Shown here: positions 1 to 60,411 of the stretch, in pieces
Numbering within the stretch: position 1 is the stretch's first letter
How the letters are laid out: every line of letters begins with the position of its first letter
DNA from: a virus
DNA length: 60,411 nt
Strand: one strand, 5' to 3'
Virus record (IMG/VR): IMGVR_UViG_3300009370_000029
Location: 1-60,411 of that record
Position numbers and translations under genes: made by a program
Notes under the pieces: generated by a model
Seen by the model: the letters and a program-made list of their open reading frames with translations, nothing else
Told to the model about the DNA's origin: nothing
The model's database searches: none

Positions 1-104
1 TTGGGGGCAAACCTTCGTAGCTGCATTGCCTTTTTTCGTCTGGCGGATATAGATAGAGCTTCGTCTAAAGGGCCATCTTTCTGCCAGGCGTCGAAGGATT
101 TCAT
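1..104 (-). CDS. Partial basic protein with MKSF leader (3' end outside window)
   Basis: Only the first 34 residues are visible; the gene runs off the left edge. The protein starts MKSFDAWQKDGPLDEALS and continues with a lysine/arginine-rich helix. The MKSF start is shared with six other genes in the window, whose leaders look like T4-type capsid-targeting sequences; here the closest (L/I)xE match is LDE at residues 13-15. The ATG lies 2 bp after the stop of the secreted-protein gene and has only a weak ribosome site. The function is unknown; by family resemblance it is probably a virion-associated basic protein. Confidence 0.55.
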   Translation of the reverse strand, partial: MKSFDAWQKDGPLDEALSISARRKKAMQLRRFAP

Positions 105-106
105 TG

Positions 107-715
107 TTATTGGCCTACTACCCAGACGAGGACTTCCCCACCACTTGTCGGGCTCGATATCAATTCAACAACAAGCCATTGACCACCGGAATCTAATCCA
201 TCATAAGAGTTAGATAAAGTACCCAATTCTCCACAATTAGTTGTGGTGGTCTCCAGAAGGGCACCACCTACCCTTATAACTTGTGTACTTTTACAAGTAG
301 AATCCGTACAAAGTTTAACTCGAACGTCGGGCACGTTATCCGCTGCTGCGGCTCCTATATCACCATCTATACATATTAGGGCAGTAGAGCTAGAAATAAA
401 CAACGGAGCAGAAACACACTCTCCCGGATCGCCTTCGGAACACGCATCTGCTGTTCCATCTTTATTCATTCGCACAACTCCACCATTATCATAAAATGCC
501 ATATAAAATTTTTGATGCCTTCTTATTGATTGTCCTCCTCCCCGAGTAGGAACAAATCTAGCCGTTACGGCCACATCAGAATTCATAGAACCAGAAGCAG
601 GCAGGTCTAACATCCACTTATGGTCACTATCTGCTCCTCCTACAGCATCCTGGTCGGCCCAGATAGAATAGGGAAAAAATAAACACAACCCAGTAATCAA
701 TAATCGTTTTAACAT
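107..715 (-). CDS. Secreted Cys-containing protein, tandem paralogue 1
   Basis: The 202-residue protein opens with a Sec signal peptide (residues 1-20, MLKRLLITGLCLFFPYSIWA, then DQDA). The mature part is beta-rich with several cysteines, suggesting an exported, disulphide-bonded domain. Its core (CVSAPLFIS, then CTDSTC) matches the next gene upstream (CVSSPLYIE, then CADSSC), so the two are diverged tandem duplicates. A GATAAATAAA motif at 731-740 lies about 15 nt before the ATG and resembles a late promoter. I do not recognise the family. Export to the periplasm or cell surface late in infection is an inference. Confidence 0.7.
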   Translation of the reverse strand: MLKRLLITGLCLFFPYSIWADQDAVGGADSDHKWMLDLPASGSMNSDVAVTARFVPTRGGGQSIRRHQKFYMAFYDNGGVVRMNKDGTADACSEGDPGECVSAPLFISSSTALICIDGDIGAAAADNVPDVRVKLCTDSTCKSTQVIRVGGALLETTTTNCGELGTLSNSYDGLDSGGQWLVVELISSPTSGGEVLVWVVGQ

Positions 716-731
716 CTTTTAAATTCCTTTT

Positions 732-1514
732 TTATTTATCTGGTAATCCTGTAACTCTTAGTATAGAAGTCCAGGCAGCAGTTCCTGGGTCACCTCCAAA
801 TGTATCTCCCAATACCATATAAAAGGTCTGTCCACCAGCTGACGAGAATTTCGGCGTGCCCAGGGTCTCAGGACCTAAAACGGTGCTGCATATATATTGG
901 CCTTCAACTGCCGACGAAAGCCATCCGGTTGCAGCCTTCAACACAGACGTTTTTGCCGAACAACTACTATCGGCACATAAATATGGAAATATTCCGGGAA
1001 AATCAGTTAACCCCGGCGCGGAGCCCTGCGGCACAAGCATTGCACATAAAATTGCACCAGAAGCCTCTATGTACAAAGGAGAGGAAACACAGGTGACGGG
1101 AGAACTACCATCTCCGGCAGCCCCTGCACCATTATCATCCTGCGAAAAATTACGATAACAATTTGGACACGTTCCAAAATCGCTGACTTGCAATCCATTT
1201 CCCGTCATAGGATAACATTGATCCGCCGAATCAACTAGATCATCCCATTGTAAAGAATAATATCTATGCCATTCATCCCCGGCAGGCAGTTGATGAGTAA
1301 ACGCATAATAAACTGTTTGTCCTGCTCGCACATAATTTATACCGTCTGAATTAACAGGCGCGGCAATATGCCCACCGTTAGGAGTATCAAATACCGACGT
1401 AGTTGTCCATTTATTTTCTAAGATAGCATCGCCACTTTCGGCTCCTCCCACAGAAGGCACCGCCAACGCAAACAAACTGGCCAGTAGTAGTGTTATTAAT
1501 ATTCTTGTTTTCAT
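732..1514 (-). CDS. Secreted Cys-rich protein, tandem paralogue 2
   Basis: The 260-residue protein has a clear signal peptide (residues 1-24, ending VGGA before ESGD) and about ten cysteines in the mature part, including a CPNC pair. It shares the CVSSPLYIE and CADSSC blocks with the shorter downstream gene and carries an extra insertion before them. The start codon sits 4 nt after the stop of the upstream nucleotidyltransferase-like gene, whose last codons GATAAATAG resemble a late promoter. The function is unknown; a host-surface or envelope-directed protein is the simplest reading. Confidence 0.7.
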   Translation of the reverse strand: MKTRILITLLLASLFALAVPSVGGAESGDAILENKWTTTSVFDTPNGGHIAAPVNSDGINYVRAGQTVYYAFTHQLPAGDEWHRYYSLQWDDLVDSADQCYPMTGNGLQVSDFGTCPNCYRNFSQDDNGAGAAGDGSSPVTCVSSPLYIEASGAILCAMLVPQGSAPGLTDFPGIFPYLCADSSCSAKTSVLKAATGWLSSAVEGQYICSTVLGPETLGTPKFSSAGGQTFYMVLGDTFGGDPGTAAWTSILRVTGLPDK

Positions 1515-1518
1515 ATCT

Positions 1519-2784
1519 CTATTTATCCCAATTTTTTATTGCAGTAAAGTTATTGTACGAGAATTCCAAACGGTCGACCAATTTGACTGCGTTTCCTTTC
1601 AGTCGATCCACAACCACATAACCCTCGTCATTGACAACCTTGTATCCAGTTGCAGTCTTGATGAAGGTGCTGGCCAGTCTGCGAGCGCCCCCGTCTAGCT
1701 TGCCGACAATGAAATCCTTTGCATCTACTATGTGCCCCTGGAACTCGATAACCTGTCGGATCGTAGGTTCTGTCTTACGAATGACCCGAAGATGCTGTCT
1801 CATCAGGGCCTCTTTTCTCTTCTTGCTGCTCGCCTGCTTTACCTTGTCTATCTGATTCGTTTTCCACCAGGCTTCAAAGTATTGTGAATAGCCTCGCGTG
1901 TGCGCGCGTGCATTGGTAATCTTTTGCCCTTCACGAACCTTTGTGTTGTTGTAGGTCTTGAGAGAAGATCCAATGGCTGCACCAGCCAGTTGCCGTTGTA
2001 GATTTAAAAACGCAGCAAGGTCACGAGAGTTGATTCTCTGAAAAACTTTTCCTGCGCGAGAAAGATAGCGGGTGATCTCTGTGGTTTCTTTGGCAGTAAA
2101 GAGCATCTTGCCCGAGACATCGCGATAGCTTGCATCATCATACCAGACATTTCGGCTCTTCTTCAGCCCGGACACATCTACCCCGAACGAGGCTTTCATG
2201 TCAGCCAGAGTAGGGCCACCTGTATAGGTCGTATGCCATACAACACCCATCTTGGCTGCCTTCAGTTTCGCAGCCAGAGGCGAACCTACGGGAACTGCAT
2301 AGACGATTGTGTTGGGTTGGAAGGTCAGATAGTCTTCTCCACCAATTGTTGTGTTCTCGAAATCTCCTTGTGTGAACATCATGTCGCCCTGAAGGACACC
2401 TTTGATCCCAAGAGAGGATAGTTGTTTCAGAGCCACAACCAACTTATCTCTCAGCCCTCCAGAGTAACCATGCTTGTCGAGATCGGAAACGCTCTTGATC
2501 ACTTTAGGGTTCTTTGCAAACACACCCTTTACACCTACGAAAAACTTCCCATCTTCTGGGTCGATTCCTGCAAAAACAGCAGGAGCTCCATCCCACTTGA
2601 CAGAGATGTCCACCTTTCCTCTTGACTCTCCTGCAAACATGTCGCGAAGAGACTGGACGAAATTGATGGCTGCTCTTCCCCCAGGCACACCGAAGTTCAG
2701 GATCTCATCTTCGATATGTTCAAGATGAAGATTCTTGCCTGCTGCGGCTGCTTCTGATAGTATGTGTTGTGTAAAGGTTTGCAT
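1519..2784 (-). CDS. Putative head-packaged nucleotidyltransferase/ligase-like protein (KxDG motif)
   Basis: The 421-residue protein begins MQTFTQHILSE then AAAAG. This is a short leader ending in LSE, the same site found near residue 59 of the gp23 homologue in this window. After it come features of the covalent nucleotidyltransferase (DNA/RNA ligase) fold: VKWDGAPAVF near residue 63 fits the KxDG lysine motif, followed by LQGDMMFT and TFQPNTIVYAV as candidate later motifs. Similar proteins of unknown activity occur in environmental T4-like phages. T4 Alt shows that packaged, leader-cleaved enzymes exist, so an injected enzyme is plausible. Activity and packaging are inferred. Confidence 0.65.
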   Translation of the reverse strand: MQTFTQHILSEAAAAGKNLHLEHIEDEILNFGVPGGRAAINFVQSLRDMFAGESRGKVDISVKWDGAPAVFAGIDPEDGKFFVGVKGVFAKNPKVIKSVSDLDKHGYSGGLRDKLVVALKQLSSLGIKGVLQGDMMFTQGDFENTTIGGEDYLTFQPNTIVYAVPVGSPLAAKLKAAKMGVVWHTTYTGGPTLADMKASFGVDVSGLKKSRNVWYDDASYRDVSGKMLFTAKETTEITRYLSRAGKVFQRINSRDLAAFLNLQRQLAGAAIGSSLKTYNNTKVREGQKITNARAHTRGYSQYFEAWWKTNQIDKVKQASSKKRKEALMRQHLRVIRKTEPTIRQVIEFQGHIVDAKDFIVGKLDGGARRLASTFIKTATGYKVVNDEGYVVVDRLKGNAVKLVDRLEFSYNNFTAIKNWDK

Positions 2785-2790
2785 TAAATT

Positions 2791-3804
2791 TTAATCTTCT
2801 CCGCTTCCGTAGACTATAAAACCACCAGTCTTTAATTGACTACCTAATTTAGTTGGTTTTGATTTTGCAATAACAATACGACGATTATCTTCTCTTTTCC
2901 CCTTAGCCTCACTCCACGCCCATTCCCCAGGGTCTTGGCCTCTACTTTTTACCGCCTTTGCGCTCTTTGATATTGGAGGACCAAAAAATCCTTTATATTT
3001 TTTTGAATTATATTTTAGTGATGAATAATTAGTGGAAACAGAAATCTTACCAGTTTTTTTATCAAGAGCAATATCATCAGGTGTCACAAACAATTTATGT
3101 GTTCCGTCGCTATTTTTTTTGGTGGTATCTACTACTTGGTATATTCTTCTTTTTCTAATTCTATAAAAAATATCAAACTTATCAGCATAATCAGTAGCTT
3201 TTGTCAAGGTACCATTAACTGTTAATTCACGTTTACTATGATTCCAGCCTGGAAATCCTTTAAGGTCACCAGATTGTCTTACGCCTCTTACCTCCATAGG
3301 ACCAACATACATAAAATCAATAGGTCCGCCCATATCTTCGTTTCCTACAAGGATAGGTTTTTTATATTTTACATCTACCTCAATGAACATATCAGTTCCA
3401 CGACTTCCTTTTCTATGTCCTTTTGTATTTAAAAAGGTAGCACAGGCACCAAACAATTTTTTACCAATTTCTGGAACAATACCTTCTAACCCAGAAAGTC
3501 CTCCTCCGGCAACAGAAGGTGCCGATTCGCCTTTATTAGATAAATTAACAACATCACTAAAAGTTTGTCTATCGGTGTTTCCGCTCCTAGTTCTATGCAA
3601 AACATCTCTAAAAATTTCAACGTCTGTATAAGGTTCGCTCCCAGAAGCTGCCCTCCCAGGATATTTTCGTGCCCCTTTAACTTTAGTTAATTTGGTTCCG
3701 TTTTTATCAATTAAAGTAAATGGTTCCTGGCCATTTTTATTATAAGCCATATTAATGAGCCTAACTAAACCATTTTCTTGACGCTCAAAATTTTGACCTG
3801 CCAT
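2791..3804 (-). CDS. Hypothetical protein, AT-rich gene
   Basis: The protein is 337 residues, lysine- and glycine-rich, with no motif I recognise. The N-terminus MAGQNFERQENGLVRLINMA lacks the MKSF leader and there is no signal peptide or membrane segment. The gene is visibly more AT-rich than its neighbours, suggesting a different recent history. A TATAAATAG late-promoter motif lies about 30 nt upstream (3834-3842) with a GGAG ribosome site between, so it is probably a late, perhaps virion, protein. Confidence 0.6.
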   Translation of the reverse strand: MAGQNFERQENGLVRLINMAYNKNGQEPFTLIDKNGTKLTKVKGARKYPGRAASGSEPYTDVEIFRDVLHRTRSGNTDRQTFSDVVNLSNKGESAPSVAGGGLSGLEGIVPEIGKKLFGACATFLNTKGHRKGSRGTDMFIEVDVKYKKPILVGNEDMGGPIDFMYVGPMEVRGVRQSGDLKGFPGWNHSKRELTVNGTLTKATDYADKFDIFYRIRKRRIYQVVDTTKKNSDGTHKLFVTPDDIALDKKTGKISVSTNYSSLKYNSKKYKGFFGPPISKSAKAVKSRGQDPGEWAWSEAKGKREDNRRIVIAKSKPTKLGSQLKTGGFIVYGSGED

Positions 3805-3833
3805 TTATAATAATCTCCATTCAAAACCTTCTA

Positions 3834-3842
3834 CTATTTATA
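3834..3842 (-). promoter_or_regulatory. Late promoter TATAAATAG of the 2791-3804 gene
   Basis: The motif overlaps the 3' end of the deaminase gene and lies about 30 nt from the ATG at 3804, with GGAG between. Confidence 0.7.
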
Positions 3843-4260
3843 AGAAACTATAGACTCCTTTACCCTCTTCTGAATACACCACTCCCTTGAGGTCAAACGT
3901 AGCAATTGCTCGCTGACATCCAATGCACGGTTTAGACAGCCCCCATATTAACGGGGTGCCCGGACCATCTTCGTGCTTAATGCGACAAACGTAAAGGGTC
4001 GCCTTCGAGAGTTGCTTCTCGGTTAGATGCCTGCGCGCAGTTCGTATGGTGTCCGTCTCTGCATGAAGAAAAATGGCATCTTCGTTTTTTGAATACTTGG
4101 CCTGAAAGGGGTGCGATCTCTTTTGATTAATGCCCACAGAAACCACTCGATTCTTGTAGACAATAGCGGCCGCAAGCCGCGCGCCCGTCGAGAACGAATT
4201 ACGATCTAACCCCTCGGCCACAACCGACAGAAGGTCAAGGACCTTCTCATGCTTATCCAT
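3838..4260 (-). CDS. Cytidine/deoxycytidylate deaminase-fold protein
   Basis: The 140-residue protein carries the zinc signature of the deaminase fold: HAE at residues 66-68 (LHAETDTI) and PCIGC at 111-115. These supply the His/Cys/Cys zinc ligands and the catalytic glutamate. The family hydrolytically deaminates cytosine-containing nucleosides or nucleotides; T4 has a dCMP deaminase feeding dTTP synthesis. This version is shorter than T4 Cd and the exact substrate is not readable. It ends inside the late promoter of the next gene and lies 6 nt downstream of the zincin gene, suggesting co-transcription. Confidence 0.75.
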   Translation of the reverse strand: MDKHEKVLDLLSVVAEGLDRNSFSTGARLAAAIVYKNRVVSVGINQKRSHPFQAKYSKNEDAIFLHAETDTIRTARRHLTEKQLSKATLYVCRIKHEDGPGTPLIWGLSKPCIGCQRAIATFDLKGVVYSEEGKGVYSFL

Positions 4261-4266
4261 AATATA

Positions 4267-4929
4267 TTATGTTCCTTGTTCAATCCAATACACAACTTGC
4301 TTTAGGAGGCGTTTCATCACAGGATGGTTTACATCATAGTCGAACGCCTCGAAGTAGTTTTTCAATGTGGGCGACTTTGCCCTGGGTATCTTACTAGCCC
4401 GTTTGAGTAATTTGGTCGGATCTGTTCTTGGTGAAAGTTTTATAAGCTCCATCATAATGCAATGAGCATGAGCCTTGATCTCTTCTGTCGATCCAAAGTA
4501 TTCTTGGTTCTGCTTTATGTGAGGAACCTTGGACTTACTGGCATAGACCTTGCAATGGTGATCTTCCCATTCCTCACCAGGGATGACCATGTAAGAACAT
4601 TGCTCTTTATGGATCAATTCATGCTGAAGAACCTGAGACAAATCGAATCTCAGGTTATTCCACTTTGCCTTTGTAATACGGCAGCGGCGAGAGTCAGAAT
4701 TATAGTTCAGAAAAATCTCTATCTTCTGCCTAACTCTCCAGGGCGAATGTGCACCAGTAATGATGATCGTGTTCTTAGGAACTAAGTCATCAAATACAAC
4801 TTCTACTTTTACCCCAAATGGTCTGAAACATTGTTGGATGATTTTGCAATGAGACGCGCTATTTGTTTTGCCCACAATCTGATAGGCAATCTTATCTAAG
4901 GCGGCTTCTACTTGTCCTCCAAGTTTCAT
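4267..4929 (-). CDS. Zincin-type metalloprotease-like protein (HExxH)
   Basis: The 220-residue protein contains HELIHKEQ, an HExxH zinc-peptidase motif near residue 103, with a glutamate-containing segment (STEEIKAHAH) near residue 146 that could give the third ligand. The layout resembles SprT/WSS1-type proteins, which act on DNA-bound proteins, but the match is only to the motif. There is no signal peptide, so it is probably cytoplasmic or packaged. A strong AAGGAGG ribosome site lies 6 nt before the ATG. It is followed closely by the deaminase gene. Confidence 0.6.
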   Translation of the reverse strand: MKLGGQVEAALDKIAYQIVGKTNSASHCKIIQQCFRPFGVKVEVVFDDLVPKNTIIITGAHSPWRVRQKIEIFLNYNSDSRRCRITKAKWNNLRFDLSQVLQHELIHKEQCSYMVIPGEEWEDHHCKVYASKSKVPHIKQNQEYFGSTEEIKAHAHCIMMELIKLSPRTDPTKLLKRASKIPRAKSPTLKNYFEAFDYDVNHPVMKRLLKQVVYWIEQGT

Positions 4930-5149
4930 TACATCCTCCTTGATATATTAAACTGGGCGGAAGGGGCGGGAAATGGAGGTGTACTTTCATACTTCCCCAC
5001 CCCTTCCGTTGCGCCGATGCTGACAGGAACCCCTTTACGATAATACCTAGGATATTACCAACCTGCCTTCCCAAAGCCGACTACTACGAATCGGCTTTCA
5101 CATCCTCTGCCTCTTAGAGGCAAAAGCATCGCGCAAATTTGTATTGCTC
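4930..5149. other. Intergenic region with two hairpins
   Basis: No gene is supported here. On the minus strand, downstream of the small membrane protein gene, the transcript would form TGCCTCT/AGAGGCA (5108-5122) and then AAAGCCGA/TCGGCTTT (5073-5098). The second hairpin ends in only three Us, so it is a weak terminator candidate. The rest is a GC-rich stretch without recognisable signal. Confidence 0.4.
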
Positions 5150-5332
5150 CTATTGATTAGTGGCGTTGCCCAGATTGGCACCTAGCCCATTAACTAGCTT
5201 GAACAAAAAGTCGGCAATTGCGTTGTCCGACGTGTTTGGTGTGAGCGTAGCAATTAAAGCAAAAGTGCCCACAACCTGTACTAATATTTCTATGTACTGA
5301 GGAAGGGCGGCTATAATAGCATTAAAGTCCAT
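5150..5332 (-). CDS. Small membrane protein
   Basis: The 60-residue protein has one hydrophobic segment (about residues 15-32, IEILVQVVGTFALIATL) followed by an amphipathic C-terminal half. Small proteins of this shape are frequent in environmental T4-like phages without assigned function. A good GGAG site lies just before the ATG. It sits between the hairpin region and a 2OG-oxygenase gene. A holin role is possible but nothing specific supports it. Confidence 0.6.
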   Translation of the reverse strand: MDFNAIIAALPQYIEILVQVVGTFALIATLTPNTSDNAIADFLFKLVNGLGANLGNATNQ

Positions 5333-5369
5333 TATTATCTCCTTTATCTTATCCCAAAATGGGATTTGA

Positions 5370-6071
5370 TTACTGTTTATTTATATCATCTGGTTTTACT
5401 GCGCCCGATTTTTGGGGATATAAATCAGACAAGATATTAAAATTAGTCACTTTATCAGGTAAAGCAAAATGTAAATACGAATGGAGAAGATACTTAGGAC
5501 CAGAAACGACTGGGGTTCCTGCATGAGGAAACATCCACATCGGCGGGAATATCAACAAGCTACCTGCCTTGGGCTTTACATAATAATTTAAATCAGTAAA
5601 GTGTGTTTCTCCTCCCTCTTCGACATCATTCAGATACCAAAACATTGACAAGAACCTTTTACAAAATCCTAAATTACCAGCATCAATGTGCTCATCAATG
5701 CGCTCATTTGTATCTGGCAAATATCTCTTAATTCTAAAACCTTCATATCCAAATTTTCCAGGTCGTAAATGATTCGGATAGCCCAAATCATTGAAATATA
5801 ATTTCACATACTCTGCAATCTCAGACCTTAACCTCGCTCCATATTTTTCTCGCCAATAAGGAACTATCGTAAAATCAATTTCTGTAAATTTTTTATATAG
5901 TTTTTCGTTCTTTTTTGTCACAACAACTGGATCATCCTGACCCGTAGACATTTGATGGATCCAATCTTGTTCAAATTCGGCAACAAGTTCATTGCAAAAA
6001 TTTGGATCCAATGCATTATCATAAACCTTAACATAATCCAAAAGATTTGGGTTACCATTCACATCTATCAT
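5370..6071 (-). CDS. 2OG-Fe(II) oxygenase, prolyl-4-hydroxylase-like
   Basis: The 233-residue protein carries the facial triad of the double-stranded beta-helix oxygenases: HID (EHIDAGN, about residue 126) and a distal His in FPHAGTPV (about residue 183), with GPKYLLHSYL following as the 2-oxoglutarate-binding strand. GGETHFTD is also typical of P4H-like proteins. Such genes are common in T4-like cyanophages and pelagiphages; substrates are unknown. Its ATG overlaps the stop of gene 41 (ATGA), so it is translationally coupled to the helicase gene. It is one of three such oxygenases in this window. Confidence 0.85.
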   Translation of the reverse strand: MIDVNGNPNLLDYVKVYDNALDPNFCNELVAEFEQDWIHQMSTGQDDPVVVTKKNEKLYKKFTEIDFTIVPYWREKYGARLRSEIAEYVKLYFNDLGYPNHLRPGKFGYEGFRIKRYLPDTNERIDEHIDAGNLGFCKRFLSMFWYLNDVEEGGETHFTDLNYYVKPKAGSLLIFPPMWMFPHAGTPVVSGPKYLLHSYLHFALPDKVTNFNILSDLYPQKSGAVKPDDINKQ

Positions 6072-7468
6072 ACTATAACCTCTGAAAAGTCTTTTCGTTC
6101 TTTTGCCATGCGTTGACCAATCGAGCTTCGATCCATGGCCGGAACATCTTCATCCGAAGATATGTCTTCTTGGGCCAATTGGTCGACATCATACAATCTC
6201 ATTTTTGTTCTATCTACACCAATAACAAATCTCGAATTTTTTGTTATATCTCCATATCTATTCTTTAATGTCTTGACCATAATCTGATCCAATTGCTGCA
6301 ACTCTTCGGTCAAGATCAAGGCAAGAAATAAATCCGCAGTAGCAGGAAGCCCCCAACTCTCGGCTACATTCTCCATGCCTACATCCGAACTAGAAAACCC
6401 ATCACGATTAATTTGTGTAGCTGTAAAAAGGGGAAGAGATCGTTCTACTGCAAATCCTCTTAGCTCTTCTGCAATGCTCTTTATGTATGCATACGAATTT
6501 ATATTACCACCCGGCTTAACTCTATTAGAAATGCAAATGTTAATATAATCAATAATCAAAACATCTGGTTGAAAATTCTTCTTCATCTTCAACTCATTCA
6601 ACAAATGTCTAAAATGAGAAACCCCCGCCTGAGCAGTAGGATATTCCTTAATTATCAATTTACCAATAGTAGAATCACGAACCTTTTGAACCTTCTTGTC
6701 GTACATATCTTTAGAAAGATCACGAAGATCTTTTATAGGAACATTCAACAAGTTTGCATCAATACGTTCTGAAATTCTTTCCTCTGCCATCTCTAGTGTA
6801 ATATATAGAACATTTTTTCCTTGTGTCAAATATGAAGCCGCAAAATGGCACAACGCCAATGTCTTGCCTATACCAGGACCAGACATCAGAACATTTAAGG
6901 TCTTGTCACAAATTCCTCCCTCTGTAATCTTATCAAAATATTCTAAACCAAATGGGATATGAACTTCGCGATTGTGATAAAATTCATAACGATCATCGGC
7001 GTCTTCTAGATAGTCATGCCCGACATGTGTGTCAAACGAAACAGCCAGAGCATCACTCAACAGTTGTGGAATCGCCCCTTTATCTGATTTGGTATTGCCA
7101 TCGAGAATCTGAATTGATTCCAATACAGCATTATATACAGATTTCTCTTGACAGAATTTTTCCGTTTCTGTCAACAACCAATCCGAATTAACGTCCTCGA
7201 TAGGCAATCCTATCTCTTTCAATATCTCGGCAGCAGATGATACGTCGGCCGCATTCAAACTTTCGTCATTATCCAACTCAATATATAATGCCTCAGGAGT
7301 GGGTAGCGCATTATACGCTTCAAAAAAAATAGATATACTTTCAAAAAGAATCTTTTCTGGTCTATCTAAAAAATATTCACTCTTTAAAAAGGGGATCACC
7401 TGTCGAATATACTGCTCGTCTTGCAATAATGTTCTCAGTATTGTTAGCTCTATTCTCGACATCTTCAT
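6068..7468 (-). CDS. 41: gp41 replicative helicase (DnaB-type)
   Basis: The 466-residue protein matches T4 gp41, the hexameric 5'-3' helicase that loads primase gp61 at the phage fork. The N-terminus [15 protein letters not shown] and segment [14 protein letters not shown] are typical of the family. The Walker A loop GPGIGKT is at residues 197-203 and a Walker B-like VLIIDYINI follows, with a RecA-type core to the end. The first 92 nt overlap the end of the upstream conserved gene, an unusually long overlap for this genome. Gene order uvsX - hypothetical - 41 is that of many T4-likes. Confidence 0.93.
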   Translation of the reverse strand: MKMSRIELTILRTLLQDEQYIRQVIPFLKSEYFLDRPEKILFESISIFFEAYNALPTPEALYIELDNDESLNAADVSSAAEILKEIGLPIEDVNSDWLLTETEKFCQEKSVYNAVLESIQILDGNTKSDKGAIPQLLSDALAVSFDTHVGHDYLEDADDRYEFYHNREVHIPFGLEYFDKITEGGICDKTLNVLMSGPGIGKTLALCHFAASYLTQGKNVLYITLEMAEERISERIDANLLNVPIKDLRDLSKDMYDKKVQKVRDSTIGKLIIKEYPTAQAGVSHFRHLLNELKMKKNFQPDVLIIDYINICISNRVKPGGNINSYAYIKSIAEELRGFAVERSLPLFTATQINRDGFSSSDVGMENVAESWGLPATADLFLALILTEELQQLDQIMVKTLKNRYGDITKNSRFVIGVDRTKMRLYDVDQLAQEDISSDEDVPAMDRSSIGQRMAKERKDFSEVIV

Positions 7469-7865
7469 CCTTTACCAATATCGTTTCTTCTTTATTTTCT
7501 TCAGCCCATTTATTTACTATATCTATCAAGATTGTAGCTAATAAATCAGAAAATTCTTTTTCCTTTTCTGGTGGATATTCGACACCCTGAATATTCTTGG
7601 GAATTTTAATTATATCATACTCATATTGAATTGTTCGCGTTTTATCTGGATTGTCTCTTGAGGCAAGTTTAAACCTACCATATCGATATACCAACCCAGC
7701 AAAATCGCCATGCAATAGTTCAACACACCTATAATCTGCGTTTTTGTCGTCAGGATGATCTACAAATCGATAATTATTTTCTAATGATATGAATGTATCA
7801 TCCGAATTTAAATCGAAATTGATTACTATTTCATCTTTATGAGGGCTGGAATTCTCCTTCGTCAT
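7377..7865 (-). CDS. Conserved phage protein between uvsX and 41
   Basis: The 162-residue, acidic protein begins [19 protein letters not shown] and includes [10 protein letters not shown] and [17 protein letters not shown] associate these blocks with an uncharacterised protein found at the same position in other environmental T4-like phages. No catalytic motif is visible. The gene overlaps uvsX by 29 nt at its start and gene 41 by 92 nt at its end, so it is embedded in the recombination/replication operon. A role beside UvsX or gp41 is inferred only from position. Confidence 0.75.
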
Positions 7866-8877
7866 CTTCTATTTCACTCCCGTATGTGAATTCTTTCTGG
7901 CAAATAACATCTAACTGATCGAGAATAACCTTCGTAAAATACTTTTCAGGATCCTTATATATGGCCTTTGCGAATACCTTTGTTCCGTCAGGCACTTCAA
8001 TTCGCGTTGACACCTTCTTAAATATTCCATGATCGACTGCAAGATCAATCAGTCCGTAATATCTATTTAGACCGGTATCATATCGAAGCAAAACATCGAC
8101 CATTTTATTCTCTTTGGTCAAACGAGACTTGTGATTCTTACAATGAATCACATGCCCAACCACTTCTGTTCCGTCCTTCTCCTTCTTGCGCGAGAGGTAG
8201 ACAATGTAATCGGCTGCATACTTTAGCCCTGCACCGCCTCCCATTTCCTTCTGCGGAAACATTGAACCAATGACATCGTAGGTATGATTCGTGACCACCA
8301 TGGGCACTTTAGCCCGCCCGAGCTTTAGGGTAAGCACTCGAAACGCAGCCTTAAGGATTGCAGCCCGAGTCATGTCCTTTGTCTCTTTACCCTCGGCGCT
8401 ATCTTCCATCTCTTTTGTAGTTGAAAGCATTCCAAGACTATCAAGGCATAGCATCAAAGGCCTTCTATCTACCTCTTTGTCTTCCATGTACTTTTCCAAA
8501 ACAACCAAAGCCTGATGGCGAAACTGTTGAACTGTGGCAACAGGAACAATCACCAACCTGTCAAGATCAATCCCTCGCTCTAAAAGCATCTTCTTTGTGA
8601 TGGCCGATTCACTCTCAAAGAAAATAACACCACCCTCTGGGTTATCCTTCAAGAATTGACTAACCACACCCAAGGTAAAATAAGTCTTCCCTGTAGATGA
8701 CTCGCCAGCAAGTGCGGTAATCTTATTACCAGGAAGCCCTTTGTAGATAGACCCCGAAAGCAGAGCATTTAAAATATATGAACCTGTATCAATGTATCGG
8801 TCCACATCGGCATAGGTATCCAAATACTCGTTGGTGCCTATAAGAGCCGACCCCAATGATTTAACATCATATCCCAT
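7837..8877 (-). CDS. uvsX: UvsX recombinase (RecA/Rad51 family)
   Basis: The 346-residue protein is the phage strand-exchange ATPase that coats ssDNA and drives recombination-dependent replication. The Walker A loop GESSTGKT is at residues 58-65; LMLCLDSLG is the Walker B strand, and [17 protein letters not shown] is a conserved UvsX block. The acidic C-terminus ([12 protein letters not shown]) resembles the T4 UvsX tail. Its partners UvsY and UvsW are encoded at 53.7-55.6 kb. It follows the ClpP-like gene by 2 nt, so the two are co-transcribed. Confidence 0.95.
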
Positions 8878-8879
8878 GA

Positions 8880-9434
8880 CTAATGCATCTCCTTAACAGA
8901 ATCACAAATCCCTAATGCCAAAGCCTCTTTGGCAGTCAACCAACGATCCTCAGGAGGAAGCAAATATTCTCGAATCTTTTTGACAGTCAACCCTGTACAC
9001 TTTCTGTAATGCTCAATCATTTGTTTAGTCGTAATATCAAATCCCTTTGTAGCGGCAAACAACTCATGTTCTTTCCCATACGCTCCCCACGAAAACTGAT
9101 GAGAGAGAATTGACGTGTTTGGAGTTAAAAGCCTTTTCCCCTTTTGCCCAGACATGAATATTAAAAGACCGGCACTTGCAACCTCACCAATACCAATCGT
9201 TGAAATTTTACATGTCGCTCCGCGCATTACATCGATTAAAGCAAACGCATCAGTCAAAGAACCCCCTGGTGAATTAACAATCAATTTCATTTCTACCAAA
9301 GGGTCTACTTCAAATTCATTTTTTAAAATCCATTCGATTGCAGGTTTACAAGTTTCGGCATTAATACCTCCCATGAGCAAATATATTCCTTTTTGCTCTA
9401 ATGTTCCGTTTTCTTCAATTATTGCGGTACTCAT
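8880..9434 (-). CDS. ClpP-like serine protease
   Basis: The 184-residue protein follows the ClpP fold: [15 protein letters not shown], the nucleophile segment [14 protein letters not shown] (Ser near residue 87), ILSHQFSWG with the catalytic His, and [19 protein letters not shown] near the C-terminus with the probable Asp. ClpP forms tetradecameric chambers fed by host AAA+ unfoldases; phage copies could modify host proteolysis. The gene sits between 43 and uvsX, as in other environmental T4-like genomes. Whether it assembles with host ClpP is unknown. Confidence 0.85.
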
Positions 9435-9443
9435 AATAATCTC

Positions 9444-12017
9444 CTATCCAAAAAAATCTTCCAACGTAGATGTTTTCTCTGCTTTCCAGCCAACCTTTTT
9501 CAGAATAACATCCAAAGGATCGACAAAGGCTTTCTGAAATTGTTTATCATAATCAATATATTTCCCCAATTCAAATTCTTTAGGTAAGGCATTGCTAATC
9601 GAAATCACCGACTCATGAATAGTATTGGGCTCTTTCAGATATACAAACTTAATCTTATCTCCGTTCTGAATCATTGGATAAACCTTAGTTAAGCCATGTT
9701 TTACCAATAGGTTATTATATACCAATGCACCCTTGACGTGAATAGGTGTTCCTTTTGTATAAACTTCTCTGCCTCCTTTGTATTTTTCTATGCCATTAAT
9801 ACCTCTAGGAAACGAAACATCTTCTGCTGATAGATCATAAAACTCTTTCCGAAACTCTTCGATAAATTCAATGATGTCGTCTTCGGTTTTATTCATCATA
9901 ATTCTCATGGCTTCGCGAATCTTCTCTCGGCACGAACCTGGAGTAGACGATTTGACCGCTTCAATGCCCATCATCTTTAGCTTAGGTTCGGCATATCTTA
10001 CACCTTCGCTATCATGCACATTCAGAACATATCTTTTCTTTGCAGTCCACAACCCTTTATCTGCAATCACCTCTCGTTTCATGAACATCTTTTGGTCATA
10101 GGCGTTTACATACTCAGCCAACACCAAATACGACATATCAATAAAAGGTTCTAATTTTTGGGAACTAATTTTATCGAGAAAATTTACAATCTTTTCTTTC
10201 GGCGCACCATTCGGAAAGACTGAATCAACGAGTTTATCGAATGTGATGTATATACTGTCAGTATCACTAGCCACGATATAATCTTCATCTTTTGTTTCCA
10301 ATATTCTATTGAGATAACTATTTACCTGACTTTCAATCCATCGAATTGAAAGTTGTCCGGCTGTTGTGACAGCCTCGGCCTGGCGCGTATCATAGAATCT
10401 AAAGTATTGATTGCCCAACATACCATAGGCCGAGTTCAATTGAACCTTTCTGGCCAATTGAATATTATTATATCGCGCAATATCATTCGTGTATTTTTGA
10501 TAAAGATGATTCTTTCCTTCTGCGACTGTATTAGCCTTACCGACACTTTCGAGTTTCTTTTGTGCCTCAATCATCAACTTCTTGTATTCACTTCTTTGCT
10601 CATACAACTCTTCCATCATCACAGGAAGGAATCCCCGAACATCTTTTCGGAAGAATTCATAGTTTGGCGTCACCGTCAAGTTATGTTTTTCGAGCGAACT
10701 AGTATCAAAAATCTGACCAATAATATTATCAATACCCGCAATTGTCTTGTGTGGCCCAAGGCTTAGACTATCTACCACTTCCTTTGGGGCCTGGTCTCTC
10801 GGCACCAACGTCTCTGGAGAAATATTGTACTGCATAATCAAATGAGGATAAAGTGAATTCAAGTCAAACGAAACAATCCAATTGTGCATTCCCACCATAG
10901 GTTCTTTTACATATGCGCCTGAATAAGGAGCAATCTTTTCTGTTCGATCTTTCTGGGGAATGACAACATTCTTTTTTCTCAAGTGATTATAAATCATTGC
11001 ATCCCACATACGCACTTGTGAGAACACATCATTATAATTTACCTTTGCGGAATAGGCCAACGCAAGAATCATGTCAATAAACTTCATCTTGTCATCTAAT
11101 TGCTCTACAAGCTCCACATCCTTGATATTATAATCAATGAATTTCTCGTAATCCTGTGCATACAATCTATGTAACGAACCATACTCGTCATATGAGAGTT
11201 TTCGTTCGCCCAATTCTACATGAGCAATATGGTCGAGTCGATAACTCTCTTGCTGTGTATATGTAAATTTCTTATACAACTCCATGTAATCGAGAATACA
11301 AGTACCGACAAGATTAATGGCGTTCTGTTCTCGCCCAAGAACAATAGCCTTACGGACGGACAAACGTCCCCAAGGGCTCAGGCGTCGAGCCATCTTTTCG
11401 TTAAATACGTTGGTAATCCTATTAACAAGATATGGAATATCAAAAAATTGGACGTTCCATCCCGTAATAATATCGGGATCTATTTTTTGCCAACATGAAA
11501 TGAATGCATCTATTAGATGTTCTTCATCTTCGCATTTGATGTATTTTACATTTTCTCGTTTTGCTGTATACTCACCGCACCCAAAGACCCAAAATACGTC
11601 ATTATGTTTTATTGTAATTGCAGTAATTTCTTCAGATGCCACATCAGGATCTGGAAACCCATTCTTAGAATCTACCTCGATGTCGAGATAGATGATAGAA
11701 ATTAAATCCTTATCATACTCAAGGCCATTGCCGTATATGTCACCAATGTAACAATATTGAAAATTATCATTTCCGTATATCTCAAACCCACTTACTCCTT
11801 TATATTTCTTTATAAAATTTCTTGTTTCCTTAATCGAGCCGGGATTAACTGCCCCAACTTTCTTACCCTCAAGAGTAGAATACTTTGTTTCCTTGTTAGT
11901 GGGAACAAATACCGTAGGGTAGTATTCTATTTTATCGCTTCGCCGCTTACCATCCACGACGCCGCGAAACATAATATTATCACCAACGCATTGAACGTTT
12001 GTATAAAAGTTTTTCAT
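9444..12017 (-). CDS. 43: gp43 family B DNA polymerase
   Basis: The 857-residue replicative polymerase has an N-terminal 3'-5' exonuclease with DIE at residues 112-114 (the T4 positions) and YNIKDVELV as a later exonuclease motif. The polymerase motifs are DLNSLYPHLI (A), KVQLNSAYGMLGN (B) and ASDTDSIY (C). The C-terminus TLEDFFG resembles the clamp-binding tail that docks on gp45. A consensus promoter ends only about 8 nt before the ATG and no Shine-Dalgarno is visible, so a leaderless or near-leaderless early mRNA is likely. Confidence 0.96.
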   Translation of the reverse strand: MKNFYTNVQCVGDNIMFRGVVDGKRRSDKIEYYPTVFVPTNKETKYSTLEGKKVGAVNPGSIKETRNFIKKYKGVSGFEIYGNDNFQYCYIGDIYGNGLEYDKDLISIIYLDIEVDSKNGFPDPDVASEEITAITIKHNDVFWVFGCGEYTAKRENVKYIKCEDEEHLIDAFISCWQKIDPDIITGWNVQFFDIPYLVNRITNVFNEKMARRLSPWGRLSVRKAIVLGREQNAINLVGTCILDYMELYKKFTYTQQESYRLDHIAHVELGERKLSYDEYGSLHRLYAQDYEKFIDYNIKDVELVEQLDDKMKFIDMILALAYSAKVNYNDVFSQVRMWDAMIYNHLRKKNVVIPQKDRTEKIAPYSGAYVKEPMVGMHNWIVSFDLNSLYPHLIMQYNISPETLVPRDQAPKEVVDSLSLGPHKTIAGIDNIIGQIFDTSSLEKHNLTVTPNYEFFRKDVRGFLPVMMEELYEQRSEYKKLMIEAQKKLESVGKANTVAEGKNHLYQKYTNDIARYNNIQLARKVQLNSAYGMLGNQYFRFYDTRQAEAVTTAGQLSIRWIESQVNSYLNRILETKDEDYIVASDTDSIYITFDKLVDSVFPNGAPKEKIVNFLDKISSQKLEPFIDMSYLVLAEYVNAYDQKMFMKREVIADKGLWTAKKRYVLNVHDSEGVRYAEPKLKMMGIEAVKSSTPGSCREKIREAMRIMMNKTEDDIIEFIEEFRKEFYDLSAEDVSFPRGINGIEKYKGGREVYTKGTPIHVKGALVYNNLLVKHGLTKVYPMIQNGDKIKFVYLKEPNTIHESVISISNALPKEFELGKYIDYDKQFQKAFVDPLDVILKKVGWKAEKTSTLEDFFG

Positions 12018-12052
12018 GTATTATAGTATAGCACGTTTTTCTAAAGTGTCAA
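12018..12052 (-). promoter_or_regulatory. Sigma70-type promoter for gene 43
   Basis: Read on the minus strand, TTGACA (12047-12052) is followed after 16 bp by TATACT (12025-12030). The predicted start of transcription falls at or next to the A of the gene 43 ATG. The promoter overlaps the stop codon of the Sm-like gene. Confidence 0.75.
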
Positions 12053-12373
12053 CTCTTTTTTACTTGGTGTTATAATACCACTTCCATGTGCGCTGCTATA
12101 TTCATTGCGTAATTCTTCTATTGGGGTAATCTCAAATAGAACATGCCTTTCATTAATAGTAACAGAATCCTCATCTGAATGAGGAATCAGACTAACCATA
12201 ACCAATTTAGGAATCTTAGGATCGTCTTCCCTAGGAACCCATCTCAATACCGCAGGATCTTTAATGATATAAGCCGGTTCCAACAGGCCTGTTGCCACCT
12301 CTACAAGTTTATGCTCGACATCACCAAGAATCTCTTCGCCAGAAATCAACCTCAAAAGTTTTATGTTACTCAT
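12041..12373 (-). CDS. Sm-like (LSm-type) small protein, copy 1
   Basis: The 110-residue protein begins MSNIKLLRLISGEEILGDVE, a five-strand barrel opening typical of Sm/LSm-like domains (KLISGE.I.G.V). A second protein of the same type (VIKLISGETVIAEVD) lies at 53248-53688 beside gene 55, so the genome holds two paralogues, both next to replication or transcription genes. Bacterial and phage Sm-like proteins often bind RNA; the function here is unknown. The stop overlaps the gene 43 promoter. Confidence 0.65.
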   Translation of the reverse strand: MSNIKLLRLISGEEILGDVEHKLVEVATGLLEPAYIIKDPAVLRWVPREDDPKIPKLVMVSLIPHSDEDSVTINERHVLFEITPIEELRNEYSSAHGSGIITPSKKELTL

Positions 12374-12376
12374 AAT

Positions 12377-13060
12377 TCACTCCTCATTTGCTCCTATTTT
12401 ATATGATGGTAGTTTCATTTGTGTGAGTGGTCCAACAATACCATCAGGCGTCAAACCATTCTCTTTTTGAAAAAATATAACTGACTGTGCAGTCTGTTGC
12501 CCATAAACTCCATCTACTGCAATTTGCATTTTATATGGACGTAAAAACACATTCAAATTTTTCTGAAGTGTCACAACCTCAGAACCCACGTCAAACATGT
12601 CCAAATACTTTGGCCTAACAATAGGCCCCAATTTACCGTGTGAATCTAGCGACAACACTTCCTTATAATCAAACACCGGGCATGATTTTGTCGAAACTTC
12701 ACAATGCCCATGAAATGTAATTTCCCCATTATACGCATCATTAATTTTTCTGCAAAATATCTGAAGATTGTCAAATTGATTATATGTAAAATCAGTCTTT
12801 CTCAATCCATGTAGACAAATAGCAATTGTTCCTGTATTGGGTCTCTGGGCAGCTGGAACTTTTTCTACTGGTCTTCCGATTTGCACCTCTCCATTAAAGG
12901 GTAAAAAATAATGATATCCTATATCAATCCATCCTCTCTCCTTATGCCATGCTCTAATCACGCTCACCTTTCCATAATCAGGATTAGAAGAGGCAGAACA
13001 ATGAATAAAAACTCTGTCAACTTTACGTTTAGGTTTTACAAAATCAATCATAATATACAT
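12377..13060 (-). CDS. Endolysin: N-acetylmuramoyl-L-alanine amidase with peptidoglycan-binding domain
   Basis: The 227-residue lysin has an N-terminal Amidase_2/T7-lysozyme-like domain. Candidate zinc ligands are His in VFIHCSASS (near residue 20), His in EITFHGHCEVS and Cys in KSCPVFD; GYHY gives the usual tyrosine. Residues about 160-220 form a PG_binding_1 domain (VVTLQKNLN... VDGVYGQQTAQSVIFFQ..NGL..DGIVG). It cleaves the amide bond between MurNAc and the stem peptide. ATGs at codons 1 and 4 are both possible starts and neither has a strong ribosome site. Holin/spanin candidates are far away, near 40 kb. Confidence 0.9.
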   Translation of the reverse strand: MYIMIDFVKPKRKVDRVFIHCSASSNPDYGKVSVIRAWHKERGWIDIGYHYFLPFNGEVQIGRPVEKVPAAQRPNTGTIAICLHGLRKTDFTYNQFDNLQIFCRKINDAYNGEITFHGHCEVSTKSCPVFDYKEVLSLDSHGKLGPIVRPKYLDMFDVGSEVVTLQKNLNVFLRPYKMQIAVDGVYGQQTAQSVIFFQKENGLTPDGIVGPLTQMKLPSYKIGANEE

Positions 13061-13070
13061 TAATATGTAT

Positions 13071-13103
13071 GCGAAAAGGAAGGCGGCAAACCTTCCTTTT
13101 CGC
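13071..13103 (-). terminator. Hairpin downstream of hsp20
   Basis: A 13-bp perfect stem, GCGAAAAGGAAGG with CCTTCCTTTTCGC, lies between the hsp20 stop and the endolysin start. The 3' arm on the minus strand is U-rich but there is no clean U-run after it, so it may terminate only partly or protect the mRNA end. Confidence 0.55.
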
Positions 13104-13119
13104 TACACATCACCTTTTC

Positions 13120-13617
13120 TTATTCATTTAGTTGTACAGGATCTCCGCCAGTTGAGGCGCCATTGATAGTAATTTTCTTTGGCTTCTTTTCCTCGGGGAT
13201 CTCGTTCACCAAGGATATAATAAGAAGCCCATTTACAAAAGAGGCTTCTGTTACCTTAATGGTCGGGCTGAGCGTCCATGAACGTTTGAAATTGCGGGCT
13301 GCAATTCCTTGATGGACATACTCGGCAGAATCGGCACTATGATCCTTGGCAGACTCGACAGTAAGGGTGTCTTCCTTTACAGTCACATCAATTTCTTCTG
13401 CTGCAAATCCAGCCAAGGCAATCTCAATAGCAAAGCTATCATAATCATCATTCCTTACAATATTGTACGGAGGATATGAAGTTGCCTGGGCTGAACCTAC
13501 TCCAGACGAAACAAGTCGGTCAAAGAGTTGGTCGAATCCCAGAAGGAATGGATCGTTTCTCAGTTGAGTAACAATCGTGGGGAGGTGTTCCGAGGTAAAT
13601 CTTGTGGTAGTAACCAT
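13120..13617 (-). CDS. hsp20: Small heat-shock protein (Hsp20/alpha-crystallin family)
   Basis: The 165-residue protein has an alpha-crystallin domain: YPPYNIVRNDDYDSFAIEIALAGF starts the domain (split here: VRNDDYD, IEIALAGF), IDVTVKEDTLTVE is the central strand pair, and NGLLIISLVNEIPE carries the conserved hydrophobic strand. PKKITI is the C-terminal I-x-I-like motif. Hsp20 proteins hold unfolded clients; phage copies are widespread in T4-like cyanophages and may assist head or tail assembly. The SD AAGGAG lies in a possible small hairpin in the 5' leader. Confidence 0.92.
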   Translation of the reverse strand: MVTTTRFTSEHLPTIVTQLRNDPFLLGFDQLFDRLVSSGVGSAQATSYPPYNIVRNDDYDSFAIEIALAGFAAEEIDVTVKEDTLTVESAKDHSADSAEYVHQGIAARNFKRSWTLSPTIKVTEASFVNGLLIISLVNEIPEEKKPKKITINGASTGGDPVQLNE

Positions 13618-13625
13618 ATTATTTT

Positions 13626-13638
13626 CTCCTTATAGAAA
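13626..13638 (-). promoter_or_regulatory. Possible SD-sequestering hairpin in hsp20 leader
   Basis: On the minus strand TTTCT, ATA, AGGAG form a 5-bp U-rich stem that covers the ribosome site, in the style of small RNA thermometers. A second hairpin with stem GATAGA/TCTATC lies just upstream (13655-13680). Confidence 0.3.
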
Positions 13639-13684
13639 GCAAGATTCATTTTTTGATAGACCCGACTTTCGGCATCTATCGTAC

Positions 13685-14188
13685 TTATTTAGTGCCTGTA
13701 GAACCAAAACCTCCGGCACGCGAGGTTTTTCTTTCGGGTCTTTTATCAAGCACCGAAAAGAAACATCCTTTATTCTGAACCAATTCTGCTTGGCAAATAC
13801 GATCTCCAGATTTAATGCTGACGGATCGTTGTGAATGATTGGTCATAGCCACAAACACAGGCTCGACATAATCGGCATCAATTATCCCTTCACAATTGGC
13901 AAGCGTCAATCCTTTTTTGAGTGCAAGGCCCGAACGAGGATGTAGCCGTATTGAATACCCAAACGGAATATCAAATATAATACCCGTAGGGACTAGGACT
14001 CTTTCATCGTGAGCAATCCATAGTTCACCAACATTGCTCTTTACCCACGGATCTCCCCAAGGTGAGAAGGCCTTTATATCTGTTCCATCATGAAGCCATG
14101 CCCTCAAATCAAAACATGCCGATAGTTCCGTCGCATACTCAAGGTCTGCCACATCTTCGCCCAACTTAAAATACTTCACTAAATTCAT
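13685..14188 (-). CDS. dut: dUTPase (trimeric dut family)
   Basis: The 167-residue protein shows the five dUTPase motifs: ACFDLRA (1), HPRSGLALKKGL (2), EGIIDADY with the catalytic-water Asp (3), GDRICQAEL (4) and RAGGFGSTG (5), the P-loop-like tail that closes over the triphosphate. It hydrolyses dUTP to dUMP, limiting uracil in phage DNA and supplying dTMP synthesis. It sits between hsp20 and regA, separated from regA by 3 nt. Confidence 0.94.
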   Translation of the reverse strand: MNLVKYFKLGEDVADLEYATELSACFDLRAWLHDGTDIKAFSPWGDPWVKSNVGELWIAHDERVLVPTGIIFDIPFGYSIRLHPRSGLALKKGLTLANCEGIIDADYVEPVFVAMTNHSQRSVSIKSGDRICQAELVQNKGCFFSVLDKRPERKTSRAGGFGSTGTK

Positions 14189-14191
14189 TGT

Positions 14192-14614
14192 CTAATTCTT
14201 ACGATTTCCTATATTATATTTGGTCTGCAAATTCCATTCACTCTTGGCTTTATGTGATATGATCTTTATTTGATTCAAAGGAACGATTGGGTCCTGTGAC
14301 TTTTTGACATCTACCAAAGACACCAAACCCCATTCGGCTAATAAATTCGATACTGTGTTCCTTCTTGCAATGTCATTATCAGATATGTCAGTAGGCTTTC
14401 CGTCTAAGGCAAAAAGCTCCTTAAAGTGTACGATGTAATACTTACCTTTCTTGTGTAATATGTGACAAGACTGGAATAGGGTTTTGTCTTTTCTACTCGA
14501 CACGCCTATTCGGGTAAGTGTTTCGCGAACCTTTAAAAAATCATCCTGTTCTTCTAACTCAACCTCAATCAGTTCTTCCAGATCTACTGGAACGACTTTT
14601 CGTTCTTCTGTCAT
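14192..14614 (-). CDS. regA: RegA translational repressor
   Basis: The 140-residue protein contains the RegA core LKVRETLTRIGV, TLFQSCHILHKKGKYYIVHF and KELFALDG. T4 RegA binds start regions of early mRNAs, including its own and gene 44, and blocks ribosome loading. The 22-residue acidic N-terminal extension is longer than in T4. Its start overlaps gene 62 by 50 nt, consistent with the T4 order 44-62-regA-43. Dut and hsp20 are inserted between regA and 43 here. Confidence 0.92.
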   Translation of the reverse strand: MTEERKVVPVDLEELIEVELEEQDDFLKVRETLTRIGVSSRKDKTLFQSCHILHKKGKYYIVHFKELFALDGKPTDISDNDIARRNTVSNLLAEWGLVSLVDVKKSQDPIVPLNQIKIISHKAKSEWNLQTKYNIGNRKN

Positions 14615-14996
14615 TTTTCAACCCACCTTTATTCAAACTTTCATGAATAAATGACAGTTGTTCGCCTGATAAAATACCTAAAACTTCCTTGGCTTTCTGG
14701 TCGCTATAGCCATAATAATCTTTGATTGCATCTATATTCTTATTCTCTTCAGGCTTCAACCATCTACTAAATCTCTTTTTCGACCTAATGGTATTTAGCA
14801 AATAGTCAAATTGAAGTTTATGATCTGCGTGCGCGCGACGATTCACCTCGTTTGCATACATTACAGTATCTATAAAATAGGAAAGGGTACGATTGACGAC
14901 AAACGGGGGATATTCCCTTTCTGTCAAGGGATCATTATCCATCAGATTCTCTTTTGACTGATTAACAGCCTTTAAGAAATCACCCAGTTTCGCCAT
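14565..14996 (-). CDS. 62: gp62 clamp-loader small subunit
   Basis: The 143-residue protein is assigned to gp62 from position between 44 and regA and from the helical body with SYFIDTVMYANEVNRR and IDAIKDYYGYSDQKAKEVL. It is somewhat shorter than T4 gp62 (187 residues). It forms a 4:1 complex with gp44 that loads the gp45 clamp. It overlaps both neighbours, the deoxyribosyltransferase-like gene by 17 nt and regA by 50 nt. Confidence 0.82.
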   Translation of the reverse strand: MAKLGDFLKAVNQSKENLMDNDPLTEREYPPFVVNRTLSYFIDTVMYANEVNRRAHADHKLQFDYLLNTIRSKKRFSRWLKPEENKNIDAIKDYYGYSDQKAKEVLGILSGEQLSFIHESLNKGGLKNDRRTKSRSSRSGRTD

Positions 14997-15525
14997 CGTT
15001 TTTCTCTTTCTGTTTTTGGACTATATTCCTGTAATCGTCAAGCGAAAGATCGCCCTTATAGTGAGTCTCTGAAAACTGTTCATTAACTTCATCAGTTGTA
15101 AGATCAGCAACAGGAGCGCCCGCATGAACCACAAATTGATTCACAAACTCATCCTTTGCAGAACGTACTTTATATAGAATAGGAATATTATGTTCAGAAG
15201 CAAATTTATGCTCGATTAATGTTCCCTTTCCTTTCTTCCAACCTGGGCAAAAGAAAATTGCATCGCATTTACTGATAATAGCCAAGTCAGATGAAATGGT
15301 ATCATCATATGTAATTATACCATCTTCGTATGCCCACTCATCATTTTCAATCGGGCAAATGACAGCCCAACCCTTTTTCATGAATTTAATGGAATGGTAT
15401 CGCATGATGTCACGATTCTTCCATTGCTCCTCTTTATTCAATGTGCCGCCATCACTATAACGACCTGCAATATAAATGACAGGTTTTAAATCAGAATTTG
15501 TGCTTGTATTCGTCCCACCAAACAT
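14980..15525 (-). CDS. Nucleoside 2-deoxyribosyltransferase-like protein (DUF4406 type)
   Basis: The 181-residue protein has the flavodoxin-like start PVIYIAGRYS, then RDIMRYHSIKFMKKGWAVICPIEN and SKCDAIFFCPGWKKGKGT, a pattern of the nucleoside deoxyribosyltransferase/DUF4406 group. These enzymes exchange or hydrolyse the base of deoxynucleosides. Its location inside the clamp-loader operon suggests a nucleotide-pool role, but the substrate is unknown. It overlaps the preceding and following genes by 35 and 17 nt. Confidence 0.7.
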   Translation of the reverse strand: MFGGTNTSTNSDLKPVIYIAGRYSDGGTLNKEEQWKNRDIMRYHSIKFMKKGWAVICPIENDEWAYEDGIITYDDTISSDLAIISKCDAIFFCPGWKKGKGTLIEHKFASEHNIPILYKVRSAKDEFVNQFVVHAGAPVADLTTDEVNEQFSETHYKGDLSLDDYRNIVQKQKEKNDGETG

Positions 15526-15826
15526 ATACGTCTCCGTTCTCCTTTATTTTTTGATCTTCATATGGCGCAGCATCTCTGCGATAAAGTTCCTGCTTCACAC
15601 ATTCCAATACGCCCATCGCTTCATTCAAATCTGCATAATGTGGAGTGTGTGATACTGTCTTGTCCTTCTTTTGATACAAGTAGCCCAGGACGATCTTAGT
15701 CAGAACATAATTAAGATCGCCTGGGCTTTTTGTACCATATCCAGTACCTTCAGAATGGAGCATCTGTACAATTGCAGTAATAAGAGCATCAAAATCTTCT
15801 CTTCTGGTAGCGGGGATGTAGGGCAT
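15491..15826 (-). CDS. Conserved small phage protein (DUF6899-like)
   Basis: The 111-residue protein begins MPYIPATRREDFDALI and ends with ELYRRDAAPYEDQKIKENGDVY. I recall this arrangement (GDLNY, then YRR..PYED.KI.ENGDV) from an uncharacterised family common in phages and some bacteria. There is no catalytic motif and the function is unknown. It is embedded between the HNH-like and deoxyribosyltransferase-like genes. Confidence 0.7.
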   Translation of the reverse strand: MPYIPATRREDFDALITAIVQMLHSEGTGYGTKSPGDLNYVLTKIVLGYLYQKKDKTVSHTPHYADLNEAMGVLECVKQELYRRDAAPYEDQKIKENGDVYVWWDEYKHKF

Positions 15827-15829
15827 TAT

Positions 15830-16192
15830 TTACCTCTCATTGCTGTCATAACATTCTACTATCGCTCTGGCTACTTGGACCGCTTGAAAATCAGTTCCAG
15901 TAGATTTAAGGCCATTGTACGCCATAATCACAACTTGTGTATTGGCAGAAGTATATCCCATCGAAGGATTAATCCGATCTATAGTAGGCGTATATATAGA
16001 CCGAGTTCCTTTTTTTCCATTCGCAGAAAAATCAAAGGGAATACCAGTCTTTTCACATAGACCGAAATTCAACTTATCTTCAATCTCATTTACATCTAAG
16101 TTAAATTTAATTCTCTTTTTCTTGGCACGCGACTTTGCGTGAGTAATAAGTCGATGCGCGCGGGCCCTCCGGCTTAGTACATTTTTTGCCAT
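15830..16192 (-). CDS. HNH-like endonuclease, putative free-standing homing nuclease
   Basis: The 120-residue protein has a basic N-terminus (RRARAHRLITHAKSRAKKKRIKF), a CEKTGIPF strand and the segment PTIDRINPSMGYTSANTQVV, typical of small HNH nucleases (DR.d...GYt..N). Only one clear cysteine is seen, so the structural zinc knuckle is incomplete. It is inserted between genes 44 and 62, which are adjacent in T4. Free-standing homing nucleases often occupy such places. It overlaps gene 44 by one base. Confidence 0.7.
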   Translation of the reverse strand: MAKNVLSRRARAHRLITHAKSRAKKKRIKFNLDVNEIEDKLNFGLCEKTGIPFDFSANGKKGTRSIYTPTIDRINPSMGYTSANTQVVIMAYNGLKSTGTDFQAVQVARAIVECYDSNER

Positions 16193-17130
16193 TACTTAAA
16201 TTCTCCTTCAACCATTAGTTCTGTTAAACACGCCACCAGGTTCAATTCCTGATCAGCGGCAAACGCAGACTTGTACTGATAGTCCGCGAGAGTTATCACC
16301 GTCTGCGGAATCGCATTCGGCTTGAGATAATCATATAGAGTATCGTAAATCTTTCGGTAGATCTTCTGAGGATCATTATCCACATTGAGGGCAACCCATT
16401 TACGCATCTCTCGAAAATTCTTTTCTTTCAGAGCAGCCATCAAATTTTTCAGATTAATGTCGGCAATCTGAACCAAAATGCCCGTATCGATTGTGCCGCT
16501 AACCGAATAGCGTTGAAGCTCATTTAAGACTCTTCGGAAATCGGGAAAGTGCTTTGTGATTAACTCGGCAATAACTTTCTTGTCGTATGTGATTCCTTCC
16601 TTATCCAGAATCTCGCTAACCCGATTCATGAACTGGGAGGCAACTTTCGCCCTTTCACTATTAGTGATCTTAAATTCGACTACCGAACATCGAGAATGAA
16701 TCGGTTCAATGATTCGATTCTTGAAATTGCAGGTGAAGATGAACCCACAGTTCCCGGCAAATTCTTCAATGAACCCGCGCATGGCTGGTTGTGTAGATTG
16801 AGGATTAAGATAATCTGCCTCATCGAGGATCACCATCTTACGAGATTCGGTGAAACTGACAGTCGATGCAAACTGTTTAATCTTGGTTCGCAGAACATCA
16901 ATGCCAGACTCTTCCGAACCATTGACCACAATGTAATCTGCATTAGTCATATTGCAAAGAGCCTTAGCCACAGTTGTCTTGCCTACGCCTGGTCCACCAG
17001 ACAGCAAGAGATTCGGGATCTTGTCTTGCAATGCAAATTCATTGAATGTAGTTTTCAATGAATTCGGCAAGATACATTCATCCACAGTCTTGGGGCGGTA
17101 CTTCTCCACCCAGAGAAAGTGCTGTTCCAT
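16192..17130 (-). CDS. 44: gp44 clamp-loader ATPase
   Basis: The 312-residue AAA+ protein has Walker A GGPGVGKT at residues 45-52, Walker B ILDEADYL near residue 100 and the SRC sensor/arginine-finger motif (HSRCSVVEF). With gp62 it opens the gp45 ring and closes it on primer-template DNA. It starts 12 nt after the gene 45 stop, as in T4 order 45-44-62. Confidence 0.95.
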   Translation of the reverse strand: MEQHFLWVEKYRPKTVDECILPNSLKTTFNEFALQDKIPNLLLSGGPGVGKTTVAKALCNMTNADYIVVNGSEESGIDVLRTKIKQFASTVSFTESRKMVILDEADYLNPQSTQPAMRGFIEEFAGNCGFIFTCNFKNRIIEPIHSRCSVVEFKITNSERAKVASQFMNRVSEILDKEGITYDKKVIAELITKHFPDFRRVLNELQRYSVSGTIDTGILVQIADINLKNLMAALKEKNFREMRKWVALNVDNDPQKIYRKIYDTLYDYLKPNAIPQTVITLADYQYKSAFAADQELNLVACLTELMVEGEFK

Positions 17131-17142
17131 TATAAATTATCC

Positions 17143-17826
17143 TTAGGAATCAGGATTGTCGTATTCGGACTCATTTTGTTCAACGGCCACAAAGTATTCT
17201 GCCTTGTGTCCATCGAAATAGGCAATTCCCTTCGAGGAAATCTTTACCTTATAATCATCTGGGATCAATTTCAAGTTATCAATCTTGAGAACCATCTTGA
17301 ATGACGCACCAGAAGGAATTTCTCCGTCTAGCTTTACCTTGTAATTGTTCGATGTGCTGTTCTTGACATCTGTAGCCACAGCCAAGAGATATTCTCTTGC
17401 ATCATCCAACGTAATAACAAGATTGGGAAGCCCAAGAATGTTAGCCGCCTTTTGCAGTTTATCTAATTTGGTTTTAGGCAATTCAAACTCAACATCACCG
17501 TCACACTCCAGTTTCTTTGCCGGAACTGTAATAATGGTGTTCGGATCGGCATAAACATATGTCAATCTTGTGGCGTCTTCGACAATCTCAACTGCATTCT
17601 CTCCGAACTCTAGTTCTGGCGAATCAAACAGGCTCAACGTACCAAGGAACTGGTTCAGGTCATAGATGCAAAATGGAGTGTCAAATTTCTCTGCCACAGT
17701 AGCTAATGCAAGCAATGTCTTGTTTGGTGAAATTGTTTTTAAATTATGACCAGGCTTTACTTGAAGCCCGTTGTTAATGGCAGCAAAGTTTTGCAATACC
17801 AAAAGTGTGTCACTAGATAGTTTCAT
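17143..17826 (-). CDS. 45: gp45 sliding clamp
   Basis: The 227-residue protein has the T4 gp45 length (228) and gene position. Recognisable parts are LLVLQNFAAINNGLQVKPG at the N-terminus, IYDLNQFLGTLSLF and the C-terminal FVAVEQNESEYDN. The trimeric clamp tethers gp43 and is also the mobile activator of gp55-dependent late transcription. A consensus promoter lies about 85-115 nt upstream, inside the preceding gene. Confidence 0.93.
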   Translation of the reverse strand: MKLSSDTLLVLQNFAAINNGLQVKPGHNLKTISPNKTLLALATVAEKFDTPFCIYDLNQFLGTLSLFDSPELEFGENAVEIVEDATRLTYVYADPNTIITVPAKKLECDGDVEFELPKTKLDKLQKAANILGLPNLVITLDDAREYLLAVATDVKNSTSNNYKVKLDGEIPSGASFKMVLKIDNLKLIPDDYKVKISSKGIAYFDGHKAEYFVAVEQNESEYDNPDS

Positions 17827-17832
17827 TATGAA

Positions 17833-18135
17833 TCATTCCTTATCCTTGTTTTGTGAATCTATATACCGTTCGACATATTCGTCGTCACGACTAAAATGCA
17901 TCAAGAGTATAGTATAGTGTACCGCCTTGAGCAAGTCAAGTCTATTGCAACCTTTTTTCTTACCAAATCGAGCAAGATACTTCATCGCATTACCTTGGCA
18001 AAAAGGTACAGCCACATCAATGGAATGTAACAAGTCTTGAATTTGAAATTCATTCCTACCAACATAATGTTCACCATAAGTCGAATGAATATAGTCTTCA
18101 ATCTCCTTTAGGATCTCAGTCTCATCATATTTCAC
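17833..18135 (-). CDS. DUF3310-like small protein
   Basis: The 100-residue protein contains FCQGNAMKYLARFGKKKGCNRLDLLKAVHYT, here split as GNAMKYLARFGKKKG and LDLLKAVHYT, the signature of the DUF3310 family found in many phages. No catalytic role is established. It overlaps the glycosyltransferase-like gene (ATGA type) and contains the gene 45 promoter in its distal half. Confidence 0.75.
   Translation of the reverse strand: MKYDETEILKEIEDYIHSTYGEHYVGRNEFQIQDLLHSIDVAVPFCQGNAMKYLARFGKKKGCNRLDLLKAVHYTILLMHFSRDDEYVERYIDSQNKDKE
17911..17939 (-). promoter_or_regulatory. Sigma70-type promoter inside the DUF3310 gene, upstream of gene 45
   Basis: On the minus strand TTGACT (17934-17939) and TATACT (17911-17916) are separated by exactly 17 bp. 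The position suits a separate early/middle start for the 45-44-62-regA operon. Confidence 0.7.
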
Positions 18136-19163
18136 TTCTTGGCAGCCTTCTTCTTTTTCTTAGATCGGCGCTTTTTCATTTCTTCTCTTCTGCGCTCGGC
18201 TCTATTTTTCATTTCCTTATCTTGAGGAGGAGGAGGAGGAAGAATAGGAATAGGAGGGCCCGCCACAGGTGGCTTTGGAATTCCAGGATTCCATTGTTGC
18301 TGCCCTGCGGCTTGTACTGCTGGTTGATTAATCATTCCCCCATGCGAGGCATTAGGCACCTGCGAAATAGCTTGCATATTTCCAGAGAAATTGAAAGTTC
18401 CCACATGGACCATATTCATCCACGGGCACATCCAAACCTTGAGACCAATATTCCTTGACCATTGACAAAACATATAATCCTCTGAAAGATAACGATTCTG
18501 GTTCGGATCAATAACCGTATCAAAATATGCAGTAATTTTCCGCGAACCATCAAAGTGTTCCGAACGATTATGGTCGGGAGTGTACAATTGGTCTGGATAT
18601 GCATCTGCCCATTTTTTAAAAGCCTGCCTCTTAATCATCATGAATCCGGTGCCGCCTTCTAACACTTCGACAGGAGTACCCAAATGAATCCTGTCTGTTC
18701 CGCCAACAGGATTAAAAACATAGTCACCCACTAACTGCTCAAGCATTCCCGGATTTTCGTCTGCAAGTCCCGCCTTTACTGCGGCAGAAATTCTCTCCCA
18801 GGCAATACACTTCTTAGGATACGGACCGCACACAATATCATGTTCGTCATTCTCGTCCTCTTCATCTGACAGAGCAGCCAGACATAAAACATCATTTGGT
18901 GCAAACGATATGTCCGAATCAATGAACATAAGATGCGTGAATCCGCTTCTTAAAAATTCATCGACCAGATAGTTCCTCGCGCGCGTGATCAAACTTTCGT
19001 TAAACAAATAAAAGAATTTCATCTCGATGCCATGATGCAATGCCATGGCCTGTAAATCAATACAAGCCTTTGCGTACATACCATGACATTGCCCACCATA
19101 CATGGGAGTGGCCACAAAGATTTTCTTCTTTCGCATCTTTTCAATAGGGACTTCAATTTTCAA
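18132..19163 (-). CDS. Glycosyltransferase-like protein (GT-A fold) with basic proline-rich tail
   Basis: The 343-residue protein starts with a Rossmann-like IFVATPMYGGQ strand and contains HLMFIDSDISF, the DxD metal/nucleotide-sugar motif of GT-A glycosyltransferases, near residue 87, followed by GGTGFMMIKRQAF. Residues from about 300 are low complexity: a proline run and then an RRREEMKKRRSKKKKKAAKK tail, probably for binding nucleic acid or a partner. Possible roles are DNA-base or surface glycosylation. Start MKIE is preceded by a structured intergenic region. Confidence 0.7.
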   Translation of the reverse strand: MKIEVPIEKMRKKKIFVATPMYGGQCHGMYAKACIDLQAMALHHGIEMKFFYLFNESLITRARNYLVDEFLRSGFTHLMFIDSDISFAPNDVLCLAALSDEEDENDEHDIVCGPYPKKCIAWERISAAVKAGLADENPGMLEQLVGDYVFNPVGGTDRIHLGTPVEVLEGGTGFMMIKRQAFKKWADAYPDQLYTPDHNRSEHFDGSRKITAYFDTVIDPNQNRYLSEDYMFCQWSRNIGLKVWMCPWMNMVHVGTFNFSGNMQAISQVPNASHGGMINQPAVQAAGQQQWNPGIPKPPVAGPPIPILPPPPPQDKEMKNRAERRREEMKKRRSKKKKKAAKK

Positions 19164-19190
19164 TTCACAAATTCCTTATATAAAAATAGA

Positions 19191-19263
19191 GGAGAGGCGG
19201 CTCGCCTTATTGGGGGGTGAGAGGTATGGGTAGCAATTGCTGCCCATGGCTCACCGCCTCTCC
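19191..19263. repeat. Nested inverted repeats upstream of the glycosyltransferase gene
   Basis: An outer 10-bp stem GGAGAGGCGG/CCGCCTCTCC (19191-19200 and 19254-19263) encloses a hairpin ATGGG.AGCAATTGCT.CCCAT (19226-19247). On the minus strand the outer arm is followed by TCTATTTTTATA, so it could act as a terminator or attenuator between the 19311-19694 gene and the glycosyltransferase gene. The rest of 19164-19310 holds no gene. Confidence 0.55.
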
Positions 19264-19310
19264 AAAAAACACTCTCATAGTATATATGCTACTAAAACAA
19301 AAGATCCTAA

Positions 19311-19694
19311 TTAAAATGGCACTTCGTATAGATGCGAAGCCTTTTCTACTTCAAACTCAAGGTCTTCTTCTCGCGCAATGGCAAAATCTGCAATACTGTC
19401 AATTCGGAAAGACCGCCAGTCTGCTTTTTCCACATCAAACACGGATAGGACACTCAGGTTCTTCTCTCGTTTGGTGGCAGTTTCTGTATAATAATCCTTA
19501 TGCTCAGGAATGAATTCATTCTGGAGAGTACAATACATATCTCTCAGCGTTCCATCTTTCTTGGTAAACGTAACTTTCAGAATATCCACCTGAAGCATAT
19601 CCTTAATATAGTTACGTTTCTTTTCTGGCTTTAGCCCGTGATAATACTCGTTCATACAACTATTCAAATACTCGTCCTCTTCTTTGGCGTCCAT
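19311..19694 (-). CDS. DUF2693-like protein
   Basis: The 127-residue protein contains VTFTKKDGTLRDMYCTL and SVFDVEKADWRSFRIDSIADF, the hallmark of a family (DUF2693) seen in many T4-like phages. The small beta-barrel appearance suggests a nucleic-acid-binding fold, but no function is established. It has its own consensus promoter, so it is probably an early gene. Confidence 0.75.
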   Translation of the reverse strand: MDAKEEDEYLNSCMNEYYHGLKPEKKRNYIKDMLQVDILKVTFTKKDGTLRDMYCTLQNEFIPEHKDYYTETATKREKNLSVLSVFDVEKADWRSFRIDSIADFAIAREEDLEFEVEKASHLYEVPF

Positions 19695-19721
19695 TATAGA
19701 TACTCCTTTTATTCATCTTAT

Positions 19722-19750
19722 AATATACAACACCAGACACTAAGTGTCAA
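19722..19750 (-). promoter_or_regulatory. Sigma70-type promoter for the DUF2693-like gene
   Basis: TTGACA (19745-19750) and TATATT (19722-19727) are separated by 17 bp on the minus strand, followed by an AAAGGAG ribosome site before the ATG at 19694. Confidence 0.75.
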
Positions 19751-19771
19751 GTGCATAACACAAAAAACCAA

Positions 19772-20203
19772 CTACGCCTCAATGGCATAATTGGTTTCAT
19801 CTTTATCGTCCCTATAGACACTCTCGACTTCGATATTGCTAATGGCACGCGCAGCCTTTTCGCCGTACTTTTCTTCTACCTGTTCCTCAATAATCTTCTT
19901 TGCGGCACTTTCAAAAAGGGAAACTTCAACCTGAGTGAGACGATAATCGCCTTTGTGCTTGCAGTTCATGCACTCGATGGATAATACATTGGTGGACGCA
20001 TTACCCATTCTGTCCTTGAAGTTAAAGGCGTTTGGGTTCTTGCTCTCGCATTTAGAGCATATGATTTTCTTTCCAATAATCTTTCGCCAAATCTTACTAT
20101 TACTAGTCGCCCGGGCGACGGAACGCTCTAACGAAGTCTTGCCGGTGCCGTGCGTTGTTTTAGGTTTAGACGGTGGATCTATTTCGTGATATTCGTCATG
20201 CAT
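19772..20203 (-). CDS. Zinc-ribbon protein, array member 1
   Basis: The 143-residue protein has CSKC near residue 48 and IECMNCKHKGDYRL near residue 77, a two-knuckle zinc ribbon whose second half (CxxCxHxG) matches the paralogues at 21092, 22236, 22809 and 23207. The N-terminus is basic and the C-terminal third is an acidic helix. It is the promoter-distal member of the array (the operon reads from 25 kb down to 19.8 kb). The function is unknown; nucleic-acid or protein binding is the usual role of such ribbons. Confidence 0.65.
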   Translation of the reverse strand: MHDEYHEIDPPSKPKTTHGTGKTSLERSVARATSNSKIWRKIIGKKIICSKCESKNPNAFNFKDRMGNASTNVLSIECMNCKHKGDYRLTQVEVSLFESAAKKIIEEQVEEKYGEKAARAISNIEVESVYRDDKDETNYAIEA

Positions 20204-20211
20204 TTCTACTA

Positions 20212-20400
20212 TTAACTCCTTCTAAGAGACCTCTGCCTCGTTTTACAAAACGGGCAATTAAATGTCAGGACATCCCGTTCAAATATGTCTGATTCGATGT
20301 CCAAGGTTTCTACCTTCTCTTCGCGAATCCAATCCTGACATTTTTTACACCTCACCAATATGGGAGGCACATATACATCATTGTCAATATCAATAGGCAT
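20212..20400 (-). CDS. Zinc-ribbon protein, array member 2
   Basis: The 62-residue protein consists of two CxxC pairs (VRCKKCQDWI near residue 18 and FNCPFCKTRQ near residue 49) joined by an acidic loop, ending in a basic RRS tail. It is essentially a free zinc ribbon. Its ATG overlaps the end of the 39-residue membrane gene, so translation is coupled. Confidence 0.65.
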   Translation of the reverse strand: MPIDIDNDVYVPPILVRCKKCQDWIREEKVETLDIESDIFERDVLTFNCPFCKTRQRSLRRS

Positions 20401-20509
20401 TCAAAATTGCCTCAATGCCCACTCCAATAGTGGTGACTGCAAACACGGTACAGATAATAACACCGAGATAAACAAAAAGGGTAAAGGTTGTTCTATAGGG
20501 GAATCTCAT
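20390..20509 (-). CDS. 39-residue single-pass membrane protein
   Basis: This short gene encodes MRFPYRTTFTLFVYLGVIIC followed by TVFAVTTIGVGIEAILNAY, a positively charged start and one hydrophobic helix, so N-in orientation is expected. A strong AAGGAGAG ribosome site lies 5 nt upstream. It overlaps both neighbours (ATGA with the gene before, 11 nt with the gene after), which supports a real coupled gene. Confidence 0.65.
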   Translation of the reverse strand: MRFPYRTTFTLFVYLGVIICTVFAVTTIGVGIEAILNAY

Positions 20510-20730
20510 CGATACTCTCCTTTCTTTGACGACAAAGGAATGTTAATGGCTGGCACAGAAAGGTCGCCTACTTCGCCATCATTAACTTCTCGAATTTCTA
20601 CATTCAGGTTCTTCTTTGTCATTTCAACAACAATGACAAACTCATCCTCTACACGAAAAATATTCACATAGGGAAGTTCGTCAAGTGCCTGCCGACCAAG
20701 CACTTCTTCAAAATCAATCACATCACCCAC
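20506..20730 (-). CDS. Small hypothetical protein
   Basis: The 74-residue acidic protein begins MGDVIDFEEVLGRQALDELP and has a central beta-strand pair (FVIVVEM, NLNVEIREV). There is no cysteine pair, unlike its neighbours, and no recognised family. It abuts the gene on either side by 1-4 nt overlap, so it belongs to the same operon. Confidence 0.55.
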   Translation of the reverse strand: MGDVIDFEEVLGRQALDELPYVNIFRVEDEFVIVVEMTKKNLNVEIREVNDGEVGDLSVPAINIPLSSKKGEYR

Positions 20731-21095
20731 TACTGCGTTCCCCTTCCATCCTGTTCTTCGGGAATTGAAATAATCGCATCCACAACATCATCAAACTCAG
20801 GATCCACAATCAGACTCTCGATATTCCGATGAATAAACGAAAGGGCTGCATCCATTTCCTGCGCCAGAGTGTACAAATCTTCGCCATGCCCATGAGTGCT
20901 ATTAGCCAGATCCACCATTGCCTTCCAAACCTTTTCGGCCGGCTCCATGATTTCGTCTACTACTGTCTTTTTTTCTTCTGTCATTAGTGTATTGTATTCT
21001 CCACACATAAAACATTTGACGATAGGAAGGATACCAACATCTCCGTGTTTGGTTTCCTTGTCACACAGTTTACATAAAATAATAACGGGTTTCAT
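20730..21095 (-). CDS. Zinc-ribbon protein with helical tail, array member 3
   Basis: The 121-residue protein has ILCKLCDKETKHG at residue 8 and VKCFMCGEYN near residue 27, a compact N-terminal zinc ribbon, then an acidic mostly helical domain. Its ATG overlaps the preceding gene's TGA. The ribbon is closer spaced than in the main paralogue group, so it may be a separate lineage. Confidence 0.6.
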   Translation of the reverse strand: MKPVIILCKLCDKETKHGDVGILPIVKCFMCGEYNTLMTEEKKTVVDEIMEPAEKVWKAMVDLANSTHGHGEDLYTLAQEMDAALSFIHRNIESLIVDPEFDDVVDAIISIPEEQDGRGTQ

Positions 21096-21454
21096 TTTTT
21101 TACCTTATATGTTTTGATTGAATGTCCTGGAATCAATGGATTAGGACGAAGCACGATTCTTCCTTCATGCCCACAATGGCAAGCCAGTTCAACAGTTAGT
21201 TTTGAAGGATCCGTCAAACTATCTATAGTCGCCGGAGGTGACACCTCGACAGCACCCGACGGTTCCGACACCCAGCCCAATTTAATTGTCATTAACTCCA
21301 TATCAGCAGCCGTTTGATAGCTTGCACAGCAGGTTGTGCAGGTCATTTTCTTCTCCAGAAGGATGGACTTCACCAAGATGTCACGGTTCTCTTCCGGAGT
21401 CCCTATAACCCCCTGTAGGGTCTCAAAATAGTCTTTACTGGACATACTCTCCAT
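21092..21454 (-). CDS. Zinc-ribbon protein, array member 4 (core paralogue)
   Basis: The 120-residue protein shows the core pattern of the array: hydrophobic helix, KMTCTTCCAS near residue 37, a 50-residue middle, and LACHCGHEGRIVLRPNPLIPG near residue 96 (given here in parts: LACHCGHEG, RPNPLIPG). The CGH.G...NPL block recurs in members at 22809, 23207 and 23909. One of the second-pair cysteines is displaced (ACHCG), so metal geometry may differ. Confidence 0.65.
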   Translation of the reverse strand: MESMSSKDYFETLQGVIGTPEENRDILVKSILLEKKMTCTTCCASYQTAADMELMTIKLGWVSEPSGAVEVSPPATIDSLTDPSKLTVELACHCGHEGRIVLRPNPLIPGHSIKTYKVKK

Positions 21455-21547
21455 TCTTCTAAGTGCTTGATTTTAAAGGGTTTTCATGCCTTGGAGGATG
21501 CTCTCTCCAGGCACTTGTTCCGATACGCGATCTAAGCCCCGTAGGGC

Positions 21548-21775
21548 TCAGGAAGCCGCCCTACGCGCCGCAGAGCGCGCCCGTGAGGTCTCCCGCTCGC
21601 CGCGGGAGCGAGCGACCCGCAGGGAGGCTGTCATCACCGCGAGCGTTTTGGCGTCCGTGATATCCAGGAACAGACTCGTCAACTCAGCCGAGTCCAGATT
21701 CTCCAATTCTTGCCGGGCTGCGGACCGGGCCCGCTTCGCTTCCATAGTGAGTTTCTTACCTACATTCACATCCAT
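21548..21775 (-). CDS. Small helical, Arg/Ala-rich protein
   Basis: The 75-residue protein begins MDVNVGKKLTMEAKRARSAA and is almost entirely helical, rich in Ala, Arg and Glu. The gene is much more GC-rich than most of the window. It starts 3 nt after the stop of the membrane protein gene. The high GC produces long open frames on the other strand, so support comes mainly from tight packing in the operon. The function is unknown. Confidence 0.45.
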   Translation of the reverse strand: MDVNVGKKLTMEAKRARSAARQELENLDSAELTSLFLDITDAKTLAVMTASLRVARSRGERETSRARSAARRAAS

Positions 21776-21778
21776 TTT

Positions 21779-22030
21779 CTATTCCTCCTCTTCCTCTTCC
21801 TGTTCGTGCGCGACCAACTCTAGACCGTATCCATTCACGGCCTTGTACGCCAACCGTTCACACAATTCGTCCTTCCGTTCTGGACGAAGGAAGGCATAAA
21901 TGATTGCAAGAAAAACGACAATCCACACAGCCACAAATGCAGCCTTTGTGGGACCTACTGCCACGGTCAACCAAATCCAGAACATCCATTCCGGGATCGC
22001 CAGGGCTAGTTTGGGTGCTACTCTTTTCAC
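21779..22030 (-). CDS. Membrane protein with two hydrophobic segments and acidic tail
   Basis: I start this gene at GTG 22030, 7 nt after an AGGAG site; longer frames would run through the upstream gene. The 83-residue protein has hydrophobic segments at about 8-25 and 30-48 (FVAVWIVVFLAIIYAFL) and ends in a run of glutamates. It is probably an inner-membrane protein. No family is recognised. Confidence 0.55.
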   Translation of the reverse strand: MKRVAPKLALAIPEWMFWIWLTVAVGPTKAAFVAVWIVVFLAIIYAFLRPERKDELCERLAYKAVNGYGLELVAHEQEEEEEE

Positions 22031-22041
22031 TATGTGTTCTC

Positions 22042-22236
22042 CTAAATGTGATACTTCTTGGACGTAGAAATCCGAGACTTTCGCGTCGTCTTTTGGCGAG
22101 GGCCCTTCTTGGACTTCGCCGTAACAGGGGTTCCATAATGCTGCGGAAATCCCCCAGGGCGGCAATGTGTAATCTCGCCCCCGCGCGCGAGGAACTCCTC
22201 TACCGTTTCCAATTTGATTTCGTTTTCTTCGGACAT
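22042..22236 (-). CDS. Small protein with basic C-terminus
   Basis: The 64-residue protein has an acidic first half (MSEENEIKLETVEEFLARGG) and a strongly basic second half (KSKKGPRQKTTRKSRISTSKK). EFLARGG..TxC is reminiscent of short phage/plasmid peptides of unknown role. It touches the zinc-ribbon gene before it by one base and the membrane gene follows after an AGGAG site. Confidence 0.55.
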   Translation of the reverse strand: MSEENEIKLETVEEFLARGGEITHCRPGGFPQHYGTPVTAKSKKGPRQKTTRKSRISTSKKYHI

Positions 22237-22805
22237 TATTTAGTTTTCTCCTTTTGTGTTTGCTTCAGCCATTTCTCACCAAGGATGGCTTTCTGATGCG
22301 GCCATCCGCTCACCCCAGGCTTACCCTTCATATAAACAACTCTACCAAGATGCCCGCAACTGTGGCACCTCACAGTTGTATTCAATTCATGACCTAGAGT
22401 ATACAACCTTTCTACGTTCATGTCAAGTCTATTCTGTTCAATTTCAAAAACTTTCTTGAAATTGGCAGGGCTCCGAATTTCCCTGAGCATCCTAATCATT
22501 CTAGGCAATCTGATCTGCTCAAATCCCATGGCTGCCACCATGTGAAAGAAACAATGATGCGCGTCATTGATCCCCCCGGCAATGAGATCCCCTTCCATGT
22601 ATGTGGAGGCCGAAATGGTTTTTTCTCTCTTATGGAAACCCTCGGCAAACCATTTCTGCTCATTCATGCCACACTTGCCACACTTGACCTTTTCCCGTAG
22701 GGTCATGCGGATCGTCAGCCCCACGGTCATGGCCGTGTTGTCTGTTCTCTCTTTTTTTTCTGTCATTGGTTTCCACCCCTTAATTCTCTCGCCCCGCGGC
22801 CGCAT
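22236..22805 (-). CDS. Zinc-ribbon protein, array member 5 (core paralogue)
   Basis: The protein has VKCGKCGMNEQKW near residue 41, a long helical middle and VRCHSCGHLGRVVY near residue 160. This is the CxxCG...CxxCGHxG pattern of the array with a larger insert between the pairs. The 5' end is uncertain: ATG 22805 has GGAAG 8 nt upstream, while ATG 22766 (MTEKKERTDNTAM) has AAGGGGTGG upstream and would give 176 residues. The middle contains LRMIRMLREIRS-type helices that could dimerise. Confidence 0.65.
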   Translation of the reverse strand: MRPRGERIKGWKPMTEKKERTDNTAMTVGLTIRMTLREKVKCGKCGMNEQKWFAEGFHKREKTISASTYMEGDLIAGGINDAHHCFFHMVAAMGFEQIRLPRMIRMLREIRSPANFKKVFEIEQNRLDMNVERLYTLGHELNTTVRCHSCGHLGRVVYMKGKPGVSGWPHQKAILGEKWLKQTQKEKTK

Positions 22806-22808
22806 CTA

Positions 22809-23207
22809 TTAATCTTCCGCGCTCATGAAATCCCTGAACCAGTAGCACAGCATCTCTTCGTCTGTGTACATATTCTCATCCCCGGGCTGATAGTAGGGCT
22901 GATTGGTTGCAATAAGAAAAGGATTCGACTTGATACGAAAATTTCCGACATGCCGACAAAACCCACAGAGCAACTGGAGTGTGATACCTTCGGGTTCGTC
23001 ATATCCCATCCAACTCTGGATCGAAAGTTGTGATTTGATTTTGTACTCGGTAGTATAGCATTTGCCGCATTGTGAACACTTGGATTTCAACAGAAAATCA
23101 TACACCAAGCTCTTGCGTTCGTAATACTCAGGCCCGCGCGAAGCTTCGCCGCCGTGCGGCTTTTCGTCCAGAATACTAATTCCGCCCATAGATTTACTCA
23201 CCTTCAT
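22809..23207 (-). CDS. Zinc-ribbon protein, array member 6 (core paralogue)
   Basis: The 132-residue protein has FLLKSKCSQCGKCY near residue 46 and LLCGFCRHVGNFRIKSNPFL near residue 85. The spacing and the final NPF block match members at 21092, 23207 and 23909. The ATG at 23207 overlaps the preceding stop (TGATG); an upstream in-frame TTG is less likely. A binding role for nucleic acid or host protein is only inferred. Confidence 0.7.
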   Translation of the reverse strand: MKVSKSMGGISILDEKPHGGEASRGPEYYERKSLVYDFLLKSKCSQCGKCYTTEYKIKSQLSIQSWMGYDEPEGITLQLLCGFCRHVGNFRIKSNPFLIATNQPYYQPGDENMYTDEEMLCYWFRDFMSAED

Positions 23208-23536
23208 CAAGCGCCTCGCACCTTCAACGGGTTATCCGGAAACTGATAGATTCCGCCATGCCCACACATTCTACAATCCAGGTCGACGCTCAACTGGTCT
23301 CCATCGCCGCCAATCCATCGTGTCACAACCAACTGGTCCCATAGCATCATGTTCGACGGAGCAGGAATCAACTTGTGCCCACATTGCGAACACACAACCT
23401 TGCCGACGAGCAATCCTAGAACGATGTTCTGGCGATATACTTCCTGGCGCGACCAATTCTCCGAGTGAAGTCTTTTGGGCATATCAACGAGCCTTCGATA
23501 GGGGTTAGGATACATAGGGTATTTCAATTCTTCCAT
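23207..23536 (-). CDS. Zinc-ribbon protein, array member 7 (core paralogue)
   Basis: From ATG 23536, which has GGGAG about 8 nt upstream, the protein is 109 residues. It has GKVVCSQCGHKL near residue 49 and LDCRMCGHGGIYQFPDNPLK near residue 90, the clearest form of the array consensus. A longer frame upstream is rejected because it would cover the micro-ORF at 23541. It overlaps the next gene by TGATG. Confidence 0.7.
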   Translation of the reverse strand: MEELKYPMYPNPYRRLVDMPKRLHSENWSRQEVYRQNIVLGLLVGKVVCSQCGHKLIPAPSNMMLWDQLVVTRWIGGDGDQLSVDLDCRMCGHGGIYQFPDNPLKVRGA

Positions 23537-23540
23537 GGTG

Positions 23541-23621
23541 TCACTCCCAATACATAAACAGAAAATAAGCCAGCCAACCGCCGACCCCAAAACCGACACA
23601 AAATCCGAGAAAAAACATCAT
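23541..23621 (-). CDS. 26-residue membrane micro-protein
   Basis: The frame MMFFLGFCVGFGVGGWLAYF followed by LFMYWE is a single hydrophobic helix with glycine zipper-like spacing. Its ATG overlaps the stop of the gene before (TAATG), so it could be translated by coupling; there is no independent strong ribosome site. It fills the only gap in this part of the operon. It could be a spurious frame. Confidence 0.4.
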   Translation of the reverse strand: MMFFLGFCVGFGVGGWLAYFLFMYWE

Positions 23622-23905
23622 TATGCCGTCACCAAAGATGCTTCGATGTTCCGGCTTCTACATTTCGAGCAACCGAGCGGCTTCGGAATCCCCGAATTCT
23701 GGGTGTACACCTTTTTACAGGTGTTGCAGTTGACCCGATAGAAAACGGTTTTTGTTCCGTCTGCATTGGCTAGCAGATTCATCCGAAGAGTGTGGATTGC
23801 AATATCCAAATCTTGCGTCAGAGTAAAATTGGTGGAGAACATGTTCATCTTCCGAAGAAGGTCCTCCATCTCTGCCAGTAGCGTGTTGACTGTGGTTTCG
23901 TCCAT
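23621..23905 (-). CDS. Zinc-ribbon protein, array member 8
   Basis: The 94-residue protein has an N-terminal amphipathic helix with leucines and a C-terminal ribbon VNCNTCKKVYTQ (residue 69) and LGCSKCRSRN (near 79-88). The knuckles are close together, like a rubredoxin-type zinc ribbon, and unlike the long-spacer core group. It is spaced 3 nt from the upstream member. Confidence 0.6.
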   Translation of the reverse strand: MDETTVNTLLAEMEDLLRKMNMFSTNFTLTQDLDIAIHTLRMNLLANADGTKTVFYRVNCNTCKKVYTQNSGIPKPLGCSKCRSRNIEASLVTA

Positions 23906-23908
23906 TTC

Positions 23909-24382
23909 TTATTCACCATCCTTTACAATCTGATAGGTGCCAATGTTCTGTTCAAAAAAATCGCTGTCGCCCATGAGGGGATCCGGACGGATTTGCAAAT
24001 TCCCAGTCCGCTGGCATTCAAGAGTTTTGCAAACCAAAGTGACATCCAGCATGAAACCTTTTCCATTCCCGAAGATGTTCTCATCCTCGCCGCGGTCCTC
24101 GTACTGGACCCAGGACTTGACCCACACCGTATCGGAAGCTCTCTCTCCCCATGCGCGTGCGGGATGCCATTCGTTCTTTTCATGTGCACCGCAACCTGTG
24201 CACCTGACGCGCCCATGAAGGAGACGATAGACGCGACCCTCGGCCACATGGACGGACTGCCCTGTTCCAGAAGTCCGCATTTTCACACCAGGCTTATCTC
24301 GCCAATTCTTGCTATTCGCCACGAATTCCTTTGCCGCACCGGGGTCTCGCACCCAATTCTTTTTCGGTTCCGTCGTCATCAT
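23909..24382 (-). CDS. Zinc-ribbon protein, array member 9 (core paralogue)
   Basis: From the ATG pair at 24382/24379, after a GGAGGAG ribosome site, the protein is 157 residues. It has GRVRCTGCGAHEK near residue 63 and LVCKTLECQRTGNLQIRPDP near residue 122. The second pair is CxxxxC rather than CxxC, a variation on the array theme, followed by the same ..N..P(D/N)PL block. The first knuckle sits in the same context (LLHGRVRC) as in member 7 (LLVGKVVC). Confidence 0.65.
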   Translation of the reverse strand: MMTTEPKKNWVRDPGAAKEFVANSKNWRDKPGVKMRTSGTGQSVHVAEGRVYRLLHGRVRCTGCGAHEKNEWHPARAWGERASDTVWVKSWVQYEDRGEDENIFGNGKGFMLDVTLVCKTLECQRTGNLQIRPDPLMGDSDFFEQNIGTYQIVKDGE

Positions 24383-24387
24383 TATTA

Positions 24388-24705
24388 TTACTCCTCCTCC
24401 TGAAATGTCCCGCCACACTCACAGCAGAGCGCACACCTCAGACAAATTTCACAAATCCCATCGGGGTCGGATTCGTTTCCGCCGCACCGCCGACAATGGA
24501 TGCAGAATTCCGTCTCCAGGCAGATATTCTTTCTGCTCAGACACTCCGGGTTTGTCTTCCAGGGGCGAATCCCAGCCTGGCTGAGAGCCTCGTCGATGAT
24601 GCCCATTTCCTCGCTCCCCGAGGGAACCATTTCACGGATCTCCAGCAGAGCCTCTGCAAGGAACCCATAGTTGTTGCTGTTTTGGTTTCTCATTCTATTT
24701 CTCAT
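24388..24705 (-). CDS. Cysteine-rich zinc-ribbon protein, array member 10
   Basis: The 105-residue protein ends with a dense cysteine block: CIHCRRCGG, then CEICLRCALCCECGG, giving at least two possible zinc sites. The N-terminal 60 residues are helical and acidic. Its last codons (GAG repeats) also supply the GGAGGAG ribosome site for the next gene. The function is unknown. Confidence 0.6.
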   Translation of the reverse strand: MRNRMRNQNSNNYGFLAEALLEIREMVPSGSEEMGIIDEALSQAGIRPWKTNPECLSRKNICLETEFCIHCRRCGGNESDPDGICEICLRCALCCECGGTFQEEE

Positions 24706-24714
24706 ATAAGATCT

Positions 24715-25086
24715 TCATCCTCCCATAATCAAGGGCTGCAAATAATGTGCAAGATGGGAATTCCGCAACTTGCAGAGCGCGCGGCGTTCCCAGTAACTAA
24801 CCATGCTATCCGACTTTCCAAGGATTTCCCCAACTTTCTTTTGGGTCATGCCCTCGAAAAAACGCATCCTGATGATTTTCTCTTCGTCATACGGAAGCAA
24901 CAGGATCATATCCTCGATTCCAGAAACCATTGCTTCTTCGTCGTAGTCCTTGTACACCGTTTCCTCGGGAATGACATAATCATTCAGGACCGTCCGAGAA
25001 TACTCGGCAAAAAGATTCTCTTCCTTGGTGGTGGTGAAAGGATTCTGTTGCAACTGAATCAATCGTCGTGCCAATTTGGAATTCAT
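24715..25086 (-). CDS. Sigma-region-4-like helix-turn-helix regulator
   Basis: The 123-residue protein contains YDEEKIIRMRFFEGMTQKKV followed by GEILGKSDSMVSYWERRALC, which reads as sigma-70 region 4 or a LuxR/ArpU-type helix-turn-helix (recognition helix near residues 95-108). No region 2 is present, so it is unlikely to be a full sigma factor. It may bind -35-like DNA or contact RNA polymerase. It heads the zinc-ribbon operon, which makes it a candidate regulator of that set. Confidence 0.7.
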   Translation of the reverse strand: MNSKLARRLIQLQQNPFTTTKEENLFAEYSRTVLNDYVIPEETVYKDYDEEAMVSGIEDMILLLPYDEEKIIRMRFFEGMTQKKVGEILGKSDSMVSYWERRALCKLRNSHLAHYLQPLIMGG

Positions 25087-25091
25087 TTTCT

Positions 25092-25274
25092 CTATAGCTC
25101 CAATTCTTCCACGATGACATCCAGGGCTTCCAGGACTTTCATCTCCATCAGTTCGGCTGTGTCGCCCGTGATCTTGCCGTCGTCCAGCATTGCACCAACA
25201 TCGTGCTTATGCTCTTCCAGAGCAACCTCGATGGCTGCAATCACTTCGCCTCTTGTCAATTTCTCACTCATCAT
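25092..25274 (-). CDS. Small acidic helical protein
   Basis: From ATG 25274 (or 25271) the protein is 60 residues: MMSEKLTRGEVIAAIEVALE, then a helix-turn-helix-like acidic body ending VIVEELEL. No family is recognised. It follows a complex hairpin with a U-run (25346-25423) and precedes the sigma-like gene by 5 nt. Confidence 0.5.
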   Translation of the reverse strand: MMSEKLTRGEVIAAIEVALEEHKHDVGAMLDDGKITGDTAELMEMKVLEALDVIVEELEL

Positions 25275-25345
25275 TTCTTTCTTTCTTTGAATAAAAAATA
25301 TGTGTGCGGTGATGGGAAAGATTGACACTCAATGAAGCCCCCCAA

Positions 25346-25423
25346 TAAAAAGGGCCGGGAACCGTGTACTTCATCTTCCCCCATCGGCCAAACGTCACCG
25401 CTCGTTTGGTGAAATTGGTTCCC
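25346..25423 (-). terminator. Branched hairpin followed by U-run
   Basis: On the minus strand GGGAACC (25417-25423) pairs with GGTTCCC (25357-25363) around an inner hairpin CCAAACG/CGTTTGG (25388-25409). GGCCCTTTTTA follows, so the element could terminate or attenuate transcription from the 25426-25617 gene into the zinc-ribbon operon. Confidence 0.55.
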
Positions 25424-25425
25424 TT

Positions 25426-25617
25426 CTATACCGTTCTTCTAACAACGATTTCCGAAGAGGAAATAACCTCTGCGATCTCGCTAAATTTGATTTCAACAAA
25501 CTCGTTACCGTCTTCGGTCGAGCCCCAGAAAGAAGCTCCGTGGATTTCTTCTACGCAAACCCAGACGGTCGGAGTGAAGCTGGGGCGAACAAAGTCGCCG
25601 ATATTGATTCTCTTCAT
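25426..25617 (-). CDS. Small beta-rich hypothetical protein
   Basis: The 63-residue protein, MKRINIGDFVRPSFTPTVWV onward, has alternating hydrophobic strands (VWVCVEEI, SSEIVVRRTV), like a small SH3-type barrel. No family is recognised. It is separated from the genes on both sides by over 100 nt and may be early, given the promoter upstream at 26060-26088. Confidence 0.5.
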   Translation of the reverse strand: MKRINIGDFVRPSFTPTVWVCVEEIHGASFWGSTEDGNEFVEIKFSEIAEVISSSEIVVRRTV

Positions 25618-25752
25618 TTTATTACCTCAAGAATCATCAAGTAAAAAGAAAAGCAGGAGAAAACTCGTCACATGGGCTATCGCCCAAGGTGCGAAATAAC
25701 AAACCAAAACAACCGAAAGACTAAAACCGAAACTTAGTAGGGGGTGCATTTT

Positions 25753-26022
25753 CTACTTCAGGCCCTGGATCAGAGTCCGGGCGATTTTTTCTGTTCTTGC
25801 AAGGGCGACAAAATTACCCTCTGCATCCTCGACGACCCATCCAGCACGGTATCGTTCAATTCTGTGGTCATCGGTGTTGAGTGCGATCCATTTCAATGCG
25901 TCGAACCAAAACCGCTTGTACTTGGTGTCGCACTCCTCGCGCGAGCGGATGCGAAACTTCGGAAGGAGGTCGGGGTCGTAGAAAATGGTGGAATTCATTC
26001 TTGCTGTGTATTGTTGCTTCAT
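25753..26022 (-). CDS. Small hypothetical protein, first gene after an early promoter
   Basis: The 89-residue protein begins MKQQYTARMNSTIFYDPDLL and contains RAGWVVEDAEGNFVALARTE, a beta-hairpin-rich stretch. No family is recognised. It is the first gene after one of the three near-identical CCCTTGACA-17-TATACT promoters, so strong early expression is likely. A GAGAGAG ribosome site is visible. Confidence 0.55.
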   Translation of the reverse strand: MKQQYTARMNSTIFYDPDLLPKFRIRSREECDTKYKRFWFDALKWIALNTDDHRIERYRAGWVVEDAEGNFVALARTEKIARTLIQGLK

Positions 26023-26059
26023 TATTTGATGGTTTCTCTCTCAATTGTTGACATACTAA

Positions 26060-26088
26060 AGTATACCTCAGATCGTGGGGGATGTCAA
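26060..26088 (-). promoter_or_regulatory. Strong sigma70 promoter (family copy 1)
   Basis: TTGACA (26083-26088), 17 bp, TATACT (26060-26065) on the minus strand, with flanks CCC before and GAGG before the -10. It is almost identical to copies at 27782 and 30344. Confidence 0.85.
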
Positions 26089-26121
26089 GGGATTCTGGTA
26101 AATAACCGTAAAATAGTTTAG

Positions 26122-26517
26122 CAGGAAAAAAATTGCTCCAGGAAAAATTTTGCGGTCCGTTAAACTGTGTTACCTCTCTTCCCCATAGTGTTAGGGGGGC
26201 TAGCCGTTAGGGGTGTCACGGTTAATAACGCATTAACATTCCATTTGTTAACCGCACTTTAGAGTGTCCGCAATAGCATCGCAATTGTGAAAAGGACTGC
26301 GCTCCCATCGCATAGTGCGCGGAGCGTGATAGCGTAAATAGTTGAATCGGTCATGGTGTGCGTGTGTGTGTGAAATAAGTGCGCGCGACCCCCAAAGGGG
26401 AAACCACTAGCCCTCAGGGGCCGCGCGCTATAAAAGTGTGGTGAGAGGTGCTCCGCGTCTGGGCTGCTATGCATAGCAGCCGCTTACATGTCACGCGGAG
26501 CTCCCTCTGTGATGCTA
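26122..26517. other. Non-coding region with multiple nested hairpins
   Basis: No gene is supported in this 396-bp stretch. It holds several strong inverted repeats. GCGCGCG/CGCGCGC (26381-26387 and 26422-26428) closes two small hairpins, CCCC-AAA-GGGG and CCC-TCA-GGG. GCTCCGCGT/ACGCGGAGC (26450-26458 and 26493-26501) closes the perfect 20-bp palindrome GGCTGCTATGCATAGCAGCC (26462-26481). A CGCTCC/GGAGCG pair lies near 26300-26325. The layout suggests a structured RNA or a protein/replication site; I cannot tell which. Confidence 0.5.
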
Positions 26518-27744
26518 CTAGAACGGCGTCAGGTCTTCTCCTTCCTCGGTGCGAGGCGCAGCATCCGCAGCTTCGGCGGCGTCTGACCCATCCTCGCTTG
26601 ACGCATTATCGTCAACCTTTGTATACAGATCCATGAAGGAGGATTTCGTCTCCTCGTCGAACCGGTTGAGGCAGTACGTGATGGCCTTCAGGCGATCCGC
26701 CCAAATGCCGTACGCTTTCGCGATGTGGACGAGCCGTCGAGTCGCGATGACCTCATCCACGCCGCCCTCGTAGAAGGTTTTGCGGATAATGTCGGCCCAG
26801 GCGACCAGCTTCTCGGCAAAATCGTCATCCGGGCGACCAGCTGAGGTCAGCTCCTTTTTGACGATTTTCCGCTCGACGGCCATCGAGGGATATTCCTGCT
26901 CCATCGTGATCGGAAACCGTTCGAGCATGGCTTCATTCATGATGTTGGTTCCGACGAAGCGGCCATCATCCGAGCCCTTGCCCTTGGTGTTCGCGGTTGC
27001 GAGGATCGTGAAGCCGGGAGCCGGTTTCACAATTTCATTGATCTTTTTGAGAAGGATTGGCTTTCCTTCGAGGATCGGCTGAAGGCACATGAGTTTTTCA
27101 TCGCCGAGGTCGACCTCGTCCAGGAGCAGCACAGCCCCACGGCGCATGGCCTCGACCACGGGGCCGTCGAACCACACGGTTTCACCGTTGTGGAGACGGA
27201 AACCACCCAGAAGGTCGTCCTCGTCCGTCAACTTGGTGATATTGACGCGGAAAAGCTCGCGCTTGGCTCGCGCGCAGGCTTGCTCGACCATCAGGGTCTT
27301 GCCGTTGCCGGAAAGCCCGGTGATGAAGGTCGGATAAAACATCCCCGACCCGATCAACTGGGCGACATCCTTGAAATAGCCGAAAGGCACGTAATTGTCG
27401 AATTTCGCGGGGATCGCGCACTCGGTCAGGCTCGAGGCTTTCGCGAGAACCACGGGATCCACAGCGGGCGCAGCCGCGATGGGCGCAGGGGCCGCAGGTG
27501 CGACGGGAGCCGCGACCGTAGGCGCGCTGGGCGCAGGCGTTGCAGCCGCTCCCTCGACGGGGATGGTGAACCGTCCGCGACCAGCGCGGAAAGTCTTATC
27601 ATTGATAATCCACCAGGGGCGGGTCGCGCCTCCCATGGATTCGCAGATAGCGTCAATCTCGGGATATCCGACGACTGACCCTGCGGGATGACCGAGCGCC
27701 GCGGCGGCGTCGACCCATGCACGTTGTTTCTCTTTGAAAATCAT
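26518..27744 (-). CDS. cobS: CobS/MoxR-like AAA+ ATPase
   Basis: The 408-residue protein has an N-terminal domain with PWWIINDK, an Ala/Pro-rich linker (residues about 70-105) and a MoxR-type AAA+ core: Walker A GLSGNGKT near residue 145, LLLDEVDLGD as Walker B and ATANTKGKG as sensor 1. CobS-like ATPases power cobalt chelation with CobT in cobalamin synthesis, and phage homologues are common in marine T4-likes. Paired with the VWA protein upstream it probably forms a MoxR-VWA type chaperone complex; the target is unknown. The gene is markedly GC-rich. Confidence 0.8.
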   Translation of the reverse strand: MIFKEKQRAWVDAAAALGHPAGSVVGYPEIDAICESMGGATRPWWIINDKTFRAGRGRFTIPVEGAAATPAPSAPTVAAPVAPAAPAPIAAAPAVDPVVLAKASSLTECAIPAKFDNYVPFGYFKDVAQLIGSGMFYPTFITGLSGNGKTLMVEQACARAKRELFRVNITKLTDEDDLLGGFRLHNGETVWFDGPVVEAMRRGAVLLLDEVDLGDEKLMCLQPILEGKPILLKKINEIVKPAPGFTILATANTKGKGSDDGRFVGTNIMNEAMLERFPITMEQEYPSMAVERKIVKKELTSAGRPDDDFAEKLVAWADIIRKTFYEGGVDEVIATRRLVHIAKAYGIWADRLKAITYCLNRFDEETKSSFMDLYTKVDDNASSEDGSDAAEAADAAPRTEEGEDLTPF

Positions 27745-27781
27745 GTTCTATGTGGTTTCCTTCATCTCAAGTAACAGAGGG

Positions 27782-27810
27782 AGTATACCTCAGCCCCCAG
27801 GCAATGTCAA
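27782..27810 (-). promoter_or_regulatory. Strong sigma70 promoter (family copy 2)
   Basis: TTGACA (27805-27810), 17 bp, TATACT (27782-27787), giving a leader of about 30 nt before the CobS-like ATG. It is preceded by a T-run and the palindromic element at 27821-27903. Confidence 0.85.
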
Positions 27811-27820
27811 GGGTTTTGAC

Positions 27821-27903
27821 AAAAAAGATTCTTCAATGAAATCAAGCACTTAGGGCACTTTCCACCGTAAGTGCTTGAAATCATTGATGAATTTAGTTTA
27901 ACA
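27821..27903. repeat. Palindromic intergenic element, copy A
   Basis: Arms CAATGAAATCAAGCACTTA (from 27834) and TAAGTGCTTGAAATCATTG (from 27868) enclose a 15-nt loop. The segment TTAGGGCACTTTCCACCGTAA is the reverse complement, with one mismatch, of the loop segment of copy B at 30390-30465. On the minus strand the hairpin is followed by a six-T run, so it could also act as terminator for the CobT-like gene. Confidence 0.75.
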
Positions 27904-27919
27904 TCGGTCATGTGGGGCC

Positions 27920-30337
27920 TCACGAGGAGATCAGCTCCGTGAACTTTCGGAGGACGACTCGATTCCGCAGCTTGCCCTTCGAGGTCGACCGGAATGCGCG
28001 AGAAATGTCGGATTTCTTGGCTCCGACCAACTCATCTCCGAGACGCTCCTCGACCTCATCCTCGTTGCCGAGAATCATGTAGTGCTGGTCCCAGCCTTCG
28101 GGCGAATCCTCGATGGTGAAGCCGCCTTCCTTCTTGGCTTCCTTCCATGCAGCATTGGCTTCGGTCTCGACCGTCTGCCAGTCGTTCCGATCAGTATGTG
28201 CATTCTTGTAGGCGTACTTGAATCCGCTAGCCTTGGGGCTGGTGACATACATATTCACGACCTTAGAGCCAGTCCGAAGCCGTACAATCTCCAGCAGCGC
28301 AGGGAACTGGCCGCGCCCGTGATCGATCACAAACTCCTTGTGGGACTTCCGCTCGCGCAGGATGACCCGAGCCGGACCACCGTAGCGGTTGCGGCTTGCA
28401 TCCGAGTTGTGATAGGAGTTGAGGTTCCCACCGCATCCGTCAGTCAGGAAGACGGTGTTAACAATCTGAACCCTATTATCAGCACGGAATTTGTTGACAA
28501 TGGGGATCGCTGTAATCACAGCCTCGGAGAGCGGCGTGCCGCCCAGCCCGACCCAGCTGGGAACGGGGAAGCTGACGGACGCTCCGCGAGAGTAACCGTG
28601 ACCGAAGCCACCGCGCAACATGATCAGGGACAGGAGCATGTTCTGGAAATCGCTCTTGGTGCCCTTCGATCCAGCGAGGTGCAGCAGGTTGAAGTATTCT
28701 CGGCGAAAGGTGGCATCACCAGTCTCCAGGTGATTCTCATGCATCCGATCCTTGCAGACCCGACCATTCTCGGACCACAGACCCTTGTCCGCAGAGTCGG
28801 AGAAGCCGTAGACATCGAAGGGAATGTTGACCTTTTTACAGAAAAGGACGAGGTTCAGGATCTGCCCCAGCGTGTCCTCCATGTTAGAGGACATAGAGCC
28901 AGACCAATCCACGAACATCACCAGCCCATGGTTCTTACCATCAGCGACATCCGTGATTTTCTTGAAAAGATCATCATTCCATTTGTAAGAATGAATCTTG
29001 GCCATGTCAAGCGTCCCAGACCGTGCAGTCGTGGAGCGACGGTGCGAGTCCGCAGCCTTTCGCATCTCGAATTCCTTAACCAGGTAATTGATAACCTTGC
29101 CGTTATCACGCCGGAAGGAAGCAAGGGCTTTCTTGGCATCGTCGAGGGACGACATCTTGTATTTTTCGAGACTCCGGAGCTGGGCCGCGAAGATCTTAGC
29201 ATGAGGGATGATGATCGTGTCCAGATCGAAAGCCGCATCCTTGGGGATCTGCGCGTAGAGGGGATCCTCGTGAGAGGCATCCGTGTTGACCAGCTTCTCC
29301 TCGTTTTTACGCTGGGCTGCATCGGTCTCGGACCACGGGTCGCCCTGGGTGCGTCCATCGCTTCCATCAGTGTTGCGACCGGAGCCAGTCTCATCCGCTT
29401 TGCCGTCGCCGGAAGTGGGATCGCTATCCGAATCATCCTTGTCGGAGCTGTCCGCATCGGTGTCAGCCGATCCAGCCTCAGCCTCGTCCTCGGACTCATC
29501 GGAGTCGGAGCCAGAGCCCTCACCGTCCTCGGTGTCATCGCCGTCACCATCCGAGTCGGAACTATCATCGGAGGTGTTATCTCCGTCCTCATCATCGGAA
29601 GAGGACGAACCGTCCGAATCCTCGTCGGATTCATCGTCGTCGGAGGGCTCGAAACCCTCGCCCATCTCGCCTTCCTCGTCGGAGGGCTCGTCCGAGCTAG
29701 GACCGTAGTTAACATCGTCGGACGAATCCGTCTCGGCCATCTGGTCCTTCATGAGGTCCCAGAGGTCGGAAGCGATGGACTCTACATCAGCCCAGGACTC
29801 AGCCGCAGCCGTGCGATCCACGAAGGGCTGCTCCTCGTCCGTGAACTTGACGCCCATGGCCACGCCACCCTTGAAGTGCATGTTAATCCGATCGATCAGA
29901 CCGAATGAATTAACATCCCGTCCGTTGAGACCGAAAAAATCGCGATCCAGGAGCTCCTTGTAGCCCTGGGTGAAAGCCTTGCGGCCTCCCGGAAACTTCC
30001 GTTTCATCTTTTTTTCGATGCGCGCATCCTCGATCACATTAAGGAAGCCCTTGAAATTGGGACCCTTGGTCTTGTCGGATACAGCACCGTGCCACCCCGC
30101 GAGCGGAGTAAACAGAGCATGACCGTCCTCGTGCATCACCAGGAGGTCGTAAATGTCTTCGGAGATCCCAGTCCAGTTGGGCAGGATCAGGATGCGATCC
30201 TTAAGGTCGAAGGCTGCGGTCGTCGCATCCGCGCGGTGCTCGATGGAGATGTCCTCGGTCGCCAGGAGCTTGGCGAGCCGTGATTTGGACTCTGCGGAGA
30301 TCGCATGGATGTCTGCCTTGAGGTGTTTTTCGATCAT
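27920..30337 (-). CDS. cobT: CobT-like protein: HExxH domain, acidic linker, VWA domain
   Basis: The 805-residue protein has an N-terminal zincin-like motif HEDGH (residues 69-73) with IEDARIE near 101-107 as likely third ligand. Residues about 205-350 are a very Asp/Ser/Glu-rich linker. The C-terminal VWA domain has the MIDAS motif DWSGSMSS near residue 480 and a later LTDGCGG. CobT-like VWA proteins pair with CobS/MoxR ATPases, here the next gene. The promoter's -10 ends about 7 nt before the ATG and no ribosome site is visible, so a leaderless mRNA is predicted. The gene is GC-rich. Confidence 0.8.
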   Translation of the reverse strand: MIEKHLKADIHAISAESKSRLAKLLATEDISIEHRADATTAAFDLKDRILILPNWTGISEDIYDLLVMHEDGHALFTPLAGWHGAVSDKTKGPNFKGFLNVIEDARIEKKMKRKFPGGRKAFTQGYKELLDRDFFGLNGRDVNSFGLIDRINMHFKGGVAMGVKFTDEEQPFVDRTAAAESWADVESIASDLWDLMKDQMAETDSSDDVNYGPSSDEPSDEEGEMGEGFEPSDDDESDEDSDGSSSSDDEDGDNTSDDSSDSDGDGDDTEDGEGSGSDSDESEDEAEAGSADTDADSSDKDDSDSDPTSGDGKADETGSGRNTDGSDGRTQGDPWSETDAAQRKNEEKLVNTDASHEDPLYAQIPKDAAFDLDTIIIPHAKIFAAQLRSLEKYKMSSLDDAKKALASFRRDNGKVINYLVKEFEMRKAADSHRRSTTARSGTLDMAKIHSYKWNDDLFKKITDVADGKNHGLVMFVDWSGSMSSNMEDTLGQILNLVLFCKKVNIPFDVYGFSDSADKGLWSENGRVCKDRMHENHLETGDATFRREYFNLLHLAGSKGTKSDFQNMLLSLIMLRGGFGHGYSRGASVSFPVPSWVGLGGTPLSEAVITAIPIVNKFRADNRVQIVNTVFLTDGCGGNLNSYHNSDASRNRYGGPARVILRERKSHKEFVIDHGRGQFPALLEIVRLRTGSKVVNMYVTSPKASGFKYAYKNAHTDRNDWQTVETEANAAWKEAKKEGGFTIEDSPEGWDQHYMILGNEDEVEERLGDELVGAKKSDISRAFRSTSKGKLRNRVVLRKFTELISS

Positions 30338-30343
30338 GTGGGG

Positions 30344-30372
30344 AGTATACAGAACATCCTCGAGGAAGTCAA
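30344..30372 (-). promoter_or_regulatory. Strong sigma70 promoter (family copy 3), predicted leaderless start
   Basis: TTGACT (30367-30372), 17 bp, TATACT (30344-30349). Transcription should begin at or next to the A of the ATG at 30337. Confidence 0.85.
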
Positions 30373-30382
30373 GGGATATGCA

Positions 30383-30470
30383 GAAAAAAGATTCCTCAAT
30401 GAAATCAGCTAGTTACGGTGGAAAATGCCCTAAGTAGCTGAAATCATTGAGGAACATAGTTTAGCAGGGG
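30383..30470. repeat. Palindromic intergenic element, copy B
   Basis: Arms CCTCAATGAAATCAGCTAG and the matching CTGAAATCATTGAGG (30437-30452) enclose TTACGGTGGAAAATGCCCTAA, the inverted version of the copy A loop. Both copies end in a TAGTTTA(G/A)CA tail, which also appears at 26115-26124. Confidence 0.75.
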
Positions 30471-30922
30471 GGATGTGGTAAGCTGCCGGTCCCTGGGAGC
30501 GCAGGCGGGGATCCCTCGGCTGAATACTTAAAAAAGGCTTTTATATAGTAAATACGATACGGAGCGTCTCGTATGCCCCTTCAGACGCTCCCTCCCTCGT
30601 GGATTATGCATTGTAGGAGCATTGATCTTTACTCTATTCAATACAATACTTATAAGTTTTGGGTGCAATATGTACTCATTAGGAATCAACCGAAGCCTCT
30701 AACTAGTTGATTTCATTGAGGTTTCATTCGACCAGTCACCCATTTACCATGCATTTTTGAACACCCCATTGTTTAATATGTTTTTAAGTGCTCTCAATAG
30801 GATATGTAGGGATTCTGGTGCACGGAGACGCTCCCTCCCTCTTGATTCCATGCTCTCTGGGAGCTCCTCACTTAATGTCGTTGTGAACACGTATTAAGTT
30901 GGGATCTAAATCGCAACAAGAT
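30471..30922. other. Non-coding region with repeats
   Basis: No gene is supported. It contains a hairpin GGAGCGTCT/AGACGCTCC (30561-30591), two 18-nt direct repeats GACGCTCCCTCCCTC(G/T)TG (30584-30601 and 30827-30844), each part of a GCTCC...GGAGC stem, and a half copy of the palindromic element arm (TAACTAGTTGATTTCATTGAGG-like, 30700-30721). Confidence 0.5.
30584..30844. repeat. Pair of 18-nt direct repeats
   Basis: GACGCTCCCTCCCTCGTG at 30584-30601 recurs at 30827-30844 with one mismatch. A similar CTCTCCCTCGTGG lies near 33860. Each is followed within about 25 nt by GGAGC, allowing a hairpin. Confidence 0.6.
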
Positions 30923-31132
30923 TTATATGTCTTTTACCTCACCACGGGCAGCAGCGTCGACCTTCTTTTGGGACTTTGCCCACTTGGTGGCTTTTTGCTT
31001 GTTTCTGAATCCACTGGACACAGGCATCCATTGATTGCCTCCTGTGTGCCCCATTGCATACCATAGCTTGTCGCTTGGGTTTTGTCTTACGATATACTTT
31101 TCTACCATAAGGTATTCGTTGAATGATTTCAT
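30923..31132 (-). CDS. MKSF-leader small basic protein
   Basis: The 69-residue protein begins MKSFNEYLMVE then KYIVRQN. Removing the 11-residue leader leaves a small basic, Trp-containing domain (LWYAMGHTGGNQWMPVSSGF, then a KATKWAKSQKK helix). The leader ends in a glutamate as expected for gp21-type processing. The ATG overlaps the stop of the next MKSF gene (ATGA), so at least four MKSF genes form one operon. A packaged DNA-binding protein is the likely role. Confidence 0.65.
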   Translation of the reverse strand: MKSFNEYLMVEKYIVRQNPSDKLWYAMGHTGGNQWMPVSSGFRNKQKATKWAKSQKKVDAAARGEVKDI

Positions 31133-31599
31133 TTTATTGCCTTCCGTGTGAACTTAAAGATTGTTTCATCCCCGGCATCCTTTACACTCAGCTTGTATCC
31201 ATGCTTCCTTGCAAACATCTTGGCAAAGCGAGAATAGATTTTGGAGCGGGCTCCTGTTCCTGATCCTTCGGATTTGTCGGCCTCGAATTCTATTCTATCA
31301 GGATTGACATCCTTGACAAATGCATCAAATATTTGGGCCACAGTCCCAAGGACTCGGATGGCACTTGTGCCTTCTGTTCCGGTGAGCCCCATTGAATCAT
31401 CGCGGGCCCCAAATAAATGAAACACAACTTGCCAATGTTGGTCGCCATACACGTCAGCCTGAAAGACGTATTTACTGCTTTTTTGTGCCGTGTTGAATGT
31501 GGCTCGCCATTGAGTCCTTGAATCTCTTGAACCGGTGCGTTTCCAGCTGTATGGGCGATTGCCTACTTCATGTAGGTGCCATTGGACAAAGGATTTCAT
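31129..31599 (-). CDS. MKSF-leader protein
   Basis: I start at ATG 31599 because the protein then begins MKSFVQWHLHE / VGNRPYSW, matching the leader family with an LHE cleavage site; the frame is open further upstream but has no leader there. The 156-residue protein contains IFDAFVKDVNPDRIEFEADK and a basic helix SKIYSRFAKMFARKHGYKL. Similar segments occur in virion proteins of environmental T4-like phages. The function is unknown. Confidence 0.65.
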   Translation of the reverse strand: MKSFVQWHLHEVGNRPYSWKRTGSRDSRTQWRATFNTAQKSSKYVFQADVYGDQHWQVVFHLFGARDDSMGLTGTEGTSAIRVLGTVAQIFDAFVKDVNPDRIEFEADKSEGSGTGARSKIYSRFAKMFARKHGYKLSVKDAGDETIFKFTRKAIK

Positions 31600-31604
31600 T
31601 ATTA

Positions 31605-32222
31605 CTACTTTGGCCTCCCCATCATTATTTTTAGTTTCCTTCCGGCTCCTGTTAGGACTCTCTCGTACCATCCATTGACCCCTGGATACTTTCCATTTGG
31701 ATTCTCTCCGACCCATTTGATTTTCTTTCCAGGAAGGAGTTTCTTGACCTGATCTTCGTCGGTGACAACAGGAATCCCCTTGTATCGTGTCAAGAGAATA
31801 TGGGCAATGGCATCAGAGAGTTCGCCATAATTTCCTTTTTGTCTAAGAATCTTGGCTGTCTTGTTCAGCATGATGCTCTTGGCGGCCGCAGACCCATCCG
31901 TTGCGCTGCCTGAAAATTTGGTTCCACCTGGCCCCTTTTTTGAAAACTGCACGGCGTCTAGGTCTGGGTCTTTGTCGATGTCATTGACAATCCATTGGGT
32001 GAAATCAGAAGGCAGGTCCTCTGGCTTGGAGAAATCGACATATCCCCCAATAGGCGCATAGGTCTTTGTGATGAGGTCATAGATGTCCTGGGTCACATCA
32101 TTGTTTTTTCCAAGGACTCCTAGAGGAACCTTCGCCCATTTGCGTTTCTTGCCCCCGGTGATTCTTGCAACCGAATCATCATTTTTTTCTGTGATCCTAA
32201 TGTAGCCGATAAAGGATTTCAT
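31605..32222 (-). CDS. MKSF-leader structural-type protein
   Basis: The 205-residue protein begins MKSFIGYIRITE / KNDDS, with ITE as probable cleavage site. The body contains TYAPIGGYVDF, DDLDAVQF-like and VGENPNGKYPGVNGWYERVL blocks that I associate with an uncharacterised virion-type domain of T4-like cyanophages. It overlaps the upstream MKSF gene by 4 nt. The activity is unknown. Confidence 0.65.
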   Translation of the reverse strand: MKSFIGYIRITEKNDDSVARITGGKKRKWAKVPLGVLGKNNDVTQDIYDLITKTYAPIGGYVDFSKPEDLPSDFTQWIVNDIDKDPDLDAVQFSKKGPGGTKFSGSATDGSAAAKSIMLNKTAKILRQKGNYGELSDAIAHILLTRYKGIPVVTDEDQVKKLLPGKKIKWVGENPNGKYPGVNGWYERVLTGAGRKLKIMMGRPK

Positions 32223-33214
32223 TGGAATTGTGATCCTTTGTCTGCGGCTGCGGCGACTGCGCGAACCACTTGGGAGGCATTGTCAAATATGGCATATGGG
32301 AGTCGAAGGGCGGTCAGCTTGTCTCGGATTAGGCCATTGAAATACTCTTCGCGTTCTTCGTCATCCATGGATTTCCAATGCGTCCCTCCTTTGCTAAAGG
32401 AATCTATGATGGTCTCTCGGTCGACCAGGACTCGTTCGATCTTGATTCGATTCACCACATACTCGTCATAGGACGAATCCGCAGGACGGTCATAGTGAGA
32501 GGTCGCGGCATGTTTCCAAAGGGTCTGGCTAAGTTGATCGGCATGTTTTTTCATGACCCCCTCCATTGCATCAATGTAGTCCTTGACCATGGAGTGCAAT
32601 AGCTTGCCTGTTTGAGCCTGAATCACACGATTGCCCTTCACCGAATTCTTTTCCTGCCTGCTAAACTTATGATGAATTGCAATAGGCGATTTGTCATTTC
32701 TTGGATCCATCTCAGTCCAGATTTTAAACGTAGAGGCCAGGGGCACCTTGTTTCCTAGATACTTCTGGACCAGCCTGTTGATAGCCTTTAGCCCATCCTG
32801 GTACAGCACATGCCCCAAATCTCCATCTATGGATGTCAGATAGTATAGCTCCAGCCATCGACGCCCTGTCTTGTCTGGGCGGGACATGATGTCATAGGGG
32901 GAGGAGATCAGGATGTCTGCATCCAGCTGGAAGACAAGCCCACCGGACACATTGATTCCCCCGGCAATGAGATCCCTTTCCATGCGTGTGAAGGCCGAAA
33001 TGGATTTCCGTTTTCCTTGTAGTGCAACCATGTCGTCAATGAATTTTGGATTGGTCACATGGAACACTCTCATGCGAGGAGGCTTGCCTGATCCAAAGAT
33101 CCTCCTGAACATGGGAGTGGAAAGGGGAAGATGCACGTCCATCATAAAGATATGCTCGGAGGCACTCTTGGTCCATTGGGGGCGTTCTGCAAGGTAGTGT
33201 GTAAATGATTTCAT
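32219..33214 (-). CDS. MKSF-leader protein, possible ADP-ribosyltransferase-like fold
   Basis: The 331-residue protein begins MKSFTHYLAE / RPQWTKS, the best leader match (LAE). RMRVFHVTNPKF (about residue 47), KRKSISAFTRM (about 69) and GGLVFQLDADILISSPYDIM resemble the R / S-x-S-x-F / core order of ADP-ribosyltransferases, the class of T4 Alt, which is also packaged and leader-cleaved. The catalytic glutamate cannot be placed, so this is only a hint. TATAAATAG sits 5 nt before the ATG, overlapping the previous gene's stop. Confidence 0.6.
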   Translation of the reverse strand: MKSFTHYLAERPQWTKSASEHIFMMDVHLPLSTPMFRRIFGSGKPPRMRVFHVTNPKFIDDMVALQGKRKSISAFTRMERDLIAGGINVSGGLVFQLDADILISSPYDIMSRPDKTGRRWLELYYLTSIDGDLGHVLYQDGLKAINRLVQKYLGNKVPLASTFKIWTEMDPRNDKSPIAIHHKFSRQEKNSVKGNRVIQAQTGKLLHSMVKDYIDAMEGVMKKHADQLSQTLWKHAATSHYDRPADSSYDEYVVNRIKIERVLVDRETIIDSFSKGGTHWKSMDDEEREEYFNGLIRDKLTALRLPYAIFDNASQVVRAVAAAADKGSQFQ

Positions 33215-33219
33215 ATACC

Positions 33220-33228
33220 CTATTTATA
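33220..33228 (-). promoter_or_regulatory. TATAAATAG overlapping a stop codon
   Basis: The last codons of the PEP-CTERM-like gene (Tyr-Lys-stop) read TATAAATAG, 5 nt before the next MKSF gene's ATG. It matches the late consensus but would give almost no leader, so it may be coincidental. Confidence 0.4.
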
Positions 33229-33714
33229 CACGCCGCGATTCTTCCATTTATTCAGGATCGCCAGCATTCCAATCCCTGCCATCAAGAGCAAGGATACCGA
33301 TGATGGTTCTGGAACAACGGTGACAGACAATGGTTCGCTCCATTCGCTGCGACTGACAGCCATCTCGAATGAATAGCTTTCATGCGACCAATATTCTTCT
33401 TCCTGTATCGAACGGGCTCGTATCCAAATTGTTTCAGGATGAAGCCACTTTACCGTATAGTAGCACAGGCTGTTTGGATCGTATAGTTGTTGTTCTTGTT
33501 GTTCTTCAGGGCATGGAATTCTAAAATAGTCATCTGTTGTCGCTCCTTGGAATGAATTTCCCAGGTCAATGACATCAAACCAATTTGCATAGTCTGCGGA
33601 CTCTTGGAACTCCCATGTGGTTGGTTGTTGAGGCACTAGTATTTGTTCTCCATAAAAGGGCATGGTAATATATCTGGGGGGCTGTAGAAATTTGGCGGCG
33701 TAAAAGTTTTCCAT
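33220..33714 (-). CDS. Protein with PEP-CTERM-like C-terminus
   Basis: The 164-residue protein has a fibronectin-III-like body (TIWIRARS, WSEPLSVTV) and ends VPEPSSVSLLLMAGIGMLAI followed by LNKWKNRGVYK. A VPEP motif, a hydrophobic helix and a basic end are the layout of PEP-CTERM signals recognised by exosortase. No N-terminal signal peptide is visible, which is unusual for that class. CATAAATAG followed by GAG lies just upstream. A host-derived origin or a mimic of a host surface protein is possible. Confidence 0.65.
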   Translation of the reverse strand: MENFYAAKFLQPPRYITMPFYGEQILVPQQPTTWEFQESADYANWFDVIDLGNSFQGATTDDYFRIPCPEEQQEQQLYDPNSLCYYTVKWLHPETIWIRARSIQEEEYWSHESYSFEMAVSRSEWSEPLSVTVVPEPSSVSLLLMAGIGMLAILNKWKNRGVYK

Positions 33715-33969
33715 GGTAACTCCTATTTATGCAAAGTTACTAAATTGTGTAGTAGTGGCATGTGATCGACCAGTGGAATAAAAAAGTTTCGACCGTTATC
33801 GTTCATAACTCCGGGCCAACGTTGCCTTGCACAGCCGAAATTGGCAGTGTGGCAGCAGACTCTCTCCCTCGTGGTGTGTGCAATGCAGGGTGCAGCTTGC
33901 CATTGGTGACACACATATGATATATTATACTTTAGTCAAATCCCATTTTCAGGTAATGTAGTTTTATGC
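33715..33969. other. Intergenic region before the first plus-strand pocket
   Basis: No convincing gene is present. A short minus-strand frame at 33723-33914 has no ribosome site or recognisable product. A CTCTCCCTCGTGG segment near 33860 resembles the repeats at 30584 and 30827. Confidence 0.4.
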
Positions 33970-33977
33970 TATAAATA
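33970..33977 (+). promoter_or_regulatory. Late promoter motif TATAAATA (plus strand)
   Basis: TATAAATAGGAACATT directly precedes the ATG at 33986. The octamer is the T4 late-promoter consensus used by gp55 sigma. The leader would be only a few nucleotides. Confidence 0.65.
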
Positions 33978-33985
33978 GGAACATT

Positions 33986-34168
33986 ATGATAGATGACATC
34001 ACCCCCTGGAGAATTATACTATATTCCGTCTCGGCCATTGCAGTTGCCCTTGGCATGTTTTCCCTCACCTTCTGGGGGAATTTCTTCATGGATGCAGGCA
34101 TCATACTAGCCATCATTTGGACGGAAGGAATGGTGACGGAAAAGGATGATAATGAGCCCTTCCTGTGA
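33986..34168 (+). CDS. Small two-helix membrane protein
   Basis: The 60-residue protein has hydrophobic segments at about residues 9-26 and 30-47 (IILYSVSAIAVALGM, DAGIILAIIW) and a charged C-terminus. It is one of only five plus-strand genes. Its end overlaps the next gene. Holin-like topology is possible but unproven. Confidence 0.6.
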   Translation: MIDDITPWRIILYSVSAIAVALGMFSLTFWGNFFMDAGIILAIIWTEGMVTEKDDNEPFL

Positions 34169-34448
34169 ACTATGCGTGCTAGAGCGCAAGACCCATTGGT
34201 ATGTAGAGGCAGACGATTTTGTGGTCTGCGACTGTACAATTTGTGGCGTGCCTCAGGTCGTGCTAAGAGAGCATTCAATGGAGCCCTCCAGCGAGGTCCT
34301 GGCTAACATGGAGGATGTGCTATCTGCAATTGCCCGAAAGTTTTACAAGGGCGAAGGCTTTTGGATTGACAAGGTCCAAAGAAAAATATCGGACCATCTC
34401 CATTGGCACGCCAGGCCAGCACTACGATATATGAACGTCAGTCCTTGA
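34152..34448 (+). CDS. HIT-like protein with N-terminal CxxC
   Basis: From ATG 34152 (AAGG 6 nt upstream; ATG 34146 is an alternative) the protein is 98 residues. It has CELCVLERKTHWYV at the N-terminus and DHLHWHARP near residue 83. H-x-H-x-H is the histidine-triad signature of HIT nucleotide hydrolases/transferases, and an N-terminal CxxC is common in that family. Its 3' end overlaps the convergent oxygenase gene by 11 nt. Confidence 0.65.
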   Translation: MSPSCELCVLERKTHWYVEADDFVVCDCTICGVPQVVLREHSMEPSSEVLANMEDVLSAIARKFYKGEGFWIDKVQRKISDHLHWHARPALRYMNVSP

Positions 34449-35217
34449 GCAACCCTTGGAAATGCACGATGAGCACATAACGAGCACCCTTTGTGACAGG
34501 ATTGATACCATGATATGTCCAACCATCCCATACAACTCCATCACCTGCACTGGGTTTGGGTATAAGGACTTCGTATTCGTGAATTAGCTTTCTTCCATCT
34601 TTGCCGAAATGTTTCTCATCTTCTGGTGTCCTCATGCGGAATCCACTAGATACTAATATTTCCCCACCTTCGTATTCATCTCCATCATTTAACGCAATCG
34701 AAAGTGATGCCATATCAGGAGTAGAATAGTTGGGCTCACCTGGGATGTTGGGAGAAGCACTAAAATCAACATGTATCATGGGGGCTTCTTTCTTGTTCGG
34801 ATCGACAGGGTTAGCATCATAGTCTCTGGGTGTATATTTACGAATCCAGAAAGTATCCCATGAGTCAATAAAATCAATGGGTCCGTTATAGGGTAAAATT
34901 TCATTCATGACCTGAATCAAAGGCAGGATGCATTCGTGCAGGCGTTTTGCCATTAGATTCCCTTTAGAAAACCACGAATCAAATTGCCCTTTACCTTGAT
35001 TACGCATAAGGGAATAGTTTAGACTGACCTCTGTGAGGGTGTCATAAGTGACATTGACATTAGATTTCTGCTCTTCTGGGCAGGACTCAAGATATTCTAT
35101 CAGGTCCTTAGCCAGGCCGGGCTCGCCCATAGAATCGAACAGGTTAGGAAATGCAATAAACCTAGGAGCGGAATTGTGTATTGCAATAGGAAATTCATTA
35201 TGATTTTTAATGGGCAT
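34438..35217 (-). CDS. 2OG-Fe(II) oxygenase, prolyl-4-hydroxylase-like (second)
   Basis: The 259-residue protein has HVD (MIHVDFSAS, near residue 150), GGEILVSSGF, and the distal WTYHGINPVTKGARYVLIV with the third ligand His and the 2OG-binding Arg. It fits a P4H-type hydroxylase acting on an unknown protein or other substrate. It is convergent with the HIT-like gene and follows a membrane protein gene by 1 nt. Confidence 0.82.
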   Translation of the reverse strand: MPIKNHNEFPIAIHNSAPRFIAFPNLFDSMGEPGLAKDLIEYLESCPEEQKSNVNVTYDTLTEVSLNYSLMRNQGKGQFDSWFSKGNLMAKRLHECILPLIQVMNEILPYNGPIDFIDSWDTFWIRKYTPRDYDANPVDPNKKEAPMIHVDFSASPNIPGEPNYSTPDMASLSIALNDGDEYEGGEILVSSGFRMRTPEDEKHFGKDGRKLIHEYEVLIPKPSAGDGVVWDGWTYHGINPVTKGARYVLIVHFQGLLKD

Positions 35218-35218
35218 A

Positions 35219-35464
35219 CTATATGTATAAGGCTAAAAGATAGGCTCCTACTCCAAAAAACGTGATATCCAATAATCTGTCCTTCAGGTGCAAATTGTCC
35301 GCCTTTCGCCATTGTTCCCACTCGCGGATAAATCCCATGATTAATCCCGAGGCTACAACTGAAATGGTGCTTCCAGGAAATAGCAGTACAGGGAGCAAAA
35401 CCAAGACGGCATAGACTGCATGACCTGTTTGGTCGATTAGTTGCTTTTTTAAGTATTCTTTCAT
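35219..35464 (-). CDS. Small membrane protein with two or three hydrophobic segments
   Basis: The 81-residue protein has TGHAVYAVLVLLPVLLFPG (about residue 13), a middle segment TISVVASGLIMGFI and a C-terminal ITFFGVGAYLLALYI. An REWEQWRK charged loop separates the last two. This topology is compatible with a class I/II holin, but the family is not recognised. Its ATG overlaps the protease-gene stop. Confidence 0.6.
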   Translation of the reverse strand: MKEYLKKQLIDQTGHAVYAVLVLLPVLLFPGSTISVVASGLIMGFIREWEQWRKADNLHLKDRLLDITFFGVGAYLLALYI

Positions 35465-36471
35465 GCTGTCACAATTTCTACGCCGAAAGTGTCTAGGACC
35501 GTCTCTATTGGGCTAAACACGGTGATGGTGTCCGATCCTGCAAATAATAGTCCAACAACCTCGTTGTTGTCATTCAGGACTACACTGCCTGAGTCGCCAC
35601 CTTGGCAGTAGCCATCTGAAATGATTTGATTTTCAAACAGCACCGCACCTTTGCCTATTCCGTAGTCTACAAGTATATCAACATTTGTCTGGATGACCTT
35701 GCCTGTGGTCAGGCCTGTAGTCCTTCCACTTTTCTTAACTTGAAGCCCAATCTGTTCGCCATGAGCCCAGCCAGTGGGAATGCCTACTTCTAGGATTTCA
35801 GGAGAAACATCAATCCCATCAACAGGCACAACAGGAGCAGCCAAGGCTCCATCAAAAAGGTTAGGCGACAAGTCTTCCTCCTCTTCACAGAATATGCCGA
35901 ATAGCGCACACAGGAAATTCTTAATCAATGCAAGGAACCCATCCTCTTCTGGTTTGCCTTTGTCAAAACGAATGGGTTCAAAGTGTTCCAAGGTTGCAAT
36001 TTTGTTGGCCAACGCCACACCCCCATCGTGTGGCCCAGGCTGTAGGATTATGTCTCCCTTTTTGCCTGCATTGGTATGCGCCAGGACGTGATTATTACTA
36101 AGAATGAAATTATCAGTCCCATCTGTTACCATACACCCAAACGTCCCAGCCGTGATGCTTTGATGCCCAATGGACACGCCTCCTAGAGCAGGGCGAACTC
36201 TGGATTCGCGTAACCCCACTCCAGATGTGCTAAGACGGAGGGGGAGAGCATTGATCTTGCCTGTTTCTATGACATCAGTCTTGACGCCATCTATCTCGTC
36301 TGGAATCAATGCAGATTTACGCAATTCGCTCTTAGGCAATTTCTTCTCGACAAGCACAGAAATGCATGGTTCGTCTGTGTCTACTCCTCCTGTATTTTTA
36401 TTCCCATACCCAACACCTATCACATTCTGTTTCTTTAGGAGTTTTCTTCTATCTTGTCTGGCAGTGTTCAT
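35461..36471 (-). CDS. Trypsin-like serine protease
   Basis: From ATG 36471, which has CGGAG 8 nt upstream, the protein is 336 residues. It has FILSNNHVLAHT with the catalytic His (near residue 125) and QGGDSGSVVLND with the nucleophile Ser (near residue 298), the order of S1-type proteases; the Asp is probably in the LFDGALAAPV segment. An acidic loop with two cysteines interrupts the middle. No signal peptide is present. It could be a virion maturation or anti-host protease. Confidence 0.75.
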   Translation of the reverse strand: MNTARQDRRKLLKKQNVIGVGYGNKNTGGVDTDEPCISVLVEKKLPKSELRKSALIPDEIDGVKTDVIETGKINALPLRLSTSGVGLRESRVRPALGGVSIGHQSITAGTFGCMVTDGTDNFILSNNHVLAHTNAGKKGDIILQPGPHDGGVALANKIATLEHFEPIRFDKGKPEEDGFLALIKNFLCALFGIFCEEEEDLSPNLFDGALAAPVVPVDGIDVSPEILEVGIPTGWAHGEQIGLQVKKSGRTTGLTTGKVIQTNVDILVDYGIGKGAVLFENQIISDGYCQGGDSGSVVLNDNNEVVGLLFAGSDTITVFSPIETVLDTFGVEIVTA

Positions 36472-36475
36472 GGTG

Positions 36476-36805
36476 TTATGCTCCGAATGATTCGCCACAA
36501 CCACATGTGGTTGCAGCATTAGGGTTGTCAATATGAAATCCTGTGTCCATCAAGGAATCAGCATAGTCCAGGTATATTCCTGTGAGATACAGCGCACTCT
36601 TTTCATCTACTACAATTCGTATTTCACCATCGGTTATGATGTGATCCTTCTCCTCGTCAATTTTATCATCAAAGGCTAGATCATATCTCAAACCAGAACA
36701 CCCACCACCAATGACGCTAATCCGTAAAGGATGATTTGCGGGCTTTTCCATCTGCTTTAGATGATACTTTATCATTTCTGTTGCCTTAGGCGACACGTCT
36801 ATCAT
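36476..36805 (-). CDS. A-type Fe-S carrier (IscA/ErpA/HesB family)
   Basis: The 109-residue protein has VIGGGCSGLRY with Cys36 and CGCGESF with Cys101 and Cys103, the three cysteines that hold a 2Fe-2S or 4Fe-4S cluster in A-type carriers. Host ErpA/IscA pass clusters to apoproteins. HesB-like genes are known in marine phages, probably supporting host or phage Fe-S enzymes. It overlaps the tail-spike gene's stop by 4 nt. Confidence 0.88.
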   Translation of the reverse strand: MIDVSPKATEMIKYHLKQMEKPANHPLRISVIGGGCSGLRYDLAFDDKIDEEKDHIITDGEIRIVVDEKSALYLTGIYLDYADSLMDTGFHIDNPNAATTCGCGESFGA

Positions 36806-39354
36806 TTTTTCATTTTCTTCTTTTTACGACGAGGGTTAAGGAACAGCACCTGTGGCTCACCAAACACTGGTCCGCTTTCTTCGCCATATCTGGCATACTG
36901 TCCTTTCTTGGCATCACGCAATTCATAATTGAAATTAGGCGACACCCAAGAATTCAGGAAGATCGGACCCCGCGATGATCCATGATGGAAATTGAGATGA
37001 TCGTTTGTTGCAGATGCATGAATGCGAGAAGTGGATCTTGGATCAGGATTCAGGTCTGTTCGTGGAGTGGGGAAATTGAATGTGCATTGATCCCATACAC
37101 CTGTATAGTATGCACCAGAGTTCCACCAGACATCCATGATGGCCGTATTGGATGTGATTCCTGCAAAGTATCGAGAACGGGCTTGGGCTCCTCCGTGCAG
37201 CCATGTCTCGTGGCGTGTCGTGCCTGTGATCTTGGCATTTAGAACAGAGAAGCTCCCTCCGCTCCATGCAAGAGGCGATGGCCCCTGGGCCCAGTTCCAT
37301 GAATTGGCACTCGGATCTCCTCTGCTCCATGTAGCCGGTAATCCAAACGAGACTCCATTGTTTTCAAATTCGACATCCCAATACAGGTTGGCTAGTGCAT
37401 TGAATTGCCCTGTGGCTGCCCCCTGGTAGGCATTCATAAATTTGCATTTGATCCACGAGACTTCGGAACAGTTTCCGTGAAACGCTCCGAGCATCGTAGT
37501 GTTTGCAATTGGGCCTTTCCATGCAGGAGGAAGTGGTGATCCCAGACCAGAACCAGATGCATACTTGCCGCCATCGAATACGACATCATAGAATGTGCAT
37601 TCCTGCGATGCTCCTCCCTGCCCCATGCGATTCTCAAAATAGAAATTGGCATTGGCCGCAACCGTGACATCGCGAGGATCATGAATGCCATCTTCATTGA
37701 GTGGTGCAGGGACTGTCTTGAATGTGATCCCTTGTATTTGGGAATGATTGAATCCTTCGGTAATGAACGTGGTACATTCTCCGTTTCTGGCTTGCCAAGG
37801 ATCCCTCCAGATGATCGTGTTTGCGCTGCCATTTCCTGCAATCCATGCGCCAGAAAAATGATGATGTGTGTTGGCTGCAACTGTATTGAAATGCAGAGCA
37901 TCCGTGATTCGATAGGTGCCCTTGGGAATATACATGACCTTGGGTGATTGATTTCTGTTATCAATATGCCCATATGTGTCGTCCAATGCTGTTTGGAGTG
38001 CAACTGTATCATCTACAACTCCATCGCCTACTGCATTATATGGAGCCTCGGTAACATCGATCATGCCAGGAAGTTTCTCTGTTAGAAGAACTCTGGGCGC
38101 AGGCTCTGGCACAGGAACAACAGGAATATGATCAACTTCCCCCTTCGGAGGAAATTTAGTGTACTCCTTGTCGTCTGGTATTCTTCTTTGGAATGGTCTT
38201 CCTTTATCTCCTGTTAGAGCATGATGTTCATAGTAGTTTCCATAGGAAATCTTGTGTTTTGCATTGACCTCAAGGATGTTGTCTGGATTTCTCAGGCAGC
38301 ATCCAATTGCGACAATATTTGTCTCTGGTGCATTTCCCGAGACAATGGTCCGGCCGACTGTTCCCATGTTGGCACCAAGTATCCAGAGTGTTCCAGGTTT
38401 GCTGCTCTGAATATCAACGGTGTGTGCCTCACGGGAAAGATACATCGATGACATGGCATGTTGCATGGCTGGAAGAAATACGTTTATGGGATTATCTTCA
38501 TATGATTCTCTATCATCAATTTCCAGATAGCGTGGAACTCTTGAATACGGTCCTCCATTCTCTGGAGTGTTCGGGCCTTCGGAACGAATGTCAACCAGGG
38601 CATGTGGCAGCCCATTGTACGTTCCTGACTCAATTCGGACATCGGCTGTGCCTGCCTGAGACTGATGCCCTGTCGTATACATTCGCAGGCGTCCACGCTT
38701 CTGCCATACATGATATTGCTTCCCGCCAAATGGATTGCTCTCGATGGCTGCGCGTGGATATCCTCCTCCACCAATATTCCCTCCCATGACGACAACATCT
38801 GCCTCTGGATGATCCACCATGATGGACGAATCAACACGGGCCCGTGCCGAGAGCATACAGGTTTCAAACTTGAAGTATCCTGGCCCCCGAAAGAGCATCT
38901 TGCTCTCGGTGACTGTACAATTCAGGAACTCTGCCCAGACAGGATCGATATTTCCTTCGACAAGAACTGCAACCTGATTCTTTGGATCGGCATCACCATT
39001 TGTAGCAACACTTCCATTGGGCTTGATGCCACGAAATGACAATCGAGAAAAGCTGATCTGACAGTCACTCCCTGCAATCTTGAACAATGGTTCATTTGGA
39101 TTTGTTGCATACAGGGAATTTCCCATTGTACTCCCACCATGAATGAAAATAGAACGGGAATAGTTCTCAGGAATCACAATGGGATTATCTATTTTGTATG
39201 CTGCACCATATCTGTTAGAATAAAGGGGAGGAGTAGGAGGATGCAAATAAAAATACCCATCCGTGTGTGATTCGACTGCTGCGACAATGGCCGAAGACAG
39301 TTCTTCTGAAGATGTGATAGTAGTGAACTCACTATAAGTTTGGGGTCGAGCCAT
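36802..39354 (-). CDS. Beta-helix tail spike/pectate-lyase-like protein
   Basis: The 850-residue protein appears to hold two right-handed beta-helix regions. The second starts DVTEAPYNAVGDGVVDDTVA and continues with VMYIPKGTYRITDALHF (about residue 430 on), the Pectate_lyase_3 signature used by phage depolymerases. The first region (residues about 1-390) has repeating short strands with the same style. It probably binds or degrades a surface polysaccharide. The C-terminus ends in a basic RRKKKKMKK tail, odd for a spike. Confidence 0.8.
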   Translation of the reverse strand: MARPQTYSEFTTITSSEELSSAIVAAVESHTDGYFYLHPPTPPLYSNRYGAAYKIDNPIVIPENYSRSIFIHGGSTMGNSLYATNPNEPLFKIAGSDCQISFSRLSFRGIKPNGSVATNGDADPKNQVAVLVEGNIDPVWAEFLNCTVTESKMLFRGPGYFKFETCMLSARARVDSSIMVDHPEADVVVMGGNIGGGGYPRAAIESNPFGGKQYHVWQKRGRLRMYTTGHQSQAGTADVRIESGTYNGLPHALVDIRSEGPNTPENGGPYSRVPRYLEIDDRESYEDNPINVFLPAMQHAMSSMYLSREAHTVDIQSSKPGTLWILGANMGTVGRTIVSGNAPETNIVAIGCCLRNPDNILEVNAKHKISYGNYYEHHALTGDKGRPFQRRIPDDKEYTKFPPKGEVDHIPVVPVPEPAPRVLLTEKLPGMIDVTEAPYNAVGDGVVDDTVALQTALDDTYGHIDNRNQSPKVMYIPKGTYRITDALHFNTVAANTHHHFSGAWIAGNGSANTIIWRDPWQARNGECTTFITEGFNHSQIQGITFKTVPAPLNEDGIHDPRDVTVAANANFYFENRMGQGGASQECTFYDVVFDGGKYASGSGLGSPLPPAWKGPIANTTMLGAFHGNCSEVSWIKCKFMNAYQGAATGQFNALANLYWDVEFENNGVSFGLPATWSRGDPSANSWNWAQGPSPLAWSGGSFSVLNAKITGTTRHETWLHGGAQARSRYFAGITSNTAIMDVWWNSGAYYTGVWDQCTFNFPTPRTDLNPDPRSTSRIHASATNDHLNFHHGSSRGPIFLNSWVSPNFNYELRDAKKGQYARYGEESGPVFGEPQVLFLNPRRKKKKMKK

Positions 39355-39363
39355 GTGTTACTT

Positions 39364-39552
39364 TTACCTCATTCCCTTCCATCCCTTGGGAAGAGCAGCC
39401 TCTCGTATTTCCTTGAGACGCCTCCGATATTTCTCTTTCGATGTCTCTCTGATGTTTGGGTCAAACACATCTTCGGACAGATCATAGGTCAATTCGCCAT
39501 CACGACGAATATAGATTGGGCGTTCCTCTAAAAAACTTCCGAATGATTTCAT
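39364..39552 (-). CDS. MKSF-leader small protein
   Basis: From ATG 39552 the 62-residue protein begins MKSFGSFLEE / RPIYIRRDG, matching the leader family with LEE as cleavage site; the frame is open further upstream without a leader. The rest is a basic helix (KEKYRRRLKEIREAALPKGW). Cleavage would leave a 52-residue basic peptide, the size of T4 internal proteins. It is 4 nt downstream of a small membrane protein gene. Confidence 0.65.
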   Translation of the reverse strand: MKSFGSFLEERPIYIRRDGELTYDLSEDVFDPNIRETSKEKYRRRLKEIREAALPKGWKGMR

Positions 39553-39556
39553 TTTT

Positions 39557-39817
39557 CTATTCTCCGTTCTCTCCTTGCTGAAGAATATCTGATATTCTTT
39601 TCTCGTAGGAATCGCCCCAGAGCTTCCGTTCAAACTGTTGCTGATCATTTAACTGATCCACAATAGTTGTCAGTTTTTCGGTAGAGTCGTGTGCATTTTC
39701 TGCCTTTGTCATCCAACGCACGCCCCCACCAATAAGAGCCCCAAATGCAGCAAGTGTTAAAATTGTTGTAATGACACGCATTGGGTTGATTTTGAGTTCT
39801 ACTGTCTTTTCCATCAT
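39557..39817 (-). CDS. Membrane-anchored coiled-coil protein, i-spanin candidate
   Basis: The 86-residue protein has an N-terminal membrane segment (VITTILTLAAFGALIGGGV, about residues 15-33) followed by a charged, helical C-terminal part (STEKLTTIVDQLNDQQQFER). N-in/C-out with a periplasmic coil is the form of Rz-type i-spanins. The lipoprotein gene lies directly upstream. The pairing suggests a two-component spanin, but Rz usually precedes Rz1, so the order is unusual. Confidence 0.5.
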   Translation of the reverse strand: MMEKTVELKINPMRVITTILTLAAFGALIGGGVRWMTKAENAHDSTEKLTTIVDQLNDQQQFERKLWGDSYEKRISDILQQGENGE

Positions 39818-39823
39818 ACTATT

Positions 39824-40066
39824 TCACTCCGATAATGTTTCAGGGCCAGAAGGGCACCATACCCCACCCCATACTTTTTCGCATTTGGAATCTTCGGTGC
39901 ACATTAGTTTCCATAGATTGCTCTCGGCATCATTTTCTTCACACCAGGCTTCTCCCATCATATCTGGAGGAGTGGGAGGTTCAACAGGTGGAGGAAGAGG
40001 AATACATGAAAAAAAGAAGGTGAATACTATTGACAGCATAACCGTTTTAAGTATATTTCGCATCAT
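39824..40066 (-). CDS. Proline-rich lipoprotein, o-spanin candidate
   Basis: From ATG 40066 (AGGAGGG 7 nt upstream) the 80-residue protein has a lipoprotein signal peptide ending FTFFFSC and then IPLPPPVEPPTPP. A small lipoprotein with a proline-rich start is the hallmark of Rz1-type o-spanins. It also has five later cysteines, more than typical Rz1. CATAAATAG at 40092-40100 is a late-promoter-like motif. Confidence 0.6.
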   Translation of the reverse strand: MMRNILKTVMLSIVFTFFFSCIPLPPPVEPPTPPDMMGEAWCEENDAESNLWKLMCTEDSKCEKVWGGVWCPSGPETLSE

Positions 40067-40091
40067 CAATAATCCCTCCTGCTGCTGTTCA

Positions 40092-40100
40092 CTATTTATG
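40092..40100 (-). promoter_or_regulatory. Late-promoter-like CATAAATAG
   Basis: The motif differs from TATAAATAG by one base and is about 26 nt upstream of the lipoprotein start, with AGGAGGG between. Confidence 0.5.
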
Positions 40101-40106
40101 TGTTTT

Positions 40107-40460
40107 TTAGTTCATCAAACCCATGGCCACATCTACCAGCCATACAATTATTGCTGCCATTATGCCCATTGCAGAAAATGCAGTATATACTTTGATCTTG
40201 AGCTTGACCAGGTCTTCGTTGACCTTCTTTTGTACCACCTCTGATATTCTGGCTGCGTTGATATGGCTTGCAGTCTTGCTCAGGCTATCGCGCAATTCGA
40301 CAATTTCGTCTTTGGTGACTGCACTCACACCACTCTCGTCCACGATCATTTTCAGGTTTCTTAGGTCGTGGCGGATCTCTTTCAGTTCTTGCTCAAGAGC
40401 CCCAAACTCTCTGTCGGTAATAGTCCAAGGCCATTTCTGGTTTTCATCTGATGCATTCAC
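40107..40460 (-). CDS. Coiled-coil protein with C-terminal membrane anchor
   Basis: The 117-residue protein starts at GTG 40460, overlapping the upstream stop (GTGA) behind an AGGAAG site. Residues 20-85 are coiled-coil (EQELKEIRHDLRNLKMIVDE) and the C-terminus is hydrophobic (FSAMGIMAAIIVWLVDVAMG). It lies just upstream of the lipoprotein and membrane-coil genes, so the three may form a lysis or membrane module. The holin role is conjecture. Confidence 0.55.
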   Translation of the reverse strand: MNASDENQKWPWTITDREFGALEQELKEIRHDLRNLKMIVDESGVSAVTKDEIVELRDSLSKTASHINAARISEVVQKKVNEDLVKLKIKVYTAFSAMGIMAAIIVWLVDVAMGLMN

Positions 40461-41047
40461 ACTTCTTCCTCGCCGTCTCGGGTAATATACAAAATGCGTT
40501 TAATCTGTCTCTCGATGATCTCTTTTCGATTGGGCCAATAAATGTATTTCTGTTCAAGAGACTCTGGTTTGATGAGATTGACCAGAAGAGGCAGGGTCAA
40601 CTTTTCTAGTTCAGTCAACTTCTCGTCGACCTTCTCCTTGTGTGTGTCAATAGATTCTTGCAGTCTACGTTCAATCTCCACTTTTCGTTGCATTGGATCA
40701 CCAATTGCTGCTATGATCTTGTCCAGTTTCTCTTCGCCTATTCCTGCCTGAAACTGCTGCTGCGGTACAACTTCCTCGTCTAGTTTGTCGATGATCTTGT
40801 CGAGTTTGCCCTCAATATGAATATCATCAAAATCTAATAGATTCTTAATACCAGAGAGTGTGCTCTGGAGTTGATCGACCTTTGTCTCTAATCCTCCCAA
40901 GTTTTCTGCCTGTGTGCCAATGGCCTCGACTACTTCGGTAGGCGTGCCTGCTTCTGGTCGCTCGTCCAAGAATTGTATGCCAAGGTCAATATCATAGTCC
41001 TCGGCCGAGAAGCCTTTTAAGAAATCGGGTACTGATTCGTCTGCCAT
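40457..41047 (-). CDS. Coiled-coil virion-type protein
   Basis: The 196-residue acidic protein has long heptad-like stretches (GGLETKVDQLQSTLSGIKNL, EKVDEKLTELEKLTLPLL) and ends KYIYWPNRKEIIERQIKRIL. I have seen similar ends in uncharacterised T4-like phage proteins. It is divergent from the plus-strand pocket, with late-type motifs between. The function is unknown. Confidence 0.6.
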   Translation of the reverse strand: MADESVPDFLKGFSAEDYDIDLGIQFLDERPEAGTPTEVVEAIGTQAENLGGLETKVDQLQSTLSGIKNLLDFDDIHIEGKLDKIIDKLDEEVVPQQQFQAGIGEEKLDKIIAAIGDPMQRKVEIERRLQESIDTHKEKVDEKLTELEKLTLPLLVNLIKPESLEQKYIYWPNRKEIIERQIKRILYITRDGEEEV

Positions 41048-41066
41048 GTCTTGTCGTCCTTTGTTG

Positions 41067-41075
41067 TATAAATAG
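41067..41075 (+). promoter_or_regulatory. Late promoter motif TATAAATAG (plus strand)
   Basis: The motif lies 45 nt upstream of the ATG at 41120 and would drive the 41120-44232 plus-strand genes. It is the exact T4 late consensus plus G. Confidence 0.65.
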
Positions 41076-41119
41076 AGAGTGTCCGCTATTGTTATTTATT
41101 TAATGAAGGATCACTAAAA

Positions 41120-41284
41120 ATGGTTAATGAGACGCCACGCAAAAATGCAATTCGACAAGGTGTATACAATACAAAGGATCAACCAGTTCCCATTAAGGAC
41201 TCTATCATCGACAAATTAGATATTACCGAGGATGACATATTAGAACTGAACGATGATGTCTTCCATTTTCCTTCGACAAAATAG
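41120..41284 (+). CDS. 54-residue acidic protein
   Basis: The short gene encodes MVNETPRKNAIRQGVYNTKD followed by an acidic, helical second half ending FHFPSTK. The stop TAG is part of the TAGGAG ribosome site used by the next gene. It lies between a late promoter and the large basic protein, so it is probably a late gene. No family is recognised. Confidence 0.6.
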   Translation: MVNETPRKNAIRQGVYNTKDQPVPIKDSIIDKLDITEDDILELNDDVFHFPSTK

Positions 41285-41298
41285 GAGTAAATGCCCAG

Positions 41299-43866
41299 AT
41301 GAAATCATTCAACACATATACTGCAATGAAAGAAGTAACACGCCCAGCCAAGAGTGACAATACTATTAATATGTATAAGAAATCTAGGCTAGGCGGATAC
41401 ACAACTGACGAAGGGCATGATTGCGATGACGTGCACCCTGATGTCAGCCACAAGAAATGGGCTAAAACTGCTTCGGAGCAAAATGAAAACGTGGCCTATC
41501 TAAAGAACAAAGAGGGGCATACGTTTGTTGTCTCCAAGAGAAAGATAAAGGGAAAGAGTCAAGACAAATTCTCAATGTCTGTTGTTGACAAGAAGGGCAA
41601 GACCGTAAAGGATCATGGTTCTCATACCTCTGTTGCGGGCGCAAAGAAATTTGGGGCGAGTCGAGGATTTAAAGAGGAAGTCGAACTGCTTCCTGCTGAA
41701 TACATTCCCGACCATGGAGAGAGTCTTGACGAAATTTCTACTAAACTCAGACGAAAAGTTCGTAAATTAGCAAGAAGGCGAGAACACCAGGCAGTCCGGA
41801 ATCTTGACAAAATTATAGACAAAAAACCAGCAACAGCGTCACCCAAGGAAATAGAGGCAAATAAGAAGGAACGCAAGCCTTTCAAACGTCAAGCATATAA
41901 AAGATTCCGCACTCAGGCTCGTTTCGAGAAGGGAATAACTCCAAAAACCGACAAGACCGCGAGACGGCGCCGTGCAAAAAAAGCCCTGGCGGCGCGGAAG
42001 GGGAGCGGGACCCAGCCCCCTGGCTCCAGCCTGAATAAACGGATAAACATGCGTGGAAAGGATAGCCAGCCCCCTGCACCGGAGAAACGCCCCACCCAGG
42101 GCCCATCGAGGTACGCCGACAGCTACACCCCCGACCATGGGGAGTACATTGACGAACTGACCGACCTGACTGATTTTCTCAAGAAGGGCGGAAAGGTCAC
42201 AAAGCTCAAGCCCCGTGTTGCACGCGGTGCCACAAAGAGGCAGACAGTCAGAGCAAAGGGCAGTCGTCCAAATGCCAAGCAGCTTGCAGATAGAGCAGAA
42301 AAGAAGATGCGTCGAGAAGAAGCTGAAGCTGTTGACGAAGGAGGAATGGGCGGAATGCAAAGTGGTTCACGCAAGAGCAAAATTGAGAAGTCTGGAACAC
42401 ACTCCTCAATGCTAGCATATCTCACAAAATCTAAGAGAGCGGGCTGGAGTGATCGTGGGCGTTCTTCGGCTAAAGAGAAGAAACGAGCCAGCAAAGAGGC
42501 TCGTCAGGCAGGTAAGAAGGAAACTGAGGTTGATGAATCACATCCATATAGGCTCAAAAATAGAATGCAACAGGCGAGCAAAGAAGTCCTGACAGGAAAA
42601 AAGGCAGCCGTCGCAAAACTCAAATCCAAACAGGCAGCAGCCAATCGATCAAGCAAGTTCTGGTCTGGCAACAAGCAAAAGGCAACAACGAACGAAGGCA
42701 GAGTTAAAGTTGATGTGTCCCGAGGGCTTCGTGTGCGAGATCAGGAACAAGAAGCCCTAAAGAGAGAACGAGAAGCCCTAGAGAGAGAACGACGAAGTAA
42801 ACCAAGTAAACCCCGCATACAGACCCTTAAAACGGGACCACGGACTACGAGGCCAACCCGGAAAGGATATGTGCGCCCTGCGACAAGCAAAGAACATGAT
42901 GACGACATAACAGACGAATATAACGACATAACAGACACAAGGACAGAAGCCGCAGCAACTTTCGCTGCATCAGACCCTAGTGATGCTGGCTGGCGCAAAC
43001 ATGCACCCCCATCTCGTTCAAGTGGCGTTATCTCTGCGGTCAAGAAGGCCCTTGCAAAACGCAAGGCTGCCAAAGAATACAAGAATCTCAACCCAACGTC
43101 AAAACGAAAACGGCTTCATTACAAACCTGGCGATTCAATAAAACAAAAGGTTAGAGTCGAAAAAAATAAAGCTGCGCGTAGAAAAGAAAATATGAAAAAG
43201 TTAGGAACTCCAACAAGGGCTCATTATAAGAAAAGACTGAAAGATGTGCAAAGATCACAAAAAGCATATGCGAAAAGTGGAGGGAATTTATTGAAACATA
43301 TAGGTCTTGTGAAAGATGGGTTTGGAGAAGGAAAGAAATCAGGGCCACCATTTAAAGATAAAGATTGGAGAGATGAGGACAAATATTATAAAAACTTGCC
43401 TCCTGGAACACCAGGAAGAGATCTTCGTCCAAGAACCCCAAAAGAACAGAAAAAACTCGCCAAGGACGTGAGTCGGGCAATGCGTAACAGGCCCAAGGTA
43501 ACAGTAAAAATGGCGAGGAATAACACAGAAGATATGGACGAAGCAATATTTGATATGCCTATTGCAGACAAGGCAATAGACGCAGTAGGAAATGTTATTA
43601 AAAAAACAGCCAAAGGAACAGCAAAAATGGCAAGTAGAGCTATAACAAAGGCTATCAGAAAACGAGTGACAAAAAAAGGGAAGTTGGAAAGAGAACAGGA
43701 AAAACAAGAAAAAATTAAACTGCGACAAGAACGAGAAAAAACAGCCGAAGCAAAAAGAAAAGCAAGAGCAAAGCGGGAAACTCAACGACAACACGGAGAC
43801 AGAATAAGACGAAAGAAACTAGAACAACAACGAAGAGGATCAAAAGCGACAACTACCAATCCATAA
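41299..43866 (+). CDS. Large basic MKSF-leader protein, putative packaged polyprotein
   Basis: The 855-residue protein is extremely rich in Lys and Arg. It begins MKSFNTYTAMKE / VTRPAKS. Sites of the type (L/I/V/M)DE recur: ESLDE, EYIDE, EAVDE, TEVDE, EDMDE. Two sections share PDHGE(S/Y).DE. The basic blocks between the sites resemble separate DNA-binding peptides. The VDEGGMGG block also occurs in the right-edge protein (59792 on). I infer that a gp21-type protease may cut it into several basic head peptides. No catalytic domain is seen. Confidence 0.75.
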   Translation: MKSFNTYTAMKEVTRPAKSDNTINMYKKSRLGGYTTDEGHDCDDVHPDVSHKKWAKTASEQNENVAYLKNKEGHTFVVSKRKIKGKSQDKFSMSVVDKKGKTVKDHGSHTSVAGAKKFGASRGFKEEVELLPAEYIPDHGESLDEISTKLRRKVRKLARRREHQAVRNLDKIIDKKPATASPKEIEANKKERKPFKRQAYKRFRTQARFEKGITPKTDKTARRRRAKKALAARKGSGTQPPGSSLNKRINMRGKDSQPPAPEKRPTQGPSRYADSYTPDHGEYIDELTDLTDFLKKGGKVTKLKPRVARGATKRQTVRAKGSRPNAKQLADRAEKKMRREEAEAVDEGGMGGMQSGSRKSKIEKSGTHSSMLAYLTKSKRAGWSDRGRSSAKEKKRASKEARQAGKKETEVDESHPYRLKNRMQQASKEVLTGKKAAVAKLKSKQAAANRSSKFWSGNKQKATTNEGRVKVDVSRGLRVRDQEQEALKREREALERERRSKPSKPRIQTLKTGPRTTRPTRKGYVRPATSKEHDDDITDEYNDITDTRTEAAATFAASDPSDAGWRKHAPPSRSSGVISAVKKALAKRKAAKEYKNLNPTSKRKRLHYKPGDSIKQKVRVEKNKAARRKENMKKLGTPTRAHYKKRLKDVQRSQKAYAKSGGNLLKHIGLVKDGFGEGKKSGPPFKDKDWRDEDKYYKNLPPGTPGRDLRPRTPKEQKKLAKDVSRAMRNRPKVTVKMARNNTEDMDEAIFDMPIADKAIDAVGNVIKKTAKGTAKMASRAITKAIRKRVTKKGKLEREQEKQEKIKLRQEREKTAEAKRKARAKRETQRQHGDRIRRKKLEQQRRGSKATTTNP

Positions 43867-43884
43867 TATGAGGTGATAATACGC

Positions 43885-44232
43885 ATGTATGAATATAATG
43901 CAGAAGTATTGAGAGTATATGATGGTGATACAATTCGAGTGAATATTGATCTAGGGTTTGGAATCTTTATCCGAAACACATCTATTCGCCTAAAAGGTAT
44001 TAACACACCAGAAATCAGAGGCGAAGAAAAAGCCCAAGCCTATCTCGCAAGAGATCGTCTGATTGCGATACTGGCTTCGGCTGATAATCGTTGTCGAATC
44101 AAGACAACCAAGGGAAAAGAGCGCGGAAAGTATGGGCGCATCCTTGGTGACATATATGTAGGATCAAAAGAGACTGGTTGGAATCATGTCAACCAACAAT
44201 TGTTAGACGAGGGATATGCAAAAGCCTATTAG
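43885..44232 (+). CDS. Thermonuclease-like (SNase) nuclease
   Basis: From ATG 43885 (GAGGTG 9 nt upstream) the 115-residue protein has VLRVYDGDTIRVNID (metal-binding Asp), IRLKGINTPEIRG (catalytic Arg and Glu) and KYGRILGDI, the signature of staphylococcal-nuclease-type enzymes. There is no signal peptide, so it acts in the cytoplasm or virion. Its stop overlaps the stop of the convergent basic protein by 4 nt. A role in host DNA degradation or head DNA processing is possible. Confidence 0.88.
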   Translation: MYEYNAEVLRVYDGDTIRVNIDLGFGIFIRNTSIRLKGINTPEIRGEEKAQAYLARDRLIAILASADNRCRIKTTKGKERGKYGRILGDIYVGSKETGWNHVNQQLLDEGYAKAY

Positions 44233-44498
44233 TGTCTAACGTGTTGACCCTTAAAACTTCTAAGATGGCGTTTTTGTTCACCCTTCTTGGCTAGGAAGTG
44301 TCGTTGCCTCTCTTGTCTTTCTTCTTGGTCACTACGAAATCCTCGTTGTTTTCTACGATTATATCTTTGGCGCAATCGTCCTACTTCTATCCTATGTCTG
44401 GCTTTTTCTTGTTCTCTTGAACCAGGTCCACCTGCACGAAAACGAGACTCTTCTTCGTCTCCGCGTTCATTTATGATATATTCTATTAACGAGTACAT
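44229..44498 (-). CDS. Small very basic protein with leader (MYSLIEYIINE)
   Basis: From ATG 44498 with GGAGAGGAGG 7 nt upstream, the 89-residue protein begins MYSLIEYIINE / RGDEEE. INE fits the (L/I)xE site. The rest is about one third Arg/Lys (RQRYNRRKQRGFR), a strong nucleic-acid-binding composition. TATAAATAG at 44518-44526 provides a late promoter. I infer a packaged internal protein. Confidence 0.7.
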   Translation of the reverse strand: MYSLIEYIINERGDEEESRFRAGGPGSREQEKARHRIEVGRLRQRYNRRKQRGFRSDQEERQERQRHFLAKKGEQKRHLRSFKGQHVRH

Positions 44499-44517
44499 AA
44501 AGCATCCTCCTCTCCCC

Positions 44518-44526
44518 CTATTTATA
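44518..44526 (-). promoter_or_regulatory. Late promoter motif TATAAATAG
   Basis: It lies about 20 nt upstream of the basic protein start, immediately after the porin terminator hairpin. Confidence 0.7.
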
Positions 44527-44527
44527 T

Positions 44528-44565
44528 AAAAAAATCCCCGCACCATTTAGTTGGTGCGGGGATCT
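44528..44565 (-). terminator. Rho-independent terminator of the porin gene
   Basis: On the minus strand ATCCCCGCACC (44553-44563) pairs perfectly with GGTGCGGGGAT (44534-44544), followed by six Ts. This is the cleanest terminator in the window. Confidence 0.9.
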
Positions 44566-44599
44566 CTTTGGGGGGTCAGTGTCGTAATATATAGTATTC

Positions 44600-45784
44600 T
44601 TAGAATACGAACTGAAGCCCGACAATCACTCCATTATCTTTTTCACCAAGGAGTTTTTCGTTCCAAAGGTTGACTGACAACATAGTATTCGTTGCAGCAT
44701 CAAGAACAAAATTCAGACCATAATCATAGCGCGTCTGCTTACCACTTGCGGCACCATCAAAGTCAAATCTCTGATACCGAAAGAAAGGCTCAGGCGAAAG
44801 TGCCAAGGCATCTGTCAATTCAAATGCATAATCAAAATCATATGCAGCCTGAATGTAGAAACCATCACCTTCATTGAACCCTGTTCCCGGAACATATGCC
44901 ACATCATCAAGGTCATAATTGTAATAACCACCACTAAGAGACGCAGTTCCTTCGGCATTCGTAGGAAGCCCGGCTGCATCATCGGCAGTGACTGCTCTTG
45001 TGATTTCACCGTCGATGTTCCAACCAGTGTAATCTTCGCCTCTTACGATTGCATCATTCTGTGTCTGAAGTGCAAACCCAAGATTGACTGCCACGTCAGA
45101 TACTGTAGTCCCAGCATCGACACGCGCAGCAAACAGAGCATTGTCCTTATCACCGGCATCGTTCTCTACACCTTGGAAGACTCCAAAAGAATATCCAAGG
45201 TTAATAGGAAGCGCACCCACCGTGGGTGCCTCTGGTGCATTAAAATCTACACCACCATAAATGGCGGCACCATCAAGGCGACCATAACCACCCACCGAGG
45301 CATACTTTGATACCACAGTAGGAAGCGTCCAGGCTGTCTGACCATAATCACCCGCAAGACCTGCACGGTCCTGGGGTGCAAGAAAACGTCCAACTGTTAC
45401 CGACTTCAAGAAATCGAAATCTGTTCCCAAAATTCCCAAGTCTGCATGAATCGACGCATCGAGCAAGTCAAAAGCATTGCTGTCATTTTTTGCGGCATAC
45501 TGAGCAGTAAGGTCTGCGCCTACGCCGTAGTCAGTATTATCAATGCCTGCCGTGATGCGAATGTTGTCAATATCGACAAATTCGTCCTCATCGGCTCCGC
45601 CAAATGCAGCAGCACCACGAAGAGATGCGCCAAGATCAATAACCACCCCCGGATTGTCTGCCACTACGGCATTAGTGATCTCTTGTCCGACGGAAGACGA
45701 CGGAAAGAGAACAAGTAACGATAGCAGCCCTGATGCCGCCATCAACGATTTAAAATTAGAATTTTTGTTTTCTTCTTCACTCAT
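44600..45784 (-). CDS. Outer-membrane beta-barrel porin-like protein
   Basis: The 394-residue protein has an N-terminal signal-like hydrophobic stretch (LMAASGLLSLLVLFPSSSVG, about residues 14-33) and a long series of alternating amphipathic strands rich in Gly, Asp and Tyr. It ends VGLQFVF: a C-terminal Phe is the Bam signal of outer-membrane barrels. It resembles OprO/P-type or general porins. Phage-borne porins are rare and can alter nutrient uptake or block superinfection. It is flanked by terminators, so it is a self-contained moron-like gene. Confidence 0.8.
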   Translation of the reverse strand: MSEEENKNSNFKSLMAASGLLSLLVLFPSSSVGQEITNAVVADNPGVVIDLGASLRGAAAFGGADEDEFVDIDNIRITAGIDNTDYGVGADLTAQYAAKNDSNAFDLLDASIHADLGILGTDFDFLKSVTVGRFLAPQDRAGLAGDYGQTAWTLPTVVSKYASVGGYGRLDGAAIYGGVDFNAPEAPTVGALPINLGYSFGVFQGVENDAGDKDNALFAARVDAGTTVSDVAVNLGFALQTQNDAIVRGEDYTGWNIDGEITRAVTADDAAGLPTNAEGTASLSGGYYNYDLDDVAYVPGTGFNEGDGFYIQAAYDFDYAFELTDALALSPEPFFRYQRFDFDGAASGKQTRYDYGLNFVLDAATNTMLSVNLWNEKLLGEKDNGVIVGLQFVF

Positions 45785-45817
45785 ATGAGTTATACTCCTT
45801 ATGTTGTTATAACCTAC

Positions 45818-45845
45818 AAAAAGACGCGCGCTAACGCACGTCTTT
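45818..45845 (-). terminator. Hairpin between methyltransferase and porin genes
   Basis: On the minus strand GACGTGCG pairs with CGCGCGTC with flanking A and T runs (AAAAGACG...CGTCTTTTT). It would terminate the methyltransferase operon or act in the porin leader, as a TCTAAATA late-like motif lies just upstream of it (45857-45864). Confidence 0.75.
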
Positions 45846-45901
45846 TGCGTTAAAGTTTATTTAGACAACTGATTGTCTTCAAACGCAAATGTAGTTCGTT
45901 T

Positions 45902-47494
45902 TTATGCTTTTTTCCAAACAAATATTGGTTCATACTTTAGCCATATATCTTTTCCTTTCTCATTTTTAATCTTACAGAAATTCTTTGCCTTTGGTTTGCC
46001 TGTCTCTGTATCAATTCGATTACCCCCAGGCATTTGGGCTAGTGTCATCTTGAGAGTTTCTACATATTTCATGCCTAGTGATTCAAGAATGTCGCTACTG
46101 TCTTGCTCAAGTGGCAGCATGTCCTTGCCAAACTTTGCATCTGCAATGTTCCATAGCAGATAGCGATTAGGTTTCAACCACTCGACACATGTTTCTAGTG
46201 TGGGCCGTAAGAACCCATCTCTCCAAGCATCATAGGCTGTAAACTTTTTATATGACTGAGTTGGGTCGTCAGAATATGCTTCCTTAGCAAAATAGGGAGG
46301 TGAGGTAAAGACAAGATCAACTCGACCTCTAAATCGCTCAAACTCTTTATCTGCTCCGATAACTTCTGAACCGAGGCGAAAGGTTCTGAATGAGTTTGTA
46401 TGAGGGAAGAGGGATCTTCCTCTATTTGTTCTTGTGTTGTAGAACTCTGCGAGGTCATCATATTTCGTGCTTTTCTTTTCTTGTATTTCGTGGTCCGTAT
46501 TCGGATCAGTTCCGATGTAAACCACAGTCCTATCATCGCGTACAGCCATGGCCCCGAGAAGGCGACCGCCCCACCCAGCACTAGGATCGTAAAGAACAAT
46601 TGAGTCGCTAGACTCTGGTTCGTCGTCAACAATGTGCTGAGTATATTTTTCATAAAGGTACTTTGCTGTTAGAGGTGGAAAGTTTACTGCATACTGACAG
46701 AACGAAACACGAAAGGCTTTTAGTCCCACAGGAAACAATCTTTGACCATACTTAAAATATCGTATTTGATAATTGTCTGTATCTATATAGTCAATATTTG
46801 TCTTACATTTGTCTGGAATATCTAAATGGTCAACTTGTTCTCTGTTGAGCGTCAGCCATTGTTGATCCTTCAGTTCCTCATTATAACCTGTGTACTCTGC
46901 ATCTTCTTTCTTTGGTGCAATCCAGTAGTCACTCTGACCATATTGTCTCTCGTTTTTCTCAAACTGACGGATCCATTCTTCGCCTGTCTCGCAATGGAAA
47001 AGAAAGTTCTTCTTGTCTCTTGCTCTGACTGGCAACGAATAGTGATAAAAACTGTCTCTCTTGAAATGCCTACGGGCATACTTTGTAAATCGTTCATACA
47101 ATTCATCCATTGAAAAGAAGTCATAAATGGAATGCCCATCATCATTTGCTGTATAATTAATGCGAGTTTTCATTTGGGTGGGGAACCATTGGTTTGCACA
47201 GTTTCCAATGACCGATGTGTTGCGAATAAGATTATTTTCGCCTGTCAGTTCATCAACCATCTCAAATTCATGGACAGGAAATGATTCCATCTTATCCATT
47301 TGGTCAATGATTTCCAATTCATTCCAGCCAACGCGAGGAGGTTGGCCTAGTTCATCCCATGCATACACAATAGTCTTTCGCATCTCGACTACCCAGGCAC
47401 GAAACTCGTCCTCTGTCATCCACAGGACTTCTTCAAACTTCTTGTTGATGTCATGTTCTAGGATATAATTGTTTCGTTCATAAAAATGGTTCAT
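45902..47494 (-). CDS. DNA methyltransferase (SPPY-type, N-specific)
   Basis: From ATG 47494 the protein is 530 residues. It carries motif I YDPSAGWGGRLLGAM (near residue 300) and motif IV TSPPYF (near residue 390), the pattern of amino-methyltransferases that make N4-methylcytosine or N6-methyladenine. The 290-residue N-terminal part is unusual and may bind DNA or another substrate. It lies in a cassette with a PLP-type enzyme and an oxygenase fusion, which suggests a base-modification function beyond simple methylation. That function is not proven. Confidence 0.82.
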   Translation of the reverse strand: MNHFYERNNYILEHDINKKFEEVLWMTEDEFRAWVVEMRKTIVYAWDELGQPPRVGWNELEIIDQMDKMESFPVHEFEMVDELTGENNLIRNTSVIGNCANQWFPTQMKTRINYTANDDGHSIYDFFSMDELYERFTKYARRHFKRDSFYHYSLPVRARDKKNFLFHCETGEEWIRQFEKNERQYGQSDYWIAPKKEDAEYTGYNEELKDQQWLTLNREQVDHLDIPDKCKTNIDYIDTDNYQIRYFKYGQRLFPVGLKAFRVSFCQYAVNFPPLTAKYLYEKYTQHIVDDEPESSDSIVLYDPSAGWGGRLLGAMAVRDDRTVVYIGTDPNTDHEIQEKKSTKYDDLAEFYNTRTNRGRSLFPHTNSFRTFRLGSEVIGADKEFERFRGRVDLVFTSPPYFAKEAYSDDPTQSYKKFTAYDAWRDGFLRPTLETCVEWLKPNRYLLWNIADAKFGKDMLPLEQDSSDILESLGMKYVETLKMTLAQMPGGNRIDTETGKPKAKNFCKIKNEKGKDIWLKYEPIFVWKKA

Positions 47495-47496
47495 CA

Positions 47497-47658
47497 CTAC
47501 CAATGCCTCAAGTTTCCTGCAACTATTACAAAGTTTGTTAACATATATAGGAACAAAATCAATGTTCTTGCGATGGCAACGTGATCAGAGAATTTATCGT
47601 CATCTGATCTTGCCTTTACACCAAGAGCATTTGCCCATACTTTCCAGAGATACTGCAC
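47497..47658 (-). CDS. 53-residue membrane protein
   Basis: This GTG-started gene begins immediately after the PLP-gene stop and overlaps the methyltransferase start. It encodes WKVWANALGVKARSDDDKF followed by a membrane helix (IARTLILFLYMLTNFVIVAG) and NLRHW. I recall similar tiny proteins (WK..A..LG...., C-terminal helix ending HW) in cyanophages. It fills what would otherwise be a gap of about 165 nt. Confidence 0.6.
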   Translation of the reverse strand: MQYLWKVWANALGVKARSDDDKFSDHVAIARTLILFLYMLTNFVIVAGNLRHW

Positions 47659-48486
47659 TTATGCTCCAACATTCCAAAATAACGCGCCAGGCGATGCATG
47701 TTCCCTCATAAACTTCCATGCCTTGGCATCATATGTGGGAGCTGATGGAAAAGGAGGGGCATCTTCTGGCTTGACGGGCTTGTCAAATTTCAATTCGCTT
47801 CTATGATATATAGCAGTACCAATCTCATGATCCTTCATAGTATGTCCAACAGACACCACATGGACTTCTGCCTCGGGCCATGCATACTGAAGGGAACGAT
47901 TGAGTGTACCACTTGATCCCACAGTCCAGACTTCTTGGGGATCAACAGGCAATGCTCTTGCAACTTTGATGAACGATGCAATGACTGTATTATCGCCTAA
48001 TCCAATAGGCAAGAGCGACCTCTCCTCTGCATTTTCTTCTACATAATCTTTTGCTCTTTTTTGTGTCACATTCAACATTCCATTAGGAACCCAATGATAG
48101 ATAGCCCCTTCTTTTATTCCCCTCTTCTGATATTCATGTAGATTGTCCATGTTTCGTTTCGCCATGAACAACACAGCCTTTTTACCATAACGATTGCACA
48201 CTATAGGGAGACTAATCTGTGCATAGCCTGTTGCAGGACAACTTCCAAACACCCACTCTTTTGTCTTGGCAGCCCAAGGAGCGTGACCAATTAAAAAATC
48301 AACACCTCTGACTTTTGTGCCTGCATTGAGCATGTCATCACGAACGACAACAAATCCTTCATGCTCTTCTAACACAGGAGCAGGGTACGGATCTTCCCAA
48401 CTATCAACTAATGGAAGATATTGGTATGCTGTCTTGTCTCTGTCGCTTGCCGTCGTATGTTCACACCAAAACTTTGTTAAACTCAT
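47659..48486 (-). CDS. Fold-type II PLP enzyme-like protein (TrpB/ACC-deaminase-like)
   Basis: The 275-residue protein has VVRDDMLNAGTKVRGVDFLIG (given in parts: VVRDDMLNAGTK, VRGVDFLIG) near residue 47, fitting the Lys-containing start of ACC-deaminase-like PLP enzymes. FGSCPATGYAQISLP is a substrate-loop-like segment and TVGSSGTLNRSL is the Gly/Ser-rich phosphate loop. The length is shorter than bacterial enzymes. It overlaps the small gene upstream by 26 nt or so and is followed by the membrane micro-gene. The substrate is unknown. Confidence 0.65.
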   Translation of the reverse strand: MSLTKFWCEHTTASDRDKTAYQYLPLVDSWEDPYPAPVLEEHEGFVVVRDDMLNAGTKVRGVDFLIGHAPWAAKTKEWVFGSCPATGYAQISLPIVCNRYGKKAVLFMAKRNMDNLHEYQKRGIKEGAIYHWVPNGMLNVTQKRAKDYVEENAEERSLLPIGLGDNTVIASFIKVARALPVDPQEVWTVGSSGTLNRSLQYAWPEAEVHVVSVGHTMKDHEIGTAIYHRSELKFDKPVKPEDAPPFPSAPTYDAKAWKFMREHASPGALFWNVGA

Positions 48487-48790
48487 AAAGATTTCTCACT
48501 TCCTCAATAATATCATCTACATTAAAAATGTTCGCATAGGCACTCTTTGTCTTAACCTCGTTCAAATAAGCCTTTTCATATTTTGGTTTCCTCCACACAG
48601 AATTTGTCGTTGCATCCTCGTCGCAAATAGAAATTTCATATATCTCTTGTGTTATCTCATCGAATACGATACAAACATTCTTTTCTAGATCTAAGTATCT
48701 TGCCTGTTCACCATAACAGTTTAGGTTATACTCATCACCTCCAACAATTTTAGGCGGAACAATATTAAAAAACTCTGTTAGATGTACCAT
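48461..48790 (-). CDS. Small hypothetical protein in modification cassette
   Basis: From ATG 48790 (GGGAG 7 nt upstream) the 109-residue acidic protein begins MVHLTEFFNIVPPKIVGGDE and has a strand-rich centre (NVCIVFDEITQEIYEISI). No family is recognised. It overlaps both flanking genes by about 26 nt, so the cassette is translationally coupled. Confidence 0.6.
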   Translation of the reverse strand: MVHLTEFFNIVPPKIVGGDEYNLNCYGEQARYLDLEKNVCIVFDEITQEIYEISICDEDATTNSVWRKPKYEKAYLNEVKTKSAYANIFNVDDIIEEVRNLYEFNKVLV

Positions 48791-49940
48791 CAATCAACTC
48801 CCTTATTTTATCATTGGCTTCGACATCGACGACCAAATGAATCCTATCTGTTGTACCATTATTTACTGCACTATGAGGCTTGCGGGTATCTAGGTACCAA
48901 CATTCCCCTTCTCTCATATGTATAGTCTTTTTTGTGCCGTCTACCTGCCATATTGTAAATAATACATCTTCATTGGTGATAAGAGGGAAATGAAATCGCA
49001 TTACATTACCATTCTTGACTCCTGTGTCTGGATCGACCTGGTCAGTATGCCTTTCAAGTTCTCCTCCATTAGGAGCAAGACGCATCAAACGAATACGATG
49101 AAGATTAGAGCCAAATAGATTTACTGTCTCTAAAGGATATTCTACTTGAGGGAGTCTCATTCGTAGTTCTGTATCCTGCATGACGAAATCTTCCTTAATG
49201 TGTTCCAGTTGCCATTTCTTACTCATTTCTACAGGCTTGGTAATAAATGCAGGGTCGGGTGAGTATCCCCTGAGAGACAAGGCTGACCATGATTTACCTT
49301 TGTTGTAGTTAGAGTAATGATTGGTGTATTCCTCGTCAAAATCTTTAATTGCATCAATAAGAGGTTGTATAGAAGTATACAGTTCCGCGGGGTCTATGTC
49401 AACCCTTTCTAGTGAACAATCTTCAACTTTTAATCGAGTGGGATGCTGTCTAGGCTCATTAAATAACATGTTCCTTGCATCTTTATAGTAGACTGCATAA
49501 AGTTCTCCAAATGTGGTGACCTTTGTGCCTACCCATTCAAAGCCTGCCTTTTTTGCTATATCATTTGCTTCCTTATCTTCTGCCCATATATACAACCAAC
49601 ATGGCTCGGTGAATGATTCTATCACCTCTGTTGCAGTTTTTTCATGCCCTTCTTTCCATGCTAGTTTAGTTATAACCCGGTCGCCCTTCTCTTTTACGCC
49701 AATCTTGACATTCCCGTACATTGTAATGGCCGACCTAGTTTTTGCTATTTTTGTATCAACCATGACAATACGTTTTTCGTCATGTTCATATATTTTTAGA
49801 GTATTACCGTATAATCCTGATGCAATGGTATTCTTTTTCATCGCACTAAATGGTGAACAAGAGTGTGTATTATATCTTGAATAGAAATCTTCTAACTCAA
49901 GAAGGTATTCAAGAAGGTATCCTTTCTGCCAGTCCTTCAT
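48765..49940 (-). CDS. GNAT-like / aspartyl-beta-hydroxylase-like fusion
   Basis: The 391-residue protein appears to have two domains. Residues about 35-155 resemble a GNAT acyltransferase (…ANDIAKKAGFEWVGTKV, GELYAVYYKD). Residues about 230-380 resemble an Asp/Asn beta-hydroxylase: ELERHTDQVDP gives HxD and DRIHLVVDVE the distal His, with HMREGECWYLDTRKPHSAVN between. The fusion is unusual. It may modify a base, an amino acid or a protein in the cassette with the methyltransferase and PLP-type enzyme. It overlaps gene 46 (ATGA). Confidence 0.65.
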   Translation of the reverse strand: MKDWQKGYLLEYLLELEDFYSRYNTHSCSPFSAMKKNTIASGLYGNTLKIYEHDEKRIVMVDTKIAKTRSAITMYGNVKIGVKEKGDRVITKLAWKEGHEKTATEVIESFTEPCWLYIWAEDKEANDIAKKAGFEWVGTKVTTFGELYAVYYKDARNMLFNEPRQHPTRLKVEDCSLERVDIDPAELYTSIQPLIDAIKDFDEEYTNHYSNYNKGKSWSALSLRGYSPDPAFITKPVEMSKKWQLEHIKEDFVMQDTELRMRLPQVEYPLETVNLFGSNLHRIRLMRLAPNGGELERHTDQVDPDTGVKNGNVMRFHFPLITNEDVLFTIWQVDGTKKTIHMREGECWYLDTRKPHSAVNNGTTDRIHLVVDVEANDKIRELIDGTSNRVF

Positions 49941-51646
49941 TGTATTCTACTGTATCCTTTCACCTTTTCAAATTTAATGATCGTATTAAACTTGTCTTGT
50001 AGTACGTCACCCTTATGACTAATCACAAACACATTTTGATCCTTTCCTAATGTATATAGGATTTTCAGAAACTCTTGGGTTCCTGTATCATCAAGAGAAC
50101 TATCGAACACTTCATCTAAAATCAACAAGTTTGTGTTGGTCGAGTTCTTTAGCTTTGCAATCGTTCTCCATGTAAAGAGTAGAGCCAGGTCAATCCTCAT
50201 CTTCTCACCTTCTGAGAATGATGCATAGGAGAAGTCGTCTCGATGTCTACTCTTTATTGTTTCGTTGAACCCTTCGTCTAAGTTAAAGTTCACAAAGAAA
50301 TCTAGACTAGCCAGATACTTATTGATAAGGTTGTTCATGACGGGAAGGTACTGTTTGATAATGAGTGTCTTGATGCCGCTATCTTTCAGAAGAGCCGAAG
50401 CAACTTTGTGTAGTTCTGTCTTGTTAGAGAATGTCTCCTTCTTTGCGTTGAGATCGTTCAATGCAGAAGTGGCCTTTTCAATTTCTTTTTTAACCTTTGT
50501 GACATCGCCTTGGTCTTGTAATTTATCGATGCTCTCTGTCAATGATTTAATAATCTGCTTTGAGGCTTTGATCTGTGTGTCAAGCGAACTGATCTCTGTT
50601 TGAATTTCATAGATTTTATTCTTAACATTTGTGTTTTCACCAAGAGTAGTATTGACCTGGTCTAATATTTCTTTGATGTTCGTTCTGGCCTCTTCTACTT
50701 CGGTGAGCTTCTCCTTCTTGGTCGATAGAGTTCCAGTCTTGAAGTGCCCGTCAATATCTTGTTGACATGTCGGGCATTCATCATGATCCTCATAGAATGA
50801 AATTTCACGATGAAGTGTGTTCTCTCTACTCTGAAGTTTGCTGTCGATACTTTCGGCTTCTTTCAATTTCTTCTTCTGTGGCTTTTCGTTGATTAACTTT
50901 AATTCTAATGGCTTTATGGCATCTCTATGCTCATTGACGAGGGCATTCATTCCATCTATTTCTGCCTGTTGTATCGAAATATCAGTATTGTGTTTGTCTA
51001 TAATATCTTGGTTGCCTTCTTCCATTCTTTTGAGATTTTTTGTCTGGACGGTAACAAGCTGTTCGTTCAAGGCAATGCTGCTCTGATTCTCTCTGCTCTC
51101 GTCCTTTAATGCCGAAACCTTTTGCTTTAGGACATTGTTCATTGAAGAGAAAATTTGAATGTCGAGCAAGTCTTCGATCACTTCTCTTCTATGAGCAGCA
51201 GGAAGTTGCATGAATGGAACAAATGTGGAACTCCCTAAGATGACAACCTGAGTGAACGACTTAAAATTGATCCTTAGAATTTGTGTTTCTAATAGCTCTT
51301 GAAAATCTTTGAAGTTAGCCAACTGATTGAGGGGCTGCCCGTTTGCAAGGATTTCAAATACGGAAGGCTTGATTCCCCGTCGGACGACATATAGCACAGT
51401 TCCTATTGTAAACGAAATTTCTACAAGACAGTCCCCGTCATTCACGCTATTGACAAGTTGAGGCTTGTTGATTTTTCTAAATGGTTTCCCAAACAGACTA
51501 AAGGTAAGAGCATCTAGAATCGTACTCTTACCCACACCATTCTCACCTATAATTAGTGTCGCCGGCTGTCTATCTAGATCAATCTTGATCCAATTATTTC
51601 CCGTTGAAAGAAAGTTCTTCCATTGGATGCTATGAAAATGTATCAC
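49937..51646 (-). CDS. 46: gp46 recombination nuclease subunit (Rad50/SbcC-like)
   Basis: The 569-residue ATPase has Walker A GENGVGKS (residues 34-41), a long coiled coil with zinc hook CPTC (291-294), the ABC signature FSEGEKMRIDLALLF and Walker B NLLILDEVFDSSLDD. With gp47 it resects DNA ends for recombination-dependent replication and helps degrade host DNA. Its partner gene 47 directly precedes it but is interrupted by a TGA. Confidence 0.95.
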   Translation of the reverse strand: MIHFHSIQWKNFLSTGNNWIKIDLDRQPATLIIGENGVGKSTILDALTFSLFGKPFRKINKPQLVNSVNDGDCLVEISFTIGTVLYVVRRGIKPSVFEILANGQPLNQLANFKDFQELLETQILRINFKSFTQVVILGSSTFVPFMQLPAAHRREVIEDLLDIQIFSSMNNVLKQKVSALKDESRENQSSIALNEQLVTVQTKNLKRMEEGNQDIIDKHNTDISIQQAEIDGMNALVNEHRDAIKPLELKLINEKPQKKKLKEAESIDSKLQSRENTLHREISFYEDHDECPTCQQDIDGHFKTGTLSTKKEKLTEVEEARTNIKEILDQVNTTLGENTNVKNKIYEIQTEISSLDTQIKASKQIIKSLTESIDKLQDQGDVTKVKKEIEKATSALNDLNAKKETFSNKTELHKVASALLKDSGIKTLIIKQYLPVMNNLINKYLASLDFFVNFNLDEGFNETIKSRHRDDFSYASFSEGEKMRIDLALLFTWRTIAKLKNSTNTNLLILDEVFDSSLDDTGTQEFLKILYTLGKDQNVFVISHKGDVLQDKFNTIIKFEKVKGYSRIQ

Positions 51647-51648
51647 TA

Positions 51649-52722
51649 TTATTCAACTTCCATTGTAACCGCTTCGGTATATAATTCTTGAAAGAGTTCC
51701 TGAAGCGCCTTTTTATCTCCACTCATTTCTGTCGTTTCAATATACTTATTCAGTATTGACATTGTGTCTTCGGCCTGATCGACCAGTGCATCTTCGTCTA
51801 ACACTATTTCTGTAAAGTCTTCCACAACAGACACATTCAGAGGGTTGCTTTTCTCTAATTGGTCTAACACAAGATCGAACCAATAGGGATTTGTTTTGTT
51901 CTGCACGACAACTTTAACACATGTGCCCTCATAAAATGAGAAATCATTATTCGCAACCTCCTCAAATGTTTTGTTTGCATCGTCATAAAATATCTTATGG
52001 AACATTCTATGCGGATTTCTAATGTAGTCTAGTTCTCTGGTATCTGTGTCAAACACATGAAATCATCTGGGGTCTTGATAGTCTGTCAATCTTATTTCAT
52101 ATGGCGCACATAGATAATATATTGTACCATTATCTGATTTGTGATGAAAATGCCCCGTCATTACCATATCAAATTTACTGAACACAGACGCATCAATTCC
52201 GTGGTCGATAGCATACCCAGGATGCATTTCAAATCCAGCCACTTCTAGATGCCCCATGATAATTTGTGCATCGCTATTCTTTATAAAATTTGCAGTCTGT
52301 TCTCCGTTTGCTTTGTTAATCCATGGTAGTATCAGAACCTTTAAACCATCAAAGACAACTTCTTTGGGCACGTCATAGACCCAAGGCTCATGTACCCCAT
52401 CAAATGAACTGAACAATTCTTTCATTGAATTGATCTCGTTTGTATTCTTCCAATAGGTGTCATGGTTCCCAACGATTACATGTGTATCAATGCCCATGCG
52501 CCCAAGACGATAGACAAATTTTTCTCTGAAGTCTCGAAGTGTGCTAAAATTTATGAACTTACGGCGATCTACAATATCACCTAGATGCACAAGTGTTTTA
52601 ATGTTGTGTTCTTCTAGATAGGGAAAGAATACATCATCATAGAACTTGAAAAAATAGTCGTTGAACGAAACGGAATCATTTCTTGCACCAAAATGTGTAT
52701 CAGTAACTAGTGCAATTTTCAT
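51649..52722 (-). pseudogene. 47: gp47 recombination nuclease subunit (Mre11/SbcD-like), interrupted by in-frame TGA
   Basis: The N-terminal 219 codons (52063-52722) encode the Mre11-type phosphoesterase: DTHFG at residues 8-12, LGDIVDRR, VGNHDTYW, MGHLEVAG and TGHFHHKS. At 52063-52065 an in-frame TGA follows LTDYQDPR. The same frame then continues FHVFDTDTRELDYIRNPHRM to 51649, which is the normal gp47 C-terminal part. Full-length gp47 has a Gly at about this point (GGA to TGA is one change). A GTG at 52056 could restart but lacks a ribosome site. It may be a nonsense mutation, readthrough or sequencing error. Confidence 0.85.
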
Positions 52723-53246
52723 TTAGCTTTACTTTTCTTTTCTTTTTGTGTGGTTTCAAAAGCATCGATGAATTCTCTCATATTGGTATAGATCTCAGCC
52801 TCGGGAATGAATCTAGTTTTCTTTTTTTCATAAGGGTGGTCAACAGTAGCAACAAACCCATCGTATAACCCTGATCGTTCCATAGCCTTGTACTTAATGT
52901 ATAGTTGTTTCTTTTCCTTCTGTATTCTACGCAAAAACGCATAGTATATGATCTGGGTAAAGTATGCAAACGGATTCTCAGATTTCTCTGGATCAAAATT
53001 GTCTACATACTGAATACAGTTTTCTATCCCATCTGAAATCATATCTTCTCTGAATGTATAGTTGATAAAATTTGGTTTATAGGAAAGATGCGTTGCAATT
53101 TTAATGAAACACTCACCTATATAATTGGGCATTATTGGTCGAGGACCCTCAATAGTTTTTGATTCAATCACAGAATTTCTATATTCTACCATCGCTTCTA
53201 GAAACTCGCCATTGTTGACATAATGTTCTTTTTTCTTTCTAGCCAT
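52719..53246 (-). CDS. 55: gp55 late-transcription sigma factor
   Basis: The 175-residue protein contains the gp55/sigma region-2 core: NYTFREDMISDGIENCIQYV, FDPEKSENPFAYFTQIIYYA and FLRRIQKEKKQLYIKYKAM. gp55 directs host RNA polymerase to TATAAATA late promoters with gp45 clamp as activator. Several such motifs are visible in this window. The typical clamp-binding C-terminal hydrophobic patch is not obvious here. The ATG-TGA overlap couples it to gene 47. Confidence 0.92.
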   Translation of the reverse strand: MARKKKEHYVNNGEFLEAMVEYRNSVIESKTIEGPRPIMPNYIGECFIKIATHLSYKPNFINYTFREDMISDGIENCIQYVDNFDPEKSENPFAYFTQIIYYAFLRRIQKEKKQLYIKYKAMERSGLYDGFVATVDHPYEKKKTRFIPEAEIYTNMREFIDAFETTQKEKKSKAK

Positions 53247-53247
53247 A

Positions 53248-53688
53248 TTAGTGTAATGTCCTTTTTGTTTTTCTTACTAGTTCGTTAAAAACATCTTTTA
53301 GGGCTTCCATTGGGTTTTCTAATTCTTCGGCACCAATAACCTCCTCTTCTTCTTCGTCTTCTGTTAGTGGAGAAGGAAACCCCTTTGCATTGTATCCCTC
53401 TACTGTATTAATAAAAAACTTAGTAAAAGGAATAGAAGGATTTGAAATAGTCACGATCATATCAAGAGGAATAACAATAAAATCATCGTCAGTATAAGGA
53501 TTCCATCTAGAAAGAAGAATCGTAGTTGTAACAAGGGGGACAGAAGGACCAGGCGTTTGATCAAAATTTATGATTTCCATTGCATTAGAAGCCTTGATAT
53601 ATTTGTTTGATGCCCAATTCTTATGATCAACCTCTGCAATAACAGTCTCGCCGCTAATTAGCTTAATCACTTTATAATCACTACTCAT
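53248..53688 (-). CDS. Sm-like (LSm-type) protein, copy 2
   Basis: The 146-residue protein begins MSSDYKVIKLISGETVIAEV, the same opening as copy 1 at 12041-12373, followed by an Sm-type strand pattern and an acidic linker (EDEEEEEVIGAEELE) with a helical tail. It lies between uvsW and gene 55. Related proteins occur at this position in environmental T4-likes. An RNA-binding or scaffolding role is likely but unproven. Confidence 0.7.
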   Translation of the reverse strand: MSSDYKVIKLISGETVIAEVDHKNWASNKYIKASNAMEIINFDQTPGPSVPLVTTTILLSRWNPYTDDDFIVIPLDMIVTISNPSIPFTKFFINTVEGYNAKGFPSPLTEDEEEEEVIGAEELENPMEALKDVFNELVRKTKRTLH

Positions 53689-55156
53689 TAAAATTAACCT
53701 TATATATTTTTACGGGAAATCTTTCATTTCGATAATACTTGTATCGTTCGAGAAAATGCTTATGTGCAAAATTTTTATATGACATATAACTCAGATCGTC
53801 TACCAGATCATATAGCGTAGCCTTTGTCTTTCCTTCGCTTGTTCGTAGCCCTCTGCCGATGCTCTGCAATACTCGTATCTTTGATTTGCCTGGGTGTGCA
53901 AATATGATATTGTGTAGATTCTTAATATTGACTCCGGTCGAATACACTCCATATGATGCTACTATTATAGCATCTTTTTCGGTTTCTACAATAGCTCGGA
54001 CCTGTTCTCTTAGGTCTACATCAGTGCCGCCATAGACATAGAATACTTTTCGGTTACTGTCTGCCTTTTCTTTAATAATCTTATACAGTAAATTTCCATG
54101 CTTTTCTACATATTGAAATAAAATAAGTGTATTTCCATCTAGGCTCACCGCAAGATTTCGTATAAATGCATTTCTCTTATTACTACTCACCAAAAAATTA
54201 ATCTCATTGGAATAGTCCATCGCCGAAACAGACTTACAGGAATTTTCTGAATATTTTAATATGAGAGCATTAATATGAAATTCGGCTAATTGTTTTTTAT
54301 CTATGAGTTCCTTTGTCGTTGTCACTTTTTTGACACGTCCAAACAACCCTTCTAAAACAAGTTTGTGCGTTTTTGCGTCATCTAAAGTGCCTGTTGTTCC
54401 AATTCGATATTTTGCATTGACAAGTTTCATCATAATAGAAGTCAACGACTTGGCTTTGAATTGATGACATTCATCACCCACAATCACATCATATTGTTCA
54501 AAATATTCTTGAGGCATTTTAAAAAGAGACTGCCATGTGGATATGGTAATAGGCAGATCAGATTGTTTATCACGACCTCCTATAATATAATGAACATGGT
54601 GTTTTGATTTCCAACCATTATTTTCCCCATAGTCGTTAAAATCTTTATAAAGTTGCGAAACAAGGGATTTAGTCGGCACAATAATAAGAGCTTTCTTCCC
54701 TTCATAATAACGCATGAGTGTATATATGATCAATGACTTGCCTGATGCAGTAGGGGAGAGCAAGAGGCACCTCTTTTTTCGGACTGCATGAACAAATGCA
54801 TCTATCTGATAGTCACGAATGGGAATATCTTCAGGCAAATCAAGCGTCTCTATAAATTCTTTTCCTTCTTGCAAAGAATACTCTTCTGTTAATTCAATAG
54901 AGGCATCATATTGAATATCATAATCCCTATCTTGTGCAAATCTTTCGATATGCGAAAGTAGCCCAGAATAGATAGTGTCTTCTTTGGCGTCGAGTAAACG
55001 TATCCTTCCATCCCACATCTTGTTTCGATATGCAGGCATGAACTGAAAACCAGGAACTGTAAACGTAAAGTATTCGCTTAACTCTCGTTTTATTCCTAGT
55101 TCTGTGTCAACGCGCAAATATACTTCGTTGACTTTTTTGAGTTTAATTAGATCCAT
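53681..55156 (-). CDS. uvsW: UvsW DNA helicase
   Basis: The 491-residue SF2 helicase has an N-terminal DNA-binding part, Walker A SPTASGKSLI near residue 136, DECHQF as DExH box (VGDECHQFK) and QSIGRGLRTSEGK as motif VI. UvsW unwinds R-loops and branched DNA, ending origin replication and favouring recombination-dependent replication. It overlaps uvsY by 14 nt and the Sm-like gene by 8 nt. Confidence 0.93.
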   Translation of the reverse strand: MDLIKLKKVNEVYLRVDTELGIKRELSEYFTFTVPGFQFMPAYRNKMWDGRIRLLDAKEDTIYSGLLSHIERFAQDRDYDIQYDASIELTEEYSLQEGKEFIETLDLPEDIPIRDYQIDAFVHAVRKKRCLLLSPTASGKSLIIYTLMRYYEGKKALIIVPTKSLVSQLYKDFNDYGENNGWKSKHHVHYIIGGRDKQSDLPITISTWQSLFKMPQEYFEQYDVIVGDECHQFKAKSLTSIMMKLVNAKYRIGTTGTLDDAKTHKLVLEGLFGRVKKVTTTKELIDKKQLAEFHINALILKYSENSCKSVSAMDYSNEINFLVSSNKRNAFIRNLAVSLDGNTLILFQYVEKHGNLLYKIIKEKADSNRKVFYVYGGTDVDLREQVRAIVETEKDAIIVASYGVYSTGVNIKNLHNIIFAHPGKSKIRVLQSIGRGLRTSEGKTKATLYDLVDDLSYMSYKNFAHKHFLERYKYYRNERFPVKIYKVNFNE

Positions 55157-55580
55157 TCAAAAATTGTTGCCATTTGATTGCATTAGATATATGAAAACTA
55201 CGCCCATTGATGCTAGTCATAATAGACTTAACTGTTTCGACCTTTTCCTTCTGATAATCAATTCTCAGCAACATCTTAATCAAATCAGAATCTGAATCCA
55301 AATATCTGGGGATGTCCTGTTTGAGTAGCTTGTGGTTAAATTGATCCCAGCCTTTTTCCTCTAAATCCTCTTGACACATTTTACCAGAATAATATTCAAA
55401 CTTATCCCTTTCCATTTCCTTAAAATCATGATTCATCTTCTTGAGGCGTAAGTTCTCTTCGTATAAGATTTTAAGGTACTTGTTATGAAGGGTTGGTATA
55501 TTTAAGCTCTCTTTGTCAAGCGCGACAGTATCCATTTTGGAATCTTTTCCCCACTCGCCCATAATGTCTTCCAATTTCAT
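55143..55580 (-). CDS. uvsY: UvsY recombination mediator
   Basis: From ATG 55580 (GGTGGAG upstream) the protein is 145 residues, near the T4 length of 137. The start MKLEDIMGEW, the helix KFEYYSGKMC and MLLRIDYQKEKVETVKSIM with GRSFHISNAIKWQQFL match T4 UvsY. It loads UvsX on gp32-coated ssDNA as a hexamer. A consensus promoter lies about 30 nt upstream. Confidence 0.88.
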   Translation of the reverse strand: MKLEDIMGEWGKDSKMDTVALDKESLNIPTLHNKYLKILYEENLRLKKMNHDFKEMERDKFEYYSGKMCQEDLEEKGWDQFNHKLLKQDIPRYLDSDSDLIKMLLRIDYQKEKVETVKSIMTSINGRSFHISNAIKWQQFLNGSN

Positions 55581-55611
55581 TCTTATATAAAACTCCACCA
55601 AGTGTCTGTAT

Positions 55612-55639
55612 AGTATAGCTATTTCTTGAGATTTGTCAA
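55612..55639 (-). promoter_or_regulatory. Sigma70-type promoter for uvsY
   Basis: TTGACA (55634-55639), 16 bp, TATACT (55612-55617) on the minus strand, then GGTGGAG and the ATG at 55580. Confidence 0.8.
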
Positions 55640-55642
55640 GTG

Positions 55643-56218
55643 TTATCTGTCGATTTTTTTATAGGTATACGCAAAATAACGGAAAGTAGCCGTGGCTGTT
55701 AGATACTCCACATCGGTGAGTGTGGTATCAAAATTCAATTCTGATAGACTAACGGGAAACATATCCTGAAATGTAATTTCAAAATTTGGATTCATATTGC
55801 TGTTCAAGATTAGTAGTGTAGCATCTGACATATAGGCATCTACAAATTTGGTATTGGTAATATCTGGCCTTCTTACCGTAGGCCTATCTACATCTACCTT
55901 TGTGTCTCCTACATATTTACGAAATTGCTCAGATCCTTCTGGAGCTCCAAGCCCTAGTAACCAACTTTGCAACTCCATCCAATTGGTAAAATCTTCATCT
56001 ACCTTGAATGTCAGATTAAACATATCATATACCAGAGTGTCTCCAGGGAGGTATCTATCGATGGGAGGCATGGTATGTAGAGCCTCTCCAATTGTTAGCC
56101 CAGGGATATTTGCAGCCTGGACAAACCAATTGACGTTTGGCATTTTTCTAATGCTAAAACGAAAACCAACAGGAGAAACATAATTAGTGTTCTCTGGTTG
56201 TGAGCTAGGAATAGCCAT
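55643..56218 (-). CDS. gp19-like tail-tube family protein
   Basis: The 191-residue protein has the tail-tube pattern: FRFSIRKMPNVNWFVQAANI near the start, a long middle loop, and the C-terminal FPVSLSELNFDTTLTDVEYL strand series ending FRYFAYTY, as in T4 gp19 (WP..VGEL..D...E....V.L.YW). It is larger than T4 gp19 (163 residues). Its place next to gene 23 rather than 18/20 suggests a second tube-like or completion protein. TCTAAATAG precedes it. Confidence 0.75.
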   Translation of the reverse strand: MAIPSSQPENTNYVSPVGFRFSIRKMPNVNWFVQAANIPGLTIGEALHTMPPIDRYLPGDTLVYDMFNLTFKVDEDFTNWMELQSWLLGLGAPEGSEQFRKYVGDTKVDVDRPTVRRPDITNTKFVDAYMSDATLLILNSNMNPNFEITFQDMFPVSLSELNFDTTLTDVEYLTATATFRYFAYTYKKIDR

Positions 56219-56242
56219 TCGTTATGTCCTCCTCTTCATTCA

Positions 56243-56251
56243 CTATTTAGA
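56243..56251 (-). promoter_or_regulatory. Late-promoter-like TCTAAATAG
   Basis: The motif lies between the gene 23 terminator and the gp19-like start, with GAGGAGGAC as ribosome site. It differs from the consensus at one position. Confidence 0.55.
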
Positions 56252-56285
56252 CAAAAAAGGGGACCCCCATAAGAGGGTCCCCTAT
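56252..56285 (-). terminator. Rho-independent terminator of gene 23
   Basis: AGGGGACCC (56258-56266) pairs with GGGTCCCCT (56275-56283); on the minus strand six Ts follow. It caps the most strongly expressed head gene. Confidence 0.9.
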
Positions 56286-56319
56286 TTTTATGAATACCGT
56301 ATTAGGGTATTACTTGTTA

Positions 56320-57717
56320 TTAGAGCAGATTACTTACTACAAATGCACGATAATAGATGTTAGGATCTGTTACCGCTGTTGCGTTATTGTATGCCCCTTC
56401 GGGGATTCCGCCATCGCCTGCGTTGGTTGCGAAAGGATTGTTGACAAGGCCATACCGAGTCTTGAATCCGATCTTGGGCTGGAAGCTCTCTTCGCCAACT
56501 GCACGCACCATCTGGAGAGGTACATACGGGCAATAGAAGAACCCTGCGTCATACGCAGATGAGCCCTTGTAGCCTACACATGCAAAGTCAACACCAGTGG
56601 CCTGGTAGGGGTCGATGAAGACCTTAAACTTGCCATTTAGTACACCAGCGAAAGTGTTGCCTGTGTCATCGACAGTTAGGCTATCCTTTAGTGCAGGTGT
56701 ATGGTCAAGAATACCAGCCATTGAGAGTGCAGATGCAACATCTGAAGAACAAATCACGATGTTGCCGCGCCCTCTACGAGTTGCCTTGGCGATTGCATTT
56801 GCTTCTCGCTCTAGCTGGAACATGAGACCTTTGAACTTCTCAACGCTCCAACGACCATTGGCGTCAACGTCAAGATCGAACGTGCCTGAAGAGGCAGTTC
56901 CGTTTGCGGCACCCGTTGCAGCTTGCTGGACAATCACACGAATCACTTCGCGATTGATCTCTGCAAGAATTTCTGCGCTCAAGATGTTTGCAAGTTCGGT
57001 CTCTGCATCCAACCCGTGAATGGCCTTCAAGTCCTGTGCAAGTTCAATCGTGTACTCGGCTTTGAGTGCGCGACTCTTTGCGGTGACTGTGACCTTGTCG
57101 ATCACAAAGCCCATCTCGCGGAAATTGTTGTCGGTCGTCCCGTCGCCAAGAGCTTCTGCAAGGGCTGTTGAGATTGCATTACCTGTTGCAGTTGCGCCTG
57201 ACGCACCAGCACCCGCATGTTGCATACCGTCATAATTCGTATTGGATACTGCAAACGAGGTGTTGGCCTCATTGAACAGAGCCTCAGAAGGAACGCCCTG
57301 GCCAGCACTGGACCCCTTGGCGCTACCAATGTCGCGTCCGGCGAACTTCCCTACATATGCAGCACGCAGAGCAAAGATCAGGCCTGTTGGGCCTGTCATT
57401 GGCTGTACGCCACATACATCATATGCCACAAGATTGGGCATTGCACGTCGAACGAGACTAATAAGTACGGGATCGTAGTTATCAATGCCGTCGCTGTCGC
57501 CTGCGGTTCCGCCGTCGCCTGTTGCGTTAACTGGTGCGGCCTCTGATAGGGAGCCATACCCACGACCTTCGTAGGATGCCTGCTCGCGAAGAGCAATTTC
57601 TTGATTCTCTAGTAAAACAGAAGTCACGCTCTTGCGATAAGGGTCAGAAATCTTGTCTAGATCCTCATGCTCAAGAACTGGCTGCCATTTACGTTGTAGT
57701 TCTTCAGATAAAAACAT
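56320..57717 (-). CDS. 23: gp23 major capsid protein
   Basis: The 465-residue protein matches T4 gp23 in start (MFLSEELQRKWQPVLEH) and in regions such as PNLVAYDVCGVQPMTGPTGL and FKTRYGLVNNPF. A GSLSE / AAPVN site near residue 59 is the probable cut made by the gp21 protease to give mature gp23*. It forms the head hexamers. TATAAATAG lies 48 nt upstream and a strong terminator follows. Confidence 0.96.
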   Translation of the reverse strand: MFLSEELQRKWQPVLEHEDLDKISDPYRKSVTSVLLENQEIALREQASYEGRGYGSLSEAAPVNATGDGGTAGDSDGIDNYDPVLISLVRRAMPNLVAYDVCGVQPMTGPTGLIFALRAAYVGKFAGRDIGSAKGSSAGQGVPSEALFNEANTSFAVSNTNYDGMQHAGAGASGATATGNAISTALAEALGDGTTDNNFREMGFVIDKVTVTAKSRALKAEYTIELAQDLKAIHGLDAETELANILSAEILAEINREVIRVIVQQAATGAANGTASSGTFDLDVDANGRWSVEKFKGLMFQLEREANAIAKATRRGRGNIVICSSDVASALSMAGILDHTPALKDSLTVDDTGNTFAGVLNGKFKVFIDPYQATGVDFACVGYKGSSAYDAGFFYCPYVPLQMVRAVGEESFQPKIGFKTRYGLVNNPFATNAGDGGIPEGAYNNATAVTDPNIYYRAFVVSNLL

Positions 57718-57763
57718 CTTTAAACTCCTTGTTTATATGTAAACTCTTTTAAAAAGTCTATGC

Positions 57764-57772
57764 CTATTTATA
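57764..57772 (-). promoter_or_regulatory. Late promoter TATAAATAG of gene 23
   Basis: The motif sits just after the gp22 stop and 47 nt before the gene 23 ATG, with AAGGAG as ribosome site. Confidence 0.8.
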
Positions 57773-57777
57773 ATATG

Positions 57778-59082
57778 TTATTTCCGTATCGTTCTTCCAA
57801 TTACTCTGGAATAGGCAGCCATGTCGGGGGAAAGGTTGGGCTTGTTCTCTTCTTCATTAAGAAGAGTTCCATGCTCTACTTCTTCCTCTGCATTCATTCT
57901 TGGCGCCTTTGGAAAATAGCTTTCTTTGAGTGTGCTGAGTGCATCATGATACTGGTCAATATCCTCAAACTCGACACCCTCGGCCAATCCCCTTAACTTC
58001 TCAATCTGTGTATCTGCAAGACCATCGCAAGCCTGAATCAAAACCTCAATCTTACGACCCTCATTGACTTCCTTCTGGAGATCAATGTTCTGCTCGATAG
58101 TTTCATTTAATCCTTGTTCTAGTTCATCAACCTGTACAGCCAATGCCTCTACGACATCGACCTTCTCTTCAGGAATATCAATGTAATGCTGCGTGAAGAG
58201 GTCTTTCAGCCCATTAATAAAGCCTTCGGCCACTTCATTTCTGATGCCCGAATCAATAGCCAATTCATTGACTTTCATCCACTCTTCTACTGCATACGAA
58301 AGATACCCATCAACCTTTTCTGTCAACTCCTCTGCAAAAGCGGTTACAGACTCGACAAGATCAGTTTCGTATTGTGCATGAATGGCATCAATGGCCTCGT
58401 TGACCTTTGATACAACTGCACCCTCGAAAATAGTCTTGGCCTTGGCCATAAACTCTTCTGAAAGATCTTCTGCGCCAACTAAGGCGGCAATATCTTCGGA
58501 GACATCCAAGTCTTCGGCTGTAATATGGACAGCTTCGCTGCCTTCTATTTCAACTTCATAGTCCCCTTCATCTTCTCCTTCTTGCTCATCCTCATAGATA
58601 GCCGACATGATCGAAGCATACTTGCCATCTAGATCATCGCCTTCTAGTTCACGAAGAGCGTCGAAAATGGCCTTGGCCTGACCTAGTTTAGTCTCTGGTC
58701 GGTCATCGCCCTCTTCTTCGGCAACCTCTTCGTCTTCGGCAAGCTCTTCGGAAGCTACTACTTCTTCTTCCTCGTTCTGAGGAGTTCCCTTTTGAGGCTT
58801 CTCTGCTGTGAGGTCACCAGTTTTCTTGGCGGCCTGAGGCTCTGCGGATTTCTTAGTCTGATGGGCTACTTTCTTTGCGTCATCAGAAGTTACACCACCT
58901 GTCGGCTTAACAGTCGTTGACTGAGCAGGAGGCCCTGGGGGCTTTCCTTTAGCCTTGGGGGCGTTTGCTTTTGCGGCAAGTTTCCCTTCGGCAGGAAGCG
59001 TTCGATTCTGAGGTGTTGCAGTATCCTCAGAAATCACAGTCCGGCCAGACATTACATTTCTTGCGGCCTTTGATAGCGACAT
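57778..59082 (-). CDS. 22: gp22 prohead scaffold (core) protein
   Basis: The 434-residue protein sits between 21 and 23, as in T4. It is acidic and largely coiled-coil (QVDELEQGLNETIEQNIDLQ) with a basic/Pro/Ala N-terminal third. VISED near residue 17 and other xxE sites suit gp21 cleavage; T4 gp22 is digested to small peptides. It is longer than T4 gp22 (269), mainly through the N-terminal extension and the glutamate-rich stretch near residues 105-125. TATAAATAC lies about 48 nt upstream. Confidence 0.85.
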   Translation of the reverse strand: MSLSKAARNVMSGRTVISEDTATPQNRTLPAEGKLAAKANAPKAKGKPPGPPAQSTTVKPTGGVTSDDAKKVAHQTKKSAEPQAAKKTGDLTAEKPQKGTPQNEEEEVVASEELAEDEEVAEEEGDDRPETKLGQAKAIFDALRELEGDDLDGKYASIMSAIYEDEQEGEDEGDYEVEIEGSEAVHITAEDLDVSEDIAALVGAEDLSEEFMAKAKTIFEGAVVSKVNEAIDAIHAQYETDLVESVTAFAEELTEKVDGYLSYAVEEWMKVNELAIDSGIRNEVAEGFINGLKDLFTQHYIDIPEEKVDVVEALAVQVDELEQGLNETIEQNIDLQKEVNEGRKIEVLIQACDGLADTQIEKLRGLAEGVEFEDIDQYHDALSTLKESYFPKAPRMNAEEEVEHGTLLNEEENKPNLSPDMAAYSRVIGRTIRK

Positions 59083-59128
59083 ATTTCAATCTCCTTACTT
59101 TAGAAACACTAAAAGTTTTCTTCTAATT

Positions 59129-59137
59129 GTATTTATA
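59129..59137 (-). promoter_or_regulatory. Late promoter TATAAATAC of gene 22
   Basis: TATAAATACAATTAG is on the minus strand at the end of gene 21, upstream of gene 22 and its AAGGAG site. Confidence 0.8.
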
Positions 59138-59141
59138 CTTT

Positions 59142-59789
59142 TTATAGCTTTGAAAGGAAATCCTGAAACGCATTTAGTTTCATATCTTCTCTTTCTTCTC
59201 TAGTTGAGTTATCAATTTGTTCTTTATACTCTCGAATCCTTACTTCGTGCAACGATCCATTGTCCCAGACCCATTCTTTTCCTTCCATGATGCCTTCTAC
59301 AAAGGCATTAGGTGCAGATGGATCTGCAACAATATCTGCTGCTGTTGCAAGATGAAAGTCATCTTGCACAATTTGGGTGTCGCGTTGAGGCTTTAATGAA
59401 CCCATGCCTCGGGAAGACACACCCAAGTTTGCTCCTTCATCAATAAGACTTTTTACGATCTTACCATAAGGAGTTCCCATAATCTTGGCCTTTCCCATAA
59501 AGTTGTTGCCTTCTTTATAAAGCTCTGTGATCATGTGTGAAACTCTGTCGAGATTAATAGTAGGCCCTTCTGGATGCCCCAACTCACCAAAGGCTCTTTT
59601 CTTTTGGACATAGTTTTCGTTATAACGAATGACTTCGTTCTCTAGGACAGGCAACGGATACATTCTTCCGTTACGATTCTTCATCTCGGCCTGCATGAAG
59701 ATGCCTCTGATAAAGTGACTCTTGTCGCCTTTGGCATCCTTTTCGACTAGGAATTCTACGTTTTCGTTTAACTCTGTAAATAGTTTCAT
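59142..59789 (-). CDS. 21: gp21 prohead protease
   Basis: From ATG 59789 the protein is 215 residues. It has IRGIFMQAEMKNRNGRMYPL, FGELGHPEGPTINLDRVSHM (with the His) and GANLGVSSRGMGSL (with the nucleophile Ser), the S77 peptidase pattern. It cuts prohead proteins after (L/I)xE and then itself. The start MKLFTELNE resembles the leaders of the packaged proteins, including an LNE site. A longer upstream frame would overlap the preceding gene. Confidence 0.94.
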   Translation of the reverse strand: MKLFTELNENVEFLVEKDAKGDKSHFIRGIFMQAEMKNRNGRMYPLPVLENEVIRYNENYVQKKRAFGELGHPEGPTINLDRVSHMITELYKEGNNFMGKAKIMGTPYGKIVKSLIDEGANLGVSSRGMGSLKPQRDTQIVQDDFHLATAADIVADPSAPNAFVEGIMEGKEWVWDNGSLHEVRIREYKEQIDNSTREEREDMKLNAFQDFLSKL

Positions 59790-59791
59790 TT

Positions 59792-60411
59792 TTACTTGCC
59801 CTTCTTGGCTAGAGGAGCCTTCTTGAGTTTTGCCATTACAGCTTTCCATGCCTTTTCTCCAGCAGGATTGCCGCCACCCTTGCCTACACCAGCGGCACGC
59901 AGTTCTTGCTTGTTTGGCTTTCTCTTATTCACATTATAAAAATGACTGGCGAATGCCTTTTGACGATCATCAAAACTAGGCTTTCCGCGAACCTTTGAAA
60001 AGCTGGCTTTCATTCGCGTTTCTCGTTCTGCCGGGGTTTCTTTTTCTTCGCCAACATTTTTGACATCTTCGGATTCTGGATAATATCCAGTGCGCTTATG
60101 GAACCTGTCCATTGCCTCGGGATCTTTATCATCTCTCTTACTGATAGGAAGACCCTGAATAGTCTTTTGTTTCTTTCCGGGCTTCTTTTTCTTTTCCCAA
60201 CCCTTTGGATATTTTCCAGCCTTCTTTGCCTTTCCACCCATTCCACCTTCATCAATCTCTACGTCTTCACTAAACTTCTCATTACCCTTACGATACTTAG
60301 TATAAACTCCAGGGATTTTACGCTGCTTTACACCGGGTTTTTTATTCTTTGCCTGATCCTTTTCGCGAGCCTTTGCTGCTCTGGCAATCTTTGCTTTCCT
60401 ATCCCTATCTC
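59792..60411 (-). CDS. Basic prohead/packaged protein, 5' end beyond right edge
   Basis: The frame is open to the right edge; the start lies outside the window. The visible 205 or so residues are Lys/Arg-rich. EDVEIDEGGMGGKAKK matches the AEAVDEGGMGGMQSG block of the 855-residue protein at 41299, and EIDE is a possible gp21 site. A short ATG-started version at 60241 is less likely than the full frame. The position before gene 21 is where T4 has core genes 67 and 68, so a prohead-core role is plausible. Confidence 0.75.
   Translation of the reverse strand, partial: DRDRKAKIARAAKAREKDQAKNKKPGVKQRKIPGVYTKYRKGNEKFSEDVEIDEGGMGGKAKKAGKYPKGWEKKKKPGKKQKTIQGLPISKRDDKDPEAMDRFHKRTGYYPESEDVKNVGEEKETPAERETRMKASFSKVRGKPSFDDRQKAFASHFYNVNKRKPNKQELRAAGVGKGGGNPAGEKAWKAVMAKLKKAPLAKKGK

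Follow-up and report, generated by a model that had tools for sequence, protein, structure and literature searches.

Six diverged copies of a new zinc-ribbon domain in a cysteine-knuckle gene cluster of an uncultured T4-like phage

Ten small genes, each encoding a pair of cysteine knuckles, are clustered among conserved genes of a T4-like phage, and six of the ten are, as judged from profile comparisons, homologous copies of one domain (genes 19772, 21092, 22236, 22809, 23207 and 23909, named here, like all genes below, by their lower coordinates). We refer to these six as core members. Their ribbons make up a new family, and the type of expansion is one already known from Bacillus phage G. 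We consider the best explanation to be a lineage-specific expansion of early proteins that bind host proteins and serve as adaptors or inhibitors, with a probability of about 0.42.

Genomic setting of the cluster

The window, by which we mean the whole stretch of DNA analysed, is a linear virus record of 60,411 bases. Genes readable from its open reading frames include gp43, gp44, gp45, gp41, UvsX, UvsW, gp46/47 and the major capsid protein; gp43 is ~52% identical to that of T4-like cyanophages, and the neighbouring gp45 and gp44 are annotated in phages Cr30 and phiM12. The genome holding the cluster carries the T4-type replication genes by which a T4-like phage is recognised, and its gene content identifies the window as part of an uncultured phage of this kind. 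The cluster occupies the minus strand between two blocks, with a small sigma protein directly upstream of it:

17143-19694, minus strand: conserved downstream flank with WYL_2, a glycosyltransferase-like gene, DUF3310 and the gp45 sliding clamp (Pfam, relatives)
24715-25086, minus strand: small sigma-70 region 4 protein directly upstream of the cluster (PF04545, E = 4.9e-12)
26518-30337, minus strand: upstream flank, an AAA ATPase and an acidic protein that, from our own reading of the sequence, we take to be CobS-like and CobT-like

Pfam returned no match for gene 27920 of the upstream flank, and a first scan with the sigma protein found no relatives. All ten paired-knuckle genes originally reported for a 5-kb region (19,772-24,705) are present there, on the minus strand. 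For core members, the bit scores are those of leave-one-out profile hidden Markov models (HMMs):

19772-20203, minus strand: core ribbon member, 143 aa, CSKC ... CMNCKHKG, without an NPL end (36.0 bits)
20212-20400, minus strand: second ribbon family, 62 aa, CKKC ... CPFC, unrelated to the core (z = 8.7-12.8 to relatives, reached by 0 of 300 shuffles)
20730-21095, minus strand: small helical protein whose N-terminus bears the knuckle pair CKLC ... CFMC, non-core (z = 11.3 to a protein on contig L003)
21092-21454, minus strand: core ribbon member of 120 aa that ends in RPNPL and has C-x-C-GHEG as its second knuckle (64.4 bits, tree)
22236-22805, minus strand: core ribbon member of 189 aa whose knuckles, separated by an insert, lie ~100 residues apart (23.6 bits)
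22809-23210, minus strand: core ribbon member, 132-133 aa, CSQC ... CGFCRHVG ... NPF (52.4 bits, AlphaFold2 model)
23207-23599, minus strand: core ribbon member, CSQC ... CRMCGHGG ... NPL (43.2 bits, tree)
23621-23905, minus strand: small non-core protein carrying the pair CNTC ... CSKC (shuffle test, PHROG)
23909-24418, minus strand: core ribbon member, CTGC ... C-x4-C-QRTG ... DPL (20.0 bits, 0 of 500 shuffles)
24388-24705, minus strand: small protein with a Cys-rich C-terminal tail, non-core (z = 30.8 to a protein on contig L014, over the N-terminal part)

Translation of 23207 likely starts at 23536 (109 aa), and that of 23909 probably at 24382 (157 aa), before which a strong Shine-Dalgarno sequence is found. 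Paired cysteine motifs occurred in 9 of the 12 non-overlapping ORFs inside the region versus 3 of 69 outside it (p = 1.7e-7, Fisher test), and every reading frame of the cluster is intact. The region had been described as a tandem array; the genes are indeed clustered, but non-ribbon genes 20506, 21548, 21779 and 22042 are interspersed among them, so that the arrangement is a cluster and not a strict head-to-tail array.

One domain in six paralogues

Homology was assessed with one leave-one-out HMM per gene, scored against 500 shuffles in which the cysteine positions were preserved. For each of the six core members the score was reached by none of the shuffles; at 22236, the shuffle maximum was 18.1 bits against its own 23.6. 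The other four genes (20730, 20212, 23621 and 24388) showed no similarity to the core profile beyond the cysteine pattern, their scores being reached by 40-216 of 500 shuffles. The five or more paralogues of the original prediction therefore become six: all five members named there belong to the family, and 19772 joins them. Pairwise comparison gave 22809 and 23207 as the closest core pair (z = 10.2), with several other pairs connected through the profile only. Identity to the first member in the six-sequence alignment was 15-22%, suggesting that the copies are old. In the alignment of suspected core members five positions were invariant, four cysteines and one glycine, and across all 14 aligned domains the four cysteines did not vary, nor did the distal glycine of GHxG.

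The order of elements in the core domain is an N-terminal helix, knuckle 1, a short helix, a beta strand that often ends in W, a second beta strand, knuckle 2, a third beta strand and an NPL/NPF cap. The second knuckle had been given as C-x2-CGHxG or a near variant. It is C-x2-C in 22809, 23207 and 19772, C-x-C in the 21092 lineage and C-x4-C in 23909, and among relatives C-x10-C on contig L118 and C-x15-C in one copy on L011, giving a general form of C-x(1-15)-C-GHxG. Such variable length of a second knuckle is unusual. Spacing between the knuckles also varies, reaching ~100 residues in 22236 and ~30 more than usual on L117.

AlphaFold2, run on a 12-sequence alignment, modelled the 22809 domain with block-mean pLDDT of 86-97 and placed helices at residues 26-38, 54-60 (after the knuckle) and 96-101, and strands at 61-67, 75-81 and 87-92. 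A domain of the 21092 lineage, taken from L011, was modelled with the same order of elements (mean pLDDT 84.5). The core domain is thus confidently predicted to adopt a zinc-ribbon fold with an N-terminal helix, and its cysteine pattern suggests one bound zinc per core protein. The isoelectric points of the core domains range from 4.5 to 9.4 and the alignment holds no conserved basic run, which together speak against a common nucleic-acid-binding face.

Copy number and divergence in related phages

Scanning viral contigs with the profile and the pattern revealed core members on seven contigs besides the window, with one to three copies each: at least two on L003, at least three on L011 (one of them truncated at the edge of the contig), one copy and a second, weak one on L014/L119, and one found on each of L096, L016, L117 and L118, several of these counts being lower bounds owing to contig edges (L115 and L116 repeat L003 and L096, respectively). 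On contigs that include gp45, the ribbon copies have the position they have in the window, upstream of gp45 and the glycosyltransferase-like gene. No core copies were found on L005, where the interval from CobS to gp45 is covered, or in the equivalent regions of Stenotrophomonas phage DLP6, Caulobacter phage Cr30, Sinorhizobium phage phiM12 and Rhizobium phage RHph_I1_18. Since some relatives carry one or zero copies, the full ribbon set is not essential to phages of this kind. This variation in copy number from zero to six, together with a second local expansion on L011 (a local pair identical at 37 of 83 residues), upholds the proposal that a single domain was duplicated and diverged.

The 21092 lineage is the most widespread (L003, L011 twice, L096). 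In a small tree, with low support for most other groupings, 21092 grouped with the L003 and L014 copies, those of L096 and L011 lying nearby with weak support; 23207 had its closest relative on L118; and 19772 paired with the second L003 copy (100%), its orthologue at L003:2386-2811 (40% identity). From these groupings, several ribbon lineages seem to be older than the split of these phages.

Ribbon orthologues are 40-52% identical overall, versus 86-88% for gp44 and 65-82% for gp45. Between the window and L003 the values are 40-43% for ribbons, 88% for gp44, 82% for gp45 and 68% for the glycosyltransferase-like protein; between the window and L011, 52% for the ribbon and 86% for gp44. By these identities the ribbons diverge faster than the flanking core genes. 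Selection for variety, as originally suggested, is compatible with this, and relaxed constraint would give the same picture.

As in the hyperplastic regions of T4-like phages, the variable block sits between conserved replication genes, and tRNA genes are found in or near the interval in four relatives; the block in the window differs in being dominated by cysteine-knuckle proteins.

Known families and the expansion in phage G

Searches against Pfam, PHROG, NCBIfam, PADLOC and PDB sequences gave no convincing match for the core members, and an origin from a known family was dropped. The TFIIS, RPB9 and RPAB4 ribbons of Pfam reached at best E = 0.0091 (RPAB4 with 22236), under the gathering score. 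Among annotated phages, megablast found no match, nor did tblastn with 21092 and 22809. A pattern scan of 84,980 genomes yielded 71 matches that look like chance on profile check; the best of them, a candidate cellular homologue (L166, E = 0.0013), lacks a first knuckle in its frame of 42 residues and was rejected. Contig L008, with its CGHDG ... NPT end, was set aside as a core relative because we take it to encode a baseplate-type protein. Membership in unrelated known families, which would undercut the grouping, does not hold for six of the ten genes; the remaining four are unrelated to the core and are likewise without known function.

A comparable expansion has been described in Bacillus phage G, where Iyer and colleagues report ~35 lineage-specific copies of a zinc ribbon (the YP_009015343.1 family), which may act as transcription factors or as structural proteins that bind DNA (PMC7824862). 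Within positions 1-50,000 of phage G, gp32, 34, 35, 37 and 46 form a local group of this family. The original statement that no described system has this layout was therefore too strong. Phage G likewise holds many diverged copies of one small ribbon, partly clustered and of unknown function; however, the two ribbon families differ, as do their C-termini, the hosts and the phage groups. Against phage G gp29-gp52, the window core HMM matched gp32 at E = 2.1 and gave its best value, E = 0.057, for gp29, which is outside the gp32 family. With the phage G group unmatched by its profile, the window presents a new family in a known kind of expansion.

Expression timing and possible function

Ten near-consensus sigma70-type promoters were found on the minus strand, versus 0-2 expected. 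Those around or within the cluster are at 27810, 26088, 22426, 19750 and 17939, including:

19722-19750, minus strand: sigma70-type promoter just past the cluster, before the WYL_2 gene
22398-22426, minus strand: sigma70-type promoter TTGACA-17-TATACT, inside gene 22236
26060-26088, minus strand: sigma70-type promoter upstream of the gene run entering the cluster

T4-type late sites (TATAAATA) occur on the minus strand at 59137, 57772 (preceding the capsid gene), 44526, 33228, 5385 and 3842, with none on that strand in the stretch from 5,385 to 33,228 that holds the cluster. The presence of sigma70-type promoters and the lack of late ones in this stretch point to early or middle expression, which, by analogy with T4, would be driven by the host polymerase.

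Taken together with the variable copy number, the fast divergence, the lack of a shared basic face and the variable loops on a fixed scaffold, this early context argues for protein-binding factors directed at the host. In such a scheme, one small zinc-ribbon domain would expand in the hypervariable early/middle region of a T4-like phage, and the ribbons, made early and each holding one zinc, would serve as small adaptors or inhibitors of host proteins, for instance RNA polymerase or defence enzymes, with a separate partner for each paralogue. The scaffold would be kept in shape by the conserved cysteines together with the GHxG/NPL cap, and the choice of partner would depend on the inserts and on the variable loop of the second knuckle. 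Against this reading, zinc ribbons bind nucleic acid very often, the nearest solved fold is a DNA-binding one, and the fast divergence may reflect relaxed constraint.

The main alternative, which we regard as somewhat unlikely, is that the paralogues are small DNA- or RNA-binding regulators of transcription or translation, each reading its own site. Both AlphaFold models had as their best PDB match the N-terminal zinc ribbon of NrdR (9a6n_B; probability 1.00 and 0.98), NrdR-like and TFIIS-type proteins were among the BFVD matches, a sigma region 4 protein adjoins the cluster, and the phage G ribbons provide a precedent (PMC7824862). However, the NrdR matches were not significant (E = 0.066 and 0.11), Foldseek returned nothing at E < 0.001, and likeness of this degree to NrdR or TFIIS is expected from any zinc ribbon. 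NrdR also has an ATP-cone domain and a basic RRRR strand, neither of which occurs in the core ribbons (Pfam, alignment), and shows no sequence match to them. A basic DNA-binding strand is a feature of NrdR, and the range of isoelectric points and the unconserved basic residues of the core domain again weigh against this alternative.

Counter-defence of the Lar kind, with each ribbon blunting a restriction or other defence enzyme, appears improbable. Variable early phage regions are rich in counter-defence genes, restriction alleviation proteins were among the BFVD matches, and the Lar-like proteins of PHROG 5558 are likewise small phage proteins with a two-knuckle ribbon layout. Yet the core domain is longer than these, with a helix and the NPL cap; every match was below significance; PHROG 5558 was matched by one of 14 members only (19772; E = 0.048 at full length, best E = 0.013); and the Pfam matches listed included no Lar model, nor did PADLOC yield anything convincing. 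More doubtful still is that the ribbons are filler of a hyperplastic region, small domains that fold easily, are copied and drift, and have little function under selection: the interval is shared with tRNA genes and other small variable genes, and L005, Cr30, DLP6 and phiM12 do without any copy, but the invariant residues of all 14 domains, the persistence of the 21092, 23207 and 19772 lineages across phages and the intact reading frames oppose it.

Six coexisting paralogues and a natural series of copy numbers make this new family of small proteins well suited to the question, left open for phage G, of why a single tiny zinc domain is multiplied in some phages. Should the members of the family act on different host proteins, the scaffold would reveal how a frame of four cysteines is adapted to new partners.

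Cysteine modules outside the core family

A protein on L003 matches 20730 in its helical part and has neither the knuckles nor such an N-terminus, and the homologue of 24388 on L014 (5090-5275) stops before the Cys-rich tail, suggesting that cysteine modules have been gained or lost here on unrelated small proteins. A bolder reading, in our view unlikely, is that T4-like phages keep a modular toolkit for the early phase: they would duplicate and diversify one ribbon scaffold and graft other cysteine knuckles on small helical proteins, and so strike several host proteins together. The set of copies would then record host range and defence content.

Gene 23621 matched PHROG 18044, of unknown function, weakly (E = 4.6e-4). 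Relatives of the second ribbon, 20212, were found on L117, on L119 (13132-13290) and on L096, where it is fused onto the end of a core ribbon.

Neighbours of the ribbon genes in related contigs

Genes of the cyclic-phosphate receiver type lie close to the ribbon genes in three related metagenomic viral contigs, L014, L096 and L117:

L014 5560-5922, cyclic-phosphate receiver type gene (PF20274, E = 2.3e-26)
L096 120-422, cyclic-phosphate receiver type gene
L117 3722-4129 (coordinates on the reverse complement), cyclic-phosphate receiver type gene

In L096, a core ribbon and a ribbon of the second, 20212-type family are joined in a single ORF (3892-4467).

Other proteins and promoters of the window

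The window codes for a gp55-like late sigma factor and also for a small protein that matches sigma region 4 in the Pfam search (PF04545, E = 4.9e-12):

24715-25086 (-), small sigma region 4 protein
52719-53246 (-), gp55-like late sigma factor

The sigma70-type promoters at 27810 and 26088 (both -) have the extended sequence ccc-TTGACA ... ctgagg-TATACT in common, a likeness reaching past the sigma70 hexamers.

The Pfam search returned no match for a Lys/Arg-rich protein of 855 residues (41299-43866, +), encoded on the strand opposite to the ribbon cluster by a gene with strong AT skew, or for a phage-encoded outer-membrane porin-like protein (44600-45784, -). A gene of similar look to the latter follows the sliding clamp gene, gp45, in L096 (7716-8735). 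The N-terminal segment of a trypsin-like protein (35461-36531, -) resembles plant NAL1_N, slightly under the Pfam cut-off.

Follow-up and report, generated by a model that had tools for sequence, protein, structure and literature searches.

We found that a T4-like phage encodes an outer-membrane porin related to bacterial porins whose genes mostly stand beside the urt genes, which specify a urea ABC transporter. The gene lies in the window, by which we mean the whole stretch of 60,411 nucleotides of viral DNA that was analysed. Two conclusions are well supported: the porin is predicted to have the fold of OprO and OprP, and, judged from sequence comparison, it appears to be a member of, or sister to, the bacterial family of urt-linked porins. 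As to its function, the reading that we favour, with a probability of about 0.5, is that of an auxiliary porin in the outer membrane, one of the urt/Fmd-linked kind, through which more urea, short amides or other solutes like these would enter. We infer the substrate of this porin, the timing of its expression, its insertion into the membrane and its benefit.

The porin gene in the window and in kin phages

The window encodes the T4-like proteins gp23, gp22, gp21, gp19, DNA polymerase and UvsX, as well as gp41, gp44, gp45, gp46/47 and gp55, a repertoire that spans capsid, replication, recombination and the late sigma factor. Among cultured phages, the nearest to it in capsid protein is Melnitz, a phage of Methylophilales (60% identity), which is too distant for host assignment. 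The porin gene and the elements around it are as follows.

44600..45784 (-): porin coding sequence for 394 aa, with 16 beta strands predicted and Phe as the last residue
45686..45784 (-): signal-peptide region, covering residues 1-33; the model has a helix at 9-25, and the exact point of cleavage was placed by eye
45278..45382 (-): loop L3 (residues 135-169), where the pore should be constricted, with topology taken from 16-strand porins
45795..45800 (-): AAGGAG, the ribosome-binding site, which three kin phages also have
45818..45845 (-): hairpin and T run, separating the upstream methyltransferase-like ORF from the porin
45858..45865 (-): late-promoter-like TCTAAATA, 81 nt 5' of the porin start codon
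44528..44565 (-): strong intrinsic-terminator-like hairpin, directly 3' of the porin, z -8.7
44519..44526 (-): a perfect copy of the late-promoter motif TATAAATA, which belongs to the next small ORF (44229-44498) and not to the porin

The reading frame opens with an ATG, its product has a hydrophobic segment at the N-terminus and ends in ...GLQFVF. The first-pass annotation had placed this gene between two hairpins, and these are real: both are far more stable than shuffled sequence (z -3.9 for the one at 45818-45845 and -8.7 for the one at 44528-44565, with 0 to 1 of 200 shuffles equally stable in either case), and a T run lies 3' of each. The same annotation described the arrangement as a moron. 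A moron would be a transcription unit with a promoter and terminator of its own that close kin lack at the site. A downstream terminator and a late-promoter-like motif are present, but the term is loose here, because the T4-like phage encodes a late sigma factor and no integrase was seen among the window genes scanned.

Three other viral contigs (L166-L168) encode the porin, with 34-37% identity over the aligned length. These are kin phages, since they share 56-69% identity with the window in DNA polymerase, UvsX and gp44. In all three the porin gene stands between gp45 and gp44, two genes that nearly abut in the window, where the porin adjoins the methyltransferase-like ORF instead. In a further contig (L002), a relative of this upstream gene is not followed by a porin. 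L168 also has an AmtB gene (PF00909, E 1e-105), placed 3' of the porin and before gp44. This ammonium transporter gene (7452-8663, plus strand) is itself preceded by TATAAATA and a strong hairpin. We found amtB in only one of the four porin phages, whose sequences are partial, and no glnK was seen with phage porin and amtB. A further viral scan with a 64-row alignment gave no confirmed relatives, and the phage form of the porin therefore looks rare in IMG/VR. Pattern-based scans can, however, overlook distant copies, and this one missed the three porins known from L166-L168.

The order of the leader is common to all four phage porins: TATAAATA or TCTAAATA, followed by a hairpin, AAGGAG and the start codon. 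The window has TCTAAATA at the place where the kin phages have TATAAATA, and this match taken alone is no rarer than chance. The hairpin occupies the same relative place in L166-L168, its stem shows compensating changes between L166 and L168 (CCCCGG/CCGGGG versus CTCCAG/CTGGAG), and it matches no Rfam family. Since the succession of promoter, hairpin and ribosome-binding site recurs in three kin phages, the hairpin at 45818-45845 may belong to the leader of the porin besides marking where the upstream gene ends. TATAAATA is also found 5' of gp22 and gp23 in the window. This, together with the motifs in the porin leaders and the encoded late sigma factor, makes late expression of the porin likely, as far as sequence allows one to judge.

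Fold, chemistry and bacterial relatives

From the single sequence, AlphaFold2 produced a meaningless model (pLDDT 30.6). When 63 relatives were supplied in the 64-row alignment, mean pLDDT reached 80.4 and pTM 0.81, and the model shows 16 strands, preceded by an N-terminal helix (residues 9-25). With the C-terminal Phe, these features bear out the outer-membrane barrel claimed in the first-pass annotation. The model falls in the structural class of 16-stranded outer-membrane porins, the inward placement of L3 being deduced from strand order. Its best matches among solved structures (VIA-align) are OprO (Z 27.7) and OprP (Z 27.6), phosphate and polyphosphate porins of PF07396, which form a group at Z 27.5-27.7 with an rmsd of 3.0 over about 305 residues. 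The next fold group comes about four units lower, at Z 23.7.

In sequence, OprO and OprP are 15-16% identical to the window porin. No Pfam family was matched at E<=10, and the window protein does not reach the gathering cut-off of PF07396 (Porin_O_P), which some bacterial relatives pass. PHROG gave no meaningful match for the porin and NCBIfam only a weak one to porin_ExtI (E 0.014). Searches with the single sequence found no match among PDB sequences, viral contigs and genome contigs, nor in 50,697 phage records. Predicted large porin barrels are also encoded by other phages, but these are 8-14% identical to the window porin and show no sequence relation to it.

The mature protein contains 18 Lys+Arg and has a net charge of -36, against 47 Lys+Arg reported for OprP/OprO (PMC5877670). 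It therefore differs from them in lacking their richness in Arg and Lys (arginine ladder, lysine cluster). The residues R56, R76, D109, R133, R140, R169, R221, D258 and R336, which are conserved in bacteria, are all kept in the window porin; R140 lies within loop L3, with R133 and R169 at its borders. The segment DPExxGYYxSSTYYG, placed between strands 8 and 9, is absent from all four phage porins, whereas the tyrosines of YYxSSTYYG are 97-98% conserved among the bacterial relatives. By strand order this segment is a periplasmic turn. One might speculate that its loss has rendered the phage porins independent of a periplasmic partner.

The bacterial relatives came to light in a tblastn search of plasmids, which found one in Methylosinus (E 5e-12), immediately 5' of urtABCDE and ureD, and one in Niveispirillum, immediately 5' of urtABCDE. 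Aligned with the window porin, these led to 80 bacterial loci, a set seeded with urt-linked members, in which most loci have urtA nearby and 25 have no urtA in view. Because of this seeding we built a profile from the phage porins only. It gave 26 matches in about 750 proteobacterial genomes of two classes (5 of the 385 from the class of genome G007 and 21 of the 369 from that of G006). The same-strand downstream neighbour is urtA in 22 of the 26 matched genomes (5/5 and 17/21), a count that includes the centres of both class searches, which are urt- or fmd-linked genomes themselves. Among the remaining four, the Methyloversatilis relative is preceded by urtBCDE-like genes and a formamidase, and three have no urt gene in the stretch examined, one of them being near a contig end. 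All nine neighbouring UrtA proteins that were tested pass the cut-off of TIGR03407, a curated urea transporter family. As a control, none of the 30 top-scoring classic PF07396 porin loci of the same class has urtA within about 1.5 kb, and the phage-only profile matched none of these 30 loci.

The phage porins are about 22-33% identical to their bacterial relatives and form one clade (SH-aLRT 100) on a long separate branch. Rooting with classic porins is compatible with a place of this clade inside the bacterial family as well as beside it (p-AU 0.53), with some control rows on very long branches that are possibly wrongly chosen ORFs. Urt-linked bacterial porins, such as WP_003612718.1 from the Methylosinus trichosporium plasmid pOB3b1, are similar in length to the phage porin and have the conserved Arg and Asp residues and the C-terminal Phe in common with it. 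They adjoin urtABCDE, whereas no urt genes were found in the window or in the kin phage contigs, which are partial. Some bacterial loci also encode hybrid histidine kinases, adjoining the porin gene in Nitrospirillum (L096, 6998-10486) and near it in Methylosinus (L084, 1694-5062); these kinases may sense the nitrogen source.

Function and competing explanations

Under the nitrogen reading, the porin would be made during infection, probably from a late promoter, then exported and inserted into the host outer membrane. The added channels would pass small neutral nitrogen solutes, e.g. urea and short amides, which host inner-membrane transporters (Urt, Amt) would carry inward, and the nitrogen gained would feed phage synthesis. 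The urt-linked kinship of the porin and its amtB neighbour in a kin phage suggest that these phages may in this way aid the nitrogen uptake of infected cells. What weighs against a nutritional role is that a late promoter suits nutrient supply less than an early one. We advance more tentatively a specific version, in which a T4-like lineage would have its own remodelled urea/short-amide porin under late promoters, letting dissolved organic nitrogen through the outer membrane during the assembly of phage particles, and one phage would have added amtB. Because identity is 22-33%, the branch long and the YYxSSTYYG turn missing, the substrate of the phage porins may have changed from that of their bacterial kin.

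The long branch, the low identity to bacterial relatives, the loss of a conserved turn and the strong acidity would also suit an outer-membrane porin for a different solute or for general diffusion, its urt kinship reflecting bacterial ancestry only, and a minority of the bacterial relatives indeed lack urtA nearby. We consider this rather unlikely, given that the conserved arginines are retained along with Asp109 and Asp258, and that in one kin phage the porin is accompanied by an ammonium transporter. A late-promoter-like motif upstream would put expression near lysis, and it is generally known that phages can encode outer-membrane proteins that act at the surface. Both points fit a porin that changes the surface of the cell, by masking a receptor or taking its place, so as to block superinfection or to keep progeny off debris. 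Yet proteins that mask receptors tend to be small lipoproteins and not complete 16-strand channels, and the urt-linked kinship and the amtB neighbour are a more specific cue, which makes a surface role improbable in our eyes.

The first-pass annotation had proposed a change in phosphate or solute uptake. Solute uptake is compatible with the kinship to porins of urea loci, but the phosphate option is not sustained. The name Porin_O_P and the best structural matches, OprO and OprP, would speak for a phosphate-selective porin, but the few basic residues, the acidic net charge and the lack of a PF07396 match disfavour it, and so do relatives that adjoin urea genes rather than phosphate genes and classic members that go unmatched by the phage profile. 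We give this selectivity very little credit, and the label 'phosphate porin' misleads for the OprO/OprP fold. The lack of matches in 50,697 phage records might hint at a bacterial contaminant or a misassembly. This is refuted in practice, and its probability is close to negligible: its three closest relatives come from within other T4-like viral contigs, where each stands between gp45 and gp44 and is preceded by a leader identical in order.

The nitrogen reading finds a parallel in viruses of oxygen-minimum zones, whose glnK-amtB-ompL cassette has been read as serving nitrogen uptake (Gazitua 2020, PMC8115048). There too a virus-encoded porin stands beside amtB, but this OmpL-like porin was traced by its authors to Flavobacteriales (PMC8115048) and, going by its description, differs from the urt-linked kind with an OprO/P fold found here. 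A second parallel is FmdC, a porin of the urea/short-amide type (Mills 1997, here through its citation in PMC5877670). It is likened to the phage porin by gene context and not by sequence, through the Methyloversatilis relative that lies beside a formamidase and urtBCDE-like genes. Viral porins and the viral glnK-amtB-ompL cassette were thus already known, and what is new here is a phage porin akin to the urt-linked kind, with the OprO/P fold; with the search terms used, we found no paper linking a phage porin to urt-type porins. At the inner membrane, viral genes for nitrogen uptake (amtB, glnK) were already known; should the porin pass urea or amides, phages would govern the entry of organic nitrogen at the outer membrane as well.

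Other features of the phage contigs

A ROSE_3-like RNA thermometer lies just 5' of a phage Hsp20 gene in the window (13612-13681, minus strand) and in L168 (11900-11966, plus strand). The L168 copy scores 47.3 bits, which exceeds the cut-off of 43. The copy in the window stays below the cut-off at 34.3 bits (E 1.7e-5, search of 401 bases). It would be unusual for a phage to have a heat-shock gene behind a thermosensor leader. On the minus strand at 39557-39817 and 39824-40069, a small membrane/coiled protein is encoded beside a proline-rich lipoprotein-like ORF (CIPLPPPVEPPTPP), and the two are possibly a spanin pair. The first of them (39557-39817) has a weak relative between the porin and amtB in L168 (E 2e-6).

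An ORF of 855 aa, rich in Lys and Arg, occupies 41299-43866 on the plus strand, opposite to the porin; it carries recurring acidic segments, e.g. EYIPDHGE, and has no Pfam or PHROG match. The region 26518-30337 (minus strand) carries a CobS-like ATPase gene and a peptidase-like gene, which have a GC content of 0.57-0.60, against 0.44 for the window. Finally, a protein with an Aspartyl/asparaginyl beta-hydroxylase domain (PF05118) is encoded at 48765-49940 (minus strand), in a gene run that the window has in common with contig L003.
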